Positions 1-49,209 of a stretch of 49,209 nucleotides of DNA are shown piece by piece (the stretch's first letter is position 1; each line of letters opens with the position of its first letter). The notes below the pieces were generated by a model. The model was not told where the DNA came from, did no database searches, and saw nothing but the letters and a program-made list of their open reading frames with translations. This stretch comes from Ruminococcus sp. (GTDB lineage Bacteria; Bacillota; Clostridia; Oscillospirales; Ruminococcaceae), in NCBI GenBank assembly GCA_017450925.1, contig JAFSSS010000044.1:1-49209 (forward strand). The letters run 5' to 3'. The position numbers and the translations under genes are program-made.

Positions 1-48
1 CGACCCGCGGCTAACGCCTCTGCACATCATCTGCTTGCCAGCTTTCCG

Positions 49-591
49 TCATATTACCCAAATTCTCCTTGACGTTGCGTAAAGCGAAGTGAACTTCGCT
101 TGCAAGCCTGCGTCGAATTTAGGCAATCTGACGAAAAGCTGTGCCTCAACGCCAGTTGAGGTTGCGCATACTGATGCACAGGGGTCGTGCGGTGTTGCCT
201 TAACGGCCTCGATCTTCAGCACCTCAAAGCCCTCCTCAAACAGCAGCGCCGTCACGGCTTTCAGCGCCTCGGTCATGAAACCTCTGCCCCAGTAGGCTTT
301 CCCGGAGCAGTAGCCTATCACCGGCATACCCTCGTCATAGCCAACCACGTCGATTATTCCGATCAGCTCTCCGGTGTCACCAAGCTCGATGCCCCAACGG
401 TAACAGTCCGATTTCTTGTACTCGTTCATGATAAAGCTCACATAGGCCTCGGTGTCGCTGATGCTTTGGTGAGTGTTCCAGCTGACGAAGCGCGAGACCT
501 CGGGGTCGCTTGCCCAGCAGCTGAAGATGCGCGGCGTATCGGCCTCAGTTATGTATCTTAGGTGCAGGCGGGGCGTGAACAGTTCCTTCAT
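49..591 (-). CDS. GNAT acetyltransferase with its 3' end replaced by a repeat
   Basis: RimJ/RimL-like GNAT N-acetyltransferase. The first 130 or so residues fit the family: an N-terminal TPRLHLRYITEAD stretch, an EVSRFVSW segment, and the acetyl-CoA-binding motif WGRGFMTEAL near residue 105. After ...VLKIEAV the frame crosses a short repeat beginning GGCAACACCGCAC (reverse strand), and the last 50 residues look unlike any GNAT. The C-terminal beta strands and motif B (N-x-x-S-x-x-V-x-E-x-x-G-F) are missing. I chose the ATG at 591 because AGGAGGTG lies 6 bases upstream. The 180-aa length is normal only by coincidence. It is probably a non-functional remnant, since insertion ran the gene into foreign sequence without a stop. 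The family call is firm; activity is doubtful. Confidence 0.72.
   Translation of the reverse strand: MKELFTPRLHLRYITEADTPRIFSCWASDPEVSRFVSWNTHQSISDTEAYVSFIMNEYKKSDCYRWGIELGDTGELIGIIDVVGYDEGMPVIGYCSGKAYWGRGFMTEALKAVTALLFEEGFEVLKIEAVKATPHDPCASVCATSTGVEAQLFVRLPKFDAGLQAKFTSLYATSRRIWVI
122..199. repeat. IS5-like terminal-repeat fragment (MITE-like)
   Basis: Positions 187-199 read GTGCGGTGTTGCC followed by TTAA. The same string followed by TTAG forms the right end of the intact IS5-family element at 34,972-34,984. At 122 an inward-facing GGCAAT gives a possible second end, making a 78-bp unit. Flanks are TTTA (118-121) and TTAA (200-203), so no perfect target duplication is visible. The insertion truncates the acetyltransferase reading frame. 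It is probably a small non-autonomous relative or an IS end fragment. Confidence 0.5.
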
Positions 592-621
592 GCGAAGCAC
601 CTCCTGTCCGTTTTTTCGTAC

Positions 622-1716
622 TTATACGTTAAATCTGAACAGAACGATATCTCCGTCCTGCATGACATACTCCTTGCCCTCGGAGCGGACGAGCCCCTTT
701 TCCTTGGCGGCGTTCATCGAGCCGCAGGACATAAGGTCATCAAAGGCCACGACCTCCGCGCGGATAAAGCCCTTTTCAAAATCGGAGTGTATCTTTCCGG
801 CGGCTTGAGGCGCCTTGGTGCCCTTTTTGATAGTCCACGCCCTTACCTCCGGCTGACCCGCCGTCAGATAAGAGATAAGCCCCAGCAGAGCATAGCCCTC
901 CTTGATGATACGGTTAAGGCCGCTGGTCTCGAGACCCAGCTCCTCAAGGAACATAGCCTTGTCCTCGTCGGACATATCCGCGATCTCCGCCTCGATCTGG
1001 GCGCAGATCGGGAACACGGCGCTGCCGTCGTTTTTGGCGATCTCGCAGACGGCCTTATAATGCTCGTTTGTGTCGATGTTATTGGTAAAATCCGCCTCGG
1101 AGAGATTGGCGGCATAGATGACGGGCTTGAGGGACAGCAGCGGTGTTTCCTTCAGCAGCTCCAGCTCGTCCTCGGTCATGGGGAATGCGCGTGCCGGCTT
1201 ACCCTCCTCGAGGTGCGCCTTAAGCCTTTCAAGGAACTCGACGGCCGAGGCAAGGCTCTTATCGCCCTTCATAGCCTTTTTGGTACGGTCAAGCTTGCGC
1301 TCGATCAGCTCCACATCCGCAAAGACCAGCTCAAGGTCGATAGTCTCGATATCCCTTTTCGGGTTTATGCTGCCGTCAACGTGGACGATATTATCGTCCT
1401 CAAAGCAGCGCACGACATGGACGATAGCATCCACCTCACGGATATTGGCAAGGAACTTATTTCCGAGACCCTCGCCCTTTGAAGCGCCCTTAACAAGTCC
1501 TGCGATATCGACGAACTCAAGCGTCGCCGGGGTAAACTTGACCGGGTTATACATATCCCTAAGCTTTTCGAGTCTTTCATCGGGGACAGACACGATGCCC
1601 ACATTCGGCTCGATAGTACAGAACGGATAATTGGCGCTCTCCGCGCCGGCGTTTGTCAGCGCATTGAACAGAGTGGATTTGCCTACATTCGGCAGGCCTA
1701 CCATACCTAACTTCAT
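622..1716 (-). CDS. ychF: Redox-regulated ATPase YchF (Obg-like, OLA1 family)
   Basis: Cytosolic P-loop NTPase of the TRAFAC/Obg class that prefers ATP and associates with ribosomes and stress responses. The protein opens KLGMVGLPNVGKSTLFNALT, with the G1 loop GLPNVGKS. FVDIAGLVKGASKGEGLGNKFL is G3, and the later C-terminal TGS domain ends in the conserved EGKEYVMQDGDIVLFRFNV-type tail. It is 364 aa from the ATG at 1716, matching the usual length near 365. AAAGG lies about 11 bases upstream. A TTG one codon earlier is possible but not needed. Only 30 bases separate it from the downstream acetyltransferase, so the two may be cotranscribed. The identification is secure. Confidence 0.97.
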   Translation of the reverse strand: MKLGMVGLPNVGKSTLFNALTNAGAESANYPFCTIEPNVGIVSVPDERLEKLRDMYNPVKFTPATLEFVDIAGLVKGASKGEGLGNKFLANIREVDAIVHVVRCFEDDNIVHVDGSINPKRDIETIDLELVFADVELIERKLDRTKKAMKGDKSLASAVEFLERLKAHLEEGKPARAFPMTEDELELLKETPLLSLKPVIYAANLSEADFTNNIDTNEHYKAVCEIAKNDGSAVFPICAQIEAEIADMSDEDKAMFLEELGLETSGLNRIIKEGYALLGLISYLTAGQPEVRAWTIKKGTKAPQAAGKIHSDFEKGFIRAEVVAFDDLMSCGSMNAAKEKGLVRSEGKEYVMQDGDIVLFRFNV

Positions 1717-1816
1717 CAAAAATCAACCTTTCAAGAATGGATTAATTATATTGGACACGCTTTGCGTCTGTTGCTTTATTTCGTTTCGTGACGGGCGTTG
1801 TTCATCGCCTACCTGT

Positions 1817-2017
1817 GCTATAACGCGGTTTGCTATGGGACGGAAAATCGCTGGCGCTCTTTCCTGCTTTTGCCTGCTCTTTCCTGCTTGCGCAATAATG
1901 TGGTTTGCTATGGGACGGAAAATCGCTAACGCTCTTTCCTGCTTTTGCCTGCTCTTTCCTGCTTGCGCTATAACGCGGTTTGCTATGGGACGGAAAATCG
2001 CTGGCGCTCTTTCCTGC
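1817..2017. repeat. 75-bp direct tandem repeat, about 2.7 copies
   Basis: The string TGCTATGGGACGGAAAATCG starts at 1831, 1906 and 1981, exactly 75 bases apart. Each unit continues with CGCTCTTTCCTGC. Units differ by a few substitutions (CTGGCGC versus CTAACGC). The third unit runs into the longer dispersed repeat. There are no unique spacers, so it is not a CRISPR array. It looks like local duplication of the left part of the dispersed element. Confidence 0.85.
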
Positions 2018-2258
2018 GAGTGCAGGAGGACTACTTTTTTCGGCGCTGCATTTGGGTTGTCCCCGTTACTGTGGATGCGGTTTTCTGCTTTTATGCCCTA
2101 CTGTTTACATTGTGCAGCGCCGGTCGTCGCTACGCGCCGAATGGGGCTCTGCCCCAAACCCCGCAAGGGCTCTGCCCTTGACCCGCTGGGGCTCTGCCCC
2201 CGTCCCCGCCAGGGCTACCGCGCCCTGGACTGCGGAATTCGCTTCGCGTTTGGGTTTA
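1967..2258. repeat. Dispersed intergenic repeat, copy A
   Basis: About 290 bp, alignable by eye to 5597-5896. Shared blocks in order: GCTATA with GGACGGAAA, TTTCCTGCGAGTGC, CGGCGCTGCA with its partner TGCAGCGCCG about 70 bases later, GTTACTGT with GATG and GGTTTTCTGCT, then GGCTCTGCC / CCGCAAGGG repeats, and TTCGCGTTT with GTTTAC at the end. It holds several nested inverted repeats of the GGGGCTCTGCCCC kind. No credible gene is present: open frames here lack ribosome binding sites and have repeat-driven composition. Together with the 75-bp tandem repeat it fills most of the 640-bp gap between ychF and the small membrane protein. Confidence 0.7.
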
Positions 2259-2355
2259 CTACTTTGTTCGTCCCGCCGACAGTCTATCTTTGCCGCCCGC
2301 ACACACTTCCAGTCGGCGGCGTTGGGTGCAGGGGCACGCCCCTGTCGCCCCTGCT

Positions 2356-2604
2356 TCAAAATGAATATGTCCCGCTTTCATCGTCCAGCTGCGAGTCCTC
2401 TTCATCACGGTACTGCAGATCATCATCATAGTAATCGTCAAAATCATAGTCGCAGTAGTCAAAGCCCTCTCGCTCGTCATGTGCCTTCTTCCGCGGCGCA
2501 AGATACCTCTTCCCAAGTATCACTCCCACCGCCCCGAGTATAACTCCCGTCAGCAGACTCGCCAGCATTGCCCACCAGTTCAGCTTGCAGTTCTTGTTTT
2601 CCAT
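2356..2604 (-). CDS. Small single-pass membrane protein with acidic tail
   Basis: Family not recognised. The 82-aa product starts MENKNCKLNWW and has one clear membrane segment (WAMLASLLTGVILGAVGVIL, residues about 11-30). A short basic stretch (KRYLAPRKKAHDE) follows, then a strongly acidic tail rich in Asp, Glu and Tyr (DYDFDDYYDDD). I chose this start because AAAGGAGG sits 7 bases upstream of the ATG; the longer open frame has no such site. The gene begins 26 bases after the stop of the FtsX-type permease, so the two form an operon. A role as a small partner or modulator of that permease is only inference. The basic-then-acidic tail suggests the C-terminus is cytoplasmic. Confidence 0.75.
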   Translation of the reverse strand: MENKNCKLNWWAMLASLLTGVILGAVGVILGKRYLAPRKKAHDEREGFDYCDYDFDDYYDDDLQYRDEEDSQLDDESGTYSF

Positions 2605-2630
2605 ATGTTTTCCTCCTTTGTCAGTGTCTG

Positions 2631-5402
2631 TCATTCCGCCGATTTCAGCGATTCTACCATGTCTATCCTCCGCAGCTTGAAGTGCAGCGCAAGGTTCACC
2701 GTGAATGCAAACAAAACAGTGAACAGCCCTCCGAATATGTACGCCCACCAGATAAGCTCACGGTTGAAAAGCACTACATCTACCTCCGCCGTTATAACCA
2801 CAAAATAGTGCAGCAGCTTCCCCAGCCCTACGCCCACCGCAATGCCAAGCACCGTCGAGATTATGTTCTCGCGGTAAATGTATGCCGAGGTCTCTCCGTC
2901 AAAAAAGCCCAGTACCTTTATGGTCGCTATCTCCCGCACGCGCTCTGTGATGTTGATGTTCGCCAGATTGTAAAGCACGATCACCGCCAAAAGCCCCGCG
3001 CAGAATATCAGCAGCAGAACTATCGAGTCCAGACTGTCCAGTGAGGTCAGAAAGCTTTTCGCCGATGCCCCCTTCAGACTGATGCCCAAAAACTGCTTGT
3101 CTGCCACGACCCGCTGCTTGAAATTTTCCTCGCTGCTGCCGTCAAGCGTCAGATATGCCGACTTATATACCGCCTCACTGCCGAATATCTTCCGATAGCA
3201 TTCCGGCGAGATATAAACATAGTGCATAGCGTAGTTCTTCACCACGCCGTCGATCCTGACGCTCACCTCGTCCCTGTCCGGCAGCTTCAGACTTATGCTG
3301 TCCCCTGCCTTAAGACCCATTAGCATTGACAGCTTCTCCGTGATAAGCGCTCCGCTGCCGATAGAGGTCTCCTCACCGTCCAGCGTTTCCAGCTTTACAA
3401 ACCGGTCGAACCCCTCTGTTATCTCCGGCACCACAAGGTTCACGCTCTGTGTCACGCCGTTATTGGTGGAGTCACAGCTTTCATGCGAAAACAGCACCGA
3501 GCCGGTGACCTCCTCCATGCCGTCCAGAGTTTCCAGCGCCCTGCGGGATGCCGCGTTGTCCTCCGAATTGAGTACTACCGCCGCATCGTATTTCATTATC
3601 TCGTCAAACTGTCTTGTTACTATCGTGCTTATGGAATGCTTGAGTGCAAACCCGGTGATTATCAGCGCCGTACACCCTGCCACGCCTGCCACAGTCATGA
3701 AAAACCGCTTCTTGTATCTAAGCAGGTTCCGCACTGTCACCTTCATCAAAAAGCTAAGCCTGTTCCAGATGAACCCGACTCTTTCCAGCAGCACCCTCCG
3801 TCCCGAGGCGGGGGGCTTTGGACGCATCAGCTGCGAGGGCTGGCTGCGAAGTGTTTTCAGACTTGCATACATCACGGCCGAGCCTGTACACAGCATTGCA
3901 GCCAGCATACAGCCCACGAGATACATCGGCCTGAATGGTGTATTTATCTCCGGGATATTGTACAGTATCTTATAGCTGTCATATATGATCGCCGGGAAAA
4001 CCTGCAGACCTATGACAGTCCCGATCACACTTCCGAGAACGGAGGCCGCAAAAGCATAGAACAGATACTTTGAAACGATCTGCCCTGCCGAATAGCCCAG
4101 CGCCTTATAGGTGCCGATAGTCGTGCGCTGCTCGTCGATCATCCTTGTCATGGTGGTAAGGGTCACCAGTGCCGCTATCAGCAGAAAGAACGCCGGGAAC
4201 ACCTTTGATATAGCGTCGATCTTCTCCGCATCGTTTTCAAAGCCGGCATAGTCCGTCAGCGAAAAGCGATCGCTCTCGTATATCTTCAGCTCAGCGGTCT
4301 CCGCGAGCTTTTCCCTTGCCGTCTCCAGCTCTGCCTTTGAGTCAAGGTACTGCTGCCGGTATTTTTCCTTTGCCTCTCCGCCCTTGATAATATCCTCGAG
4401 CATACCGAGCTGCTGTTCGGCCTTAGCAAGCTGTGCCTGTGCCAAAAAGGCGGCGACGCTGTTCTTGTCGTCAAGTGCGTCATAAGCTGCTTTGCCCTTT
4501 TCGTATTCCGCCTTAGCGGAGTCATACATTGTCTTAGCGTCGTCCGAGCTTAATGTCAGCAGGCTTTCGAGTGTCAGAAGCCCTTTCTCGCCGTCGGAGA
4601 TCTTCTTCTCCGCGTCCGAGACAAGCTTATCATACCGCGTCTGAACGCTCTCCCTAAAAGCCCTTGAGGCCTCACGCTTTTTATCATTCACTGCCTCCCG
4701 GTACTCCTCCGAGAACGGGTCGAGGTCTCTTACGCCCTCAAGCCGGACATAAAGCTCCGTATAATACTCCGACACAAAATCGCTTTCCGGCACCATAACA
4801 AACGATGCGACCTCTCCGCTGCCGATGCTTGAATGATCTCTCTGATATCCAATATACAGCGGCGAGGCGATAATGCCGACTATTTCATAGCTGTCGGTAG
4901 AGAACGTATCGAGGATATCCTCTCCCTCCGGCAGAGAAAAGGTGAGCCTTTCCCCCAGCTTAAAGGTATCGGGAGATGCCACCTTGACCTCCACAGCGCA
5001 CTCGCCCCTCCTTTCGGGCAGCCGTCCCTCCAGCAGCACCGGGGTATTCATCGGTGTAAAGCTGCCGGGCAGTGACATCACCTTCAGCACGATATTCTGA
5101 TTCTGATAATAATAGAACACGTCCTTTGAATATCCGGGAGCGGCGGCCTCAACGCCGGCCGCATTACGGACGGCAATAACGTCGTCGGAGCGTATGCCTG
5201 CAGTGGACTGGAATTTCACATCCATAAGGTCAAGGTCGATGAAATAATTCTCTGCTGTCTCGACCATATCAGGCATTGTTGCCTTCAGTCCGGCAAAGAA
5301 CCCGCAGCCCAGAGCGATGATCGCAAATATAGCGATAAATCTGCCCATGGAAAGCCGCATTTCTCTTAGCGTATCAGTAAACAAGGCTTTTTTCACAGGC
5401 AT
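2631..5402 (-). CDS. Large FtsX-family ABC transporter permease
   Basis: 923-aa membrane protein of the FtsX/MacB permease class with two FtsX domains. An N-terminal membrane segment (GRFIAIFAIIALGCGFFAGL, residues about 20-40) leads to an extracellular MacB-like domain. A long charged helical stretch, residues about 240-370, is probably coiled coil. Three helices near 415-560 form the first FtsX domain, a second extracellular domain follows, and a final FtsX domain ends near 920. I took the start at MPVKKALFTDTLREM because homologues begin in the same way. Upstream sequence is repeat-derived and AGAGGGAG lies just before the ATG. No ATP-binding partner is adjacent, so it must be encoded elsewhere if used. 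The substrate is unknown; lipid, peptide or cell-wall signalling roles are typical. The small acidic membrane protein follows directly. Confidence 0.88.
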   Translation of the reverse strand: MPVKKALFTDTLREMRLSMGRFIAIFAIIALGCGFFAGLKATMPDMVETAENYFIDLDLMDVKFQSTAGIRSDDVIAVRNAAGVEAAAPGYSKDVFYYYQNQNIVLKVMSLPGSFTPMNTPVLLEGRLPERRGECAVEVKVASPDTFKLGERLTFSLPEGEDILDTFSTDSYEIVGIIASPLYIGYQRDHSSIGSGEVASFVMVPESDFVSEYYTELYVRLEGVRDLDPFSEEYREAVNDKKREASRAFRESVQTRYDKLVSDAEKKISDGEKGLLTLESLLTLSSDDAKTMYDSAKAEYEKGKAAYDALDDKNSVAAFLAQAQLAKAEQQLGMLEDIIKGGEAKEKYRQQYLDSKAELETAREKLAETAELKIYESDRFSLTDYAGFENDAEKIDAISKVFPAFFLLIAALVTLTTMTRMIDEQRTTIGTYKALGYSAGQIVSKYLFYAFAASVLGSVIGTVIGLQVFPAIIYDSYKILYNIPEINTPFRPMYLVGCMLAAMLCTGSAVMYASLKTLRSQPSQLMRPKPPASGRRVLLERVGFIWNRLSFLMKVTVRNLLRYKKRFFMTVAGVAGCTALIITGFALKHSISTIVTRQFDEIMKYDAAVVLNSEDNAASRRALETLDGMEEVTGSVLFSHESCDSTNNGVTQSVNLVVPEITEGFDRFVKLETLDGEETSIGSGALITEKLSMLMGLKAGDSISLKLPDRDEVSVRIDGVVKNYAMHYVYISPECYRKIFGSEAVYKSAYLTLDGSSEENFKQRVVADKQFLGISLKGASAKSFLTSLDSLDSIVLLLIFCAGLLAVIVLYNLANINITERVREIATIKVLGFFDGETSAYIYRENIISTVLGIAVGVGLGKLLHYFVVITAEVDVVLFNRELIWWAYIFGGLFTVLFAFTVNLALHFKLRRIDMVESLKSAE

Positions 5403-5596
5403 CTCCCTCTTTTTCGATTCTCTCTTTGCCCTCTTTGCAGGGCTCGGGTCGGTTTCGTGCTGTGGATGTTGTGCCGCGTTCGTGCGGATTTTCGTGATGT
5501 AACGTGGGACACTCGCATTCTTTCGACTAAGGCTCGTTAGATGCTCTCTCACGTTGGTTTGAGCCGTTTGTCTGAACTCTGCCCAGCCCACCGATC

Positions 5597-5896
5597 GTGC
5601 TATAGTTTGGTTCGTCACCGGACGGAAATGCGCGCGGTCGCTTCGCTCCCTTGCTGTTTCCTGCGAGTGCGGGAGGGCAGCTTTTCCGGCGCTGCAATTT
5701 GGTGTGTCCCCCGTTACTGTAGATGTGGTTTTCTGCTGTTGCGCCCTACTTGTTACTTGTGCAGCGCCGGGGTCGTCGCTATCGCGCCGAACGAGGCTCT
5801 GCCTCGAGCTCCGCAAGGGGCGCTGCCCCTTGACCCCGCAAGCCTCTGGCGCGAGGCTTGACCGCGCGCTTTAATGCGCTTCGCGTTTTTGTTTAC
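5597..5896. repeat. Dispersed intergenic repeat, copy B
   Basis: Second copy of the element at 1967-2258 in the same orientation, present once and without the 75-bp tandem expansion. It keeps the CGGCGCTGCA ... TGCAGCGCCG inverted pair and the CTGCC/GGCAG hairpins. It lies in the 556-bp gap between the aminotransferase and the FtsX permease. The rest of that gap (5403-5596) shows no gene or clear promoter. Confidence 0.7.
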
Positions 5897-5958
5897 AGCT
5901 TCAACAGCACCGCCGACATCTTTCTCGTTTCCTGCACTCGCCCCTGCCTCGCGATGAC

Positions 5959-7161
5959 TCAGGACCCGAACATCTCCTTCGACAGCTTGCCCAGTATCTC
6001 ACAGCCCTTAACTATGTTCGCATCCGTCGGCGTCGAGAAGTTCAGTCTGAATGACCTGCATTCGTCCGTCTCCTTTATCGAGAACGCCGATCCCGGTACG
6101 ATCGCTACCTTGTAGTCCTTTACCGCAACCGTGCAGAAATCTATCATCTGCTGCGTCGTTACCCCCTCCGGCAGCGTACACCAGATGAACAAGCCTCCCT
6201 GCGGAGAGTTGTGCGTGATCCTGCTCGAAAAGTTCTTGTCGATCTCCGAAAGCATAAGCCCTGTCTTATGCTCGTAAACCTTTCTAAGCTTCTTCAGATG
6301 CTCGTCCAGATCGTATCTCGCAAGGAAACGGCTGCAAAGCATCTGCGACCACATCGTGGTATGTACGTCCGCTACCTGCTTGCAGACCACTATCTTCTGA
6401 ATGATGTCCTTGTGTGCGCAGACATACCCAACTCTGATGCCCGGCGAAAGTATCTTCGAGAATGTGCCGGAATAGATAACTCTGCCCTCTGTGTCCAGCG
6501 ACTTTATGCATCTTATGTCCTCGCCCGCAAAGCGCAGATCGCCGTAGGGGTTGTCCTCCAGTATCACCGCGCCGTATTTGCCGCAAAGGTCAAAGGCCGC
6601 CTGCCGCTTCTCCCACGACATCGTCCTGCCCGTGGGGTTCTGGAAGTTGGGGATAAGATATACCAGCTTTACCTTGCCGGTTTTCAGCTTCTCCTCCAGC
6701 TCCGGGATGTTGATGCCGTCCTCCTCGAGCGTAACGCCCTGCAGGTCAACATGATAGCTCTTGAAGGCGTTCAGCGAACCGATAAAGCAGGGGTTCTCCA
6801 CGATAAGCGTGTCACCCTCGTTGCAAAGCACCTTTGCCGACAGCTCGTTTGCCTGCTGCGCTCCGCTGGTGATGACCACATCATCGTATTCGTCGTTGAA
6901 AAGCCCTCTCTTGCGGAGCATATCCTTTACCTGCTCACGAAGGGGAGTATAGCCCTCGGTAACACCGTACTGGAATGCTATGCCCGGCTCCTCGGCAAGT
7001 ATCTCCTTGGAAAGCTCCTCCAGCTCCTTGGCGGGCAGCGCCTCGGGCGCAGGCGAACCGGCGGCAAGAGATATAACTGCCGGGTCAGCTGAATATTTAA
7101 GTATCTCTCTTATCTGTGAGGCCTGAAGATGTGCCACCTTTTCTGAAAATCTGAACTGCAT
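5959..7161 (-). CDS. PLP-dependent class I/II aminotransferase
   Basis: 400-aa fold-type I aminotransferase of the group that includes 2-aminoadipate/aromatic aminotransferases and MocR catalytic domains, but without a DNA-binding domain. Visible features are SLAAGSPAPE near residue 31, QYGVTEGYTPLRE, NFQNPTGRTMS, ILEDNPYGDLRF, and SGTFSKILSPGIRVGY, in which Lys236 should form the Schiff base. Arg in SFRLNFS near the C-terminus would bind the substrate carboxylate. It should move an amino group from an amino acid to 2-oxoglutarate in the cytosol; the exact substrate is not readable. The ATG at 7161 is preceded by GAAAGGA at 9 bases, and the longer upstream frame is not needed. The gene stands alone. 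Confidence 0.93.
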   Translation of the reverse strand: MQFRFSEKVAHLQASQIREILKYSADPAVISLAAGSPAPEALPAKELEELSKEILAEEPGIAFQYGVTEGYTPLREQVKDMLRKRGLFNDEYDDVVITSGAQQANELSAKVLCNEGDTLIVENPCFIGSLNAFKSYHVDLQGVTLEEDGINIPELEEKLKTGKVKLVYLIPNFQNPTGRTMSWEKRQAAFDLCGKYGAVILEDNPYGDLRFAGEDIRCIKSLDTEGRVIYSGTFSKILSPGIRVGYVCAHKDIIQKIVVCKQVADVHTTMWSQMLCSRFLARYDLDEHLKKLRKVYEHKTGLMLSEIDKNFSSRITHNSPQGGLFIWCTLPEGVTTQQMIDFCTVAVKDYKVAIVPGSAFSIKETDECRSFRLNFSTPTDANIVKGCEILGKLSKEMFGS

Positions 7162-7268
7162 TATTATCCGTCCTTTCAAATTATTGCTTGTGATACAGCA
7201 TACTATTTTATTATAACATACTTTACAGCAAAAATAAAGACCCTCTGAAGATTTTTTTGCCCTCAAAG

Positions 7269-7300
7269 AAAAAAGCCCGGGCAGCCAGACCGGCTCCCGG
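7269..7300 (-). terminator. Rho-independent terminator of ptsH
   Basis: On the minus strand, CCGGGAGCC pairs with GGCTGCCCGG around a short loop, with one G bulged, followed by GCTTTTTT. It lies about 20 bases after the ptsH stop and before the aminotransferase. Confidence 0.8.
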
Positions 7301-7318
7301 ACAAAACGAACAGGTATA

Positions 7319-7591
7319 TTATCTTGCTTCTTCAGAGAAACCGCTGTCAACCAACTCAACGAGACCCTCAACAGCTGCCTTCTCGTCAGAGCCGTCAGCA
7401 ATGATCCTGATAGTTGTACCGCCTACGATACCCAAAGAAAGGATACCCAGCAGGCTCTTGGCGTTTACTCTTCTGTCTTCCTTCTCGATCCAGATAGAGC
7501 TTTTGAACTCATTAGCCTTCTGGATGAAAAAGGTAGCCGGACGGGCATGGAGCCCAACTTGATTCTGAACCACTACGTCTTTTACGAACAT
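7319..7591 (-). CDS. ptsH: Phosphocarrier protein HPr
   Basis: Cytosolic 90-aa phosphocarrier of the sugar phosphotransferase system. It passes phosphate from enzyme I to sugar-specific EII proteins. VGLHARPAT holds the active-site His15. Ser46 in NAKSLLGILSL is the site used by HPr kinase/phosphorylase, so it can act in CcpA-type catabolite control as in other Bacillota. Because His15 is present it is HPr and not the regulatory paralogue Crh. The ATG at 7591 follows GGAGAG. There is no ptsI next door, and the gene is monocistronic between its own promoter and terminator. Confidence 0.96.
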   Translation of the reverse strand: MFVKDVVVQNQVGLHARPATFFIQKANEFKSSIWIEKEDRRVNAKSLLGILSLGIVGGTTIRIIADGSDEKAAVEGLVELVDSGFSEEAR

Positions 7592-7713
7592 GATTTGATC
7601 TCTCCATTCATTAGATTTCACCGCACAGGAGCGCGGCGGATAACGAATAACCCTTTTATAACTCCTGGGTCCGGCGCTGCGCATCCCTGCGTCCTCTGCC
7701 CGACCTATAATAT

Positions 7714-7743
7714 ATTATACAGGATTGATATCAGAAACGTCAA
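7714..7743 (-). promoter_or_regulatory. Sigma-A-type promoter of ptsH
   Basis: On the minus strand TTGACG (7738-7743), an 18-base spacer, and TATAAT (7714-7719). Transcription would start near 7707, leaving a 5' leader of about 115 bases that contains short GC-rich inverted repeats. The rest of the 324-bp gap (7744-7915) is AT-rich. It shows only a weak GTTAA...TTAAC-T5 hairpin just after trmD that may end that transcript. Confidence 0.8.
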
Positions 7744-7915
7744 CGCAAATTATTACCAAACACACAAATTTGGTCTTTTTTTCGGCGTATTGTCAATTAC
7801 AACGATTTAGTTTTGTTGGCAGTTGTGCATGATGCGCAAAAGTTATGAAGTCATTGTGACACTTTAGACAAAAACAATTAATAATTGTATCCAAAAAGTT
7901 AAAACTCTTAACGCA

Positions 7916-8665
7916 TTAGTCTTTTTTGTTGTCAAAATTGCCCACGCCATTAGTTATTATAGACAAATCCTCCTTGGTCAAGGGATAGTCCTCAAGCAGC
8001 TCGGGGCGCTTTCTTACAGTAGCGAGCAGAGCCTGCTCATGCCGCCATTTCAGAATGTTTGCATGATGCCCCGAAAGCAGCACCGGCGGCACTGCCTCAC
8101 CCTGCCAGACCTCCGGCCGCGTGAACTGCGGATATTCCAGCAGCCCGGAATAGTGGCTCTCGTCCTCGTAGCAGTCCGGCTGGGCAAGCACGCCGTCCAG
8201 CAGCCTTACCACACTGTCGATAAGCACCAGCGCCGGCAGCTCGCCGCCTGTCAGAACGTAGTCTCCCACCGAGATCTCCTCATCCACGATGCGATCCAGC
8301 ACCCGCTGATCCACCCCCTCATAATGCCCGCAAAGCAGCATGATATGGGGCAGCCTCGACAGCTCGATGCACCTTTTCTCGGTCAGCGTCCTCCCCTGCG
8401 GCGACATATAGATAACATGGGGCTGGCTCCTTGTCATATTGCATATCCCCTGCCAGCAGCGGTAAATAGGCTCGCACTGCATCAGCATACCCTGCCGCTC
8501 GCTGTAGGGGGTGTCATCCACGCGGCGGTGCTTGTCGAGGGTGTAGTCCCGGATATTGTGGCACTCCGCCGTAAACAGCCCCGCGGCTCTCGCCCTGCCG
8601 ATGACGCTGCTGTCAAGCCAGCTGTCCACCGCCTCGGGAAAAAGCGTTGCTATGTCAAATCTCAT
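7916..8665 (-). CDS. trmD: tRNA (guanine37-N1)-methyltransferase
   Basis: SPOUT-class methyltransferase that uses S-adenosylmethionine to form m1G37 in tRNAs with G36, preventing +1 frameshifts. The trefoil-knot motifs are clear: LCGHYEGVDQRVLD and SVGDYVLTGGELPALVLIDS. The N-terminus RFDIATLFPE is typical. At 249 aa the length is normal. The ATG at 8665 follows GAGGTGGAGC and lies 8 bases after the rimM stop, so the two are translationally close. In most Bacillota trmD is followed by rplS; here a long AT-rich gap and ptsH follow instead. Confidence 0.97.
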   Translation of the reverse strand: MRFDIATLFPEAVDSWLDSSVIGRARAAGLFTAECHNIRDYTLDKHRRVDDTPYSERQGMLMQCEPIYRCWQGICNMTRSQPHVIYMSPQGRTLTEKRCIELSRLPHIMLLCGHYEGVDQRVLDRIVDEEISVGDYVLTGGELPALVLIDSVVRLLDGVLAQPDCYEDESHYSGLLEYPQFTRPEVWQGEAVPPVLLSGHHANILKWRHEQALLATVRKRPELLEDYPLTKEDLSIITNGVGNFDNKKD

Positions 8666-8673
8666 GCTCCACC

Positions 8674-9174
8674 TCAATCAAACAGTCCGTCCAGCGGCGT
8701 TATCCTCATGACCCCGCCTTCGGTGTCGGTCTCCTTTACAACGTCCGGGATCGCCGGGATATAGCACATTCTCCCGTCGGGGCGGCGGACGTGATACACA
8801 TCGTTGGCACCCGTCTCGCTCACCTCGGTCAGCTCGCCGTACTCCTCGCCGGTGTCAGCGTCGATGACCTTGAGGCCGATAAGATCCTGCACGAAATAGG
8901 CGCCCTCCTCCAGCTCCACGTCATCCCTGTCCATGTAAAGCACCCGTCCCCGGAGCTTCTGCGCCTCCTCGACGGTGTCACAGCCCGCTATCTTCATCAC
9001 CACGATGTTCTTCTGCACCCGCGAGCTGCTTATCTCCACCGGCGTTCCGCTTTTCCAGTAAAGCGTATCGAACTCGCAGAGGAAGTCCGGCGTGTCGCAC
9101 CAAGGCTGCACCTTGACCTCACCCTTCAGCCCGAACACAGAGACGATCTTTCCTATCTCAAGATATTTCTTCAT
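8674..9174 (-). CDS. rimM: 16S rRNA processing protein RimM
   Basis: 166-aa ribosome maturation factor that binds ribosomal protein S19 and helps build the head of the 30S subunit. The N-terminal RimM domain is marked by LEIGKIVSVFGLKGEVKV. The C-terminal PRC-barrel carries DLIGLKVID and the YIPAIPDVVKE motif near the end. The ATG at 9174 has AAGGAG 8 bases upstream. It is first in a two-gene unit with trmD; rpsP, usually upstream, is absent and a divergent small gene sits there instead. Confidence 0.96.
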   Translation of the reverse strand: MKKYLEIGKIVSVFGLKGEVKVQPWCDTPDFLCEFDTLYWKSGTPVEISSSRVQKNIVVMKIAGCDTVEEAQKLRGRVLYMDRDDVELEEGAYFVQDLIGLKVIDADTGEEYGELTEVSETGANDVYHVRRPDGRMCYIPAIPDVVKETDTEGGVMRITPLDGLFD

Positions 9175-9208
9175 CACCACTACTCCTTGCTTTTGATCTG
9201 CAGCTTTT

Positions 9209-9237
9209 ATTTTACCACATACGCTCTCTTTTTGCAA
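9209..9237 (-). promoter_or_regulatory. Promoter of rimM-trmD
   Basis: Minus-strand TTGCAA (9232-9237), 17-base spacer, TAAAAT (9209-9214), about 30 bases upstream of the rimM ribosome binding site. Confidence 0.7.
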
Positions 9238-9246
9238 CCTTTTCTA

Positions 9247-9275
9247 TTGAAAAAAACGATGTCCTGTGATATACT
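9247..9275 (+). promoter_or_regulatory. Divergent promoter of the 66-aa gene
   Basis: Plus-strand TTGAAA (9247-9252), 17-base spacer, TATACT (9270-9275). The -35 elements of this and the rimM promoter are only 9 bases apart, back to back. Confidence 0.7.
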
Positions 9276-9316
9276 GTAGGAAAGCGTACTGCTTTGCAGA
9301 AACGGAGGTGCCTTGT

Positions 9317-9517
9317 ATGAATTATAAGATCGTTGACCTTACCGAACCCGACAACGGCTGCGAGGGCTATCTCCCCGGTGAGGAGCCTATGGTGACCCTC
9401 GCCTTGGAGGACGGCCGCAGGATAAGCGTACCCGATATGCTCGCCTATAAAATGGGCTGGGATGTCGGCAGCTTTATCTCCTCCGAGGATATCCAAAAAT
9501 TCGCAAAGGATGTGTGA
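9317..9517 (+). CDS. Small conserved-type protein of unknown function (66 aa)
   Basis: Not recognised. The 66-aa product MNYKIVDLTEPDNGCEGYLPGEE... has no membrane segment or signal peptide and looks like a small soluble alpha/beta protein with a negative charge. GGAGGTG stands 6 bases before the ATG at 9317, so translation is well supported. Its TGA ends 2 bases before the ATG of the phosphotransferase gene, so the pair is translationally coupled. Function would be linked to that kinase if to anything, but this is inference from order alone. Confidence 0.8.
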   Translation: MNYKIVDLTEPDNGCEGYLPGEEPMVTLALEDGRRISVPDMLAYKMGWDVGSFISSEDIQKFAKDV

Positions 9518-9519
9518 TT

Positions 9520-10515
9520 ATGGATAAAGAGCTTTGCCGCATATTTGCATGCTTTTCCGATGAGAGCCCCGCCTCCTTCGAGGTCATCTCCACCGGCAGG
9601 AGCAAGAACGACTTCCGCGATACCGTCATCGTGACGGCGGTCAGCGGGAATAAGCTGGTGCTGAAGCTTTCCGACAACGATTTCACCTTCCCGGAGAAGC
9701 TCAAAATGTGGCAGCGCACCGTGAACGAATACCGCGCCCTCGGCTGTTACTGTCCGCAAATTTGGACAGATAAGAGTGGAGACTTCCCGGTGCTTGATTA
9801 CAAGGGTCGCAAATGCGTGGTCAGCGCCGAGGAATACTCGCCCTATCCCACCGCCGAAAAGCGTGAGACCGACTTCAAGGACTATGCGGACGACTCGACC
9901 TACATGGACGATGCCTGGCTGCTGACAGCCAAGGTCGCCGCAAGGCAGTTTGACTATACCGACTATCCCTCCGGCTACTGCCTGTTCGAGACCTTCTGCC
10001 CCTCCGACAAAACTGACGAGGTGCTGGAAAACGCCCTTGAGTGGATAAAGCTGGCGGACGCTCTGCCGGAGGCCTTCAAGGAGCAGACGGAGCGCATCAA
10101 GCGCCTTTGGTATGAAAACCGGGATAGTCTGGAAAGGCTCTACCCCCTGCTGCCGAGGTCGGTCTTTCAGGCAGACCTCAACTCCACCAACATCCTCGTT
10201 GACGAAGAAAGGCATTTCAAGGGCCTTATAGATTTCAACCTCTGCGGGCGAGATGTCTTTCTGAACTATCTGATGCGTGAGAACAGGCCGCTTGAACAGC
10301 TGCGCAGACGCCTGCGGCTGGTGAGCAGCATCTATCGGTTTTCAGACCTCGAAAAGCAGGCCGCACCGCTGCTCTACCGCTGCCTTGCCCCCCTCTGGTT
10401 CAGCAGGGTCGAAACGCTGAAGCAGGTCAGCGGGGACGACACCGCCCTCCGAGAGTTCCTTGACGAAACAGAGCATATGCTGACCGAGGACTTCCGCCTT
10501 GAAGAGCAAATGTAA
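9520..10515 (+). CDS. Phosphotransferase-family (APH-like kinase fold) protein
   Basis: 331-aa cytosolic protein with the aminoglycoside/choline kinase fold. The catalytic loop reads VFQADLNSTNILVDEE, and the metal-binding Asp is in GLIDFNLCGRD. The usual His of the H-G-D-x-x-x-x-N motif is Gln here, while the catalytic Asp and the Asn are kept, so phosphotransfer is still possible. The N-terminal lobe has a plausible ATP-binding Lys in KLVLKLSDNDF. The substrate cannot be read; drugs, sugars, choline or homoserine-like small molecules are all known in the family. I used the ATG at 9520, with AAAGGA 9 bases upstream, instead of the GTG two codons earlier that overlaps the previous stop. Confidence 0.82.
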   Translation: MDKELCRIFACFSDESPASFEVISTGRSKNDFRDTVIVTAVSGNKLVLKLSDNDFTFPEKLKMWQRTVNEYRALGCYCPQIWTDKSGDFPVLDYKGRKCVVSAEEYSPYPTAEKRETDFKDYADDSTYMDDAWLLTAKVAARQFDYTDYPSGYCLFETFCPSDKTDEVLENALEWIKLADALPEAFKEQTERIKRLWYENRDSLERLYPLLPRSVFQADLNSTNILVDEERHFKGLIDFNLCGRDVFLNYLMRENRPLEQLRRRLRLVSSIYRFSDLEKQAAPLLYRCLAPLWFSRVETLKQVSGDDTALREFLDETEHMLTEDFRLEEQM

Positions 10516-10569
10516 GACCCGATCTCTGCTGTGCATTGAAATGGATAATGTAAGAAGGAGTGTAGATCT

Positions 10570-11667
10570 ATGCCTTTTAGTTTGATCCGCGGAGATATCA
10601 CGAAAACCGCCTGCGATGCGATCGTCAACGCCGCAAATCCCTCCCTCCTCGGCGGCGGGGGAGTTGACGGCGCTATCCACCGTGCCGCCGGCCCGGAGCT
10701 TCTGGCAGAATGCCGCACTCTTGGCGGCTGCGATACCGGCGATGCCAAGGCCACCAAGGGCTACAGCCTGCCCTGCAAATATGTCATACATACCGTCGGC
10801 CCGGTTTGGCAGGGGGGCGGCAGCGGCGAGCATGATCTGCTGGTCAGCTGCTACACAAGGTCGCTGGAACTGGCTGACTCCCTCGGCTGCAAAAGCATTG
10901 CCTTTCCGCTGATCTCAGCGGGCGCCTACGGCTATCCCAAGGAGGAGGCTATAAGCACCGCCGCCGATACTATCCGCGCTTTTCTTGCGTCCCACGACAT
11001 GGAGGTCACCCTTGTGGTGTTCGACCGCACCTCCGCCGCTATAAGCCGCACGCTTTATAACAGCATCGCCGAATACATCGACGATGCCTATGCCGATGCC
11101 CGCGACGACAGCGCCCGACGCCGGCTTTTCGGCAATACCATGTCGGGAGCAGTGTCCGCCCCTGCCGCAAAGGAGAGCCGCAGCCCTGGCTTCTTCGGAC
11201 GGATGAAAAAGGCCGGCAGGAGCAAAGATACCGCCGAAGCCGTCCCCATGCTGTCTTTCCCCGCTGCCGAGACGGCCTGCGAAACGCAGGAGGACAAGGA
11301 TTCCCTCGAAAGCCTTATCGCCGCCCGGGACGAATCCTTTTCCCAGTCGCTCCTGCGGCTGATAGACGAGCGCGGTCTTACCGATGTACAGACCTACCGC
11401 AAGGCCAACATCGACCGCAAGCTTTTCTCAAAGATACGCACCGATGTCTCCTACCGCCCCAAAAAGGAGACCGCCCTTGCCTTTGCGATCGCCCTTGAGC
11501 TGACCCTTCCGGAGACCCTCTCGCTGCTCGCAAAGGCCGGCTACACCCTTTCCGACAGTCTGAAATTCGACCTGATAGTAAAGTATTTCATCTCCCGGGG
11601 CAGCTATGACATTTTCGAGATAAACCGCGCCCTCTTCGCGTTTGACCAGACGCTGATAGGCTGCTGA
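10570..11667 (+). CDS. Macro-domain protein fused to a C-terminal helical domain
   Basis: 365 aa. Residues 1-175 are a macro domain of the TA-type/YmdB group that binds ADP-ribose or O-acetyl-ADP-ribose. Key motifs are [24 protein letters not shown] and [13 protein letters not shown]. Such enzymes remove ADP-ribose from proteins or hydrolyse O-acetyl-ADP-ribose. A low-complexity linker, residues about 180-245 with Ala, Ser and basic residues, leads to a helical domain (248-365) with [15 protein letters not shown] and [16 protein letters not shown]. This looks like a degenerate XRE-type helix-turn-helix fold. I have seen this module attached to macro domains in other Firmicutes, but its job is unknown. 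AAGGAG lies 9 bases before the ATG. It ends at a strong bidirectional terminator. Confidence 0.9.
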
Positions 11668-11686
11668 ACGGGCGGCCTCCGGCACA

Positions 11687-11723
11687 AAACGGGTATTCCC
11701 CCCGAACGGGGGAATACCCGTTT
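11687..11723. terminator. Perfect 16-bp bidirectional terminator
   Basis: AAACGGGTATTCCCCC (11687-11702), loop CGAAC, GGGGGAATACCCGTTT (11708-11723). It stands between the plus-strand macro-domain gene and the converging minus-strand ABC gene, and can serve both. Confidence 0.88.
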
Positions 11724-11754
11724 GCTCGTTTTGCCCTGCAGCGCAGCAGCTCCT

Positions 11755-13596
11755 TCATGTCCTGTTTCCGGCGAACTGCGTCCTGTACAGCTCGTAGTAG
11801 CTGCCCCGCAGAGCGATAAGCTCCTCGTGGCTGCCGGCCTCCGCTACCCGGCCGTGATCTATGACCACGATCTTGTCCGCGTCGCGTATGGTCGAGAGCC
11901 GGTGAGCGATTATCAGCGAGGTGCGGTTCTTCATCAGCGCCACCATTGCCGACTGGATGTGCATCTCCGTCCTTGTATCCACCGAGGATGTGGCTTCGTC
12001 AAGGATAAGTATCTTCGGGTCAGCCAGCACCGCCCGGGCTATGGATAACAGCTGCCGCTGTCCTTGTGAAAGGTTCGAGCCGCCCTCTGAAAGCACCGTG
12101 TCGTATTTGTCCGGCAGACGTTCAATGAATTCATCAGCATAGGCCTTTGCCGCCGCTGCCTTCATCTGCTCCTCCGTGGCATCGGAATTGCCGTAGCGGA
12201 TGTTCTCCCCTATAGTCCCGGAGAACAGCACCGTGTCCTGCAGAACTATCGCAATAGCCCGGCGCAGCTCCGACATGGGTATCTGCGTGATGTCAGTGCC
12301 GTCAACAGTGATAACGCCGCTGTCAACATCGTAAAAGCGCGTCAGCAGATTTACTATTGTGGTCTTGCCGGAGCCTGTGGCACCGACTATAGCGATCTTC
12401 TGCCCCTGCTTCACCCATAGGTCAAGCCCCTTGAGCACCTGCTTTTCCGGCACATAGCCGAAGTCGATGCCCTCAAAGCGTATGTCGCCCCTTACCTCGT
12501 CGGCCGAGAAGGGCTTGTCGCCGCCCCCCGGCTCCGGCTCCGCCTCCATGACCTCAAAGATGCGCTCCGCTCCCGCGATAGCGGTCTGTATGTTTGCGTA
12601 CTGGTTCGCGATCTCGTTTATGGGGCGCGAGAACTGCTTCGAGTAGAGTATGAACGCCTGTATCGTTCCCACGGTTATCCAGCCCTGTATGCTGAACCAG
12701 CCGCCGAAGGCCGCGATAAGCACAAAGCCGAAGTTTGAGATGCAGTTCATCAGCGGGCCCATCATGCCGCCGAAGATCTGCGCCTTGATGCCTGTCCTGC
12801 GCAGCTCGTCGCTCATGCCGCGGAATGCGTCGATAGAGTCCTGCTCCTTTGAATAAGCCACTACCGTGCGATAGCCCGTCACCGTTTCCTCGACGTGACC
12901 GTTTATCCTGCCCAGTATCACCTGCTGCTCAACAAAGTATTTCTTCATGTACTTCGTCATCTTCGAGGACACTATTATCGTCAGAATTATCGTTGAAAGC
13001 GATATCAGCGTCAGCAGCGGCGAATAGGTCAGCATGATGACAAAGGTGCCTATGACCGTCAGCACGCCCGAGATAAGCGAGCCTATCGACTGCGAAATGG
13101 TGGTCGAGATGTTCTCAACATCGTTTGTCATTCGGCTCATAAGATCGCCGTGGCTGTGATTGTCGATGTACCTTATCGGCAGATGAACAAGGCTCTCAAA
13201 CAGATCCCTGCGCATGGTGCGGACTGTCACCTGCGAAAGCTTCGCAGAAAGCCGCCCCTGCAGATAGCTCATCAAAGCCGAGCCTCCATAGACCGCCGCC
13301 AAAAGTATCAGCGTGCGTATCAGTTTTTCCTTGTCAACCCCGCTGCGCTCCTCCGAGGGAGTTATGCAGTCGATAGCTATCTGCTGTATCATCGGCGCCA
13401 GCAGACCCAGCACCGTTATCAGCAGCATTACCGCCAACAGCGTGAAAAAGAGATACTTGCTCCTGCCGATGTATTTCAGCAGCTTTCCCAGCGAGCCCTT
13501 GATGTTCTTGGGCTTCTCGCGGGTGAGAAGTGCGGCGTGGCGGTTGCCGGGGCCGCCCTTGCTTCCGGGAGCCCCCGGGGGCATCATAGGTGGCAT
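11755..13596 (-). CDS. ABC exporter half-transporter (second of pair)
   Basis: 613-aa fused permease-ATPase of the MsbA/LmrA/YheH type. A Pro/Gly-rich N-terminal leader (MPPMMPPGAPGSKGGPG) precedes six membrane helices (residues about 50-330). The nucleotide-binding domain has Walker A GATGSGKTT, Q-loop IVLQDTVLFSG, signature LSQGQRQLL, Walker B ILILDEATSS and the H-loop IAHRLSTI. It should pair with the upstream half-transporter as a heterodimeric multidrug or lipid exporter. GGGAGGTGAGGG precedes the ATG. That ATG overlaps the TAA of the previous gene by one base (TAATG), a translational-coupling arrangement typical of heterodimer partners. The Walker B Glu and the signature are both intact here. 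Confidence 0.95.
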   Translation of the reverse strand: MPPMMPPGAPGSKGGPGNRHAALLTREKPKNIKGSLGKLLKYIGRSKYLFFTLLAVMLLITVLGLLAPMIQQIAIDCITPSEERSGVDKEKLIRTLILLAAVYGGSALMSYLQGRLSAKLSQVTVRTMRRDLFESLVHLPIRYIDNHSHGDLMSRMTNDVENISTTISQSIGSLISGVLTVIGTFVIMLTYSPLLTLISLSTIILTIIVSSKMTKYMKKYFVEQQVILGRINGHVEETVTGYRTVVAYSKEQDSIDAFRGMSDELRRTGIKAQIFGGMMGPLMNCISNFGFVLIAAFGGWFSIQGWITVGTIQAFILYSKQFSRPINEIANQYANIQTAIAGAERIFEVMEAEPEPGGGDKPFSADEVRGDIRFEGIDFGYVPEKQVLKGLDLWVKQGQKIAIVGATGSGKTTIVNLLTRFYDVDSGVITVDGTDITQIPMSELRRAIAIVLQDTVLFSGTIGENIRYGNSDATEEQMKAAAAKAYADEFIERLPDKYDTVLSEGGSNLSQGQRQLLSIARAVLADPKILILDEATSSVDTRTEMHIQSAMVALMKNRTSLIIAHRLSTIRDADKIVVIDHGRVAEAGSHEELIALRGSYYELYRTQFAGNRT

Positions 13597-15317
13597 TATC
13601 CCTCACCTCCCTCTTTTACCTGCGAGCGGTAGATGTCTTGATAGACCTCACAGCTTTTCATAAGCTCATCGTGAGGTGCGCAGCCCACTATCCTGCCGTG
13701 GTCGAGGACTGCTATCCTGTCACAGTCCCTTACGCTGGCGATACGCTGCGCAATGGTGATGACCGTCGTCCCCGCAAGGCTCTCCCGCAGACGCTTTCTA
13801 AGATCAGCCTCCGTCCGCAGGTCAAGGGCAGAGGTCGAGTCGTCAAAGATCAGTATCTCCGGCTTTTTCAGCACCGCCCTTGCGATCGACAGCCTCTGCT
13901 TCTGACCGCCCGAGAGCGAGGCTCCCTTTTCCGCGATCCTTGTATCGTACCCGTCCGGCATACGGTCGATAAATTCGTCCGCCCTTGCGATAGCCGCCGC
14001 CGTCTCGATATCCTCCCGCGAGGCGTTCTTGTCGCCCCAGCTTATGTTTTCAGCCACAGTTGCCGAGAACAGCTCGCTCTTCTGCAGTACGATGCCGATG
14101 CGCTGTCTAAGCTCATCCAGCTTGTAGCTGCGGACGTTCTCGCCGTCCACAAGCACCTCGCCCTCCACCGCATCGTAAAACCGCGGTATAAGGTTCACCA
14201 GCGAGGATTTGCCCGAGCCGGTGGCTCCGAGGATAGCAAGGTTCTCGCCGCTTTTTATTTTCAGATCTATCCCGTCCAGCACAGGCCGGCCCACCGACGA
14301 GGGATAGCGGAAGGATACGCCTCTGAACTCAACTGTCCCTTTTTCTGTACCGTTTGCACCTTCGCCGTCAGCCACCGCCGGCTCTGTATCCAAAACCTCC
14401 CTAAGCCTCTTCGCCGAAGCAGAAGCCCTTGAGATGCTTTGGAACATCATCGAAAGCATCATTATCCCGTGGAGTATCTGCGTAACATAGGTCACCGCCG
14501 CCATGACCTCTCCCACCTTCATCTCCGAGGCCTCGACCTGCAGCCCTCCTATGTAGATGACTGCGATGACTGCGGCGTTCATAGCTATCATCAGCAGCGG
14601 CTGCAGCAGCGCCACCAGTCTCATGACCTTCAGATTGGCCGTCATCAGATCGCCGTTCGCCTTGTCAAAGCGCTTTGTCTCATGCTCCTCCCGGACGTAG
14701 GCCTTTACCACCCTCGCTCCGGTGACGTTTTCCTGCATGACCGAGTTCACCCCGTCAAGACGCCCCGCAACTATGCCGTATAGGGGATTTGCAAACTTCA
14801 TTACAAACACCACTATCAGCACCTCTATCGGCAGCGATATCGCAATGACGATGCCGAACCTAACGTTCAGCTGCATCATCATGAAAACACCGCCGATAAG
14901 GAACATCAGATTTCTTACCAGCATCCTAAGCGAAAAATCCACAAGCTGCTGGATAGCGGTTATATCTGCTGTCAGACGTGTCACCAGCGAGCCGGTGGTG
15001 AATTTGTCCGTCTGCTGAAAGGAAAGCCTCATGACCTTGCGGAAAACATCGTTCCTAAGGTCTCTCGCAAAGCCCTGCGAGGCCATTCCGCTGAACGCCG
15101 AGGAGCCCACGCCGAAGCAGCCGCCGGCGATTATGGTCAGCAGCATGATAACTCCCGTGGGGATGATAACATCCATATTCTGCGGCAGGACCCCGTCATC
15201 GACGATCTGCGAAAGCAGCTTCGGCTGCAGAAGATCGACCGCCACCTCTCCTATCATAGTCAGCGGAGTAAGAAGCGCAAACAGAAGATACGGCTTCAGA
15301 TAGCTCCTAAGCTTCAT
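13596..15317 (-). CDS. ABC exporter half-transporter (first of pair)
   Basis: 573-aa fused permease-ATPase, partner of the next gene. It has six membrane helices in the first 300 residues and the exporter coupling segment QTDKFTTGSLVTRLTAD. The ATPase domain has Walker A GATGSGKSS, Q-loop IVLQKSELFSA, signature LSGGQKQRL, and Walker B ILIFDDSTSA. In Walker B the catalytic Glu is Asp (DD instead of DE), as seen in the degenerate site of heterodimeric exporters. The switch region reads TIAQRI, with Gln in place of His. The pair therefore probably has one consensus and one degenerate ATP site. The start at 15317 follows AGGAGG by 9 bases, one base after the MarR stop, so regulator and exporter form one operon. 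Confidence 0.94.
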   Translation of the reverse strand: MKLRSYLKPYLLFALLTPLTMIGEVAVDLLQPKLLSQIVDDGVLPQNMDVIIPTGVIMLLTIIAGGCFGVGSSAFSGMASQGFARDLRNDVFRKVMRLSFQQTDKFTTGSLVTRLTADITAIQQLVDFSLRMLVRNLMFLIGGVFMMMQLNVRFGIVIAISLPIEVLIVVFVMKFANPLYGIVAGRLDGVNSVMQENVTGARVVKAYVREEHETKRFDKANGDLMTANLKVMRLVALLQPLLMIAMNAAVIAVIYIGGLQVEASEMKVGEVMAAVTYVTQILHGIMMLSMMFQSISRASASAKRLREVLDTEPAVADGEGANGTEKGTVEFRGVSFRYPSSVGRPVLDGIDLKIKSGENLAILGATGSGKSSLVNLIPRFYDAVEGEVLVDGENVRSYKLDELRQRIGIVLQKSELFSATVAENISWGDKNASREDIETAAAIARADEFIDRMPDGYDTRIAEKGASLSGGQKQRLSIARAVLKKPEILIFDDSTSALDLRTEADLRKRLRESLAGTTVITIAQRIASVRDCDRIAVLDHGRIVGCAPHDELMKSCEVYQDIYRSQVKEGGEG

Positions 15318-15318
15318 A

Positions 15319-15801
15319 TCATCTGTCCTCCTCATCTATAAGATTGCACAGAAGCTTCCTCAAAAGCCTAAGCAGCTCACTGCGCTCGCTTTCGGAAACT
15401 CCCCGCAGCATAATGCTCTCGACCTCTCTGCAGCGGGCAATGATCTCTCTGTCACGCTCACGTCCCTTTTCGGTTATATACACATATACCTTGCGCCTGT
15501 CCTTTTCATCGGGAACACGCCTAACAAGGCCGTCGGCCTCCATTTTGTTCAGCGCCGCCGACACCGAGGGCGAGGTGAGCCCTGCGGCTCTTGCCAGCTC
15601 CACCTGCGTCAGCCCGTCATTGAGGCAAAGCGTTCTGAACATTCGCCTGTATCCGTCAGACGTTCCCTCTTCGGGAAAGTCACTGACTATCATCCTGCCG
15701 AAGGTATTGGCTATATCAGCTATGAACATCGACGGCTCCGGCTCCGGGTTTTCCAGCAGCCTTCGCGGCCTCTTCTTCAGTTCCTCCGGGTAAGAGGGCA
15801 T
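15319..15801 (-). CDS. MarR-family transcriptional regulator
   Basis: 160-aa winged-helix repressor. The recognition part is LTQVELARAAGLTSPSVSAALNKMEADGLVRR (residues about 78-110), followed by the wing DEKDRRKVYVYITEKG. The N-terminal helix region carries extra charge and Pro. It is first in an operon with the two ABC half-transporters and most likely controls them in answer to a small ligand, as is common for MarR-exporter units. No clear palindromic operator is visible in the 34 bases between it and the beta-mannosidase, so the promoter may lie further upstream or inside that gene. GGAGAG precedes the ATG. Confidence 0.93.
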   Translation of the reverse strand: MPSYPEELKKRPRRLLENPEPEPSMFIADIANTFGRMIVSDFPEEGTSDGYRRMFRTLCLNDGLTQVELARAAGLTSPSVSAALNKMEADGLVRRVPDEKDRRKVYVYITEKGRERDREIIARCREVESIMLRGVSESERSELLRLLRKLLCNLIDEEDR

Positions 15802-15835
15802 ACGATCACTCTCCGTTCCGATTTTTTCTGTCCGC

Positions 15836-18253
15836 TCAGCAGCATATTACCTTCAGCTGCCTCTTTATTTCCTCCGCGGTCAGCCCGGGAAGCTTCGGCA
15901 GCGTCACCGTTACCTCCTCCTCACCGTGTATGTCGAACCAGTTGTCCGAGAATACGGCGTCCGTCTCCGACAGCGAGAGATAAACGCTCTTCGCAAAGCT
16001 CTCTGCAACAAGCGTCACCGCGAAGGAGTCCTCCAGCTCAAACACCTGCGAGAACACCCCGGGCTTCATGAACAGAAAATCCTTCGGCCTTACAAACATC
16101 GTCGTGCCGCCTGCCAGCTCGTGACGGTAGTTCTCCAGCTTGTATTCGATGTATTTGCTCCGCTTGTCCTCCTCTGTCCGCAGATGCTTCGAGAGGTCGA
16201 GCCTCATCGCTCTCACAGTTCCCAGCGGGTCGGAGATCACATCTGCCTTGAATTCCTCAAGTATCTCGGCAAAGTTGTTTCTCACCCGGCAGGTGACGGT
16301 CAGCGCCTCCTCCTCACGGGTGTCGTTGGTAACGTAGATCGCCGGATGTATCGGGTCTCTGTCGTCACAGCTTATCAGCAGCGGCGCATAGAACCTCCGC
16401 GCATAGTAATGCAGCGCCTTGCGCCGCCCGAAATAATCCACCGATGACCAGCTTATCACCGGACAGGCATCGTTAAGCTGCCAGTAGGCCGAGCCCATGC
16501 AGCGCCCCCTTGCCCTTCTCATATGCTCCACGTTCGAGCGTATGCAGTCCGCCTGCACCAGCTGCGAAAGATATATCTGATGCTCAAAATCCCTCACCGT
16601 GCCTGCATACTGCTCCATGTAGTATTCAAGCTTCTCCATGCCCCTGTCACACTTCTGGTGCTGCTTCATCACCGGGCTGTTGAGGCTAAGATCACGCTTC
16701 ATCGGGTCGCTGAACGCAAGACAGGTCTTGATGTCCGGGATGCTCTCAAAGCCGTATTCCGAACAGAACCTGTAATAAAGCCGGCGGAAATCCTCGATCG
16801 GCTTGAATTCATGCCATACCGCCCAGTAGTGCATATCTCCCGCCTTGTTTGAAGAGGGCTCGTTGAACCGCCCTCCCGACGAGGGCGACGAGGGCCAGTA
16901 GTATCTTTCCGGGTCCAGCTCTGCCAATATCCCGGGGATGATCTGCTCAAAAAGCCTTAGATAGTGCATCTTGCCCTCTTTGTCGTTCCAGCCCCAGTAC
17001 TCCCACGCCGACTCGATCTCGTTGTTCCCGCACCAGATCGCCAGCGAGGTGTGGTTGCGCAGTCTGATGATATTGTCCCTCACCTCTGCCCGGACGGTCG
17101 TCTCAAATTCGTTTGTCAGCAGATAGTCCGAGCAGGCAAACATGAAGTCCTGCCAGACGATCAGTCCATGCTCGTCGCAGAAATCGTAGAAGCTGTCATC
17201 GGGATAATAGCCTCCGCCCCAGACGCGGATGAAGTTGAAATTCGCGTCAAGGCATTCGCTCAAAAGCTTATCTGTCCGTGCTTTTGTACAGTTCTGCAGG
17301 ATGTGATCCTCCGGTATGTAATTGGCACCCATAGCAAACACCTTGATGCCGTTGTTTATAAAGCAGAACTCTCTGCCCCACTTGTCTCTGTCCTGCGAGA
17401 GAGTAAGCGTGCGCAGACCTATCCTGTCGGTGCGGGAGTCGATCACCCGTTTTCCCCGCTTCAGCCGCACTTCAGAGATATACAGCGGCTGCTCCCCAAG
17501 ACCTCTCACCCACCATAGCTGCGGGTCGTTTATCTCAATGGTCAGCTTGCCGTTTATCATCTCCGAGGTCAGCACCACATCTCCGGGAGATGTGAATACC
17601 ACCTCCGCCTTTATCCCGTTTGACCATACGTCAAGGTCGGCAGTGCATTTCAGCACCACCTTGTCCTTTAAATGCTCCTGCGTGTAATAAACGCTCCTGA
17701 TGCGCCCGTCGTTATAGCCGCTAAGCTCAACGCTCCGCCAGATGCCCATGTCCGGCAGCTTTGCGCCCCAGTCCCAGCCGAACATATAGTGCGCCTTCCG
17801 CAGGTGAGGATAGCCCTCCACAGCCTCCTTTACGCCGATAAGCGGCCTCTCTGCCTGCTTCTGCGCGATATATCTTCCCGCCGGATGTATCCACACGATC
17901 AGCTCGTTCTGAAAATCGGCAATGCCCCTCACGTCGTATTCATAGGTGCGGTGCATATTGTCACAGCTCCCGAGATATGTGTTGTTCAGATAAATGTCGG
18001 CCAGAGTATCGATCCCGTAAAAGGTCAGAAATATCTTGTCCTGCTGAAGAAACGAGCCGCTAAGCTCAAACTCCTTTTTGAACACGAACTCCCGCTTCAG
18101 TATCTCCCCAGCCGCCGCCTCGTTGGTGCGGTAGTAGGGATCCTCTGCGTCTCCCGCCGCCAATAGCGTCCCCAGCGCCGAGCAGGGCACCGAGCAGGGA
18201 TATGTCCTGTCCCCGTCGATCATCGTCCAGTCCTTGTTAAGCTCAATTTTCAT
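15836..18253 (-). CDS. Glycoside hydrolase family 2 beta-mannosidase
   Basis: 805-aa intracellular enzyme (no signal peptide) that releases beta-linked mannose from the ends of manno-oligosaccharides. It has the GH2 layout: jelly-roll sugar-binding domain (1-180), immunoglobulin-like domain (185-285), TIM barrel (290-600), and C-terminal beta domains. HYMFGWDWGAKLPDMGIW and FNFIRVWGGGYYPDDSFYD are typical of beta-mannosidases. The acid/base is Glu412 in WCGNNE and the nucleophile is Glu499 in FCSEYGFES. AAGGGGGA precedes the ATG. It points to growth on plant mannans, as in gut or rumen Firmicutes. It lies 34 bases upstream of marR and may be cotranscribed with it, though no functional link is evident. 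Confidence 0.94.
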   Translation of the reverse strand: MKIELNKDWTMIDGDRTYPCSVPCSALGTLLAAGDAEDPYYRTNEAAAGEILKREFVFKKEFELSGSFLQQDKIFLTFYGIDTLADIYLNNTYLGSCDNMHRTYEYDVRGIADFQNELIVWIHPAGRYIAQKQAERPLIGVKEAVEGYPHLRKAHYMFGWDWGAKLPDMGIWRSVELSGYNDGRIRSVYYTQEHLKDKVVLKCTADLDVWSNGIKAEVVFTSPGDVVLTSEMINGKLTIEINDPQLWWVRGLGEQPLYISEVRLKRGKRVIDSRTDRIGLRTLTLSQDRDKWGREFCFINNGIKVFAMGANYIPEDHILQNCTKARTDKLLSECLDANFNFIRVWGGGYYPDDSFYDFCDEHGLIVWQDFMFACSDYLLTNEFETTVRAEVRDNIIRLRNHTSLAIWCGNNEIESAWEYWGWNDKEGKMHYLRLFEQIIPGILAELDPERYYWPSSPSSGGRFNEPSSNKAGDMHYWAVWHEFKPIEDFRRLYYRFCSEYGFESIPDIKTCLAFSDPMKRDLSLNSPVMKQHQKCDRGMEKLEYYMEQYAGTVRDFEHQIYLSQLVQADCIRSNVEHMRRARGRCMGSAYWQLNDACPVISWSSVDYFGRRKALHYYARRFYAPLLISCDDRDPIHPAIYVTNDTREEEALTVTCRVRNNFAEILEEFKADVISDPLGTVRAMRLDLSKHLRTEEDKRSKYIEYKLENYRHELAGGTTMFVRPKDFLFMKPGVFSQVFELEDSFAVTLVAESFAKSVYLSLSETDAVFSDNWFDIHGEEEVTVTLPKLPGLTAEEIKRQLKVICC

Positions 18254-18505
18254 ATCTTGTCCCCCTTTTCACAGCTTTGCATCACCCATATTTTAACAGG
18301 TCGGAATTTACAGAACATTATACATTTATTAAAAGTTAGAAGGCTAATTAGTTTTGTTAATTATACCACCGAAAGGAGCTTTTGTCAAGACGATCTCCTT
18401 TTCCGATCCGGGTCATAATTGATAGTTGATAATGGAACTGATAATGAAAGGCCTCGGCATTTATCGTTACCATAATAGGTTTTTCTCTCTTATCCGCTTA
18501 ATTTA
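18254..18505. other. Divergent intergenic region upstream of mannosidase and purine permease
   Basis: AT-rich and without a gene. A TATAAT-like block on the minus strand near 18,320 could serve the mannosidase but lacks a good -35. At 18,418-18,450 there are two close copies of TGATAATG-type sequence (TGATAGTTGATAATGGAACTGATAATGAAAG) recalling the ends of the palindromic element at 20,546. Confidence 0.4.
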
Positions 18506-18535
18506 TTGACAATCCGCACGCTTGTGTGCTATAAT
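18506..18535 (+). promoter_or_regulatory. Promoter of the purine permease gene
   Basis: TTGACA (18506-18511), 18-base spacer, TATAAT (18530-18535). The leader of about 50 bases is too short for a purine riboswitch, and none of its conserved sequence is visible. Confidence 0.85.
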
Positions 18536-18590
18536 ATATTCGGGATCATAACAGCCCCGAGGGCTGAAAAACTATACGGAAGTGAAAAGA

Positions 18591-19952
18591 ATGCTTGAAA
18601 AACTGTTTAAGCTCAAACAGCATAATACCGATGTAAAGACCGAGATAACAGCCGGTCTGACCACGTTCATGACTATGGCCTATATCCTCGCCGTGAACCC
18701 CTCGGTGCTTTCGTCAGCCGGCATGGACTCCACTGCCGTACTGCTGGCTACCTGTATCGCATCCTTTATCGGCACTCTTAGCATTGGTCTTATGGCCAAC
18801 CTCCCCTTTGCCCTGTCGGCTGGAATGGGTCTTAATGCCTATTTTGCCTATACCGTCGTGGGCGTTTACGGCTACAGCTGGCAGACCGCCCTGCTGGCCG
18901 TGTTCATCGAGGGCGTGGTGTTCATCGTCCTTTCCCTCACCAAGATCAGAGAGGCTGTCTTCAACTGCATACCGCTGGCTCTCAAAAAAGCCGTGTCCGT
19001 CGGCATAGGCCTCTTTATCTGCTTTATCGGCCTGCAGAATGCAGGGCTTGCGGTTGACTCCGCCACCCTCGTTACCCTCGTGGATTTCAAGGAAAGCTTC
19101 CATACCACCGGCATATGCGCCCTGCTCGCTGTCATCGGCCTGCTGGCTATGGCTATCCTCTATATCAAAAAGGTGCCCGGCTCTATCCTTATAGGCATCT
19201 TCGGAACATGGATGCTCGGCATCCTCTGCGAGCTTACCGGCATCTATACCCCCGACCCAGCCGCCGGACATTATTCCCTTATCCCCTCCTTCCAAATGAC
19301 AGATTTTTCAAAGCTGGGCGAGACCTTCGGCCAGTGCTTCCATGTGGAGTTCGATAAGGTGGGAGTGTTCAACTTCATCGTCGTGATATTCTCCTTCCTC
19401 TTCGTTGACCTCTTCGATACTATCGGCACCCTTATCGGCGTCAGCGCCAAGGCTGATATGCTGGACGAAGACGGCAGGCTCGAGGGCATCAGACCCGCTC
19501 TTATGTCCGACGCCGTGGCTACCACCGCCGGCGCTGTCCTCGGCACCTCTACCGTTTCCACCTTCGTCGAGTCCGCCGCCGGAGTGGGCGCGGGCGGCCG
19601 CACCGGCCTTACCGCCTGCACAACAGGCGTGCTGTTCCTGCTGTCTATGTTCCTGGCGCCGGTATTCACTGCTATCCCCGCCTTTGCCACAGCCCCCGCT
19701 CTGATACTTGTGGGCTTTCTGATGTTCTCAACCGTTACCGAGATCAAGCTGGACGAGACCAGCTATACCACCGCGATACCAGCCTATCTCTGCGTGGCAG
19801 CAATGCCCCTGTTCTACAGCATCTCCGAGGGTATCGCTATCGGGATAATCTCCTTCGTGGTCATCAACGTGTTCTGCGGCAAGGCCAAAAAGGTGAACCC
19901 GCTGATGTATGTTCTCGCCCTGCTGTTTATACTGAAATACATTTTCCTGTAA
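18591..19952 (+). CDS. NCS2-family purine permease (AzgA/PbuG type)
   Basis: 453-aa inner-membrane transporter for hypoxanthine, guanine or adenine driven by proton symport. The N-terminus (ITAGLTTFMTMAYILAVNPSVLS) and the helix-10 region (ATTAGAVLGTSTVSTFVESAAGVGAGGRTGLT) are diagnostic of the AzgA-like branch. It should have about 14 membrane segments with re-entrant regions, and the length is normal. GGAAG lies 8 bases before the ATG at 18591; a GTG three codons earlier overlaps that site. A phosphoribosyltransferase follows 29 bases downstream, so uptake and salvage of purine bases are probably coexpressed. Confidence 0.95.
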   Translation: MLEKLFKLKQHNTDVKTEITAGLTTFMTMAYILAVNPSVLSSAGMDSTAVLLATCIASFIGTLSIGLMANLPFALSAGMGLNAYFAYTVVGVYGYSWQTALLAVFIEGVVFIVLSLTKIREAVFNCIPLALKKAVSVGIGLFICFIGLQNAGLAVDSATLVTLVDFKESFHTTGICALLAVIGLLAMAILYIKKVPGSILIGIFGTWMLGILCELTGIYTPDPAAGHYSLIPSFQMTDFSKLGETFGQCFHVEFDKVGVFNFIVVIFSFLFVDLFDTIGTLIGVSAKADMLDEDGRLEGIRPALMSDAVATTAGAVLGTSTVSTFVESAAGVGAGGRTGLTACTTGVLFLLSMFLAPVFTAIPAFATAPALILVGFLMFSTVTEIKLDETSYTTAIPAYLCVAAMPLFYSISEGIAIGIISFVVINVFCGKAKKVNPLMYVLALLFILKYIFL

Positions 19953-19981
19953 ATCACATTTTCTGATAAGGAGAGATCTCA

Positions 19982-20521
19982 ATGAAAACCTATACCCTCA
20001 AAGTCGCCGGCCTCACCCGCGAGCTGCCCCTCTGCCCCGTCAGCGATGATCTCGAGATCGCCGCTTTCATCATGCTGTCCGATGTTGAGCTTACCGTTAA
20101 AACTGCCGAGGAACTGCTGAAGCTCTGCCCGGAGTTCGATGTGATCCTGACCGCCGAGACCAAGGGCATCCCCATTGCCTACGAAATGGCAAGACAATCC
20201 GGAATGCCCTACGTCGTTGGCCGCAAGTCGCTGAAATTCTATATGACCGACCCCATCTCCGTAAAGGTGAAGTCTATCACCACAGCCAACGTACAGACCC
20301 TCTGCCTCTCGCAGGAGCATATCGCTATGATAAAGGGCAAGCGCGTGCTTATCGTGGATGACGTGATCTCCACCGGCGAGTCCCTTATCGCCCTTGAAAA
20401 GCTGGTTCACGCCGCCGAGGGTATCATCGTCGGAAAGGCCGCCGTCCTCGCAGAGGGTGAATCCGCCGATCGCGACGACATCATCTTCCTCGAAAAGCTG
20501 CCAACCTTCCCCAAAAAGTAA
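19982..20521 (+). CDS. Purine phosphoribosyltransferase-like protein
   Basis: 179-aa cytosolic type I phosphoribosyltransferase. The PRPP-binding loop is RVLIVDDVISTGES (residues about 120-133), and ILTAETKGIPIAYEMA marks the adenine/xanthine PRT group. It would convert a purine base plus PRPP to a nucleotide and pyrophosphate, completing salvage of the base imported by the preceding permease. Which base (adenine or xanthine) cannot be decided by eye. AAGGAGAG precedes the ATG. It could also be a regulator of the PurR type, but it lacks a DNA-binding domain. Confidence 0.88.
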   Translation: MKTYTLKVAGLTRELPLCPVSDDLEIAAFIMLSDVELTVKTAEELLKLCPEFDVILTAETKGIPIAYEMARQSGMPYVVGRKSLKFYMTDPISVKVKSITTANVQTLCLSQEHIAMIKGKRVLIVDDVISTGESLIALEKLVHAAEGIIVGKAAVLAEGESADRDDIIFLEKLPTFPKK

Positions 20522-20545
20522 AACGCAAGCAACAGACTGTCGCTT

Positions 20546-20702
20546 ACAGTTGATAATGAAAGGAGCGCCCGCAGGGCGCGTTATGCCCATTCGGGCGCCG
20601 CAGTTTGAGTAAAACGGAAATGTAGATTTCCTATTCTCGCTGCAGCGCCCGAATGGGCATTCGTGTGTCTGCGGCGCACCTTAATTATCCATTATCAACT
20701 GT
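20546..20702. repeat. Palindromic MITE-like element
   Basis: 157 bp with long imperfect inverted arms. The left end reads ACAGTTGATAATG and the right end is its complement. Inner parts GCCCATTCGGGCG and CGCCCGAATGGGC also pair, as do GCCGCAG and CTGCGGC. No coding capacity is present. Related ends occur at 23,718-23,776 and near 18,420. RNA from it would fold into one long hairpin between the phosphoribosyltransferase and flippase genes. Confidence 0.75.
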
Positions 20703-20789
20703 CAATTATGACCTTTGCCCAAAGCCCGTTCAAGTCATTATCCGCCTCCGCTGTTCATAGAATTATACAAAAAGCAACAGGAGGTCGGT

Positions 20790-22481
20790 ATGAAACAACA
20801 GGGATTTCTGAAGGGCTCTGCTATCCTGCTGGGTATGGTCATCATAACCAAGGCGGTGGGGCTGGCATATAAGATACCGCTTACCCACCTGCTCGGGGGC
20901 AGCGGCATGGCTTACTATTCGGGCGCATTTGCCGTTTTCTCGCCGCTGCTGGCCGCTACGGTCTCCGGCATAACCGCCTCGGTGGCACGCCTCACCGCCG
21001 AGTCCCGGGCGCTGGGACGCTTCGCCCAGCTAAGAAAGCTCCGCCGCACCGCAATGCTCTGCTGCTGCGGGATAGGCCTCGCCTCCGCCCTGCTGCTTAC
21101 ATTGCTTTCTATGCCGCTTGCAAAGGCCTTTCTGCCCTCTGCAAGCGCCCTTTGGACACTCGTTGCCCTCGCTCCCTCGCTGCTGCTCTGCTCCGCCCTC
21201 GCTGTCCAGCGGGGATATTACGAGGGTCTGCGAAATATGCTCCCCACCGCCGGCTCCGAGATAATCGAGACCGTTCTCCGCGCCGCCCTCGGCCTCGCAG
21301 GCGCTTATGCTGTGCTGCAATATGCCGCCCGGGACTACGCCGCCACCCACGGCTGCTTCGGACAGTTCTTCCGCACTCCGGAGGAGGCCGCCGCTGCCGC
21401 CCTGCCCTATGCCGCTGCCGCCGCTGTACTGGCAGGCTCCCTCGCTACAGGTGCCGCTGTGCTTAGCCTAAGTCTGACCTACCGCCTCCGCGGCGACGGG
21501 ATAACTCCCGCTATGCTGGCCTCCGACCCCGTCACCGACCCCGCACCCAATATCATACGCCGCCTCTTCGGTCATTCCCTGCCTATAGCCCTCACCGCCG
21601 TGATCACCACACTCTCTGCCTTCATCGACCTGCTCACTGTCCCAAAAGGGCTCTCAAGGGCTATCGCCGCCGGCATGACCGCCCCTGCCTCGGTAAGCCC
21701 CGCCGCTCTGCCGGATTTCATCTACGGCTCCTATACCGGCCTCGCTCTGACAGTCTGCGGGATAGTCCCCACGCTGACGGCTATGTTCGGCAAAAGCTCC
21801 CTCCCCGCCCTCACAGAGGCCGCCGCCCGCAGGAATAAGCGCTCCCTCTCCTCCTCCGTCAGCAGTCTGATAAGAGTCTCGTTGCTGGCTGCCCTCCCCT
21901 GCTCCGCCGCTGTCGCCGCACTCCCCCGCGAGGCGCTTACTCTCCTCTTCGGCGGCCGTACAGACGAGATAAGCTGCACCGCCCCCGCCCTCTCTGTCCT
22001 CGGCATCGGCTGCTGCATGATGTCAGTCTCCCTGCCCTGCCTCTCTGCACTCCAGACCCTCCGTCAAAGACTGCTGCCCGTCCTTATCATGCTCGCTGGC
22101 AGCGCTCTGAAGCTGATACTGAACCTCGTTCTGATACCCCTCCCCTCCCTCGGGATAACAGGCGCCGCTATAGCCGCCGCCGTTTCTCAAACGCTTATAT
22201 GCCTCCTGTCCGCCGGCTCACTGCTGCATATCACACATACCCGCCTGCCCGCCGCAGCCGTCTCAAAACCCCTCTTCGCCTCGCTGCTGGGCGCCGCCGC
22301 CGGCCGCCTCGCCTATGACCTCCCCGACAGTCTGCTGCCCCAATACCTCGACCGCCGCCTCCTCTGTCTGACTGCCCTCGCTGCCTCGTTTTTTATTTCA
22401 ATACTGGCTCTTTGGCTTATGGACTCCCTCCCCCGGGAGAGGATAAAAAAATATTTCAAAAAAATTCGTAAAACCTATTGA
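20790..22481 (+). CDS. SpoVB/MurJ-like polysaccharide flippase (MOP superfamily)
   Basis: 563-aa membrane protein with about 14 helices. The N-terminus FLKGSAILLGMVIITKAVGLAYKIPLTHLLGG matches the SpoVB/YabM/YkvU family of lipid-linked oligosaccharide flippases. AGGAGGT lies just before the ATG at 20790. Members move lipid-linked cell-wall precursors across the membrane, some for the spore cortex. Codon use is very rich in GCC/CTC, giving high local GC. Position upstream of mazG and an S4-domain gene matches the yabM-yabN-yabO order of Bacillus, which supports the YabM-like assignment over MurJ. Confidence 0.88.
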   Translation: MKQQGFLKGSAILLGMVIITKAVGLAYKIPLTHLLGGSGMAYYSGAFAVFSPLLAATVSGITASVARLTAESRALGRFAQLRKLRRTAMLCCCGIGLASALLLTLLSMPLAKAFLPSASALWTLVALAPSLLLCSALAVQRGYYEGLRNMLPTAGSEIIETVLRAALGLAGAYAVLQYAARDYAATHGCFGQFFRTPEEAAAAALPYAAAAAVLAGSLATGAAVLSLSLTYRLRGDGITPAMLASDPVTDPAPNIIRRLFGHSLPIALTAVITTLSAFIDLLTVPKGLSRAIAAGMTAPASVSPAALPDFIYGSYTGLALTVCGIVPTLTAMFGKSSLPALTEAAARRNKRSLSSSVSSLIRVSLLAALPCSAAVAALPREALTLLFGGRTDEISCTAPALSVLGIGCCMMSVSLPCLSALQTLRQRLLPVLIMLAGSALKLILNLVLIPLPSLGITGAAIAAAVSQTLICLLSAGSLLHITHTRLPAAAVSKPLFASLLGAAAGRLAYDLPDSLLPQYLDRRLLCLTALAASFFISILALWLMDSLPRERIKKYFKKIRKTY

Positions 22482-22506
22482 ATTTTTTGCAAATATAGGT
22501 TATTAT
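22478..22506 (+). promoter_or_regulatory. Promoter of mazG
   Basis: TTGAAT (22478-22483), 17-base spacer, TATTAT (22501-22506). The -35 overlaps the stop codon of the flippase gene, so mazG can be transcribed on its own. Confidence 0.75.
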
Positions 22507-22550
22507 ATATAGGATAGCTGTAAATTCCAAAAGCAAAGGAGAATGCCCAA

Positions 22551-23312
22551 GTGCAGGAGGTTATAAACAGGATCCTCGCCAAATCCAGCTATAATGTCTA
22601 TGACCTGGCCGAGATCGTCAAGGTCTTGAGAAGTGAGAACGGCTGCCCCTGGGATAAGGTGCAGACCCACGAAAGTATCCGCAAGGATTTTCTTGAAGAG
22701 GTCTATGAAGTGCTTGAGGCTATTGATGCCGGCGACCCCGCTATGCTCCGGGAGGAGCTGGGCGATGTGCTGCTGCAGGTGGTCTTCCATGCCGAGATCG
22801 AAACGGAAAAAAAGAATTTCGACCTCGATGCCGTCGCCGACGAGGTCTGCAAAAAGCTGATAATCCGTCACCCCCATGTTTTCGGTGATGTAAATGCCGA
22901 TACCGTGGATAAGGTGCTTACTAATTGGGACGCTATCAAAAAGGAAGAAAAGCATCAGGAGACCTTTTCGGATACGCTCAAAAGCGTGCCGAAGGTGTTC
23001 CCCGCGCTGATGCGGGCGCAAAAGCTTACCAAACGCGCTAATCGCGCAGGTGTCGATCTCGCCGATAAAAGCGAGGCCGCCGCTCTGATAAGAAAGCGCC
23101 TTGACGAGATCGAGGGCTCTGATGCTCCGCAGGATAAGGCCTTCGGAAATATGCTCCTGCTTTGTGCCGAGCTGGCAAGGCTCACCGGCGTTGATGCCGA
23201 GGAGGCCTTGGGCTATGAATGCGACAGCTTCACTGCCCGCTTTGAAAAGGCCGAGGGCTCCGGCAGCAAGCTTGCTTCACAGGCAGGAATGCTGTTTGAT
23301 AAGGACAGTTAA
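22551..23312 (+). CDS. mazG: Nucleoside triphosphate pyrophosphohydrolase MazG
   Basis: 253-aa all-alpha NTP pyrophosphatase that hydrolyses noncanonical or excess (d)NTPs to monophosphates. The N-terminal domain has GCPWDKVQTHESI and the metal site E-E-V-Y-E (DFLEEVYEVLEAI) with REELGDVLLQVVFHA. A second, more divergent MazG repeat fills the C-terminal half, as in YabN/MazG. I chose GTG as start because AAAGGAG lies 9 bases upstream and no in-frame ATG fits. Bacillus YabN carries an additional methylase domain that is missing here. It sits between flippase and hup genes. Confidence 0.94.
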   Translation: MQEVINRILAKSSYNVYDLAEIVKVLRSENGCPWDKVQTHESIRKDFLEEVYEVLEAIDAGDPAMLREELGDVLLQVVFHAEIETEKKNFDLDAVADEVCKKLIIRHPHVFGDVNADTVDKVLTNWDAIKKEEKHQETFSDTLKSVPKVFPALMRAQKLTKRANRAGVDLADKSEAAALIRKRLDEIEGSDAPQDKAFGNMLLLCAELARLTGVDAEEALGYECDSFTARFEKAEGSGSKLASQAGMLFDKDS

Positions 23313-23365
23313 CGGGCGTCTCTGACTTCCGTTAATATATATTAAAACACAGGGAGGTAAATAAC

Positions 23366-23641
23366 ATGACAAAGGCTGAACTCATCGCTGCAGTTGCTGC
23401 AAAGGGCGGCTACACCAAGAAGGATGCTGAAAAGGCTCTTTCCACAGTAGTTGACGTTATTTCCGATGCACTCGTAAACGGCGATAAAGTTACACTCGTT
23501 GGCTTCGGCACATTCGAGACACGCCAGAGAGCTGCCAAGGAAGGCAAGAATCCTCAAACTAAAGAGGTCATCAAGATCCCCGCTAAGAAGGTTCCCGCTT
23601 TCAAAGCAGGCAAGGCTCTCAAGGACGCTGTAAACAAGTAA
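23366..23641 (+). CDS. hup: HU-family DNA-binding protein
   Basis: 91-aa histone-like protein that dimerises and bends DNA. TKAELIAAVAAKGGYTKKDAEKAL forms the helical body, GFGTFETRQRAAKEGKNPQT leads into the DNA-binding arm, and VPAFKAGKALKDAVN is the typical end. GGGAGG lies 8 bases before the ATG. Codon use differs from the neighbours (more ACA, CTC and GTT), as expected for a very highly expressed gene. It is placed between mazG and rqcP as in several Clostridia, and has its own terminator. Confidence 0.97.
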   Translation: MTKAELIAAVAAKGGYTKKDAEKALSTVVDVISDALVNGDKVTLVGFGTFETRQRAAKEGKNPQTKEVIKIPAKKVPAFKAGKALKDAVNK

Positions 23642-23651
23642 GCAGCACAAT

Positions 23652-23680
23652 GCCCGACCCCTCAAAGGCCGGGCGTTTTT
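23652..23680 (+). terminator. Terminator of hup
   Basis: GCCCGACC pairs with GGCCGGGC (one A-C mismatch) around CCTCAAA, followed by GTTTTT. Confidence 0.85.
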
Positions 23681-23717
23681 GCAGCCGAACCTTTATATTG
23701 GATATGGATTGTTGATA

Positions 23718-23776
23718 GCTGATAATGTAGGGCGGCGAGCGTTATGATGCGGCTCGCAGCCCGGAGCATTGTCAGC
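23718..23776. repeat. Short palindromic repeat related to the 20,546 element
   Basis: Ends GCTGATAATG and CATTGTCAGC are complementary but for one base, with GC-rich inner inverted sequence (GGCGAGC with GGCTCGC). It resembles a shortened version of the 157-bp element, in the hup-rqcP gap. Confidence 0.55.
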
Positions 23777-23821
23777 TGTGAGCTTTCAGCTGATCACGCA
23801 TTGCCTTTCGGAGGTGATTTT

Positions 23822-24064
23822 ATGCGTCTTGATAAGTATTTGAAGATAACCCGCCTTATAAAGCGCCGCACCGTGGCAAACGAGGCCTGCGACGCCGGCA
23901 GGGTGCTGGTGAACGAAAAGCCCGCCCGGGCATCCTATGATGTCAAGGTGGGGGATATCATCACGATCAATATGGGGCAGAAGCCCCTAAAGGTCAAGGT
24001 CCTCGGCATAAGCGAGTACGCCACCAAGGAAAACGCCGCCGAGAATTATACAGTCATCGAATGA
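23822..24064 (+). CDS. rqcP: S4-domain RNA-binding protein RqcP
   Basis: 80-aa protein made of one S4 RNA-binding domain (MRLDKYLKITRLIKRRTVANEACDAG, GRVLVNEKPA, VKVGDIITIN). It is the YabO/Hsp15-like factor that works with RqcH on stalled 50S subunits to add poly-alanine tails in ribosome quality control. GGAGGTG precedes the ATG at 23822. The order flippase - mazG - hup - rqcP matches the Bacillus yabM-yabN-yabO locus, where yabP, yabQ and divIC follow. Here a perfect terminator and a recombinase follow instead. Confidence 0.93.
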   Translation: MRLDKYLKITRLIKRRTVANEACDAGRVLVNEKPARASYDVKVGDIITINMGQKPLKVKVLGISEYATKENAAENYTVIE

Positions 24065-24094
24065 AAACGGCTCCCCGACTTGGGGAGCCGTTTT
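24064..24094. terminator. Perfect 13-bp bidirectional terminator
   Basis: AAAACGGCTCCCC (24064-24076), loop GACTT, GGGGAGCCGTTTT (24082-24094). It ends rqcP and, read backward, the minus-strand recombinase gene whose stop is at 24111. The left border of the accessory segment is therefore near 24,100. Confidence 0.88.
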
Positions 24095-24110
24095 CGTCAT
24101 CGGGTGCAGC

Positions 24111-25811
24111 TTAGCTGCGGCCCTGCTGCTTGTAGGAGTCGATCATCTTCTTGCTGATGGGGGCAGAACGACGGGCATAGCGCTCCCCTGTCCTTACATA
24201 CGAAAAGTCCGTAGATAAGCCTGTTTTCAGCTTTATCTCCAGCTTCATCGAGTTTTTGTTTATCGGCACAACGTCTATGTGGTCGATGATAGCCCTCGCC
24301 AGCTCGTCCACCTGCTCACGGGTCATGTTGCCCTCGGGGCAGTACATAGTATTAAAAAATTCTTCTATATTTTTGAGCTCGGTGACATAGTCGAGCTTCT
24401 CGCTTGCCGCCCTTTCAAGCTCGGCAACGTCCTCTTCAAGCTGAGAGATAAGCACATTTGCGCCGTCGTTGCGCTTCTTGAATTCCTCACGGCTGATTAC
24501 GTCCTCGGTGTAGAGGTCGAGGAGTTTCTCACGCTTGGCTTTCTCCTTTTCAAGCTGAATTTTCAGGTCGTTTATCTGCTTCTGGGTGTTCTGTTCTGCG
24601 CCGGTCTCCTTGTAAATTTCCAGGAAATCCGCAACATATTCCTCGATGTTCCCCGCCACCAGCTTGAAGTGGTCGGAGAGCATTTTGTAGAGGTCAGCTT
24701 CCATGATCGAGAACGACGAGCAGGACTTCGCCCCCGAGCGCTTTTTCTCGGAGCATATCCACTGGTAGATCGGCTCGCCCTTCTCTACCGAGTTTGAGTA
24801 GCTGGTGCGCCAGTAGGGCACGTCATGCGCCTTGCACCATATCTTGCCCGTGAAAACGCTCTTGTCCTTAAATGACCGTGTGCGGCTCTTTATCGCCCCG
24901 CTGCGCTCACGGAAGATCTCGTTGCACTTGTCCCAAAGCTCCTCCGACACGATAGCAGGAACTATCTCGCCGCTCTCGTCCTTGTACATCACCCACTCGT
25001 CCTCGGGCAGGAAACGCTGCTCACGGGTGCGGTAGTCTACCACCTTGACCTTATTGCCGCAGTAGTAGCCCTTGTACTTGGGGTTCTGTATGATGCCGTT
25101 TATGGTGTTGTGGTGTATCTGGGTGCCGTTGCGCCCACGGTAGCCCTTTTCAAAAAGTATCCTCTCGATCTTTCGGGAGCTGTACTGCCCCGTCGAGTAA
25201 AGCTCAAATATCATGCGCACCATTTCGGCTTCCTCCTCGTCGATGACAAGGCGGCAGTCGTCCTTTTTGTAGCCGTAGATGCGGTTGTTGCCCAGCACAT
25301 TGCCACTCTCGATAGCCCTCTTGTGACCCCAGCGCACACGCTCGGAGAGCTTGCGCACCTCGTCTGCCGCAATACTGGACATAATAGTCAGCCGCAGCTC
25401 CGAGTCGGTGTCTATCGTACAAATATTGTCGTTCTGAAAGAACACGCCCACGCCCGCACGCAGCAGCTCACGGGTGTAGGTTAGGCTGTCGATAGTGTTC
25501 CTGGCAAAACGGCTGACCTCCTTGGTAAGCACCAGGTCGAAAACGCCTGCTTTGCCGTCGTCGATCATGCGCATGAAGTTCGCCCTGTTCTCCGCAGCCT
25601 CGCCCCTCACACGGTCAACATAGCCCTCCACATAGGTCCAGTGGGGGTTGTTTTTTATCATATCGGTGAAGAACATTATCTGATTCTCCACCGAGTTTTC
25701 CTGCTCCTCACGGGTTGTGGAGACTCGGGCGTAAAAGGTCACCTTGATGTCAAGGTCGAAGATAGTTTTGCGCTCGAGCTTCATTTTGTTTGCAGCGGTG
25801 TAGATGTCCAT
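24111..25811 (-). CDS. Large serine recombinase (TnpX/SpoIVCA type)
   Basis: 566-aa site-specific recombinase that cuts and rejoins att sites through a Ser-DNA link. The N-terminal resolvase domain has the nucleophile Ser31 in YARVSTTREEQ, and TKEVSRFARNTIDSL marks the catalytic Arg region. The recombinase domain (residues about 170-290) includes GNNRIYGYKK and NPKYKGYYCGN. A zinc ribbon at 315-370 (WCKAHDVPY...WICSEKK...CSS) and a coiled coil at about 400-490 follow. GAGGTGAC precedes the ATG. It lies 14 bases after the DUF1016 gene stop, so both come from one transcript. Being directly against the rqcP terminator, it probably integrated the accessory segment there. Confidence 0.95.
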   Translation of the reverse strand: MDIYTAANKMKLERKTIFDLDIKVTFYARVSTTREEQENSVENQIMFFTDMIKNNPHWTYVEGYVDRVRGEAAENRANFMRMIDDGKAGVFDLVLTKEVSRFARNTIDSLTYTRELLRAGVGVFFQNDNICTIDTDSELRLTIMSSIAADEVRKLSERVRWGHKRAIESGNVLGNNRIYGYKKDDCRLVIDEEEAEMVRMIFELYSTGQYSSRKIERILFEKGYRGRNGTQIHHNTINGIIQNPKYKGYYCGNKVKVVDYRTREQRFLPEDEWVMYKDESGEIVPAIVSEELWDKCNEIFRERSGAIKSRTRSFKDKSVFTGKIWCKAHDVPYWRTSYSNSVEKGEPIYQWICSEKKRSGAKSCSSFSIMEADLYKMLSDHFKLVAGNIEEYVADFLEIYKETGAEQNTQKQINDLKIQLEKEKAKREKLLDLYTEDVISREEFKKRNDGANVLISQLEEDVAELERAASEKLDYVTELKNIEEFFNTMYCPEGNMTREQVDELARAIIDHIDVVPINKNSMKLEIKLKTGLSTDFSYVRTGERYARRSAPISKKMIDSYKQQGRS

Positions 25812-25825
25812 TTTGTCACCTCGGT

Positions 25826-26848
25826 TTAATCACTAAGCTTTCTAAATTCATCAAGCCTCAGTTCACGTTTCAATTCTTCTTCGGTCGGCAAATAGGTTAA
25901 ATATTTTGAAGCAAATATCTGATTATTTCCTTCTGGCAAAGTATATTTCACAACCGCATCATTTTTCTCGGCACAAAGCACTATTCCGATCGGCGGATTG
26001 TCACCCTCGTTCATCAGTTCTCTTGTGTAGTAGTTGACATACATCTGCATCTGCCCTAAATCCTGATGAGTTAGCTTATCTGTTTTTAAGTCAAACAACA
26101 CAAAGCATTTGAGAATATAGTTATAGAACACAAGGTCGATAAAGAAGTCTTGTCCATCAAGAGTAAATCTTTTCTGCCTTGATACAAAGGAAAAACCGCG
26201 CCCAAGCTCCAGAAGAAATTGCTGCAGATGGTCGATAAGCGCTTGCTCCAGATCATTCTCATACACATGGGTGTCCGGCTTTATTTGCAAAAATTCCATG
26301 ATGTATGGGTCTTTTATGGCAAGCTCATATTCTGGTTTAGGCTCACTGGTCTGTATTTCAGCTGCCACATCTTCTTTATCCTTGCTTGAAAGAAGCCGCT
26401 GATAATACATGGTGTTGATCTGCCGTTCAAGCTGACGAACGCTCCACGCTGACTTTGCACATTCAGATGTATAAAAATCCCGTGCAGTTTTGTCAGTTAT
26501 ACGAATAAGCAGCCTATAATGAGACCAGCTCAATTCGGGACACAGTGTGTCCCGAATTGGATATGTCAGGTAGAACTTGCGCATTTTACGCAGGCTGCTT
26601 TCATCAAAGCCTTTTCCGAATTCAGAAGTAAGTCTTTCGGAAAGATATTTCATAAGGCTTTTGCCATAGTATGCCCTTTCGTTCTCACCACAGGCTTTGT
26701 ATATCTGTTCTCCGATCTCCCAATAGGCAATTACCATAGCTGCGTTAACAGCGGTATACACTTTGTTCTGTGCAGTTATTACGAATGAACGTATGGAATC
26801 ATATACGATCTCCGGTTTATTTGCTGTATGTTCTATCTGATTATCCAT
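25826..26848 (-). CDS. DUF1016/YhcG-family PD-(D/E)XK nuclease
   Basis: 340-aa cytosolic protein. The N-terminal helical domain (residues 20-160) carries AYWEIGEQIYK, FGKGFDESSLRKMRKFYLTYP and LSWSHYRLLIRI, typical of YhcG-like DUF1016 proteins. The C-terminal nuclease core is RFTLDGQDFFIDLVFYNYIL followed by CFVLFDLKTDKLTHQDLGQMQMYV, giving the D ... D-x-K residues. Such proteins travel with restriction systems and mobile elements and are presumed DNA nucleases; the exact role is not established. GGAGGTG precedes the ATG at 26848, and a strong promoter lies just upstream. It leads the transcript that ends with the recombinase. Base composition is clearly more AT-rich than the recombinase, suggesting separate origins. 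Confidence 0.9.
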   Translation of the reverse strand: MDNQIEHTANKPEIVYDSIRSFVITAQNKVYTAVNAAMVIAYWEIGEQIYKACGENERAYYGKSLMKYLSERLTSEFGKGFDESSLRKMRKFYLTYPIRDTLCPELSWSHYRLLIRITDKTARDFYTSECAKSAWSVRQLERQINTMYYQRLLSSKDKEDVAAEIQTSEPKPEYELAIKDPYIMEFLQIKPDTHVYENDLEQALIDHLQQFLLELGRGFSFVSRQKRFTLDGQDFFIDLVFYNYILKCFVLFDLKTDKLTHQDLGQMQMYVNYYTRELMNEGDNPPIGIVLCAEKNDAVVKYTLPEGNNQIFASKYLTYLPTEEELKRELRLDEFRKLSD

Positions 26849-26903
26849 AATGCACACCTCCAATGTTTTGTAATGGCAATGATGATTTATCCATACCAAT
26901 ATT

Positions 26904-26932
26904 ATTTTAGCATAGACTGTGCAGAATGTCAA
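26904..26932 (-). promoter_or_regulatory. Promoter of DUF1016-recombinase operon
   Basis: Minus-strand TTGACA (26927-26932), 17-base spacer, TAAAAT (26904-26909). Confidence 0.82.
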
Positions 26933-26936
26933 GACT

Positions 26937-26964
26937 TGATTTTACTGCATGAAGATGTTATAAT
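26937..26964 (+). promoter_or_regulatory. Divergent promoter of the 57-aa gene
   Basis: Plus-strand TTGATT (26937-26942), 16-base spacer, TATAAT (26959-26964). Its -35 is 4 bases from the -35 of the opposing promoter, so polymerases on the two would compete. Confidence 0.75.
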
Positions 26965-26992
26965 GGGAGACAGCAAAGGGGTGTGAGCAAAA

Positions 26993-27166
26993 ATGAGCCA
27001 AGACAACAATTCACGCAAAATTGATACTGATCTTGAAGCTGAATTGGAGCGCCTGCGTCAGGCATTAGATGACGCCGAGGAAAGTCGGCTGTCGAATGAG
27101 CCGACGGTATTACTCGACGAGGCGAGAGCTATGTTAAATGAAAAGTCTAAAAAATTCAAAATATAA
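26993..27166 (+). CDS. 57-aa helical protein of unknown function
   Basis: Not recognised. MSQDNNSRKIDTDLEAELER begins a highly charged, helix-prone product with LRQALDDAEESRL and a C-terminal DEARAMLNEKSKKFKI. Heptad-like Leu spacing suggests a short coiled coil. AAAGGGG lies upstream of the ATG, a full promoter precedes it and a good terminator follows, so this is a complete monocistronic unit. It is divergent from the DUF1016 nuclease and recombinase operon with facing promoters. An antitoxin-like or regulatory partner is possible but not shown by the sequence. Confidence 0.72.
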   Translation: MSQDNNSRKIDTDLEAELERLRQALDDAEESRLSNEPTVLLDEARAMLNEKSKKFKI

Positions 27167-27173
27167 ACTCAAA

Positions 27174-27203
27174 GCCGCTGACCAACCGATCAGCGGCCTT
27201 TTT
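27174..27203 (+). terminator. Terminator of the 57-aa gene
   Basis: GCCGCTGA and TCAGCGGC form a stem around CCAACCGA or similar, followed by CTTTTTG. Confidence 0.85.
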
Positions 27204-27207
27204 GTCT

Positions 27208-27342
27208 TTACGCCTTCAACCTCCCGATAGCCTCGATCATGCGGTTGCAGCGTGCAAGGTCGATCATTCCCTGCCCGAACAGTATCCGCGCCCAGGCCTC
27301 GAGGGTCTGCTTTTTCAGCGCCAATTCGGCGGTCTTTGTCAT
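27208..27342 (-). CDS. Small mobile-element-type protein (44 aa)
   Basis: 44-aa product MTKTAELALKKQTLEAWARI... with AR...NRMIEAIGRL at its end. It is helical, and the layout resembles small proteins often found beside serine recombinases in Clostridial conjugative elements; this is memory of pattern, not a search result. AAAAGGAG lies 8 bases before the ATG at 27342. Longer in-frame starts (up to 27453) lack a binding site but would add a basic N-terminus. It supports the view that 24.1-28 kb is element-derived. Confidence 0.6.
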   Translation of the reverse strand: MTKTAELALKKQTLEAWARILFGQGMIDLARCNRMIEAIGRLKA

Positions 27343-27606
27343 GCCATCAGCTCCTTTTTTCTCATTATTGGCAGGAGCCTCAGGTTTATTCTCCATAACT
27401 TCAAAATGTCTTGCTGCCTGTTTTCCGCTCAAATTTTCCCTTTCGATCATCACGGACGCAGCCGGTTTGGTTTATTTATGACTGTCATAAGCCAGGCGAA
27501 CGCACGGTGCAGGCGAAGTCACCGCGAAAAACCGGTCCGTCCAAAAACTAATTGCTTTCAAAAATGGCGTCTTTTTGCACGGAGATGATGTAGCAATCAA
27601 TTCACT
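27343..27606. other. Gene-poor stretch in the accessory segment
   Basis: No credible gene. On the minus strand the frame of the 44-aa protein stays open to 27453. A small palindrome (TTATGAC-AGTCATAA type) sits near 27,480. The rest shows only short frames without binding sites. Confidence 0.4.
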
Positions 27607-27741
27607 TCAGCACCTTTGGCGATAGGTGCGTTTTAGTATGCTGTCTGCGTCAAAACTCCTTTCGATTTTGTATTGTACTGTCAAGGTTGGCGAGGTCTCA
27701 ACAGGCGTTGCGCAGGAACGCATATGCGAATGGAGGTACAT
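27607..27741 (-). CDS. Possible 44-aa ORF downstream of the 27.76-kb promoter
   Basis: Begins MYLHSHMRSC and ends ILKRTYRQRC. It is the first open frame after a good minus-strand promoter, but the ATG has no ribosome binding site, and it overlaps an operator-like palindrome. It may be a leader, a decayed gene or chance. Confidence 0.2.
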   Translation of the reverse strand: MYLHSHMRSCATPVETSPTLTVQYKIERSFDADSILKRTYRQRC

Positions 27742-27833
27742 ATGTTCTCTGCGCTATTATATAATAGCACACATTTGTTCGATTGTCAATAGTGGTGGGA
27801 GGGCTGTGGTGTAGAAATTTCGTACATATGTTT
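27736..27833. promoter_or_regulatory. Cluster of three operator-like palindromic sites
   Basis: GTACATATGTTC (27736-27747), CACATTTGTTCG (27770-27781) and GTACATATGTTT (27822-27833). Read on the minus strand the first is GAACATATGTAC, one base from the Bacillus LexA-type core GAACATATGTTC. The middle site lies inside the spacer of the minus-strand promoter, where a repressor would block polymerase. Confidence 0.45.
27761..27789 (-). promoter_or_regulatory. Strong minus-strand promoter within the operator cluster
   Basis: TTGACA (27784-27789), 17-base spacer, TATTAT (27761-27766). It points left into the gene-poor stretch and the small element protein. Confidence 0.75.
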
Positions 27834-27851
27834 GTGCAAATTGACATGCAG

Positions 27852-28688
27852 TTAAAGCAGAGCCTTATACGCCCACGTCTTCCGATAGGCATTCCCCATG
27901 ACCTCGTGTGAGCGGTACTCACGCAGCATATCGAGGTCAACCTCGGCGGTGAACACACCCTCGGAGCCGCCAGTCTCGAGTATGCACATATCCCGCACGC
28001 CGGGCTCGTCACGCAGCCACGCCACCCCGTCAAAGACCGTCGAGTGACCGTTGCAGTCGGGAACGCCCTCGGGATAATTGCAGGTCGCAACGGCGAGCAT
28101 ATTCTCGTAAGCCCTCGCCCACAGCGCGGACAGGCGGTTTATCTCCATGGGGCAGGCGTTTGGAGCGAGAATGACCTCCGCACCTTTGAGCATAAGCACC
28201 CTTGCGCTCTCGGGGAATTCGCGGTCAAAGCAGATCATTGCGCCGACCTTGACAATATCAGCAGCAGTGTCGAGGTCGCAGACATAGAAGCCGTCACCCG
28301 GGGACAGCGCAGCTTCCGCACTGAAATCACAGGTGTGAACTTTGGAGTATTTCAGTGCCTGTCTGCCGTGGCGGTCGAACAGCACCAGAGTGTTCCTCGG
28401 CTTCGGGTCATGAGTTTCAAGGAAGGTTATGCCGATGGCCATATCAAGCTCGGCCGCCAACCTGCCGAAGGTCTGCACGAACTCGTCCTCGGCAGGGATA
28501 GCCTCAGCCGTCCACACCTCGGCGAGACGTTCGTAAATATCGTAGCCGATGCTGTACATCTCGGGGAACAGGGCGATGTCTGCGCCCAGCGATTTAGCCT
28601 GTCTACAGGCGGTAATGCCTTTTTCAAGATTGCCGGCGAGGGTGCCGGTTGGTTTTATCTGTAACAGTGCGATTTTTAGTTTGTTCAT
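27852..28688 (-). CDS. Carbon-nitrogen hydrolase (nitrilase superfamily)
   Basis: 278-aa cytosolic amidase-type enzyme that hydrolyses C-N bonds of amides or carbamoyl compounds. The Glu-Lys-Cys triad is readable: Glu43 in FPEM, Lys116 in YSKVHTC, and Cys153 in MICFDREFPES. AVATCNYPE and a C-terminal YRSHEVMGNAYRKTWAYK also fit the superfamily. The branch (N-carbamoylputrescine amidase, omega-amidase or other) is not clear by eye. AAAAGGAGA precedes the ATG at 28688, and its own promoter is good. GC is similar to the housekeeping genes, so it may be chromosomal with the element ending before it. Confidence 0.93.
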   Translation of the reverse strand: MNKLKIALLQIKPTGTLAGNLEKGITACRQAKSLGADIALFPEMYSIGYDIYERLAEVWTAEAIPAEDEFVQTFGRLAAELDMAIGITFLETHDPKPRNTLVLFDRHGRQALKYSKVHTCDFSAEAALSPGDGFYVCDLDTAADIVKVGAMICFDREFPESARVLMLKGAEVILAPNACPMEINRLSALWARAYENMLAVATCNYPEGVPDCNGHSTVFDGVAWLRDEPGVRDMCILETGGSEGVFTAEVDLDMLREYRSHEVMGNAYRKTWAYKALL

Positions 28689-28718
28689 GGCGGTCTCCTT
28701 TTCGTTGGTAATGTTTTT

Positions 28719-28747
28719 ATTATATCACACGAGGGGCTAAAATTCAA
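28719..28747 (-). promoter_or_regulatory. Promoter of the C-N hydrolase gene
   Basis: Minus-strand TTGAAT (28742-28747), 17-base spacer, TATAAT (28719-28724). Confidence 0.82.
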
Positions 28748-28782
28748 CAGCCGTGAGTTTGTAATAGCGGAGCTCAGACCTG

Positions 28783-28941
28783 CCCGAAAATGTCAGGTGA
28801 GAATTGAATTATGATTTTGAGGTTTGATTTTCGGGGCTCTGTACCAGCAAGTATAGAAAGAGGTGTATACTTTCCCACATATTTCCAAATCGTCGAGTTG
28901 ACCCGCCGATTTGGTCGTTAAGGGAACCCGATGCCCTTAAC
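28783..28941. other. Tandem block of four inverted repeats in a 400-bp gene-free gap
   Basis: Four hairpin-forming pairs follow one another: CCCGAAAAT/ATTTTCGGG (28783-28791 with 28827-28835), AAGTATA/TATACTT (28849-28855 with 28866-28872), CCAAATCG/CGATTTGG (28885-28892 with 28907-28914) and GTTAAGGG/CCCTTAAC (28917-28924 with 28934-28941). All stems are perfect. No gene lies here. The arrangement suggests a structured RNA, a transfer origin or a recombination site left by a mobile element. Confidence 0.7.
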
Positions 28942-29034
28942 CGCTGCCCTATGCAATTAAAACTCAATTCTATGTATCAAAATCCGAACATAAAGCAGAA
29001 ATTCAACCCGATTGTTCCAAGTGTCCCATTTCGT

Positions 29035-29063
29035 TTGACTAATCCCCTACAATATGCTATAAT
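29035..29063 (+). promoter_or_regulatory. Promoter of the MATE gene
   Basis: TTGACT (29035-29040), 17-base spacer, TATAAT (29058-29063). Confidence 0.82.
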
Positions 29064-29095
29064 TAAATAAATCCAACCAAAACCGGGTGCATAAA

Positions 29096-30457
29096 ATGTC
29101 AAACCAAAATTCAGACAAACGAATATACACTCTCAGCGAGGAAGCCCCCGCAAAGGCGGTAGTCAAAATAGGCGTGCCGCTGATCGCGGGAATGTTCATC
29201 ATGGTGCTCTACAACCTTGTGGACACCTACTTTATCGGGCTGACGAAGGACGACTACCAGCTGGCAGCGGTCAACCTTGCCTACCCTGTAATGATGGTGA
29301 TGATCGCCATTTCAAATATGGTCGGGACGGGCGCTTCGTCGCTGATTGCGCGCTGTCTCGGCGCAAATGACAGCGAAAAAGCCCGCCACACGCTGACCGC
29401 AGGCTTTGTGCTGACCGTTTTAAACAGCCTTACCGTTACGGCAGCGGGTCTGCTGTTTCTGTCGGCTATCGTCAAGGGATTGGGCGCTAAGGACAACACG
29501 TTTGCCTACACCGAGCAGTATGTGCAAATTCTGCTGTTCGGGAGCATTTTCACAATGGGCAACTACTCCTTCGGGCAGTTTCTGCGCAGCGAGGGCTCTG
29601 TGACTTATTCCATTGTGGGAATGATCGTCGGCACTATCGTCAACATCGTTCTTGATCCGCTGTTCATTTTCACCTTCGGCTTGCAGATAAGGGGTGCGGC
29701 TATCGCCACGATAATCGGCAACGGCGCAGGCATGGCGGCATCGCTGTTCTTCTACATCAGGGGCAAGACCCTGCTCACGCCCTCGGCTAAGTACATTATC
29801 CCGAAAGGGAAGATCCTCGGTGATATATACTGGGTGAGCATTCCTGCCTCGCTGGAGACACTGCTCTCCTCGGCGGCGTTTATCGTCAACAACAACCTTG
29901 CGGTGGCTTACGGCGAGCTGACGGTGGCGGATATGGGCATCGCGCAGAAGCTGCTGAGCCTTGGCAACTACATCTATTAGGGCTTCGCCGCGGGAACGCA
30001 GCCGCTCATGGGCTACAATTACGGCGCGAAAAATCACCCGAGAATGAAGGCTATACTCAAAGCAGGCGTTATGATTGTGACTTGTACCGAGCTGGTTTTA
30101 ATGGTGCTCTACGGTGCGCTGGCACCGCTCCTTATCGGCATTTTTTCAGAGTCTGCAAAGGTCATCAAAATCGGCGCACGGGTGCTCCGCAACATCATGT
30201 TTATCCTGCCGTTTGTGGGCACGGTGTCCATGTGCCGAATGTCGTTTCAGGCAATGGGCAAGCCTATCTACGCCTTTTGCATAACGCTGGTGCGGCAGCT
30301 GATACTCTACATTCCGCTGCTGCTTGTGCTCAACTCTCTCTTCGGCTTCGGCGGAATGATAAAGGCTCAGCCGATCACTGAGGCTGTGATGATGACGGTG
30401 TCGCTGGCGCTGTTGTATATTATCACGGTGAAAGAGTGGGAGGAAAATGGCGTATAA
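29096..30457 (+). pseudogene. MATE-family efflux transporter with one in-frame TAG
   Basis: A 454-codon frame for a multidrug/Na+ antiporter of the MATE family (12 helices). The first half begins MSNQNSDKRIYTLSEEAPAK and has GVPLIAGMFIMVLYNLVDTYFIG and VGTGASSLIARCLGAND. At 29978-29980 TAG interrupts the frame after LSLGNYIY. Reading resumes in the same frame with GFAAGTQPLMGYNYGAKNHP, the conserved start of the second half. There is no frameshift and the rest is intact to TAA at 30457. A single change such as CAG to TAG explains it. Either a recent pseudogene or a sequencing error. The ATG at 29096 has only a weak GGGTG before it. jetA ends in TAG here, so TAG is a real stop in this genome. 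Confidence 0.88.
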
Positions 30458-30529
30458 ATCAGCTTCTTGATTTTGTATTGCAAATTAAGATCGATCGGAA
30501 CTAAAAATGTAACAGTTCGGGGGAAACAT

Positions 30530-31072
30530 ATGGGAAAACAAATCAACTATTATATGGGATATAAAGATTTTTTATCAGTTGCACAGACTGCACTTGATAA
30601 TGGTGCTGTCATCTACAGACATGAGCGCAGAAATGGTAAAATGCAGATGATAGGCGGAGCTTCTTTAGAGATCATCAAAGAAGATACTATTTTTTATTAT
30701 TTCCATTTCCCGACAGATGGAGAAATAATAATAGAAGATCATTTTGGAAGTCAATATCCCTCTCATTCGTCAGAATTGCATATGATCGAAGCGGGTTTTA
30801 CTTTTACTGATCACGAAAATCGGATACTCAGAAGTAATCGGCTCTATTTAATCACAGGAAGATATGAGAATGGGACATGGATTCCTCGTTCTGAAAATAT
30901 CGGAAAAACTTATAGTAAGTTAATGCGAATAGTAAAAAGAATTGCTCCCTATACTGAGATAGAGCATTTTGTTGTTAATGAAATGTATAAATGGCAAAAG
31001 TTTATATCTAAGGAATATATTACTCCCGAATTCGTTGATTTAGTGAAAAATAATGATTATACTTTAGGATAA
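30530..31072 (+). CDS. Orphan AT-rich gene, unknown function (180 aa)
   Basis: Not recognised. The product starts MGKQINYYMGYKDFLSVAQT. It has no signal peptide or membrane helix and looks like a mixed alpha/beta cytosolic protein; Tyr, Ile, Lys and Glu are frequent. GGGGGAAA precedes the ATG at 30530. The gene is much more AT-rich than its neighbours (AAT, ATA, TAT codons), a sign of recent acquisition. Its size and isolation would fit an orphan immunity-type protein from a polymorphic toxin locus, but no toxin is adjacent and this is only a guess. Confidence 0.75.
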   Translation: MGKQINYYMGYKDFLSVAQTALDNGAVIYRHERRNGKMQMIGGASLEIIKEDTIFYYFHFPTDGEIIIEDHFGSQYPSHSSELHMIEAGFTFTDHENRILRSNRLYLITGRYENGTWIPRSENIGKTYSKLMRIVKRIAPYTEIEHFVVNEMYKWQKFISKEYITPEFVDLVKNNDYTLG

Positions 31073-31139
31073 AATACGTATCTATCATAAAAACATTTTG
31101 AAGAAAGAGAGTTAAAAACCCCAAGCGAGGTCATAGCAT

Positions 31140-31991
31140 ATGAAAAAAGTTATTCTGAAAAGCGGTATCTCCCTCCCCGCCATAGGTCAGGGTACATGGA
31201 AGATAGGCGACCGCCCCGACAAGCGGGTGCAGGAGATTGCCGCCCTGCGCACAGGCATCGAGCATGGCATGACCCTTATCGACACCGCCGAGATGTACGG
31301 CAGCGGCAGGAGCGAATCGCTGATGGGCGAAGCGATAGCGCCTTTTGAGCGTGAGGGGCTGTTTATCGTCTCCAAAGTCCTGCCCGAAAACGCAGGGCGA
31401 AAAAGTATGCGCCGCTCCTGCGAGGAGAGCTTGAAACGGTTGAAAACCGACTATCTCGACCTCTATCTCTACCACTGGCGTGGGAGTATACCACTCGCAG
31501 AGACGGTGGAGTGCCTGCAAAAGCTAAAGGACAGCGGACTTATCCGTGAGTGGGGCGTGTCGAATTTCGATACGGCTGATATGCGTGAGCTTGAAGCACT
31601 TGCCTACAGCGGGAACTGCACCGCTGTTCAGGACTTATATCATATAGGTTCGAGGGGAACGGAGTTCAGCTTAAAGCCCTATCTCCGCGATAAAGGCATT
31701 GCTTTTATGGCGTACTGCCCCCTTGCCGTGAACGGAAAGCTGCGGCAGGGCATTACCGAAAACGCCGTACTAAAAGAGATAGCCGCCGCCCACAGCGCTA
31801 CCGTTCAGCAGATAATGCTTGCGTGGTCGATACGTGACGGGAATACTATTGCGATACCGAAGAGCGCGTCGGAGAAGCATACTATAGAAAATGCTCGGGC
31901 GGCGGAGATCGAGCTTACTGAGGTTGAACTGAGGGTGCTGGATAAGGAGTTTCCTGCGCCGGACAGAGAAGTGCCGCTTGATGTGGAGTGA
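31140..31991 (+). CDS. Aldo/keto reductase
   Basis: 283-aa cytosolic NADPH-dependent oxidoreductase with the AKR TIM barrel. The tetrad is complete: Asp48 and Tyr53 in LIDTAEMYGSGRSE, Lys79 in FIVSKV, and His112 in LYLYHWRG. IPKSASEKHTIENARA near the end forms the cofactor-phosphate site. It reduces aldehydes or ketones to alcohols; the physiological substrate is not readable. A GAGGT site lies before the ATG at 31140. It converges on the SWIM gene with a shared terminator between. Confidence 0.94.
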   Translation: MKKVILKSGISLPAIGQGTWKIGDRPDKRVQEIAALRTGIEHGMTLIDTAEMYGSGRSESLMGEAIAPFEREGLFIVSKVLPENAGRKSMRRSCEESLKRLKTDYLDLYLYHWRGSIPLAETVECLQKLKDSGLIREWGVSNFDTADMRELEALAYSGNCTAVQDLYHIGSRGTEFSLKPYLRDKGIAFMAYCPLAVNGKLRQGITENAVLKEIAAAHSATVQQIMLAWSIRDGNTIAIPKSASEKHTIENARAAEIELTEVELRVLDKEFPAPDREVPLDVE

Positions 31992-32025
31992 ACTGTTTGA
32001 TCTGACATAACGTTTGAAATGATAA

Positions 32026-32059
32026 AGCCCCACCGAGGTGAAATTGCCTTGGTGGGGCT
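32026..32059. terminator. Bidirectional terminator between convergent genes
   Basis: AGCCCCACC (32026-32034) pairs with GGTGGGGCT (32051-32059), and inner AGG with CCT. T-rich GTTTTAT follows on the plus side; TTTATC follows on the minus side. Confidence 0.82.
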
Positions 32060-32065
32060 GTTTTA

Positions 32066-33694
32066 TCACAATTTTGCTATATCAAGCTCCTGCATCATGG
32101 CGGGTCTTTTCGCATAGACCTCCCGCCATTCTTTAACAACCTCTGCCACGACTTCTTTTCCGCCCTTCCATTTTGACATCTTTTTCAGTCTCGCTGCCCA
32201 CTCTGCATAGGTTTTTCTGTCTGCTGTATTTCTTGCGGCGCTTCTGAGCCATGCGGCATATTTTTCTAAAATAAAAGCGGGATAATGCTCCGATAAAATG
32301 CTTTCATAATTCCGTAAAGTGTAAATATTGCAGTGCGCTTTGATGTAGTCACGCAGGCGGTCGAACAGCTTTTCTTCCTTGTAGAATTCGGGCAGATCGT
32401 GAGGGTCTGCCTCCGCAAACAGCTTTTCGCGGGTCTCCGCCCAGTCATCGGGGTGAAGGCTCCGAAGCTCCCTAAGCTCTTCGATACCGCTGAACCTCAC
32501 CGCAAGCTCCCACAATTCATCGTGGTACCCCTTGTCATCGCCGATCAGCTTGTACAGCACTTTCAGCTTTAAATGACAGTCACGCACGAGCCCTCTTTTA
32601 TCACGGTCAAGCTCCAACGAGTCCTTCAATATCCCGATCGCCCTGTCGTAGTTTTTCTGCTCGATAAGGCTGTCTGTCATGCGCTCACGGATATCCGAAA
32701 ACTCATAATACTTTTTGCAGAACTCTGAAATTTCATCCTCGGAAAATTCAAGCTGCTCCATCATATCGAGCCTTTTCATCAGCCAGCTGCTGATATAGTA
32801 TTCGCTCCTGTCTTTGGCTGAAAGGAGCTGCGTCAGCCTGTCATCAATGAATTCCAGCTTTCGGCTGAGATGCTCCGGCTCGTCAAAATCATCGAAGACC
32901 GCCGCCTCGATAAACTCCTCCATATAGTCGATGACCGAGCCGTCAAGGTGCGACAGGAACAATTCAAGCATCTGCTGTTTTTGGGCGCTGTCAGACTTAT
33001 TTATCATAGTTTCCCATTCAGCCAGCACATCATTTCCGAAGCCGCCCAAATGACCGTCAGAATCGTCCATATCGGCATTTGAGACCTCCCTGAAAAGGTA
33101 CAAACTCAGCTTGAAAGCATCAATAAGATGAGTGTCCGCCAGCGGCACTATCTCATCATACAGCACCTTTTCCATCTCACGAATAAACCTGCCGGCATCG
33201 CGGTATTCTATAAAACCGTCCCGACCCCCATGTTCCCGAATAATGCGGTCAATATGATTTTGGTAAAGCTTCGCGTCTATGCTGTCGCCGGGGCTTGTCA
33301 TAAGCGTGCGGAATTTCAGCAGAAGTGCCTTGTCCTCCTTCAGCACGCCCAGCAGAAAATCCCTTACAGTCTGCTCGTCGGCACCAGCTACCAGCTCTTC
33401 GAGAGAGGGCTGCTTTTTATCTGGTTTTTTTGGAGCCTTTGCGGCGGCATTATAAGCATAAAGCACAGCCGCCATATGCTTGCAGTCCCAGCCGTCCTCC
33501 GCATAAGGGCAGGTGCATTCCATATCAGCGACCTCCCCTGCCGCAAGTGTGATGTGCACCTCGTAATCCTCAGTACCCTCAACAACAGTGTTGATCTCGC
33601 TATCGGTGATCTCAAGCTCGCTGACATAGCCGCTCTTGAAATAATCTCTGCCACGGTCGAGTATTTTCTTTTCAAATAATTCTTTCCAGTCCAT
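32066..33694 (-). CDS. SWIM zinc-finger protein
   Basis: 542-aa cytosolic protein. A SWIM zinc finger sits near residues 55-80 (CTCPYAEDGWDCKHMAAVLYA), giving C-x-C-x(n)-C-x-H. The rest is long, helical and acidic, with repeats resembling TPR-type helices (for example YDRAIGILKDSLELDRDKRG). SWIM domains bind DNA or proteins and are often found with helicases of the SNF2 class; none is adjacent. AGAAGGA precedes the ATG at 33694. The function is unknown; members occur as single genes in many gut Firmicutes. Confidence 0.88.
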   Translation of the reverse strand: MDWKELFEKKILDRGRDYFKSGYVSELEITDSEINTVVEGTEDYEVHITLAAGEVADMECTCPYAEDGWDCKHMAAVLYAYNAAAKAPKKPDKKQPSLEELVAGADEQTVRDFLLGVLKEDKALLLKFRTLMTSPGDSIDAKLYQNHIDRIIREHGGRDGFIEYRDAGRFIREMEKVLYDEIVPLADTHLIDAFKLSLYLFREVSNADMDDSDGHLGGFGNDVLAEWETMINKSDSAQKQQMLELFLSHLDGSVIDYMEEFIEAAVFDDFDEPEHLSRKLEFIDDRLTQLLSAKDRSEYYISSWLMKRLDMMEQLEFSEDEISEFCKKYYEFSDIRERMTDSLIEQKNYDRAIGILKDSLELDRDKRGLVRDCHLKLKVLYKLIGDDKGYHDELWELAVRFSGIEELRELRSLHPDDWAETREKLFAEADPHDLPEFYKEEKLFDRLRDYIKAHCNIYTLRNYESILSEHYPAFILEKYAAWLRSAARNTADRKTYAEWAARLKKMSKWKGGKEVVAEVVKEWREVYAKRPAMMQELDIAKL

Positions 33695-33730
33695 TGCGGT
33701 CAATCCTTCTATTAAAATGGGTATAGGATA

Positions 33731-33759
33731 ATAATGCCATATTTTTTATACTTTGTCAA
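33731..33759 (-). promoter_or_regulatory. Probable promoter of the SWIM gene
   Basis: Minus-strand TTGACA (33754-33759), 17-base spacer, CATTAT (33731-33736). The remaining gap to the IS at 33,878 is AT-rich with no gene. Confidence 0.6.
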
Positions 33760-33877
33760 GTGATATCGGGGCGCTTTTTTGTACAGAAAAAATGTGCTAC
33801 TTTCATCATTGAGACAATAACATAAGCAAATGCTGTTCAACTTTTTCATTTACCCCTTGCCTTTCACGGATTTTTAG

Positions 33878-34984
33878 GGCAATACCGCACAATGCACACT
33901 AAAAACGAGATATATCCCTAAAGAGATATATCCCACCTGTTTCAGTTCCGCAGGGCACACTTTATCAAGCCAGCAAGTTTTTCTTGTCAGCCAGATAAAG
34001 ATTCGCCAGTGCGAATGTGATATTGAATTTGGCCTGCTGTTTTCGCAAGCCGCGATAGCGCGTTCGCCGCAATCGGAACAGCCGCTTCACGACTCTGAAT
34101 ACGTGCTCGACCTTCGAGCGAACAGTTGATTTTGCGAACTCTTCGATCTCAAATACCAGCCGGTCATTAGGCTCCAGCTTTTTCTTCGCTCCTCTGCGAC
34201 GGTTAATGTGATATTCTCTGCCCTCTTTTTTCTTCTCTTCTGAAATATGTTCTTCTGCATTCAGATAACCCGAATCCCCGTAAAGCTCATCTTCATCGCC
34301 ATCGATCACGTCATCGACAGCTTCAGTATCGTGTACATTTGCTCCTATCGCCTTGACGTGGTGAACAAGACCGGTGTCCTTATCAACACCGATATGCGCC
34401 TTGTAGCCGAAATGCCACTGGTTGCCTTTCTTGACAGAATGCGCTTCGGGGTCACGCTTCTTATCAGCATTTTTCGTAGAGGAGGGCGCAGTGATGAGGG
34501 TCGAATCGACTATAGTGCCCTTTTTGAGTATGAGGTTATGTTTGTTTAAAATCGACAGCACCTGAGCAAATATCTGCTCATCGATGCCGTTCTTGATCAG
34601 CAGATTTCTGAATCGGCCGATAGTATCGCCGTTGGGAACATAATCGGGAGATGATACGCCGCAGAAATCAGAGAAAGCGCGGCTGTCAAGTATCTCGTAC
34701 ATAACAGCCATATCTGCGAGGTCATAGAAAGACTGGAGAATATGGATCCTGAGCATCAGCTCGATTGGATACGGTTCCTGTCCGACTTTCCCTTCATAAT
34801 AAATCGGAGATATTATAGAAACCCAGTCTTGCCAAGGTATAAGAGAATCCATTTTCTCAAGGAACTGTTTTTTGTTGGTCTTTGCACTCTGGAACGAATC
34901 TCCGAAGATCGTGGTTTGAAGTTTACTTTTCATAGTTCTATTATATCATATTTTTGACTTTGGCGCAAGTTGTGCGGTGTTGCC
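33878..34984 (-). mobile_element. Complete IS5-family insertion sequence, 1107 bp
   Basis: The left end reads GGCAATACCGCACAATG and the right end, on the other strand, GGCAACACCGCACAACT: inverted repeats matching at 14 of 17 positions. The target TTAG is duplicated on both sides (33874-33877 and 34985-34988), the 4-bp Y-T-A-R type typical of IS5-family elements. Its transposase has an internal promoter on the minus strand: TTGCGC (34963-34968), 17 bases, TATAAT (34940-34945). Everything needed for movement seems present, so the element may be active. Confidence 0.93.
33965..34933 (-). CDS. IS5-family DDE transposase
   Basis: 322 aa. An N-terminal helical domain (DWVSIISPIYYEGKVGQEPYP) recognises the ends. 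The catalytic residues are Asp143 in GTIVDSTLI, Asp220 in YGDSGYLNAEE and Glu276 in RSKVEHVFRVVKRLF, the last being the Y/K-E signature region of IS4/IS5-like enzymes. The frame is intact, with normal length for the family. The ATG at 34933 has a weak binding site, which is usual for transposases. It cuts and pastes its own element through the 17-bp terminal repeats. Confidence 0.95.
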   Translation of the reverse strand: MKSKLQTTIFGDSFQSAKTNKKQFLEKMDSLIPWQDWVSIISPIYYEGKVGQEPYPIELMLRIHILQSFYDLADMAVMYEILDSRAFSDFCGVSSPDYVPNGDTIGRFRNLLIKNGIDEQIFAQVLSILNKHNLILKKGTIVDSTLITAPSSTKNADKKRDPEAHSVKKGNQWHFGYKAHIGVDKDTGLVHHVKAIGANVHDTEAVDDVIDGDEDELYGDSGYLNAEEHISEEKKKEGREYHINRRRGAKKKLEPNDRLVFEIEEFAKSTVRSKVEHVFRVVKRLFRLRRTRYRGLRKQQAKFNITFALANLYLADKKNLLA

Positions 34985-34996
34985 TTAGTGTATAAT
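34970..34996 (+). promoter_or_regulatory. Promoter split by the IS, possibly rebuilt from the IS end
   Basis: If the IS and one TTAG copy are removed, TTGCCT (33857-33862) lies 17 bases from TATAAT (34991-34996), a normal promoter for the gene at 35044. The IS now separates them. The nearest new -35 is TTGTGC (34970-34975) in the IS terminal repeat, with a poor 15-base spacer. Confidence 0.55.
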
Positions 34997-35043
34997 AGAA
35001 ATGAAGAATCATATAGTGACCTTTCATCACGGAGGTGATCTTG

Positions 35044-36642
35044 ATGGGAACATATCTAAATCCGGGAAACAACAGCTTCAAAAGAATAATCAGATCCGAC
35101 TATGTTGACAAGACCGGTCTTATCTCGCTCATCAACGAGCGTGTCGATACGGAAGACAGCCTTATTTGCGTCAGCCGTCCACGCCGTTTTGGAAAATCTT
35201 ATGCGGCACGAATGCTGTGCGCTTATTATGACTGCACCTGCGATTCCCATGAGTTGTTTGATAAATACACCATCGCAAAATCCGAAAGCTATGAGGAGCA
35301 TATCAACAAATATAATGTTATATACCTCGACGTGGCTTAATTCCTGTCTGAACTGAAACGCCAGAATCACAGCATAAAAGTTGTCGCTAACGATATTGCC
35401 CAGACGATACGTTATGAAATTGTCACCGACAGACCCGAGCTTGTGAATATCACAAGGGTGTCGGAGTGCCTTAGAAAATATGTTGAACTGACTGGAAAGA
35501 AATTTATCTTTATAATAGATGAATGGGACGTTGTGATACGTGAAGCGAAGAATGACAACACCACGCAGACAGCATACCTTAATTTACTGCGGGAATGGTT
35601 CAAAAACGGCAATTTCACCGTTGATGTTGTGACAGCTGCCTACATGACCGGAATACTGCCGATCAAAAAAGACGACTCGCAGTCTGCGATATCCGACTTT
35701 AAGGAATATCCGATATTGAACCCCCGTATGTTTGCAGAATACACAGGCTTTACCGATGCCGAGGTCCGTTCCCTTTGTGAGCAAAAAGGCATGGACTACA
35801 GCGAGGCTAAAAGATGGTATGACGGCTATTCCTTCAATAACGGACAGTCCATCTACAATCCGTTTTCGGTCATGATGTCTATTAAAAATGGAGAATTTGG
35901 CTCCTACTGGAAGCAGACCTCTGCCGCCGAAAATCTTATCACTTATATCAACTTTGAGCTTAACAATACTAACAGTGATCTGCAGACGAAAATCTTAAAG
36001 CTGATAGCTGGCGAGCATTTGGAGGTCGATGTCAGCGAGTTTAAAAATGATTTTTACTCATTTGATTCAGATGATGAGGTATTGACCTTGCTGATACATC
36101 TTGGATATCTTGCCTATGATAATACAACAAAACGTGCTCGCATTCCTAAAGAAGAGGTAAGGTTAGAATTCAACAAGCTGCTAAAAAACAAAAAGCACAC
36201 TAAATTCACCGATCTGATAATCAATTCCGAGAAGCTTCTCGCCGACACCCTTGCCGGAGACGGTGAAGCTGTTGCAGAAGCCATAAGAAAGATAAGAGAG
36301 ACAAACTACGCTCCGACTCATTATAACAATGAGCAATCGCTGAGATATACTATCAAGTTTGCGTATATCGTATGCATCGACAGCTATATGAAGGTAGAGG
36401 AGCTTCCCAGCGGCAAGGGCTATGCAGATGTGGTGTATATCCCGAAAAGCAGCACGGCACTTCCTGCATTGGTGATCGAGCTGAAATGGGAGGAGACTGC
36501 TGAGGCTGTGATAGATCAGATAAAGTCCAAGCGTTACCACTCGGTGCTTGAGGACTACTTTGGCGAGATCGTTCTGGTTGGTATCAATTACAACAGCAAG
36601 ACCAACGAGCATTCCTGCACTATTGAGAAGATCACAAAATAA
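35044..36642 (+). pseudogene. AAA-ATPase-like / PD-(D/E)XK protein with one in-frame TAA
   Basis: A 533-codon frame of the AAA-ATPase-like (DUF1703-type) family. Residues 1-98 have YVDKTGLISLINERVD and a P-loop-like SRPRRFGKSYAARML. TAA at 35338-35340 interrupts after IYLDVA, and the same frame goes on with FLSELKRQNHS. The middle has FIIDEWDVVIREAK (Walker B-like) and RWYDGYSFNNGQSIYNPFSV. The C-terminal PD-(D/E)XK part is GYADVVYIPKSSTALPALVIELKW. GGAGGTG precedes the ATG. With its promoter also split by the IS, the gene is most likely dead. These proteins are common accessory genes of gut bacteria, probably nucleases of unknown target. Confidence 0.88.
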
Positions 36643-36657
36643 TGGCATAGAAAAGGA

Positions 36658-36682
36658 GGGCGATCACGGTGTGGGATCGCCC
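36658..36682. terminator. Terminator-like hairpin between converging units
   Basis: GGGCGATC (36658-36665) and GATCGCCC (36675-36682) with a 9-base loop, followed by TTAAT. It lies between the plus-strand ATPase remnant and the minus-strand Wadjet operon. Confidence 0.7.
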
Positions 36683-36689
36683 TTAATCA

Positions 36690-36764
36690 TTATTCGTTTT
36701 TTATTTTGTGGTCGTATTTGAAATGGTAGTCGTTGTTTGCGAGTTTTAGGTAGATATTTCTCAT
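36690..36764 (-). CDS. 24-aa micro-ORF downstream of jetD
   Basis: MRNIYLKLANNDYHFKYDHK and four more residues. AAAGGAG lies 7 bases before the ATG, a better binding site than many in the window. The ATG overlaps the TAA of the fossil frame before it (TAATG). It could be a real micro-protein or the surviving start of a lost gene. It is basic, without a membrane segment. Confidence 0.35.
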   Translation of the reverse strand: MRNIYLKLANNDYHFKYDHKIKNE

Positions 36765-36928
36765 TAAAATGCTCCTTTCATCTGTTTCAACATTCCGCTA
36801 AGCATCTTTCCAAACTTGTCGGAATTTCCGACAGGTTCGTGCTCCTCAGCTTCAATATTAAAAACAAATATTCCAAGACAGGCATATCCGTCTCCTATTA
36901 GAGTGAGGAAATATCCTCTTCCATTTCG
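36764..36928 (-). pseudogene. Fossil reading frame overlapping the 3' end of jetD
   Basis: A 54-codon open frame with protein-like content (GDGYACLGIFVFNIEAEEHE, then NSDKFGKMLSGMLKQM) but no start codon until near its end. It overlaps jetD in another frame and ends in TAATG with the micro-ORF. It is probably the 3' part of a gene replaced by the Wadjet operon. Confidence 0.35.
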
Positions 36929-38178
36929 CTAATTAACAGTTCCTGATACCCCGCTTTTCCTTCGTTTCTTATTATCTCGCCCAGTATTCTCAGTTGTTCA
37001 TCATTCAGCTTATCGAGCTTTTTCATGCGGCTTTCGGAAATCGGTTCTGTCTTATCTATTATCAGATAATCATCAATTCTCATTCTCCAGATATGTATAT
37101 ATCCTTTATACCTTGATATTAGCTTGTCCGCTATCTGCAGGCCTTCCGGGTCGAAATCACCTGCGTAGTAAATGCTGCATCCACTTTTTACGAGCATATC
37201 AAGCAGCTTTATCATACACATTTTTAACTGTCCCGATGTACATATCATAGCATAACCTTTTTGCTTTACAACAGGCACGAGCGCCATGAACACAGCGGGG
37301 TTTTCAACCGCAAACACCGTTTTCTTATCGCAATCTGCACTGTTTATATTTGTGAGATTAGCCGACGAAAGCATTGCTATTTCACCGTTATCTGCAAAGG
37401 CCTTGAACGCATGATGTTCCACTCCGTTGTCATTATAAAGCCTTACACCTAACATCGCACAGGCACTCGTGATACTGTCGGGCTCTATGCCGAAATAGTA
37501 ATATATCTCCTTTATCTCTTCGGAGCTGTTCCCGGTCTTTTCTGATAAAAATCCAAATGCACTGATAAGCAGCTTTCCCGCTGTTTCCTTTTGATCGAAA
37601 TAATGAGAATTGCCCGTGATCTCGGCACTAAGCACAGGCAGACCGATAGGCTCAAAGTCACTTGTATATCTTGAATCGATCGCATTACACACGCTGCAGA
37701 TCAGCTTCTCTGCCTCATCGGGCGCATCACTATACTGTGCCATTACAGTTTTATAACCATATGATCTTGATGAAAACATCTCACCAAGCCATTTGCTGCA
37801 AGGCTTTCTATTGTATAATGTCAAAACGCCGTTTTCAAAAACTTTTTTCTGCTCAGATTTTTCAGCTGCATGCTCTGCATTGGTCTGCATTGTTATGCCA
37901 TAGTAGCTTTCAAGAACATCTTTTAGTGATACATTGCCGAAATTGCTCAGACCTTTTTCAAATGCTTTTACTGAAAAAGACAATTCAGGCGGTTCATAGC
38001 CTACCTTCGGACAGATTATCTCAGCAGCCGCATCACATTCTTCACGGGTCGCATTATTTATTGATACTTTTCCGCGGCTTTCACCATATGAAGAGAACTT
38101 GCTCTTTAGCTGTTCCATTATCCTGATATAGCGCTTGTCACGTTTTAGTATTTCTGCAATGCTTTTAGCATCATGCAT
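36898..38178 (-). CDS. jetD: Wadjet protein JetD (TOPRIM nuclease)
   Basis: 426 aa. The N-terminal part (residues 1-110) looks like DUF3323. The C-terminal part is a DUF2399-type TOPRIM domain related to the DNA-cleaving subunit of topoisomerase VI. Metal-site residues are visible: Glu in FAVENPAVF and the D-x-D pair in YYAGDFDPEGLQIADKL. In Wadjet systems JetD is the nuclease that cuts circular DNA after the SMC complex has extruded it. AAGGTGAT precedes the ATG, 9 bases after the jetC stop. It is the last gene of the operon. No truncation is seen. Confidence 0.88.
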   Translation of the reverse strand: MHDAKSIAEILKRDKRYIRIMEQLKSKFSSYGESRGKVSINNATREECDAAAEIICPKVGYEPPELSFSVKAFEKGLSNFGNVSLKDVLESYYGITMQTNAEHAAEKSEQKKVFENGVLTLYNRKPCSKWLGEMFSSRSYGYKTVMAQYSDAPDEAEKLICSVCNAIDSRYTSDFEPIGLPVLSAEITGNSHYFDQKETAGKLLISAFGFLSEKTGNSSEEIKEIYYYFGIEPDSITSACAMLGVRLYNDNGVEHHAFKAFADNGEIAMLSSANLTNINSADCDKKTVFAVENPAVFMALVPVVKQKGYAMICTSGQLKMCMIKLLDMLVKSGCSIYYAGDFDPEGLQIADKLISRYKGYIHIWRMRIDDYLIIDKTEPISESRMKKLDKLNDEQLRILGEIIRNEGKAGYQELLISEMEEDISSL

Positions 38179-38187
38179 GGTATCACC

Positions 38188-41100
38188 TTATTCTACTAAT
38201 TCTTTGACCTTTCCGTCCCATTCGTATCTGATGACTGTTATAAAGTCGGAGTCCTTTTCGTGTCTGAGTTCGGCAATGTTCAATTTGGGCACCGTCTTAA
38301 AGCAGCCCCACAGCGACTGGGAATTGATGATATATCCAAAGCCAAGCTTTTCGAGCAGGTCAAACATCTCGCTGATATTGCTGTCATCAACTCCGGCAAA
38401 AGCTTCGTCAAGCGCCAATATCATCGGTGCTCCCTCACCGGTCTTTTGGTACTGTGCGGCGACTGCTGCAAAAAGCGGTATGTATACAGACATTGCCCGC
38501 TCGCCTCCGCTAAAGCTGCTGAATCTGCTGTTGGTTAGCTCTCTGAAGCTGTCACTGCCCGACTCCTTGAAATTCAGCTTGAACTCAAACCAGTTCCTGT
38601 AGTCAAGTACCCTTCGGATAAGTTCGGAAAAGCTTATATCCTCGCCCTTCTCTTCAAGGACTCTTTTCTCATGCTCTATCTTGCTTCTGAAATGATCTGT
38701 CAGCTTTTCTATATCGTCAGACCTTATCATATCTCTATTCATTCGCAGCAGCTTATTGAGCTGTTCATAAGGCAGTTCATTTTCTCCGAGGTCCTTCTTA
38801 GCAGTCCAGCTGAGCGAAAACGACTGCCCCTGCGAGGTTTCTATGCCCTTCATCAGAGAAGACATTGTTTCTATCCAACGCCTGCTGTCATCAACTTTTA
38901 CTATCAGCTTTCTGCTAAGGATACCAAGCAGGATATCCTTAAACATCTTTTGCTCCTCTTCTTTCATAAGGAGCTCATCTTCTTCGATAACTGTTTTGAT
39001 ACGTTCTGTAAACTCGGCCGGCGTTATCCTGCTGCCGTTCTGCCAGAGGAGAGTTATTTTTTTCCTTGCTCGGATAGTGTCACTGTCTTCGTTCTCAAAC
39101 ATAGTTTCAGACATAAGCCTGTAATCTGCTGTTGAATCGGTATTGTGTCCCTGAAAAGCCTTTTCAAGCCTATCCTGAATGACAGATATCTCCCTCTTGT
39201 CATCACCTGCGATGATCTCGGTTTTTGACATTTCTGCGCACTGCTTTAGCGTTTTTTCGTCTGCCTTGATAACAAACCCAAGGTCAAGCTCTTCCTTGAA
39301 TATGGCTGCCAGTTTGTTTTCTTGCTCTATCAGATCAGTAAGTTCTTTGGTTATATCCTCAAGATAGGCACTTGCATACTGCTTTTCCAACTCAGCTTTT
39401 GAAATAGTTTTTTTATGATCATTGATCTTTCCGCTAGAGCTTTCGATCAATTCGATCAGTTCATCAGCTCTTCTGGCAATATCAATATTTTCCGGGCTTT
39501 CCAGAAATTCCGTACAAAGCCGTATTATCTCTTCATATTCATGAACAGCTCTTTCAAGCTTCTTTATATCAGCATCTATCTCGTCGATATCGCTATCCAG
39601 ATCATCAATAGAATCATCTATCTGACTGAGCAGCTGATTTTCAAAATTGAGGCTTTTATTCAGATCAATAATACTGCATACAACTGCCTCAAAATTGCTG
39701 AGATCTGATAAAGCGTCCGCAAACACCTGACGCTTTTTATCATACTGAGGATACCTGCTGCATATCTCATCGACCTTTTGAGATGCATTGAGCCACAGCT
39801 GTTTTGCCAAAGACAGTTTTTCTTCTGCTCTTTTATAAATACTGTCAGCATTTTTCAGTTCCAGCCTTGCTGTGTTAAGAAGGTCCAACGATGCATTTAT
39901 GTTTTCCGTTGAAGGCCGTGCAGCATATTCTTTATTTAACTCGCTTATCCTGCTGTCTATCTCAGACTTTTTCCTCAAAGCATCATCATAGGCTTCTTTT
40001 GCGGCTTCCTGTTGCTCTCTGAGCATTGCTATCTGTCTTTCACGGTAAAGTCTCCTGTTTTCAGCACCTATATAGCTTACCTGCCGACCGTTTGCATAAC
40101 CTGCCGTTATGCCATATTCATAGTACCCGTCAGACTCAATCTTAACTATACCGTGAAATTTTGACAGTATAGCTCTGACCTCGTCTTTAAACTCGCAGTC
40201 TTCCGATATCTCAAAGTATGGTGAATCAATATCACCTGCCTTATTATCGAGAACGAACCAGCTGTCATCATAGTCCTTTATGATCTCCTTGGCAGCAGAG
40301 ATATCCTTTTGCTTGATAATAAGGGCATCAAGCAGTCCTGTATCTGTTAATGCAGCCTCAAGTTTTATCCGCATTTCTTCCGAAACAGCTGGTGCAAAAT
40401 CTATACATTCATACAGTGCCTTGAATGCTATACCGCTTTCGGATAACGCCTTTCTTGCAGCTTCTTTAAATTCATTCCTAGGAGGAGCCGGCTCATCTGC
40501 TGATAATAACTCCTCCAGCTGCTTCGCCGTATCATCTAACGCCGCTTTTCGTTCATTGCATTCCGCCTTAGCTTTATTTAACAATTTGCTCAGATCATTT
40601 TTCAAATATCCATAATGTGCAAACATAGCTTCATGATAGCTGCTGCCGCCTTGAGCCTCATATTTTGAAATAATGTCAGTGAGCTTATCCCTGAAAGCTT
40701 CGTTGATGGTAAACTCCGCATTTTCCTTTGCCGCTCTGTATATCGCTTCTATGATGATATCCTTTTGCTCATTCAGCTGTTCCTCGGCGGCGCCTGCTTC
40801 TGCTTTCTTGTCTGCACGGACTTTAGCAGCTTCGGAAAGCTCTTTTTCAGATTCATCATATTTTTCTCTGGCCTTGCTCTGTTCGTCAAACTTATCCATT
40901 ACCGCCCTAAGCTCATTTAAAAAACGCTGACACTCTTTTCGGTAGCTGTCAGCTTCCAATGCTTTTCCGTCTTTTAGTTCTCTGTAAAAATAGTCATAAA
41001 AAGGATAGCCCGAATCGCTGTATTCAGCTGCTTCTTTCAAGCCTTTGTCTATATCATATTTGATACCATCTATTTTTGAAATACGCTCTTTTTTGTCAAT

Positions 41101-42237
41101 GTATTTTTTATTCTGCTGTCCTTTTTTACTGTTTAAGCTGACCTCTTTTTTCTCTTTTGCCGAGATATTTTCATTAAGCTTTTCTATACTGTCGTTACGC
41201 CTTTTGACTTGCTCCTCAATACCGCTCATATCAAGAGAATCCTTTTCTCTTTGCAGATCTGCGAGCTTTATTTCCTCTGCTTCCAGTAATTTTGCAGTTT
41301 CTTTTATAGTCTTTTCCGATTGCCCTATATCGCTCTTTTTGCTGTCATGATCTTTTTGCTTATCACTCACTTCCGAGGCTTTAGCAAGGTATCTTTTCGC
41401 CTTTATCCAAAGCAGATATCTGTTATATCTGTCATACTCATCAGCGATATACCTTACTTCACGCATAGCCTTATTGGCTTTTTCTATCGTCTCCTGTATA
41501 TTCTCGATCTTTGACATTGCATCTGTCATAGGACGCAGGTCTTCATCGGTAAGGGTCTGAAGCGAATCATTTAAAATATTATAGAGCTGCTCGGGCTTAA
41601 GGTTTTCTTTTGATGACAGCTTTGAAGATCTTGTTTGTATCAGAACATTAGTCAGCCTGTCAAAGTCACCGATATTGTTTTTTGTTATGCCGAATATCTC
41701 ATAAGCTACCATTTCCTTATATTCGGCATGCTTGCCTGCAACGACCTTCTCAATAAAAATATTATCGTCGCCAAGGAGTTTTTTTAGGGTTTTGGGATCG
41801 TGAGGTATCAGCTGACTGCCGGCATCTATGTATAACTCAAAGCCGTCGCCTATCCTTGTTCCGTCTTTAAGACAAAATCCCCAAGCTCTGAAATCTCCGC
41901 CCTTTTTGGCACGCATACCTATCCCGATAGTCTTGTACTGCCCGCTCTGGGGCTTTGTAAACTCCAGCCAGATATAGCCGGTGTTTTCCTTTTTGTCACT
42001 GTCTGCACCGCCTATCAGGTAATAATCCATTTTGCGTTCCTTGCCTCCAAACGGGTCAAGTCTTGAAGGCAGTCTGTCTCCGTCAAGGATATATGGGATA
42101 AAGCTCTGGGTAGTTATTGATTTCCCCGAACCGTTGGCACCTCTTAGCAAAAGTCGACCGCCGTCAATAGAGAACTCCTCCACATCATATACCCAGAAAT
42201 TCACAAAGCCGAGCCTGTTCATCTGCCACCTTTCCAT
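38188..42237 (-). CDS. jetC: Wadjet protein JetC (SMC-like ATPase)
   Basis: 1349-aa SMC/MukB-like motor. Walker A is GANGSGKS at residues 33-40 after FSIDGGRLLLR. Two very long coiled coils (about 250-560 and 730-1010) flank a hinge region. The C-terminal head has the signature SFSGGERAMSVYIPLFAA and Walker B PMILALDEAFAGVDD. It matches the TIGR02680-type proteins. Dimers extrude DNA loops using ATP; small circular plasmids are recognised and passed to JetD. AAGGAGGG lies before the ATG, which starts 3 bases past the jetB stop. Both ATP-site halves are intact, so the motor should be active. Confidence 0.93.
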   Translation of the reverse strand: MERWQMNRLGFVNFWVYDVEEFSIDGGRLLLRGANGSGKSITTQSFIPYILDGDRLPSRLDPFGGKERKMDYYLIGGADSDKKENTGYIWLEFTKPQSGQYKTIGIGMRAKKGGDFRAWGFCLKDGTRIGDGFELYIDAGSQLIPHDPKTLKKLLGDDNIFIEKVVAGKHAEYKEMVAYEIFGITKNNIGDFDRLTNVLIQTRSSKLSSKENLKPEQLYNILNDSLQTLTDEDLRPMTDAMSKIENIQETIEKANKAMREVRYIADEYDRYNRYLLWIKAKRYLAKASEVSDKQKDHDSKKSDIGQSEKTIKETAKLLEAEEIKLADLQREKDSLDMSGIEEQVKRRNDSIEKLNENISAKEKKEVSLNSKKGQQNKKYIDKKERISKIDGIKYDIDKGLKEAAEYSDSGYPFYDYFYRELKDGKALEADSYRKECQRFLNELRAVMDKFDEQSKAREKYDESEKELSEAAKVRADKKAEAGAAEEQLNEQKDIIIEAIYRAAKENAEFTINEAFRDKLTDIISKYEAQGGSSYHEAMFAHYGYLKNDLSKLLNKAKAECNERKAALDDTAKQLEELLSADEPAPPRNEFKEAARKALSESGIAFKALYECIDFAPAVSEEMRIKLEAALTDTGLLDALIIKQKDISAAKEIIKDYDDSWFVLDNKAGDIDSPYFEISEDCEFKDEVRAILSKFHGIVKIESDGYYEYGITAGYANGRQVSYIGAENRRLYRERQIAMLREQQEAAKEAYDDALRKKSEIDSRISELNKEYAARPSTENINASLDLLNTARLELKNADSIYKRAEEKLSLAKQLWLNASQKVDEICSRYPQYDKKRQVFADALSDLSNFEAVVCSIIDLNKSLNFENQLLSQIDDSIDDLDSDIDEIDADIKKLERAVHEYEEIIRLCTEFLESPENIDIARRADELIELIESSSGKINDHKKTISKAELEKQYASAYLEDITKELTDLIEQENKLAAIFKEELDLGFVIKADEKTLKQCAEMSKTEIIAGDDKREISVIQDRLEKAFQGHNTDSTADYRLMSETMFENEDSDTIRARKKITLLWQNGSRITPAEFTERIKTVIEEDELLMKEEEQKMFKDILLGILSRKLIVKVDDSRRWIETMSSLMKGIETSQGQSFSLSWTAKKDLGENELPYEQLNKLLRMNRDMIRSDDIEKLTDHFRSKIEHEKRVLEEKGEDISFSELIRRVLDYRNWFEFKLNFKESGSDSFRELTNSRFSSFSGGERAMSVYIPLFAAVAAQYQKTGEGAPMILALDEAFAGVDDSNISEMFDLLEKLGFGYIINSQSLWGCFKTVPKLNIAELRHEKDSDFITVIRYEWDGKVKELVE

Positions 42238-42239
42238 TT

Positions 42240-43355
42240 TTATCCCTCCTTATAGTCTTTAGGATAACGTCCTGCTGTCTTGTACACTCCGTCACGCAGA
42301 TAATAGCCGTCTTCGCAGGGCTCGATCAGCTGCCAGTCTGCCATGTATTTTTTCACAAGAGAGGTAAATCTTTCATCAGTCATCTCTCTGAGCTCCTTGC
42401 TCAGTCCTTTGAAAAAATACTCCTTACATTCTAAAATAAAAATATCTAGCTCGGCAGCGCTCATTATCATTTTTGAGTAACCGCCAAAGGAGTATTTCTC
42501 TCTCACTTTGCTGCACATCAGCGCTATAAACCCTGAAATAGACTTGTCCGACGGGTGAACACTGCCAAACACCTCATCTTCGCTTACCATTAAAAATGCT
42601 GCACCGTTATGTATATCAAGCCTTCCTCCCACATACTTATCAAGGTATCTGTACACCGACTGCCTTTGATTTTTCATGTATATACTATCCATATCATCAT
42701 TACTGTCCCAGTACATCGCAGGCTGCAAAAGCAATCTTCTGTATACCCTGTGCGTCCTTGCCATACCTGTTTCATCATCGGTATAAAGAGTGTCCCTGCT
42801 CTCAAAATCATGATAGTCTGTGTAGTCACTTATAACGCTGTCGTGGTTTACCGATAAGTATTTGGAGAGCCCCGTATTCTCATAAAGTATCTCTTTGCTC
42901 TGATCCCTCTCCACTGCTTCGATAGAGCCGTCTGATATTCTGAGCATATTCATCTCCTCGGCAAATTTAAGCACCTTGACCAAAGACTTTCTGTCGGCAA
43001 ATCTGGTAAGATCAATGTCTGCATAGCCGTCAATAATCTTTTCCATGCTCTCAATAAGCTCGGAAAGCAGGAAATGAGTACCGTCCATTTTGTCATCAAG
43101 ATATATCAGCAAGGCGCAAAGCAGCATATATTCATTTATGCTGTCAAATCTCTGTATCCCCATGAACGGGTGCGCTTCGGCAGGCAGCTTTTCGAGCTTA
43201 ATCAGCTTGTTATTCACAAAGAGCTTCCAGCCCACAAATTCGGTCAGAAATTTCTTCATATTGCTGTCAATGCTTCTTTTTATCTTATAGTAATCGGAAC
43301 TATCATTATCACGCACTATCCAGAAGCTGTCAAGCAGCTCTGTAAATTCTTCCAT
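42240..43355 (-). CDS. jetB: Wadjet protein JetB (KITE/MukE-like)
   Basis: 371 aa, of the DUF2398/TIGR02678 type. It opens MEEFTELLDSFWIVRDND and has paired winged-helix-like regions with ISDYTDYHDFESRDTLYTDD and ARTHRVYRRLLLQPAMYWDS. Such proteins are KITE subunits that bind the kleisin JetA and regulate the SMC motor, as MukE does for MukB. GAGGAG lies 7 bases before the ATG at 43355, and this site is inside the end of jetA. The longer TTG start upstream is less likely. Its ATG begins 2 bases after the jetA TAG, implying coupled translation. Confidence 0.86.
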   Translation of the reverse strand: MEEFTELLDSFWIVRDNDSSDYYKIKRSIDSNMKKFLTEFVGWKLFVNNKLIKLEKLPAEAHPFMGIQRFDSINEYMLLCALLIYLDDKMDGTHFLLSELIESMEKIIDGYADIDLTRFADRKSLVKVLKFAEEMNMLRISDGSIEAVERDQSKEILYENTGLSKYLSVNHDSVISDYTDYHDFESRDTLYTDDETGMARTHRVYRRLLLQPAMYWDSNDDMDSIYMKNQRQSVYRYLDKYVGGRLDIHNGAAFLMVSEDEVFGSVHPSDKSISGFIALMCSKVREKYSFGGYSKMIMSAAELDIFILECKEYFFKGLSKELREMTDERFTSLVKKYMADWQLIEPCEDGYYLRDGVYKTAGRYPKDYKEG

Positions 43356-43356
43356 A

Positions 43357-44841
43357 CTAATTCTCCTCAAACTCAAACGTATAGTCCGGCATTTTCAGCA
43401 TTCCGTCGGAAAATTCAATAATGATCTTCAGCTCGCCGCCTGTCATCTTAAAGCTGCGACCAAAATCTGTGATGCCTGTGCGGTGCTTATTCTGGTTAGC
43501 AAAAGATACCCAGTTAAGTATTATCGGTCTGATCTCCTCGGGGATCGTTTGCCCCACAAATTCGCTCAGTATCAATTTATTTTCCTTGATATAGCTGCTA
43601 AGAAGCTCCTGCTCTTTTTTTATTTTCTCGATATATTCCTGCCTCTTGACTGCCTTTTCAAGATCTCTGTTTGCAAAGCCGGACGATCTTACTCTCGGGG
43701 TATATGTTCTTGTGCGGGGAGTCACCTCAAACATCTGAGGCCTAAGCTCGCTCGCATTTTCAAAAATACTGTCCGTTTCTCTCGGAGCGTTGAATTTATA
43801 ATGACTCACACCCATTGCTCCGAAAACATGAGCCGACAGGCAATGCGCCTCTTCGATATCCCTGCATTTTCCGAACATCTCAAGGTACTTGTAGTAATCC
43901 AGTCTTTTGCTGACTGCACTATTCTGAAGCTGCATCAATATCATCGCATTATTTATCATTCTGCGAATTATCTCATTGGTGTACTCTGCCAGCATTTCGC
44001 TGTTTGAAATCCGGTCATCTGTATTTACAAACCAGCCGTACAGTCCGCTCCATTGATTATGTATCCTCTCGGCAATATCCTCTTTGCTGACAGCACCATT
44101 CAGACTTGGCAGCTCGCTTTCATACTCTATAATTTCGGGTATCACTTTATTAAGGAACGTTTCCCGCAGTGCTTTCAGCATCTCTTCGATCTGAGAGGAA
44201 AACTTAGGCAGATACATAATAAATTCCCTGAGGTAGCTTATGAATTTATCCTTGTATATCAGAAAGTCCATTGATTTGAGCCGCTTCTCACCCTCTACCG
44301 AATAAAAAGCGTGAAGATAATCCGAAAAATTGCTGCTAAGCCTTTGAAAATCATTTTGCAGATTGTTCCATTCATCGTGCATATCTTTCGGTTCCATTGC
44401 GTCAATATAATCTCTGAAATATACAAGAGAATCATTTATCCTGTCAAACAATGCACTTGATAATGAACTGACCTGACTGTGCTTGCCTTCAAGCTCAATT
44501 ACCATTCTCTCAATGATTATTGATTCCTCGGTGGGTGAATAGCGGTATATCTTGTTTTTATATTCCTCGATCGTGCTGACCTCTCTCGGGTCCTGCATCG
44601 GAACAACATTTCCCCACTGGGTCAGCTGAGAAAGAGCCTGTTTAACATCTTCTATACTAAGGCTGTTAAACCCGTCATTTTCCTTTAAATGCTTTAAAAT
44701 GCTTCCTGCACTCAGCTGTGAATTATACGCTTCCTTCTCCTTATACAGCACCCGCATAATAGATCGGTAAAGCTGACATTTATCGGCAGTTAAATAAGCA
44801 GCCGGCCTTACAGAATTCATCTTGTCAACATCGATCTTCAA
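43357..44841 (-). CDS. jetA: Wadjet protein JetA (kleisin/MukF-like)
   Basis: 494 aa, of the DUF2397/TIGR02677 type. The N-terminus has YLTADKCQLYRSIMRVLYKE and QLTQWGNVVPMQDPREVST, a winged-helix segment. The middle is helical, and VRSSGFANRDLEKAVKRQEY starts a charged C-terminal part. It should act as the kleisin that bridges the two JetC heads and carries JetB. I prefer the TTG at 44841, which has AAGGTG 6 bases upstream, over the GTG at 44850, which overlaps that site. It ends in TAG. First gene of the operon. Confidence 0.87.
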   Translation of the reverse strand: MKIDVDKMNSVRPAAYLTADKCQLYRSIMRVLYKEKEAYNSQLSAGSILKHLKENDGFNSLSIEDVKQALSQLTQWGNVVPMQDPREVSTIEEYKNKIYRYSPTEESIIIERMVIELEGKHSQVSSLSSALFDRINDSLVYFRDYIDAMEPKDMHDEWNNLQNDFQRLSSNFSDYLHAFYSVEGEKRLKSMDFLIYKDKFISYLREFIMYLPKFSSQIEEMLKALRETFLNKVIPEIIEYESELPSLNGAVSKEDIAERIHNQWSGLYGWFVNTDDRISNSEMLAEYTNEIIRRMINNAMILMQLQNSAVSKRLDYYKYLEMFGKCRDIEEAHCLSAHVFGAMGVSHYKFNAPRETDSIFENASELRPQMFEVTPRTRTYTPRVRSSGFANRDLEKAVKRQEYIEKIKKEQELLSSYIKENKLILSEFVGQTIPEEIRPIILNWVSFANQNKHRTGITDFGRSFKMTGGELKIIIEFSDGMLKMPDYTFEFEEN

Positions 44842-44871
44842 AGATATCACCTTCTTTTCAGCTTTGTTTAC

Positions 44872-44899
44872 ATTATATCACACTTCATTGTTTTATCAA
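44872..44899 (-). promoter_or_regulatory. Promoter of the Wadjet operon
   Basis: Minus-strand TTGATA (44894-44899), 16-base spacer, TATAAT (44872-44877), with a short leader. No internal terminator is seen across jetA-jetD. Confidence 0.75.
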
Positions 44900-44950
44900 T
44901 GTATTTTTTTGGACAGCTGCGGTAACGGTTCAATATTGTGACATAGTATT

Positions 44951-46240
44951 TTAAACTACACTTTCATCAAGCAGAAACTCCGTAAGCCCCACATTCAGTA
45001 CCCCATTGTCATCATACCACCGCTTGCGTATATCCCTGCGAACTATGACCTTCGGGAAGGAATCCCCGATGAGGGCAAATGGCCGCAACTCCTGCTGGGT
45101 CTTATCTTCATCGGGCAGGGCAAATGCCGACTGGATATAGACCTTCTTCCCGCCCTTTGATGCGATAAAATCTATCTCCCGGGCAACCTTGGAGTAGCTG
45201 CCGCTTGCAGTCTTTTCGTTGGAATAAACCACGCCAACATCTACCGAGAATCCCCTGATAATGAGCTCATTATAGATGATATTCTCCATAATGTGGGTCA
45301 TCTCCTGCTGACAGAAGCCTATGCGGGCATTACGAAGCCCGATATCCTCGCAATAATACTTGTAGGGATACTCGAAATACTTGCGACCCTTGACATCGTA
45401 GCGCTTTGCCTCGCTGAACAGGAATGCGTCCTCCAGATGTGCGATATAGGCGGAAATGGTGTTCTGCGCGATGTTCTCCCCGGTTTTAGATCGGAGAGTG
45501 TCAGCTATCTTCTTCGGATTGGTCAAAGACCCGACAGACGAACATAGCAGGTCAAGCAGCTGACCAAGAACGTCCTCCCGCTCGATCTTCTTGCGTTCGA
45601 CTATGTCCTTGATATAGACCTCTGAGAACAACGAGGAAAGATAATTTGTCCTTGCGGTATCGTTGGGGCGGGACAGCACCAGCGGCATTCCGCCGTAGAA
45701 AGCATAGTCCTCGAACGCATCTTCTTTGTCACCGCCTACCGCCGAATAATACTCCGCAAAGCTGAGAGGGTGAACGTGTATTTCGTCGCTGCGCCCCCGG
45801 AACTCGGTCAGGATATCCTTGGAAAGCATTTTCGAGTTGCTTCCGGTCACATACACATCAAGGTTCGGCAGCGAACGAAGGTCATTGAGCGCATCATAAA
45901 AGGTTATTTTCTTCCCTTCGGGATTGTAGGGATTCTTCACTTCGTCAGACATCTGTATCTCATCGATGAACAGATAAAACTGCCCGTTCTGTCCCTCAAC
46001 CCTGCTGCGGACATACTCCGCCAATGCCAGCGGATCACGGTACTTGATATCGTGGGTCAGGTCAAGCTCTATGGATATGATATTGTCAGCGGCAACGCCC
46101 TGATCTATCAGATAGTTCTTGAACAGTACACTCAGCAGATAGGACTTTCCACAACGACGAATCCCGGTTATCACTTTCACCTGTCCATCCCACATATAAC
46201 TGATGATCTGCTGCAAATATCTGTCTCTTTTGATCTCCAT
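44951..46240 (-). CDS. AAA ATPase with DUF4143 domain
   Basis: 429-aa ATPase of the AAA_14-DUF4143 type. Walker A is ITGIRRCGKSYLL (residues about 24-36), Walker B FYLFIDEIQM, sensor DVYVTGSNSKML, and an arginine-rich EFRGRSDEIHVHPLSFAEYY. The C-terminal half (residues about 200-429) is DUF4143, with a PD-(D/E)XK-like AREIDFIASKGGKKVYIQSAF. These are accessory proteins of unknown target, frequent in gut bacteria. GAGGTG precedes the ATG, and it has its own strong promoter. It ends about 50 bases before the Wadjet promoter, so it is a separate unit in the same direction. Confidence 0.92.
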   Translation of the reverse strand: MEIKRDRYLQQIISYMWDGQVKVITGIRRCGKSYLLSVLFKNYLIDQGVAADNIISIELDLTHDIKYRDPLALAEYVRSRVEGQNGQFYLFIDEIQMSDEVKNPYNPEGKKITFYDALNDLRSLPNLDVYVTGSNSKMLSKDILTEFRGRSDEIHVHPLSFAEYYSAVGGDKEDAFEDYAFYGGMPLVLSRPNDTARTNYLSSLFSEVYIKDIVERKKIEREDVLGQLLDLLCSSVGSLTNPKKIADTLRSKTGENIAQNTISAYIAHLEDAFLFSEAKRYDVKGRKYFEYPYKYYCEDIGLRNARIGFCQQEMTHIMENIIYNELIIRGFSVDVGVVYSNEKTASGSYSKVAREIDFIASKGGKKVYIQSAFALPDEDKTQQELRPFALIGDSFPKVIVRRDIRKRWYDDNGVLNVGLTEFLLDESVV

Positions 46241-46289
46241 TCTATCACCTCATTGAAAACTATGGCGAGTTTTGATACTACTTTTCATT

Positions 46290-46319
46290 ATTATACCACA
46301 ACAACGATGGTTTAGTCAA
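46290..46319 (-). promoter_or_regulatory. Promoter of the DUF4143 ATPase gene
   Basis: Minus-strand TTGACT (46314-46319), 18-base spacer, TATAAT (46290-46295). Confidence 0.8.
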
Positions 46320-46355
46320 GTGTTATTGTCGATAAATGACGAGATAATATAAAAA

Positions 46356-46386
46356 GGCAACACCGCACTTTTTATACGGTATTGCC
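46356..46386. repeat. 31-bp pair of IS5-type terminal repeats
   Basis: GGCAACACCGCAC, then TTTTTAT, then ACGGTATTGCC. The two ends face each other and match the left and right ends of the IS at 33,878. It looks like an element reduced to its tips, or a minimal MITE. As RNA it folds to a hairpin and could act as a terminator for the zeta gene. Confidence 0.55.
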
Positions 46387-46503
46387 TTATACTCCAATTA
46401 TCAAAACAATAAAGTCTACCACTCAAGTCCTGTAAATATGTGCTTTTTAGAATATGTTTATGAGAACAGAATGTCGTTTATCATATATCATAAACAATCG
46501 TTA

Positions 46504-47115
46504 CTAACTTCCGCTTGTGATATTCAGATCCTTGTGTGCCATATTGCTTATTCCGGTAAGGAGCTCAATATCATAACGATCCCAGAATTCACTTTCATCA
46601 AAGTAGAATTCTGTTTTTCTTTTCTTGAATATTCTGAACGGCACATCGCCCGAGTTATCATAGATGTGGCATATGTCGCATACGGGAATAACCTCTTTAA
46701 TAAGGTCAAGCGAACGGGCGTGCCTGCTGATGATCTTATCCTCCGGAACGCCATGCCCTCCCTGACCGACTCTTGAACGCACACGCATAACATTGATCTC
46801 AGGGATCGCAGTAATAATATAAATACATTTAATGAAATAACCTTGCTCTTTAGCCCTTTTCAGCAGCTTCAGATTTCTGTCAGTCGAAAGCACTGTCTCA
46901 AAACAAAAATCTTTTCCTGCGGATAAATGCTCCTCTCGCATTTGCTCGGCCTTTCGTGCCGCTTCAATGTCAGAGCAAAGATTGCTTCGCTTTATATCAT
47001 CGGCATTTATATAATCCATATCGAGGTGGAAAAGCTGAGTAACTGTACTTTTACCGGAACCGTTCGGCCCAGCAAATACCATTATCTCAGGTTTCCGGTT
47101 TATCGGCCTGCTCAC
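46504..47115 (-). CDS. Zeta-toxin-family kinase
   Basis: 203-aa P-loop kinase. Walker A AGPNGSGKST at residues 15-24 is the family mark. NADDIKRSN and FCFETVLSTDRNLKLLKRAKEQG fit zeta toxins, which phosphorylate UDP-N-acetylglucosamine and stop cell-wall synthesis. MRVRSRVGQGGHGVPEDKI holds further conserved Arg residues. GTG at 47115 is the likely start: GAGGGTGAG lies 5 bases upstream. It overlaps the 3' end of the small upstream gene by 29 bases, a usual toxin-antitoxin arrangement. Some family members are not toxins, so activity is a family inference. Confidence 0.85.
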   Translation of the reverse strand: MSRPINRKPEIMVFAGPNGSGKSTVTQLFHLDMDYINADDIKRSNLCSDIEAARKAEQMREEHLSAGKDFCFETVLSTDRNLKLLKRAKEQGYFIKCIYIITAIPEINVMRVRSRVGQGGHGVPEDKIISRHARSLDLIKEVIPVCDICHIYDNSGDVPFRIFKKRKTEFYFDESEFWDRYDIELLTGISNMAHKDLNITSGS

Positions 47116-47311
47116 TGTATCTCACCCTCTGTACATTTTCCTTAACAATAGTCTCTGTCCCGTCGGGATTTAAAATATAAAGGCAGCAGCGCTTTGGGTC
47201 ATACCTTACGATGTCTATACCCATAGCTTTCTGCTTCTCAATAGCGAGGCGCACCGCTGTCTGAACTCTTCCGACAACTTCTTCATCTGTCAATTCTCTC
47301 TTAACACTCAT
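47087..47311 (-). CDS. Small partner (putative antitoxin) of the zeta kinase
   Basis: 74-aa soluble protein starting MSVKRELTDEEVVGRVQTAV, helical at first, then RYDPKRCCLYILNPDGTETI, a probable beta hairpin. GAAGGAGG lies before the ATG, and the gene overlaps the zeta kinase by 29 bases. By position it is the antitoxin or regulatory partner. I do not recognise a classical epsilon antitoxin fold, so the function is inferred from order alone. Confidence 0.72.
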   Translation of the reverse strand: MSVKRELTDEEVVGRVQTAVRLAIEKQKAMGIDIVRYDPKRCCLYILNPDGTETIVKENVQRVRYSEQADKPET

Positions 47312-47349
47312 AGCAGATACCTCCTTCTCAATGGCTTTGGTTTAAAGGT

Positions 47350-47378
47350 ATTATAACATATTAAGGGGGAAATGTCAA
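47350..47378 (-). promoter_or_regulatory. Consensus promoter of the zeta kinase operon
   Basis: Minus-strand TTGACA (47373-47378), 17-base spacer, TATAAT (47350-47355). Both hexamers are perfect. The remaining AT-rich gap (47379-47599) shows no gene. Confidence 0.88.
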
Positions 47379-47599
47379 TTGACTGAACTTTTACTAACTT
47401 GCAATACATAATGGTTGACAGCAACAATAAAAAACAGACAACTATTTCAAATTCGGCATTTAATCTACCGTTTTCTATGCAAAATATGAATATTGCCACA
47501 TATTCCCTATATCCAAATTAAAGATTTTATATGTCTATTTATCAGATTTTATAATTACAACAAGTAAATATCGACAAGTATTTTAACATAAAAATTCCC

Positions 47600-47848
47600 T
47601 CAAATCCCCACCTGCGCCGATATGTAAAAAACCTCGCAATGTCCGCATTTACGCACATTTGCGCGGGTGAAGCTCCATTGCTGTTCTGCACTCATCATAT
47701 TGACCATCTGACCGCCTACGGAGCCAGCCTCACGGGAGGTGAGGTCGCCATTGTAGCCCTGCTTAAGGTTTACGCCGACCTCGCTGGCTGCTTCCATTTT
47801 GAATCTGTTGAGGGTCTCTCTGCCCTGCTGTGTTGTGATGCCTTTCAT
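47600..47848 (-). CDS. Alpha/beta-type small acid-soluble spore protein with extended tail
   Basis: 82 aa. The core LNRFKMEAASEVGVNL then GYNGDLTSREAGSVGGQMVN matches alpha/beta SASPs, which coat spore DNA and protect it. The MEAASE stretch is where the germination protease GPR cuts in this family. The usual protein ends soon after AEQQ. Here it goes on with WSFTRANVRKCGHCEVFYIS, including a C-x-x-C pair, and stops at 47600. AAAAGGAG precedes the ATG at 47848. The tail may be a late extension through loss of the original stop. It indicates a spore-forming ancestry. Confidence 0.85.
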   Translation of the reverse strand: MKGITTQQGRETLNRFKMEAASEVGVNLKQGYNGDLTSREAGSVGGQMVNMMSAEQQWSFTRANVRKCGHCEVFYISAQVGI

Positions 47849-47859
47849 TTCTGACACTC

Positions 47860-48105
47860 CTTTTGATTTTTTTCGGGTTTGCTTTAGTAGTTTGTGCCGT
47901 GTCAGTATTTTTATTATAGGAAATTTTTTCATCAGCTTCAGAACAAAAACGGCAGTGACCGCCCACGCGCTGTGCTTGCCACGGAGGCCGCAGCGGCGAC
48001 TGCGCAATTCCGCCTTTTGCAAGTAAGCAAAGAACGTCAGCTTTTGTTTGAAGACGGGGCTGAACTTTGCTTTGTAACCGCCAACCACCCCCAGCCCACA
48101 ATTAG
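47860..48105. other. Gene-free region upstream of the spore protein gene
   Basis: GC-rich, with codon-like but repeat-type sequence; open frames on both strands lack binding sites. The minus strand has TATAAT near 47,920 that might serve the spore gene; no sigma-G promoter could be recognised with confidence. The sequence has the look of a dispersed Clostridial intergenic repeat. Confidence 0.35.
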
Positions 48106-48109
48106 AAAA

Positions 48110-48135
48110 GCCGAGGATTCCAATTGAACCTCGGC
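48110..48135. terminator. Hairpin between repeat region and IS66 remnant
   Basis: GCCGAGG (48110-48116) and CCTCGGC (48129-48135) with a 12-base loop. No clear U-run follows, so terminator function is uncertain. Confidence 0.45.
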
Positions 48136-48199
48136 CATGATCATCAGTGCCATCTACTGTACTTTACTACCAACCACTGCAACTATACCTTACCGGCAA

Positions 48200-48865
48200 T
48201 TACTTCACCTCACTGTAGCACTTCCTGCAATACGTCGGAAGTGCTATGCTCCACGGCATTACCGATTTAAGCTGCTCATTAGTCGGAGTCGTTCCCCACT
48301 TGGGCAATATGGTTAAAAGATAAAGAAGGTATCCGTAAACATCAAGACTGTTTCTTTTGGCTGTCTCGATGATGCTCATAACAGCCGCACTTGCATCTGC
48401 GCCCTTTTCGGTGTCGCTAAACAGTCTTAGCAGCTGCGCTGCACGACCGAAATCTTTTCTGTTTATGACATAGGCTTGACCGTTCTCTCGGCAAGATTGT
48501 TGGTCATTTCCACATTGGGATCGTCAAGAAACAGGTATAGCTTTTCTTTCTGATTTTGGGCATAAGTGACCGCCTTGACAAGGTTAGAGCCCTTGCCAGG
48601 TCGAAGGGTATTTATGATCTCATATGCTTTGTCGAGCAGCGGCTTTACTTTTTCCTGCCGCATTTCAAGTATCTGCTATCTTGTGTATTTAGCCTCCTTT
48701 GCTGACTGCTCGAAGTCTGCCGCCTTACCGATCAAAGCAACTATCTGTGCCGAGGGACAGGTGGTATCTCCTTCGGGTATGCAGTCGAAGAAATATCTGC
48801 GGCAATGTGCCCAGCAGCCGGCACTTTCATAATCTCCGCTGCCGTAGGACTGCATTCCGTCCGGT
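48200..48865 (-). pseudogene. Decayed IS66-family transposase, C-terminal part
   Basis: Three pieces of one transposase are readable on the minus strand. The first (about 48865-48679) has DGMQSYGSGDYESAGCWAHC, the IS66 region before the last catalytic residue, and ends at TAG (48676-48678). The second (48675-48463) has NQKEKLYLFLDDPNVEMTNN followed by LAERTVKP. After a frame change, the third (to 48200) has IETAKRNSLDVYGYLLYLL and ends in YCRKCYSEVK. The N-terminal two thirds are absent. It is dead. Confidence 0.88.
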
Positions 48866-49187
48866 TTGTTTCCCTTTTGTGATTACATAATAACACGCAA
48901 ATACGGCCTTTTCAATAAGCAGATAAGAGACTTTTCGCTGCATAAGCGGCAGAAATGCGGCGGTGTGGTGTATAAGCAACACGGCTTATAAAAACTGTTG
49001 AGGATCTCCGGGTGATTTACTGCTCATTTTCTGTCTGAATGAAAGCTTTGAACTTATCAAAAAAATCTTTTTTTGAGTTTTACAGATTCTTGTAAAGGTA
49101 CTGTAAAGAAAGGTATGTTATTATGGGATCACAGCAAAGGGAAAGACCTTTGAAACTAAAAAATCAAATTGAAAAGGAGAAATCAAA
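48866..49187. other. AT-rich intergenic region before the last gene
   Basis: No gene. A run of T at about 49,060 and a TATTAT near 49,120 with no good -35 were noted. It ends with a clear ribosome binding site. Confidence 0.4.
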
Positions 49188-49209
49188 ATGAAAAACACAA
49201 ATGCAAACA
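49188..49209 (+). CDS. Start of a gene cut by the window end
   Basis: ATG at 49188 with AAAAGGAG 8 bases upstream; only seven codons (MKNTNAN) are visible. The function cannot be told. Confidence 0.45.

Follow-up and report, generated by a model that had tools for sequence, protein, structure and literature searches.

Four minus-strand genes of the Wadjet family

The window analysed here, a stretch of 49,209 nucleotides of Ruminococcus sp. DNA, carries four minus-strand genes that a preliminary description had taken for a complete Wadjet-type defence operon, and it raises the question of whether these genes indeed form a full Wadjet system, to which type they belong, and whether the copy is likely to work. 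We found four intact open reading frames that are tightly packed on the minus strand as had been described, at 36898-38178 (426 aa), 38188-42237 (1349 aa), 42240-43376 (378 aa) and 43357-44850 (497 aa). With the start codons proposed below, they make up a nearly gap-free stretch (36898-44841) transcribed in the order jetA, jetB, jetC, jetD:

43357..44841, minus strand: jetA, kleisin-type subunit, 494 aa from its likely start; PADLOC JetA2 489 bits, PF09660, TIGR02677, structural relative 9qe0_E
42240..43355, minus strand: jetB, KITE-type subunit, 371 aa from its likely start; PADLOC JetB2 367 bits, PF09661, TIGR02678, structural relative 9qe0_D
38188..42237, minus strand: jetC, SMC ATPase motor, 1349 aa; PADLOC JetC2 1101 bits, TIGR02680, structural relative 9qe0_A
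36898..38178, minus strand: jetD, TOPRIM nuclease, 426 aa; PADLOC JetD2 407 bits, PF11796 and PF09664, JetD_C PF09983

We consider it about 92% probable that this stretch is a complete type II Wadjet (JetABCD) operon, predicted to encode a loop-extruding, plasmid-cutting complex. The best PADLOC profile is the type II one for each of the four proteins, whereas type I profiles give much weaker matches to JetC (53.7 bits) and JetD (45.5 bits) and no listed match to JetA or JetB. The four genes follow each other in the A-B-C-D order of type II systems within a single operon. The Pfam domains are DUF2397 for JetA, DUF2398 for JetB, SbcC_Walker_B for JetC, and DUF3323 plus DUF2399 for JetD, with E-values of 2e-108 (PF09660), 1.4e-79 (PF09661), 9.5e-23 (SbcC_Walker_B), 1.4e-32 (PF11796) and 7.7e-29 (PF09664). 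Placement in the DUF2397/DUF2398/DUF2399 branch rather than in type I, as had been suggested, is thus what PADLOC, NCBIfam and Pfam all indicate.

The search against TIGR02677-02680 that had been proposed as a check returned a match for all four proteins. The kleisin-like and KITE-like subunits are recognised above cut-off, JetA by DUF2397 (363.7 bits, cut-off 28.5) and TIGR02677 (229.9 bits, cut-off 165.85), and JetB by DUF2398 (268.3 bits, cut-off 26.9) and TIGR02678 (155.3 bits, cut-off 124.65), and JetC likewise exceeds the threshold of TIGR02680 (592 bits, cut-off 462.85). JetD aligns with TIGR02679 over its full length (3.4e-52) but falls below the strict cut-off of that model (177.8 bits against 196), while PF11796 and PF09664 are both above theirs.

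Strong relatives of known structure exist for three of the subunits in PDB entries 9qe0 and 9qe1, with E-values against 9qe0 of 7.8e-143 for JetC (chain A), 4.6e-70 for JetA (chain E) and 8.6e-45 for JetB (chain D). We take these entries to be the type II complex of Neobacillus vireti LMG 21834 (nvJET); a literature search for 9QE0 found no paper naming the entry. JetC, JetA and JetB match this complex over nearly their full length, hinge region included, although the window proteins have diverged from it in sequence. By sequence, JetD has no solved relative in the PDB, one search giving none and another a single chance match at 0.65. Profile assignments of all four families, a solved homologue and the conservation of key residues described below therefore uphold the reading of the locus as a complete four-gene Wadjet. 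Gene content, order, type, motif integrity and kinship with a solved complex are established for this operon, which is an ordinary new example of an already well-described kind of Wadjet, with no unusual part in this copy.

Predicted active sites of the motor and the nuclease

The positions expected to carry the enzymatic activities of JetC and JetD are the following:

42118..42141, minus strand: JetC Walker A motif GANGSGKS, residues 33-40
38500..38511, minus strand: JetC signature motif SGGE, residues 1243-1246
38404..38409, minus strand: JetC Walker B pair D1277-E1278
37303..37305, minus strand: JetD E292
37150..37158, minus strand: JetD D341-x-D343
36940..36942, minus strand: JetD E413

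The 1349-aa SMC protein has its Walker A, signature and Walker B motifs intact, as had been noted, and these are nearly invariant among relatives. G33, N35, G38, K39 and S40 are identical in 79/79 aligned rows (the window plus 78 relatives), and the signature and Walker B residues are retained in 78/79, the remaining row having a gap in each case.

The assignment of JetD as a TOPRIM nuclease finds support both in its two Pfam domains and in its acidic residues. E292, D341 and D343 are each identical in 77/77 rows, window included, and E413 is found in 76 of them, with one gap. When the profile of the window JetD and its relatives was aligned with one built from five type I JetD proteins (L101-L105) by hhalign, the match extended over 239 columns with a probability of 95.2, an E-value of 2.6e-8 and 16% identity, and placed E292 on the EN motif, D341/D343 on the DID motif and E413 on the EQE motif of type I JetD. 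PADLOC assigns these five proteins, which come from related genomes, to type I with best scores of 340-581 bits; a four-row version (L102-L105) gave an E-value of 2.6e-9 with the same residues aligned. From the literature on these families, we take E292, D341, D343 and E413 to be the presumptive catalytic residues. A low-scoring match to topoisomerase VI subunit A (20.6 bits, far under the cut-off of the model) covers JetD residues 272-355.

A frameshift or a missing catalytic residue in jetC or jetD had been named as a reason to doubt the operon; the residues are all present, and no frameshift is seen in the one assembly at hand. The window proteins do depart from their relatives at a few otherwise near-invariant positions, most clearly in JetC, where Q1138 replaces a leucine found in 78/78 relatives, and also at JetC V1115, JetA V117, P215 and R316, and JetD P181. 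None of these is among the named catalytic residues, and they may reflect assembly errors or mild changes. No near-identical copy that would confirm the sequence was seen among the best 80 of 392 relatives, where the closest JetC is 45% identical. Such departures, mainly JetC Q1138 and JetA P215, together with a nearby insertion sequence (IS) copy, IS66 remnants and a neighbouring gene in pieces, would fit a decaying or inactive copy whose frames are complete but which suffers from harmful substitutions or lack of expression. Against this stand the four open frames with their ribosome sites and the retention of the catalytic residues, and we regard decay as unlikely. A working type II Wadjet remains our preferred reading.

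Start codons and regulatory signals

Two of the start codons in the open reading frame list are probably misplaced. For jetA, the listed GTG at 44850 falls within a Shine-Dalgarno-like sequence, AGAAGGTGAT, so that the likely start, on the basis of the ribosome site, is the TTG at 44841. For jetB, the listed start is the TTG at 43376, and the likely one is the ATG at 43355, which lies behind GAGGAGAA just beyond the jetA stop; with this start, the 20-nt overlap between jetA and jetB vanishes. The starts of jetC (ATG 42237) and jetD (ATG 38178) are preceded by good ribosome sites. Two further signals may flank the operon:

44872..44899, minus strand: promoter-like TTGATA-16-TATAAT ahead of jetA, matching the consensus at 11 of 12 positions
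36658..36682, minus strand: possible terminator, an 8-bp hairpin followed by TCCTTTTCT

The preliminary description had assigned a single promoter to the four genes. A consensus-like site does lie ahead of jetA, but it is a sequence match of a kind that is frequent in this region (53 promoter-like matches in 34000-49000, against 29.5 expected), and its role as the one promoter of the operon is less secure. As for the hairpin (-15.8 kcal/mol), 48 of 500 61-mers drawn at random from the region are as stable, and the hairpin is absent from the pattern-scan list, so we propose it as a terminator only tentatively.

Proposed mode of action

Most study to date has dealt with type I Wadjet, according to a portion of PMC10586767. 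This type comprises MksBEFG of Corynebacterium glutamicum, whose JetD is assigned to it in PMC10586767, ecJET of E. coli (PMC12647877) and, to judge from a comparison with Bacillus cereus Q1, presumably jetABCD of Clostridium cellulovorans. All share with the window operon the plan of an SMC protein, a kleisin, a KITE protein and a TOPRIM nuclease. In the accounts excerpted from PMC12287153 and PMC10586767, JetABC motors extrude DNA, and on a small circle they meet and stall, whereupon JetD cuts. As for type II, excerpts of PMC12647877 describe the N. vireti complex as cutting naked circular DNA in vitro, as unable to bypass obstacles, and as having a hinge that lacks the usual channel; the available portions of PMC11612967 and PMC10123090 add nothing further on this type.

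By analogy with these relatives, JetC dimers would assemble with the kleisin JetA and the KITE protein JetB into an ATP-driven, loop-extruding motor. Two such motors would reel in the entire small circle and then stall, and the TOPRIM nuclease JetD would cut the DNA, so that small plasmids would be lost and the large chromosome spared. From what is known of relatives, we infer extrusion, stalling, cleavage and plasmid exclusion, as well as expression in the host. Because a profile of the JetC hinge region built from the window and its relatives matches the JetC of 9qe0 (E 1e-50), the hinge properties of nvJET may apply to the window JetC too, which may thus have a channel-less hinge and be unable to bypass obstacles. 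With this operon, a fragmentary assembly contributes a further intact type II Wadjet whose type is clear; more members of this type aid comparison, existing knowledge being left unchanged, and the maintenance of small plasmids is predicted to be difficult in this lineage.

Relatives, distribution and history

A scan of genome contigs with an alignment of JetC gave 392 relatives, of which the best 80 were kept, and very near genomes were possibly omitted; a JetB search of genome contigs found no relatives. All four jet genes are present in 73 of these best 80 loci, and in 73/73 they lie on one strand in the order A-B-C-D. Six of the seven loci without the full set are at a contig end (L024, L025, L046, L079, L080 and L081). 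Two loci deserve mention in their own right: L035 (14035-23617) has type II JetA-B-C and no jetD frame despite 9.6 kb of contig past jetC, and L046 (1-4782, from a Lachnospiraceae assembly) has a single frame running from a JetB-like part into JetC, which is either a JetB-JetC fusion or a sequence error.

For residue conservation, rows covering more than 85% of the length of the window protein were taken from the 80 loci (70 for JetA, 77 for JetB, 78 for JetC and 76 for JetD). The long fused frame of L046 is among those for JetB; L064 and L083, in which the JetC frame is split, contributed no JetC row. Of the available relatives, 54 of 76 went into alignment A3 and 57 of 78 into alignment A4, and L017 and L018, which are partial JetA matches, served as search targets only.

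FastTree trees of JetA, JetB, JetC and JetD, built from 69 shared rows with the window among them, all place it in the same ten-row group with support of 1.0, and the four genes therefore appear to have travelled together. Branching within this group is less certain, one JetA node having support of 0.002. Among the best 80 of 392 relatives, the nearest come from assemblies titled Ruminococcus, Clostridia or Oscillospiraceae, some of them of rumen origin. Four type II operons from Ruminococcus or Clostridia assemblies (L020, L021, L022 and L075) have the same gene order and cluster with the window in each of the four trees, with identities to the window proteins of 42-45% for JetC, 54-58% for JetB and 48-52% for JetA. 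They come from other genomes, have other flanking genes as far as compared, and their own JetC genes have a GC content of 36-46%. The window JetC is 44% identical to that of L021, judged to belong to another family of the order, against 32% to that of L086 (Gemmiger sp. An194), judged to belong to its own family, and the gene tree thus departs from the host tree.

The distribution is sparse. JetC exceeds the cut-off in 1/16 genomes of the genus, two others giving weak matches of about 100 positions; JetA was found in 4/150 relatives, the window genome included; and full-length JetA occurs in 6/394 genomes drawn from the order, window again included, with short pieces in two more. Several genomes are incomplete, and these counts are therefore lower bounds. 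This patchiness also bears on whether the complex might serve chromosome maintenance, as a condensin of the MukBEF/MksBEF kind, instead of defence, since the composition of SMC, kleisin and KITE subunits is common to both and the PADLOC JetC profiles carry a MukB-like description. The presence of the JetD nuclease gene argues against a condensin, as does an occurrence so limited within the genus, of whose 16 genomes only 6 are at least 90% complete, and within the order, and such a role is extremely improbable.

As a type II Wadjet, the operon is patchy and was probably acquired horizontally, as suggested by its GC content (42%, against 55% in the first 24 kb of the window), its occurrence within the genus and a closest relative that belongs to another family; its history is most simply explained by horizontal gain. 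In G010 and G014, the two other genomes of the genus, a type I JetD (L103 and L102, respectively) is encoded close to the weak JetC match, which lies within a frame of about 1075 aa; both probably carry a type I Wadjet instead. In its own genome, whose assembly is 66.64% complete, we found no second Wadjet, the single matches to PF09660, PF13558 and PF09983 all belonging to this operon.

We also considered carriage by a phage or small plasmid and rejected it: there is no relative in viral contigs and no near DNA match in plasmids. Distant JetC matches occur in 21 plasmid records; a single match spans at least 80% of the query, and among the matches listed (15 of 21) all records have at least 148,985 bases.

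The AAA_14-DUF4143 neighbour

Immediately upstream of the operon lies a gene that PADLOC reports as a defence candidate:

44951-46240: AAA_14-DUF4143 gene, upstream neighbour of the operon; PADLOC 'PDC-S01'

A gene 86% identical to it adjoins the type II Wadjet of L027, which has a second, 48% identical relative on its other side, and more distant relatives flank the Wadjet in L077 (34%) and L051 (25%). Such associations might point to an accessory that is only loosely tied to the type II Wadjet systems of Clostridia, which we find very unlikely, or even to a fifth component, which we rejected. Relatives occur anywhere in the locus in 5/80 cases (L020, L027, L051, L056 and L077), with flanks of differing length, and within about 2 kb of the operon in 3/80 (L027, L051 and L077), their orientation and side varying. 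Moreover, another DUF4143 gene is present elsewhere in the same genome, and 6/14 control genomes have a member of the family. We judge the gene to be an independent, common one.

Surroundings and mobile elements

From about 24 kb on, the window has a GC content of 45% and a mosaic gene content, and resembles a defence or mobile island. Near the start of this low-GC stretch, a large serine recombinase adjoins a YhcG-type (DUF1016) nuclease (24111-26932, minus strand). The recombinase may be the sign of an integrated element; the repeats found in the window include no recognisable pair of attachment sites. The stretch also holds genes for a carbon-nitrogen hydrolase, an aldo/keto reductase and a small acid-soluble spore protein. 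No known RNA family reaches its gathering threshold in the window.

Beyond the jetD end of the operon, an AAA-ATPase_like/PD-(D/E)XK gene is found in two pieces on the plus strand (35035-35340 and 35443-36642), which cover positions 4-87 and 126-199 of the PF09820 profile, and represents either a broken gene or an assembly error. On the other side, the AAA_14-DUF4143 gene has a Zeta-toxin-like P-loop kinase (46504-47115, minus strand) upstream of it. Three short frames at 48200-48855 (minus strand) are what remains of an IS66-type transposase, with PF03050 matched twice and PF13817 once.

A search for repeats that might bound the island gave short, imperfect ones. One inverted pair (34972-34996 / 46344-46368) brackets the operon and corresponds to the end of an IS. 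This 15-base IS end, AAGGCAACACCGCAC, and its near copies (at most 3 mismatches) occur nine times in the window, against 1.22 expected. Its presence on both sides of the operon is no proof that the stretch moves as a unit. Copies are found at both ends of an IS at 33876-34986 (transposase 33965-34933), in a 35-base hairpin (46354-46388) upstream of the AAA_14-DUF4143 gene, and as a lone copy at 187-201.
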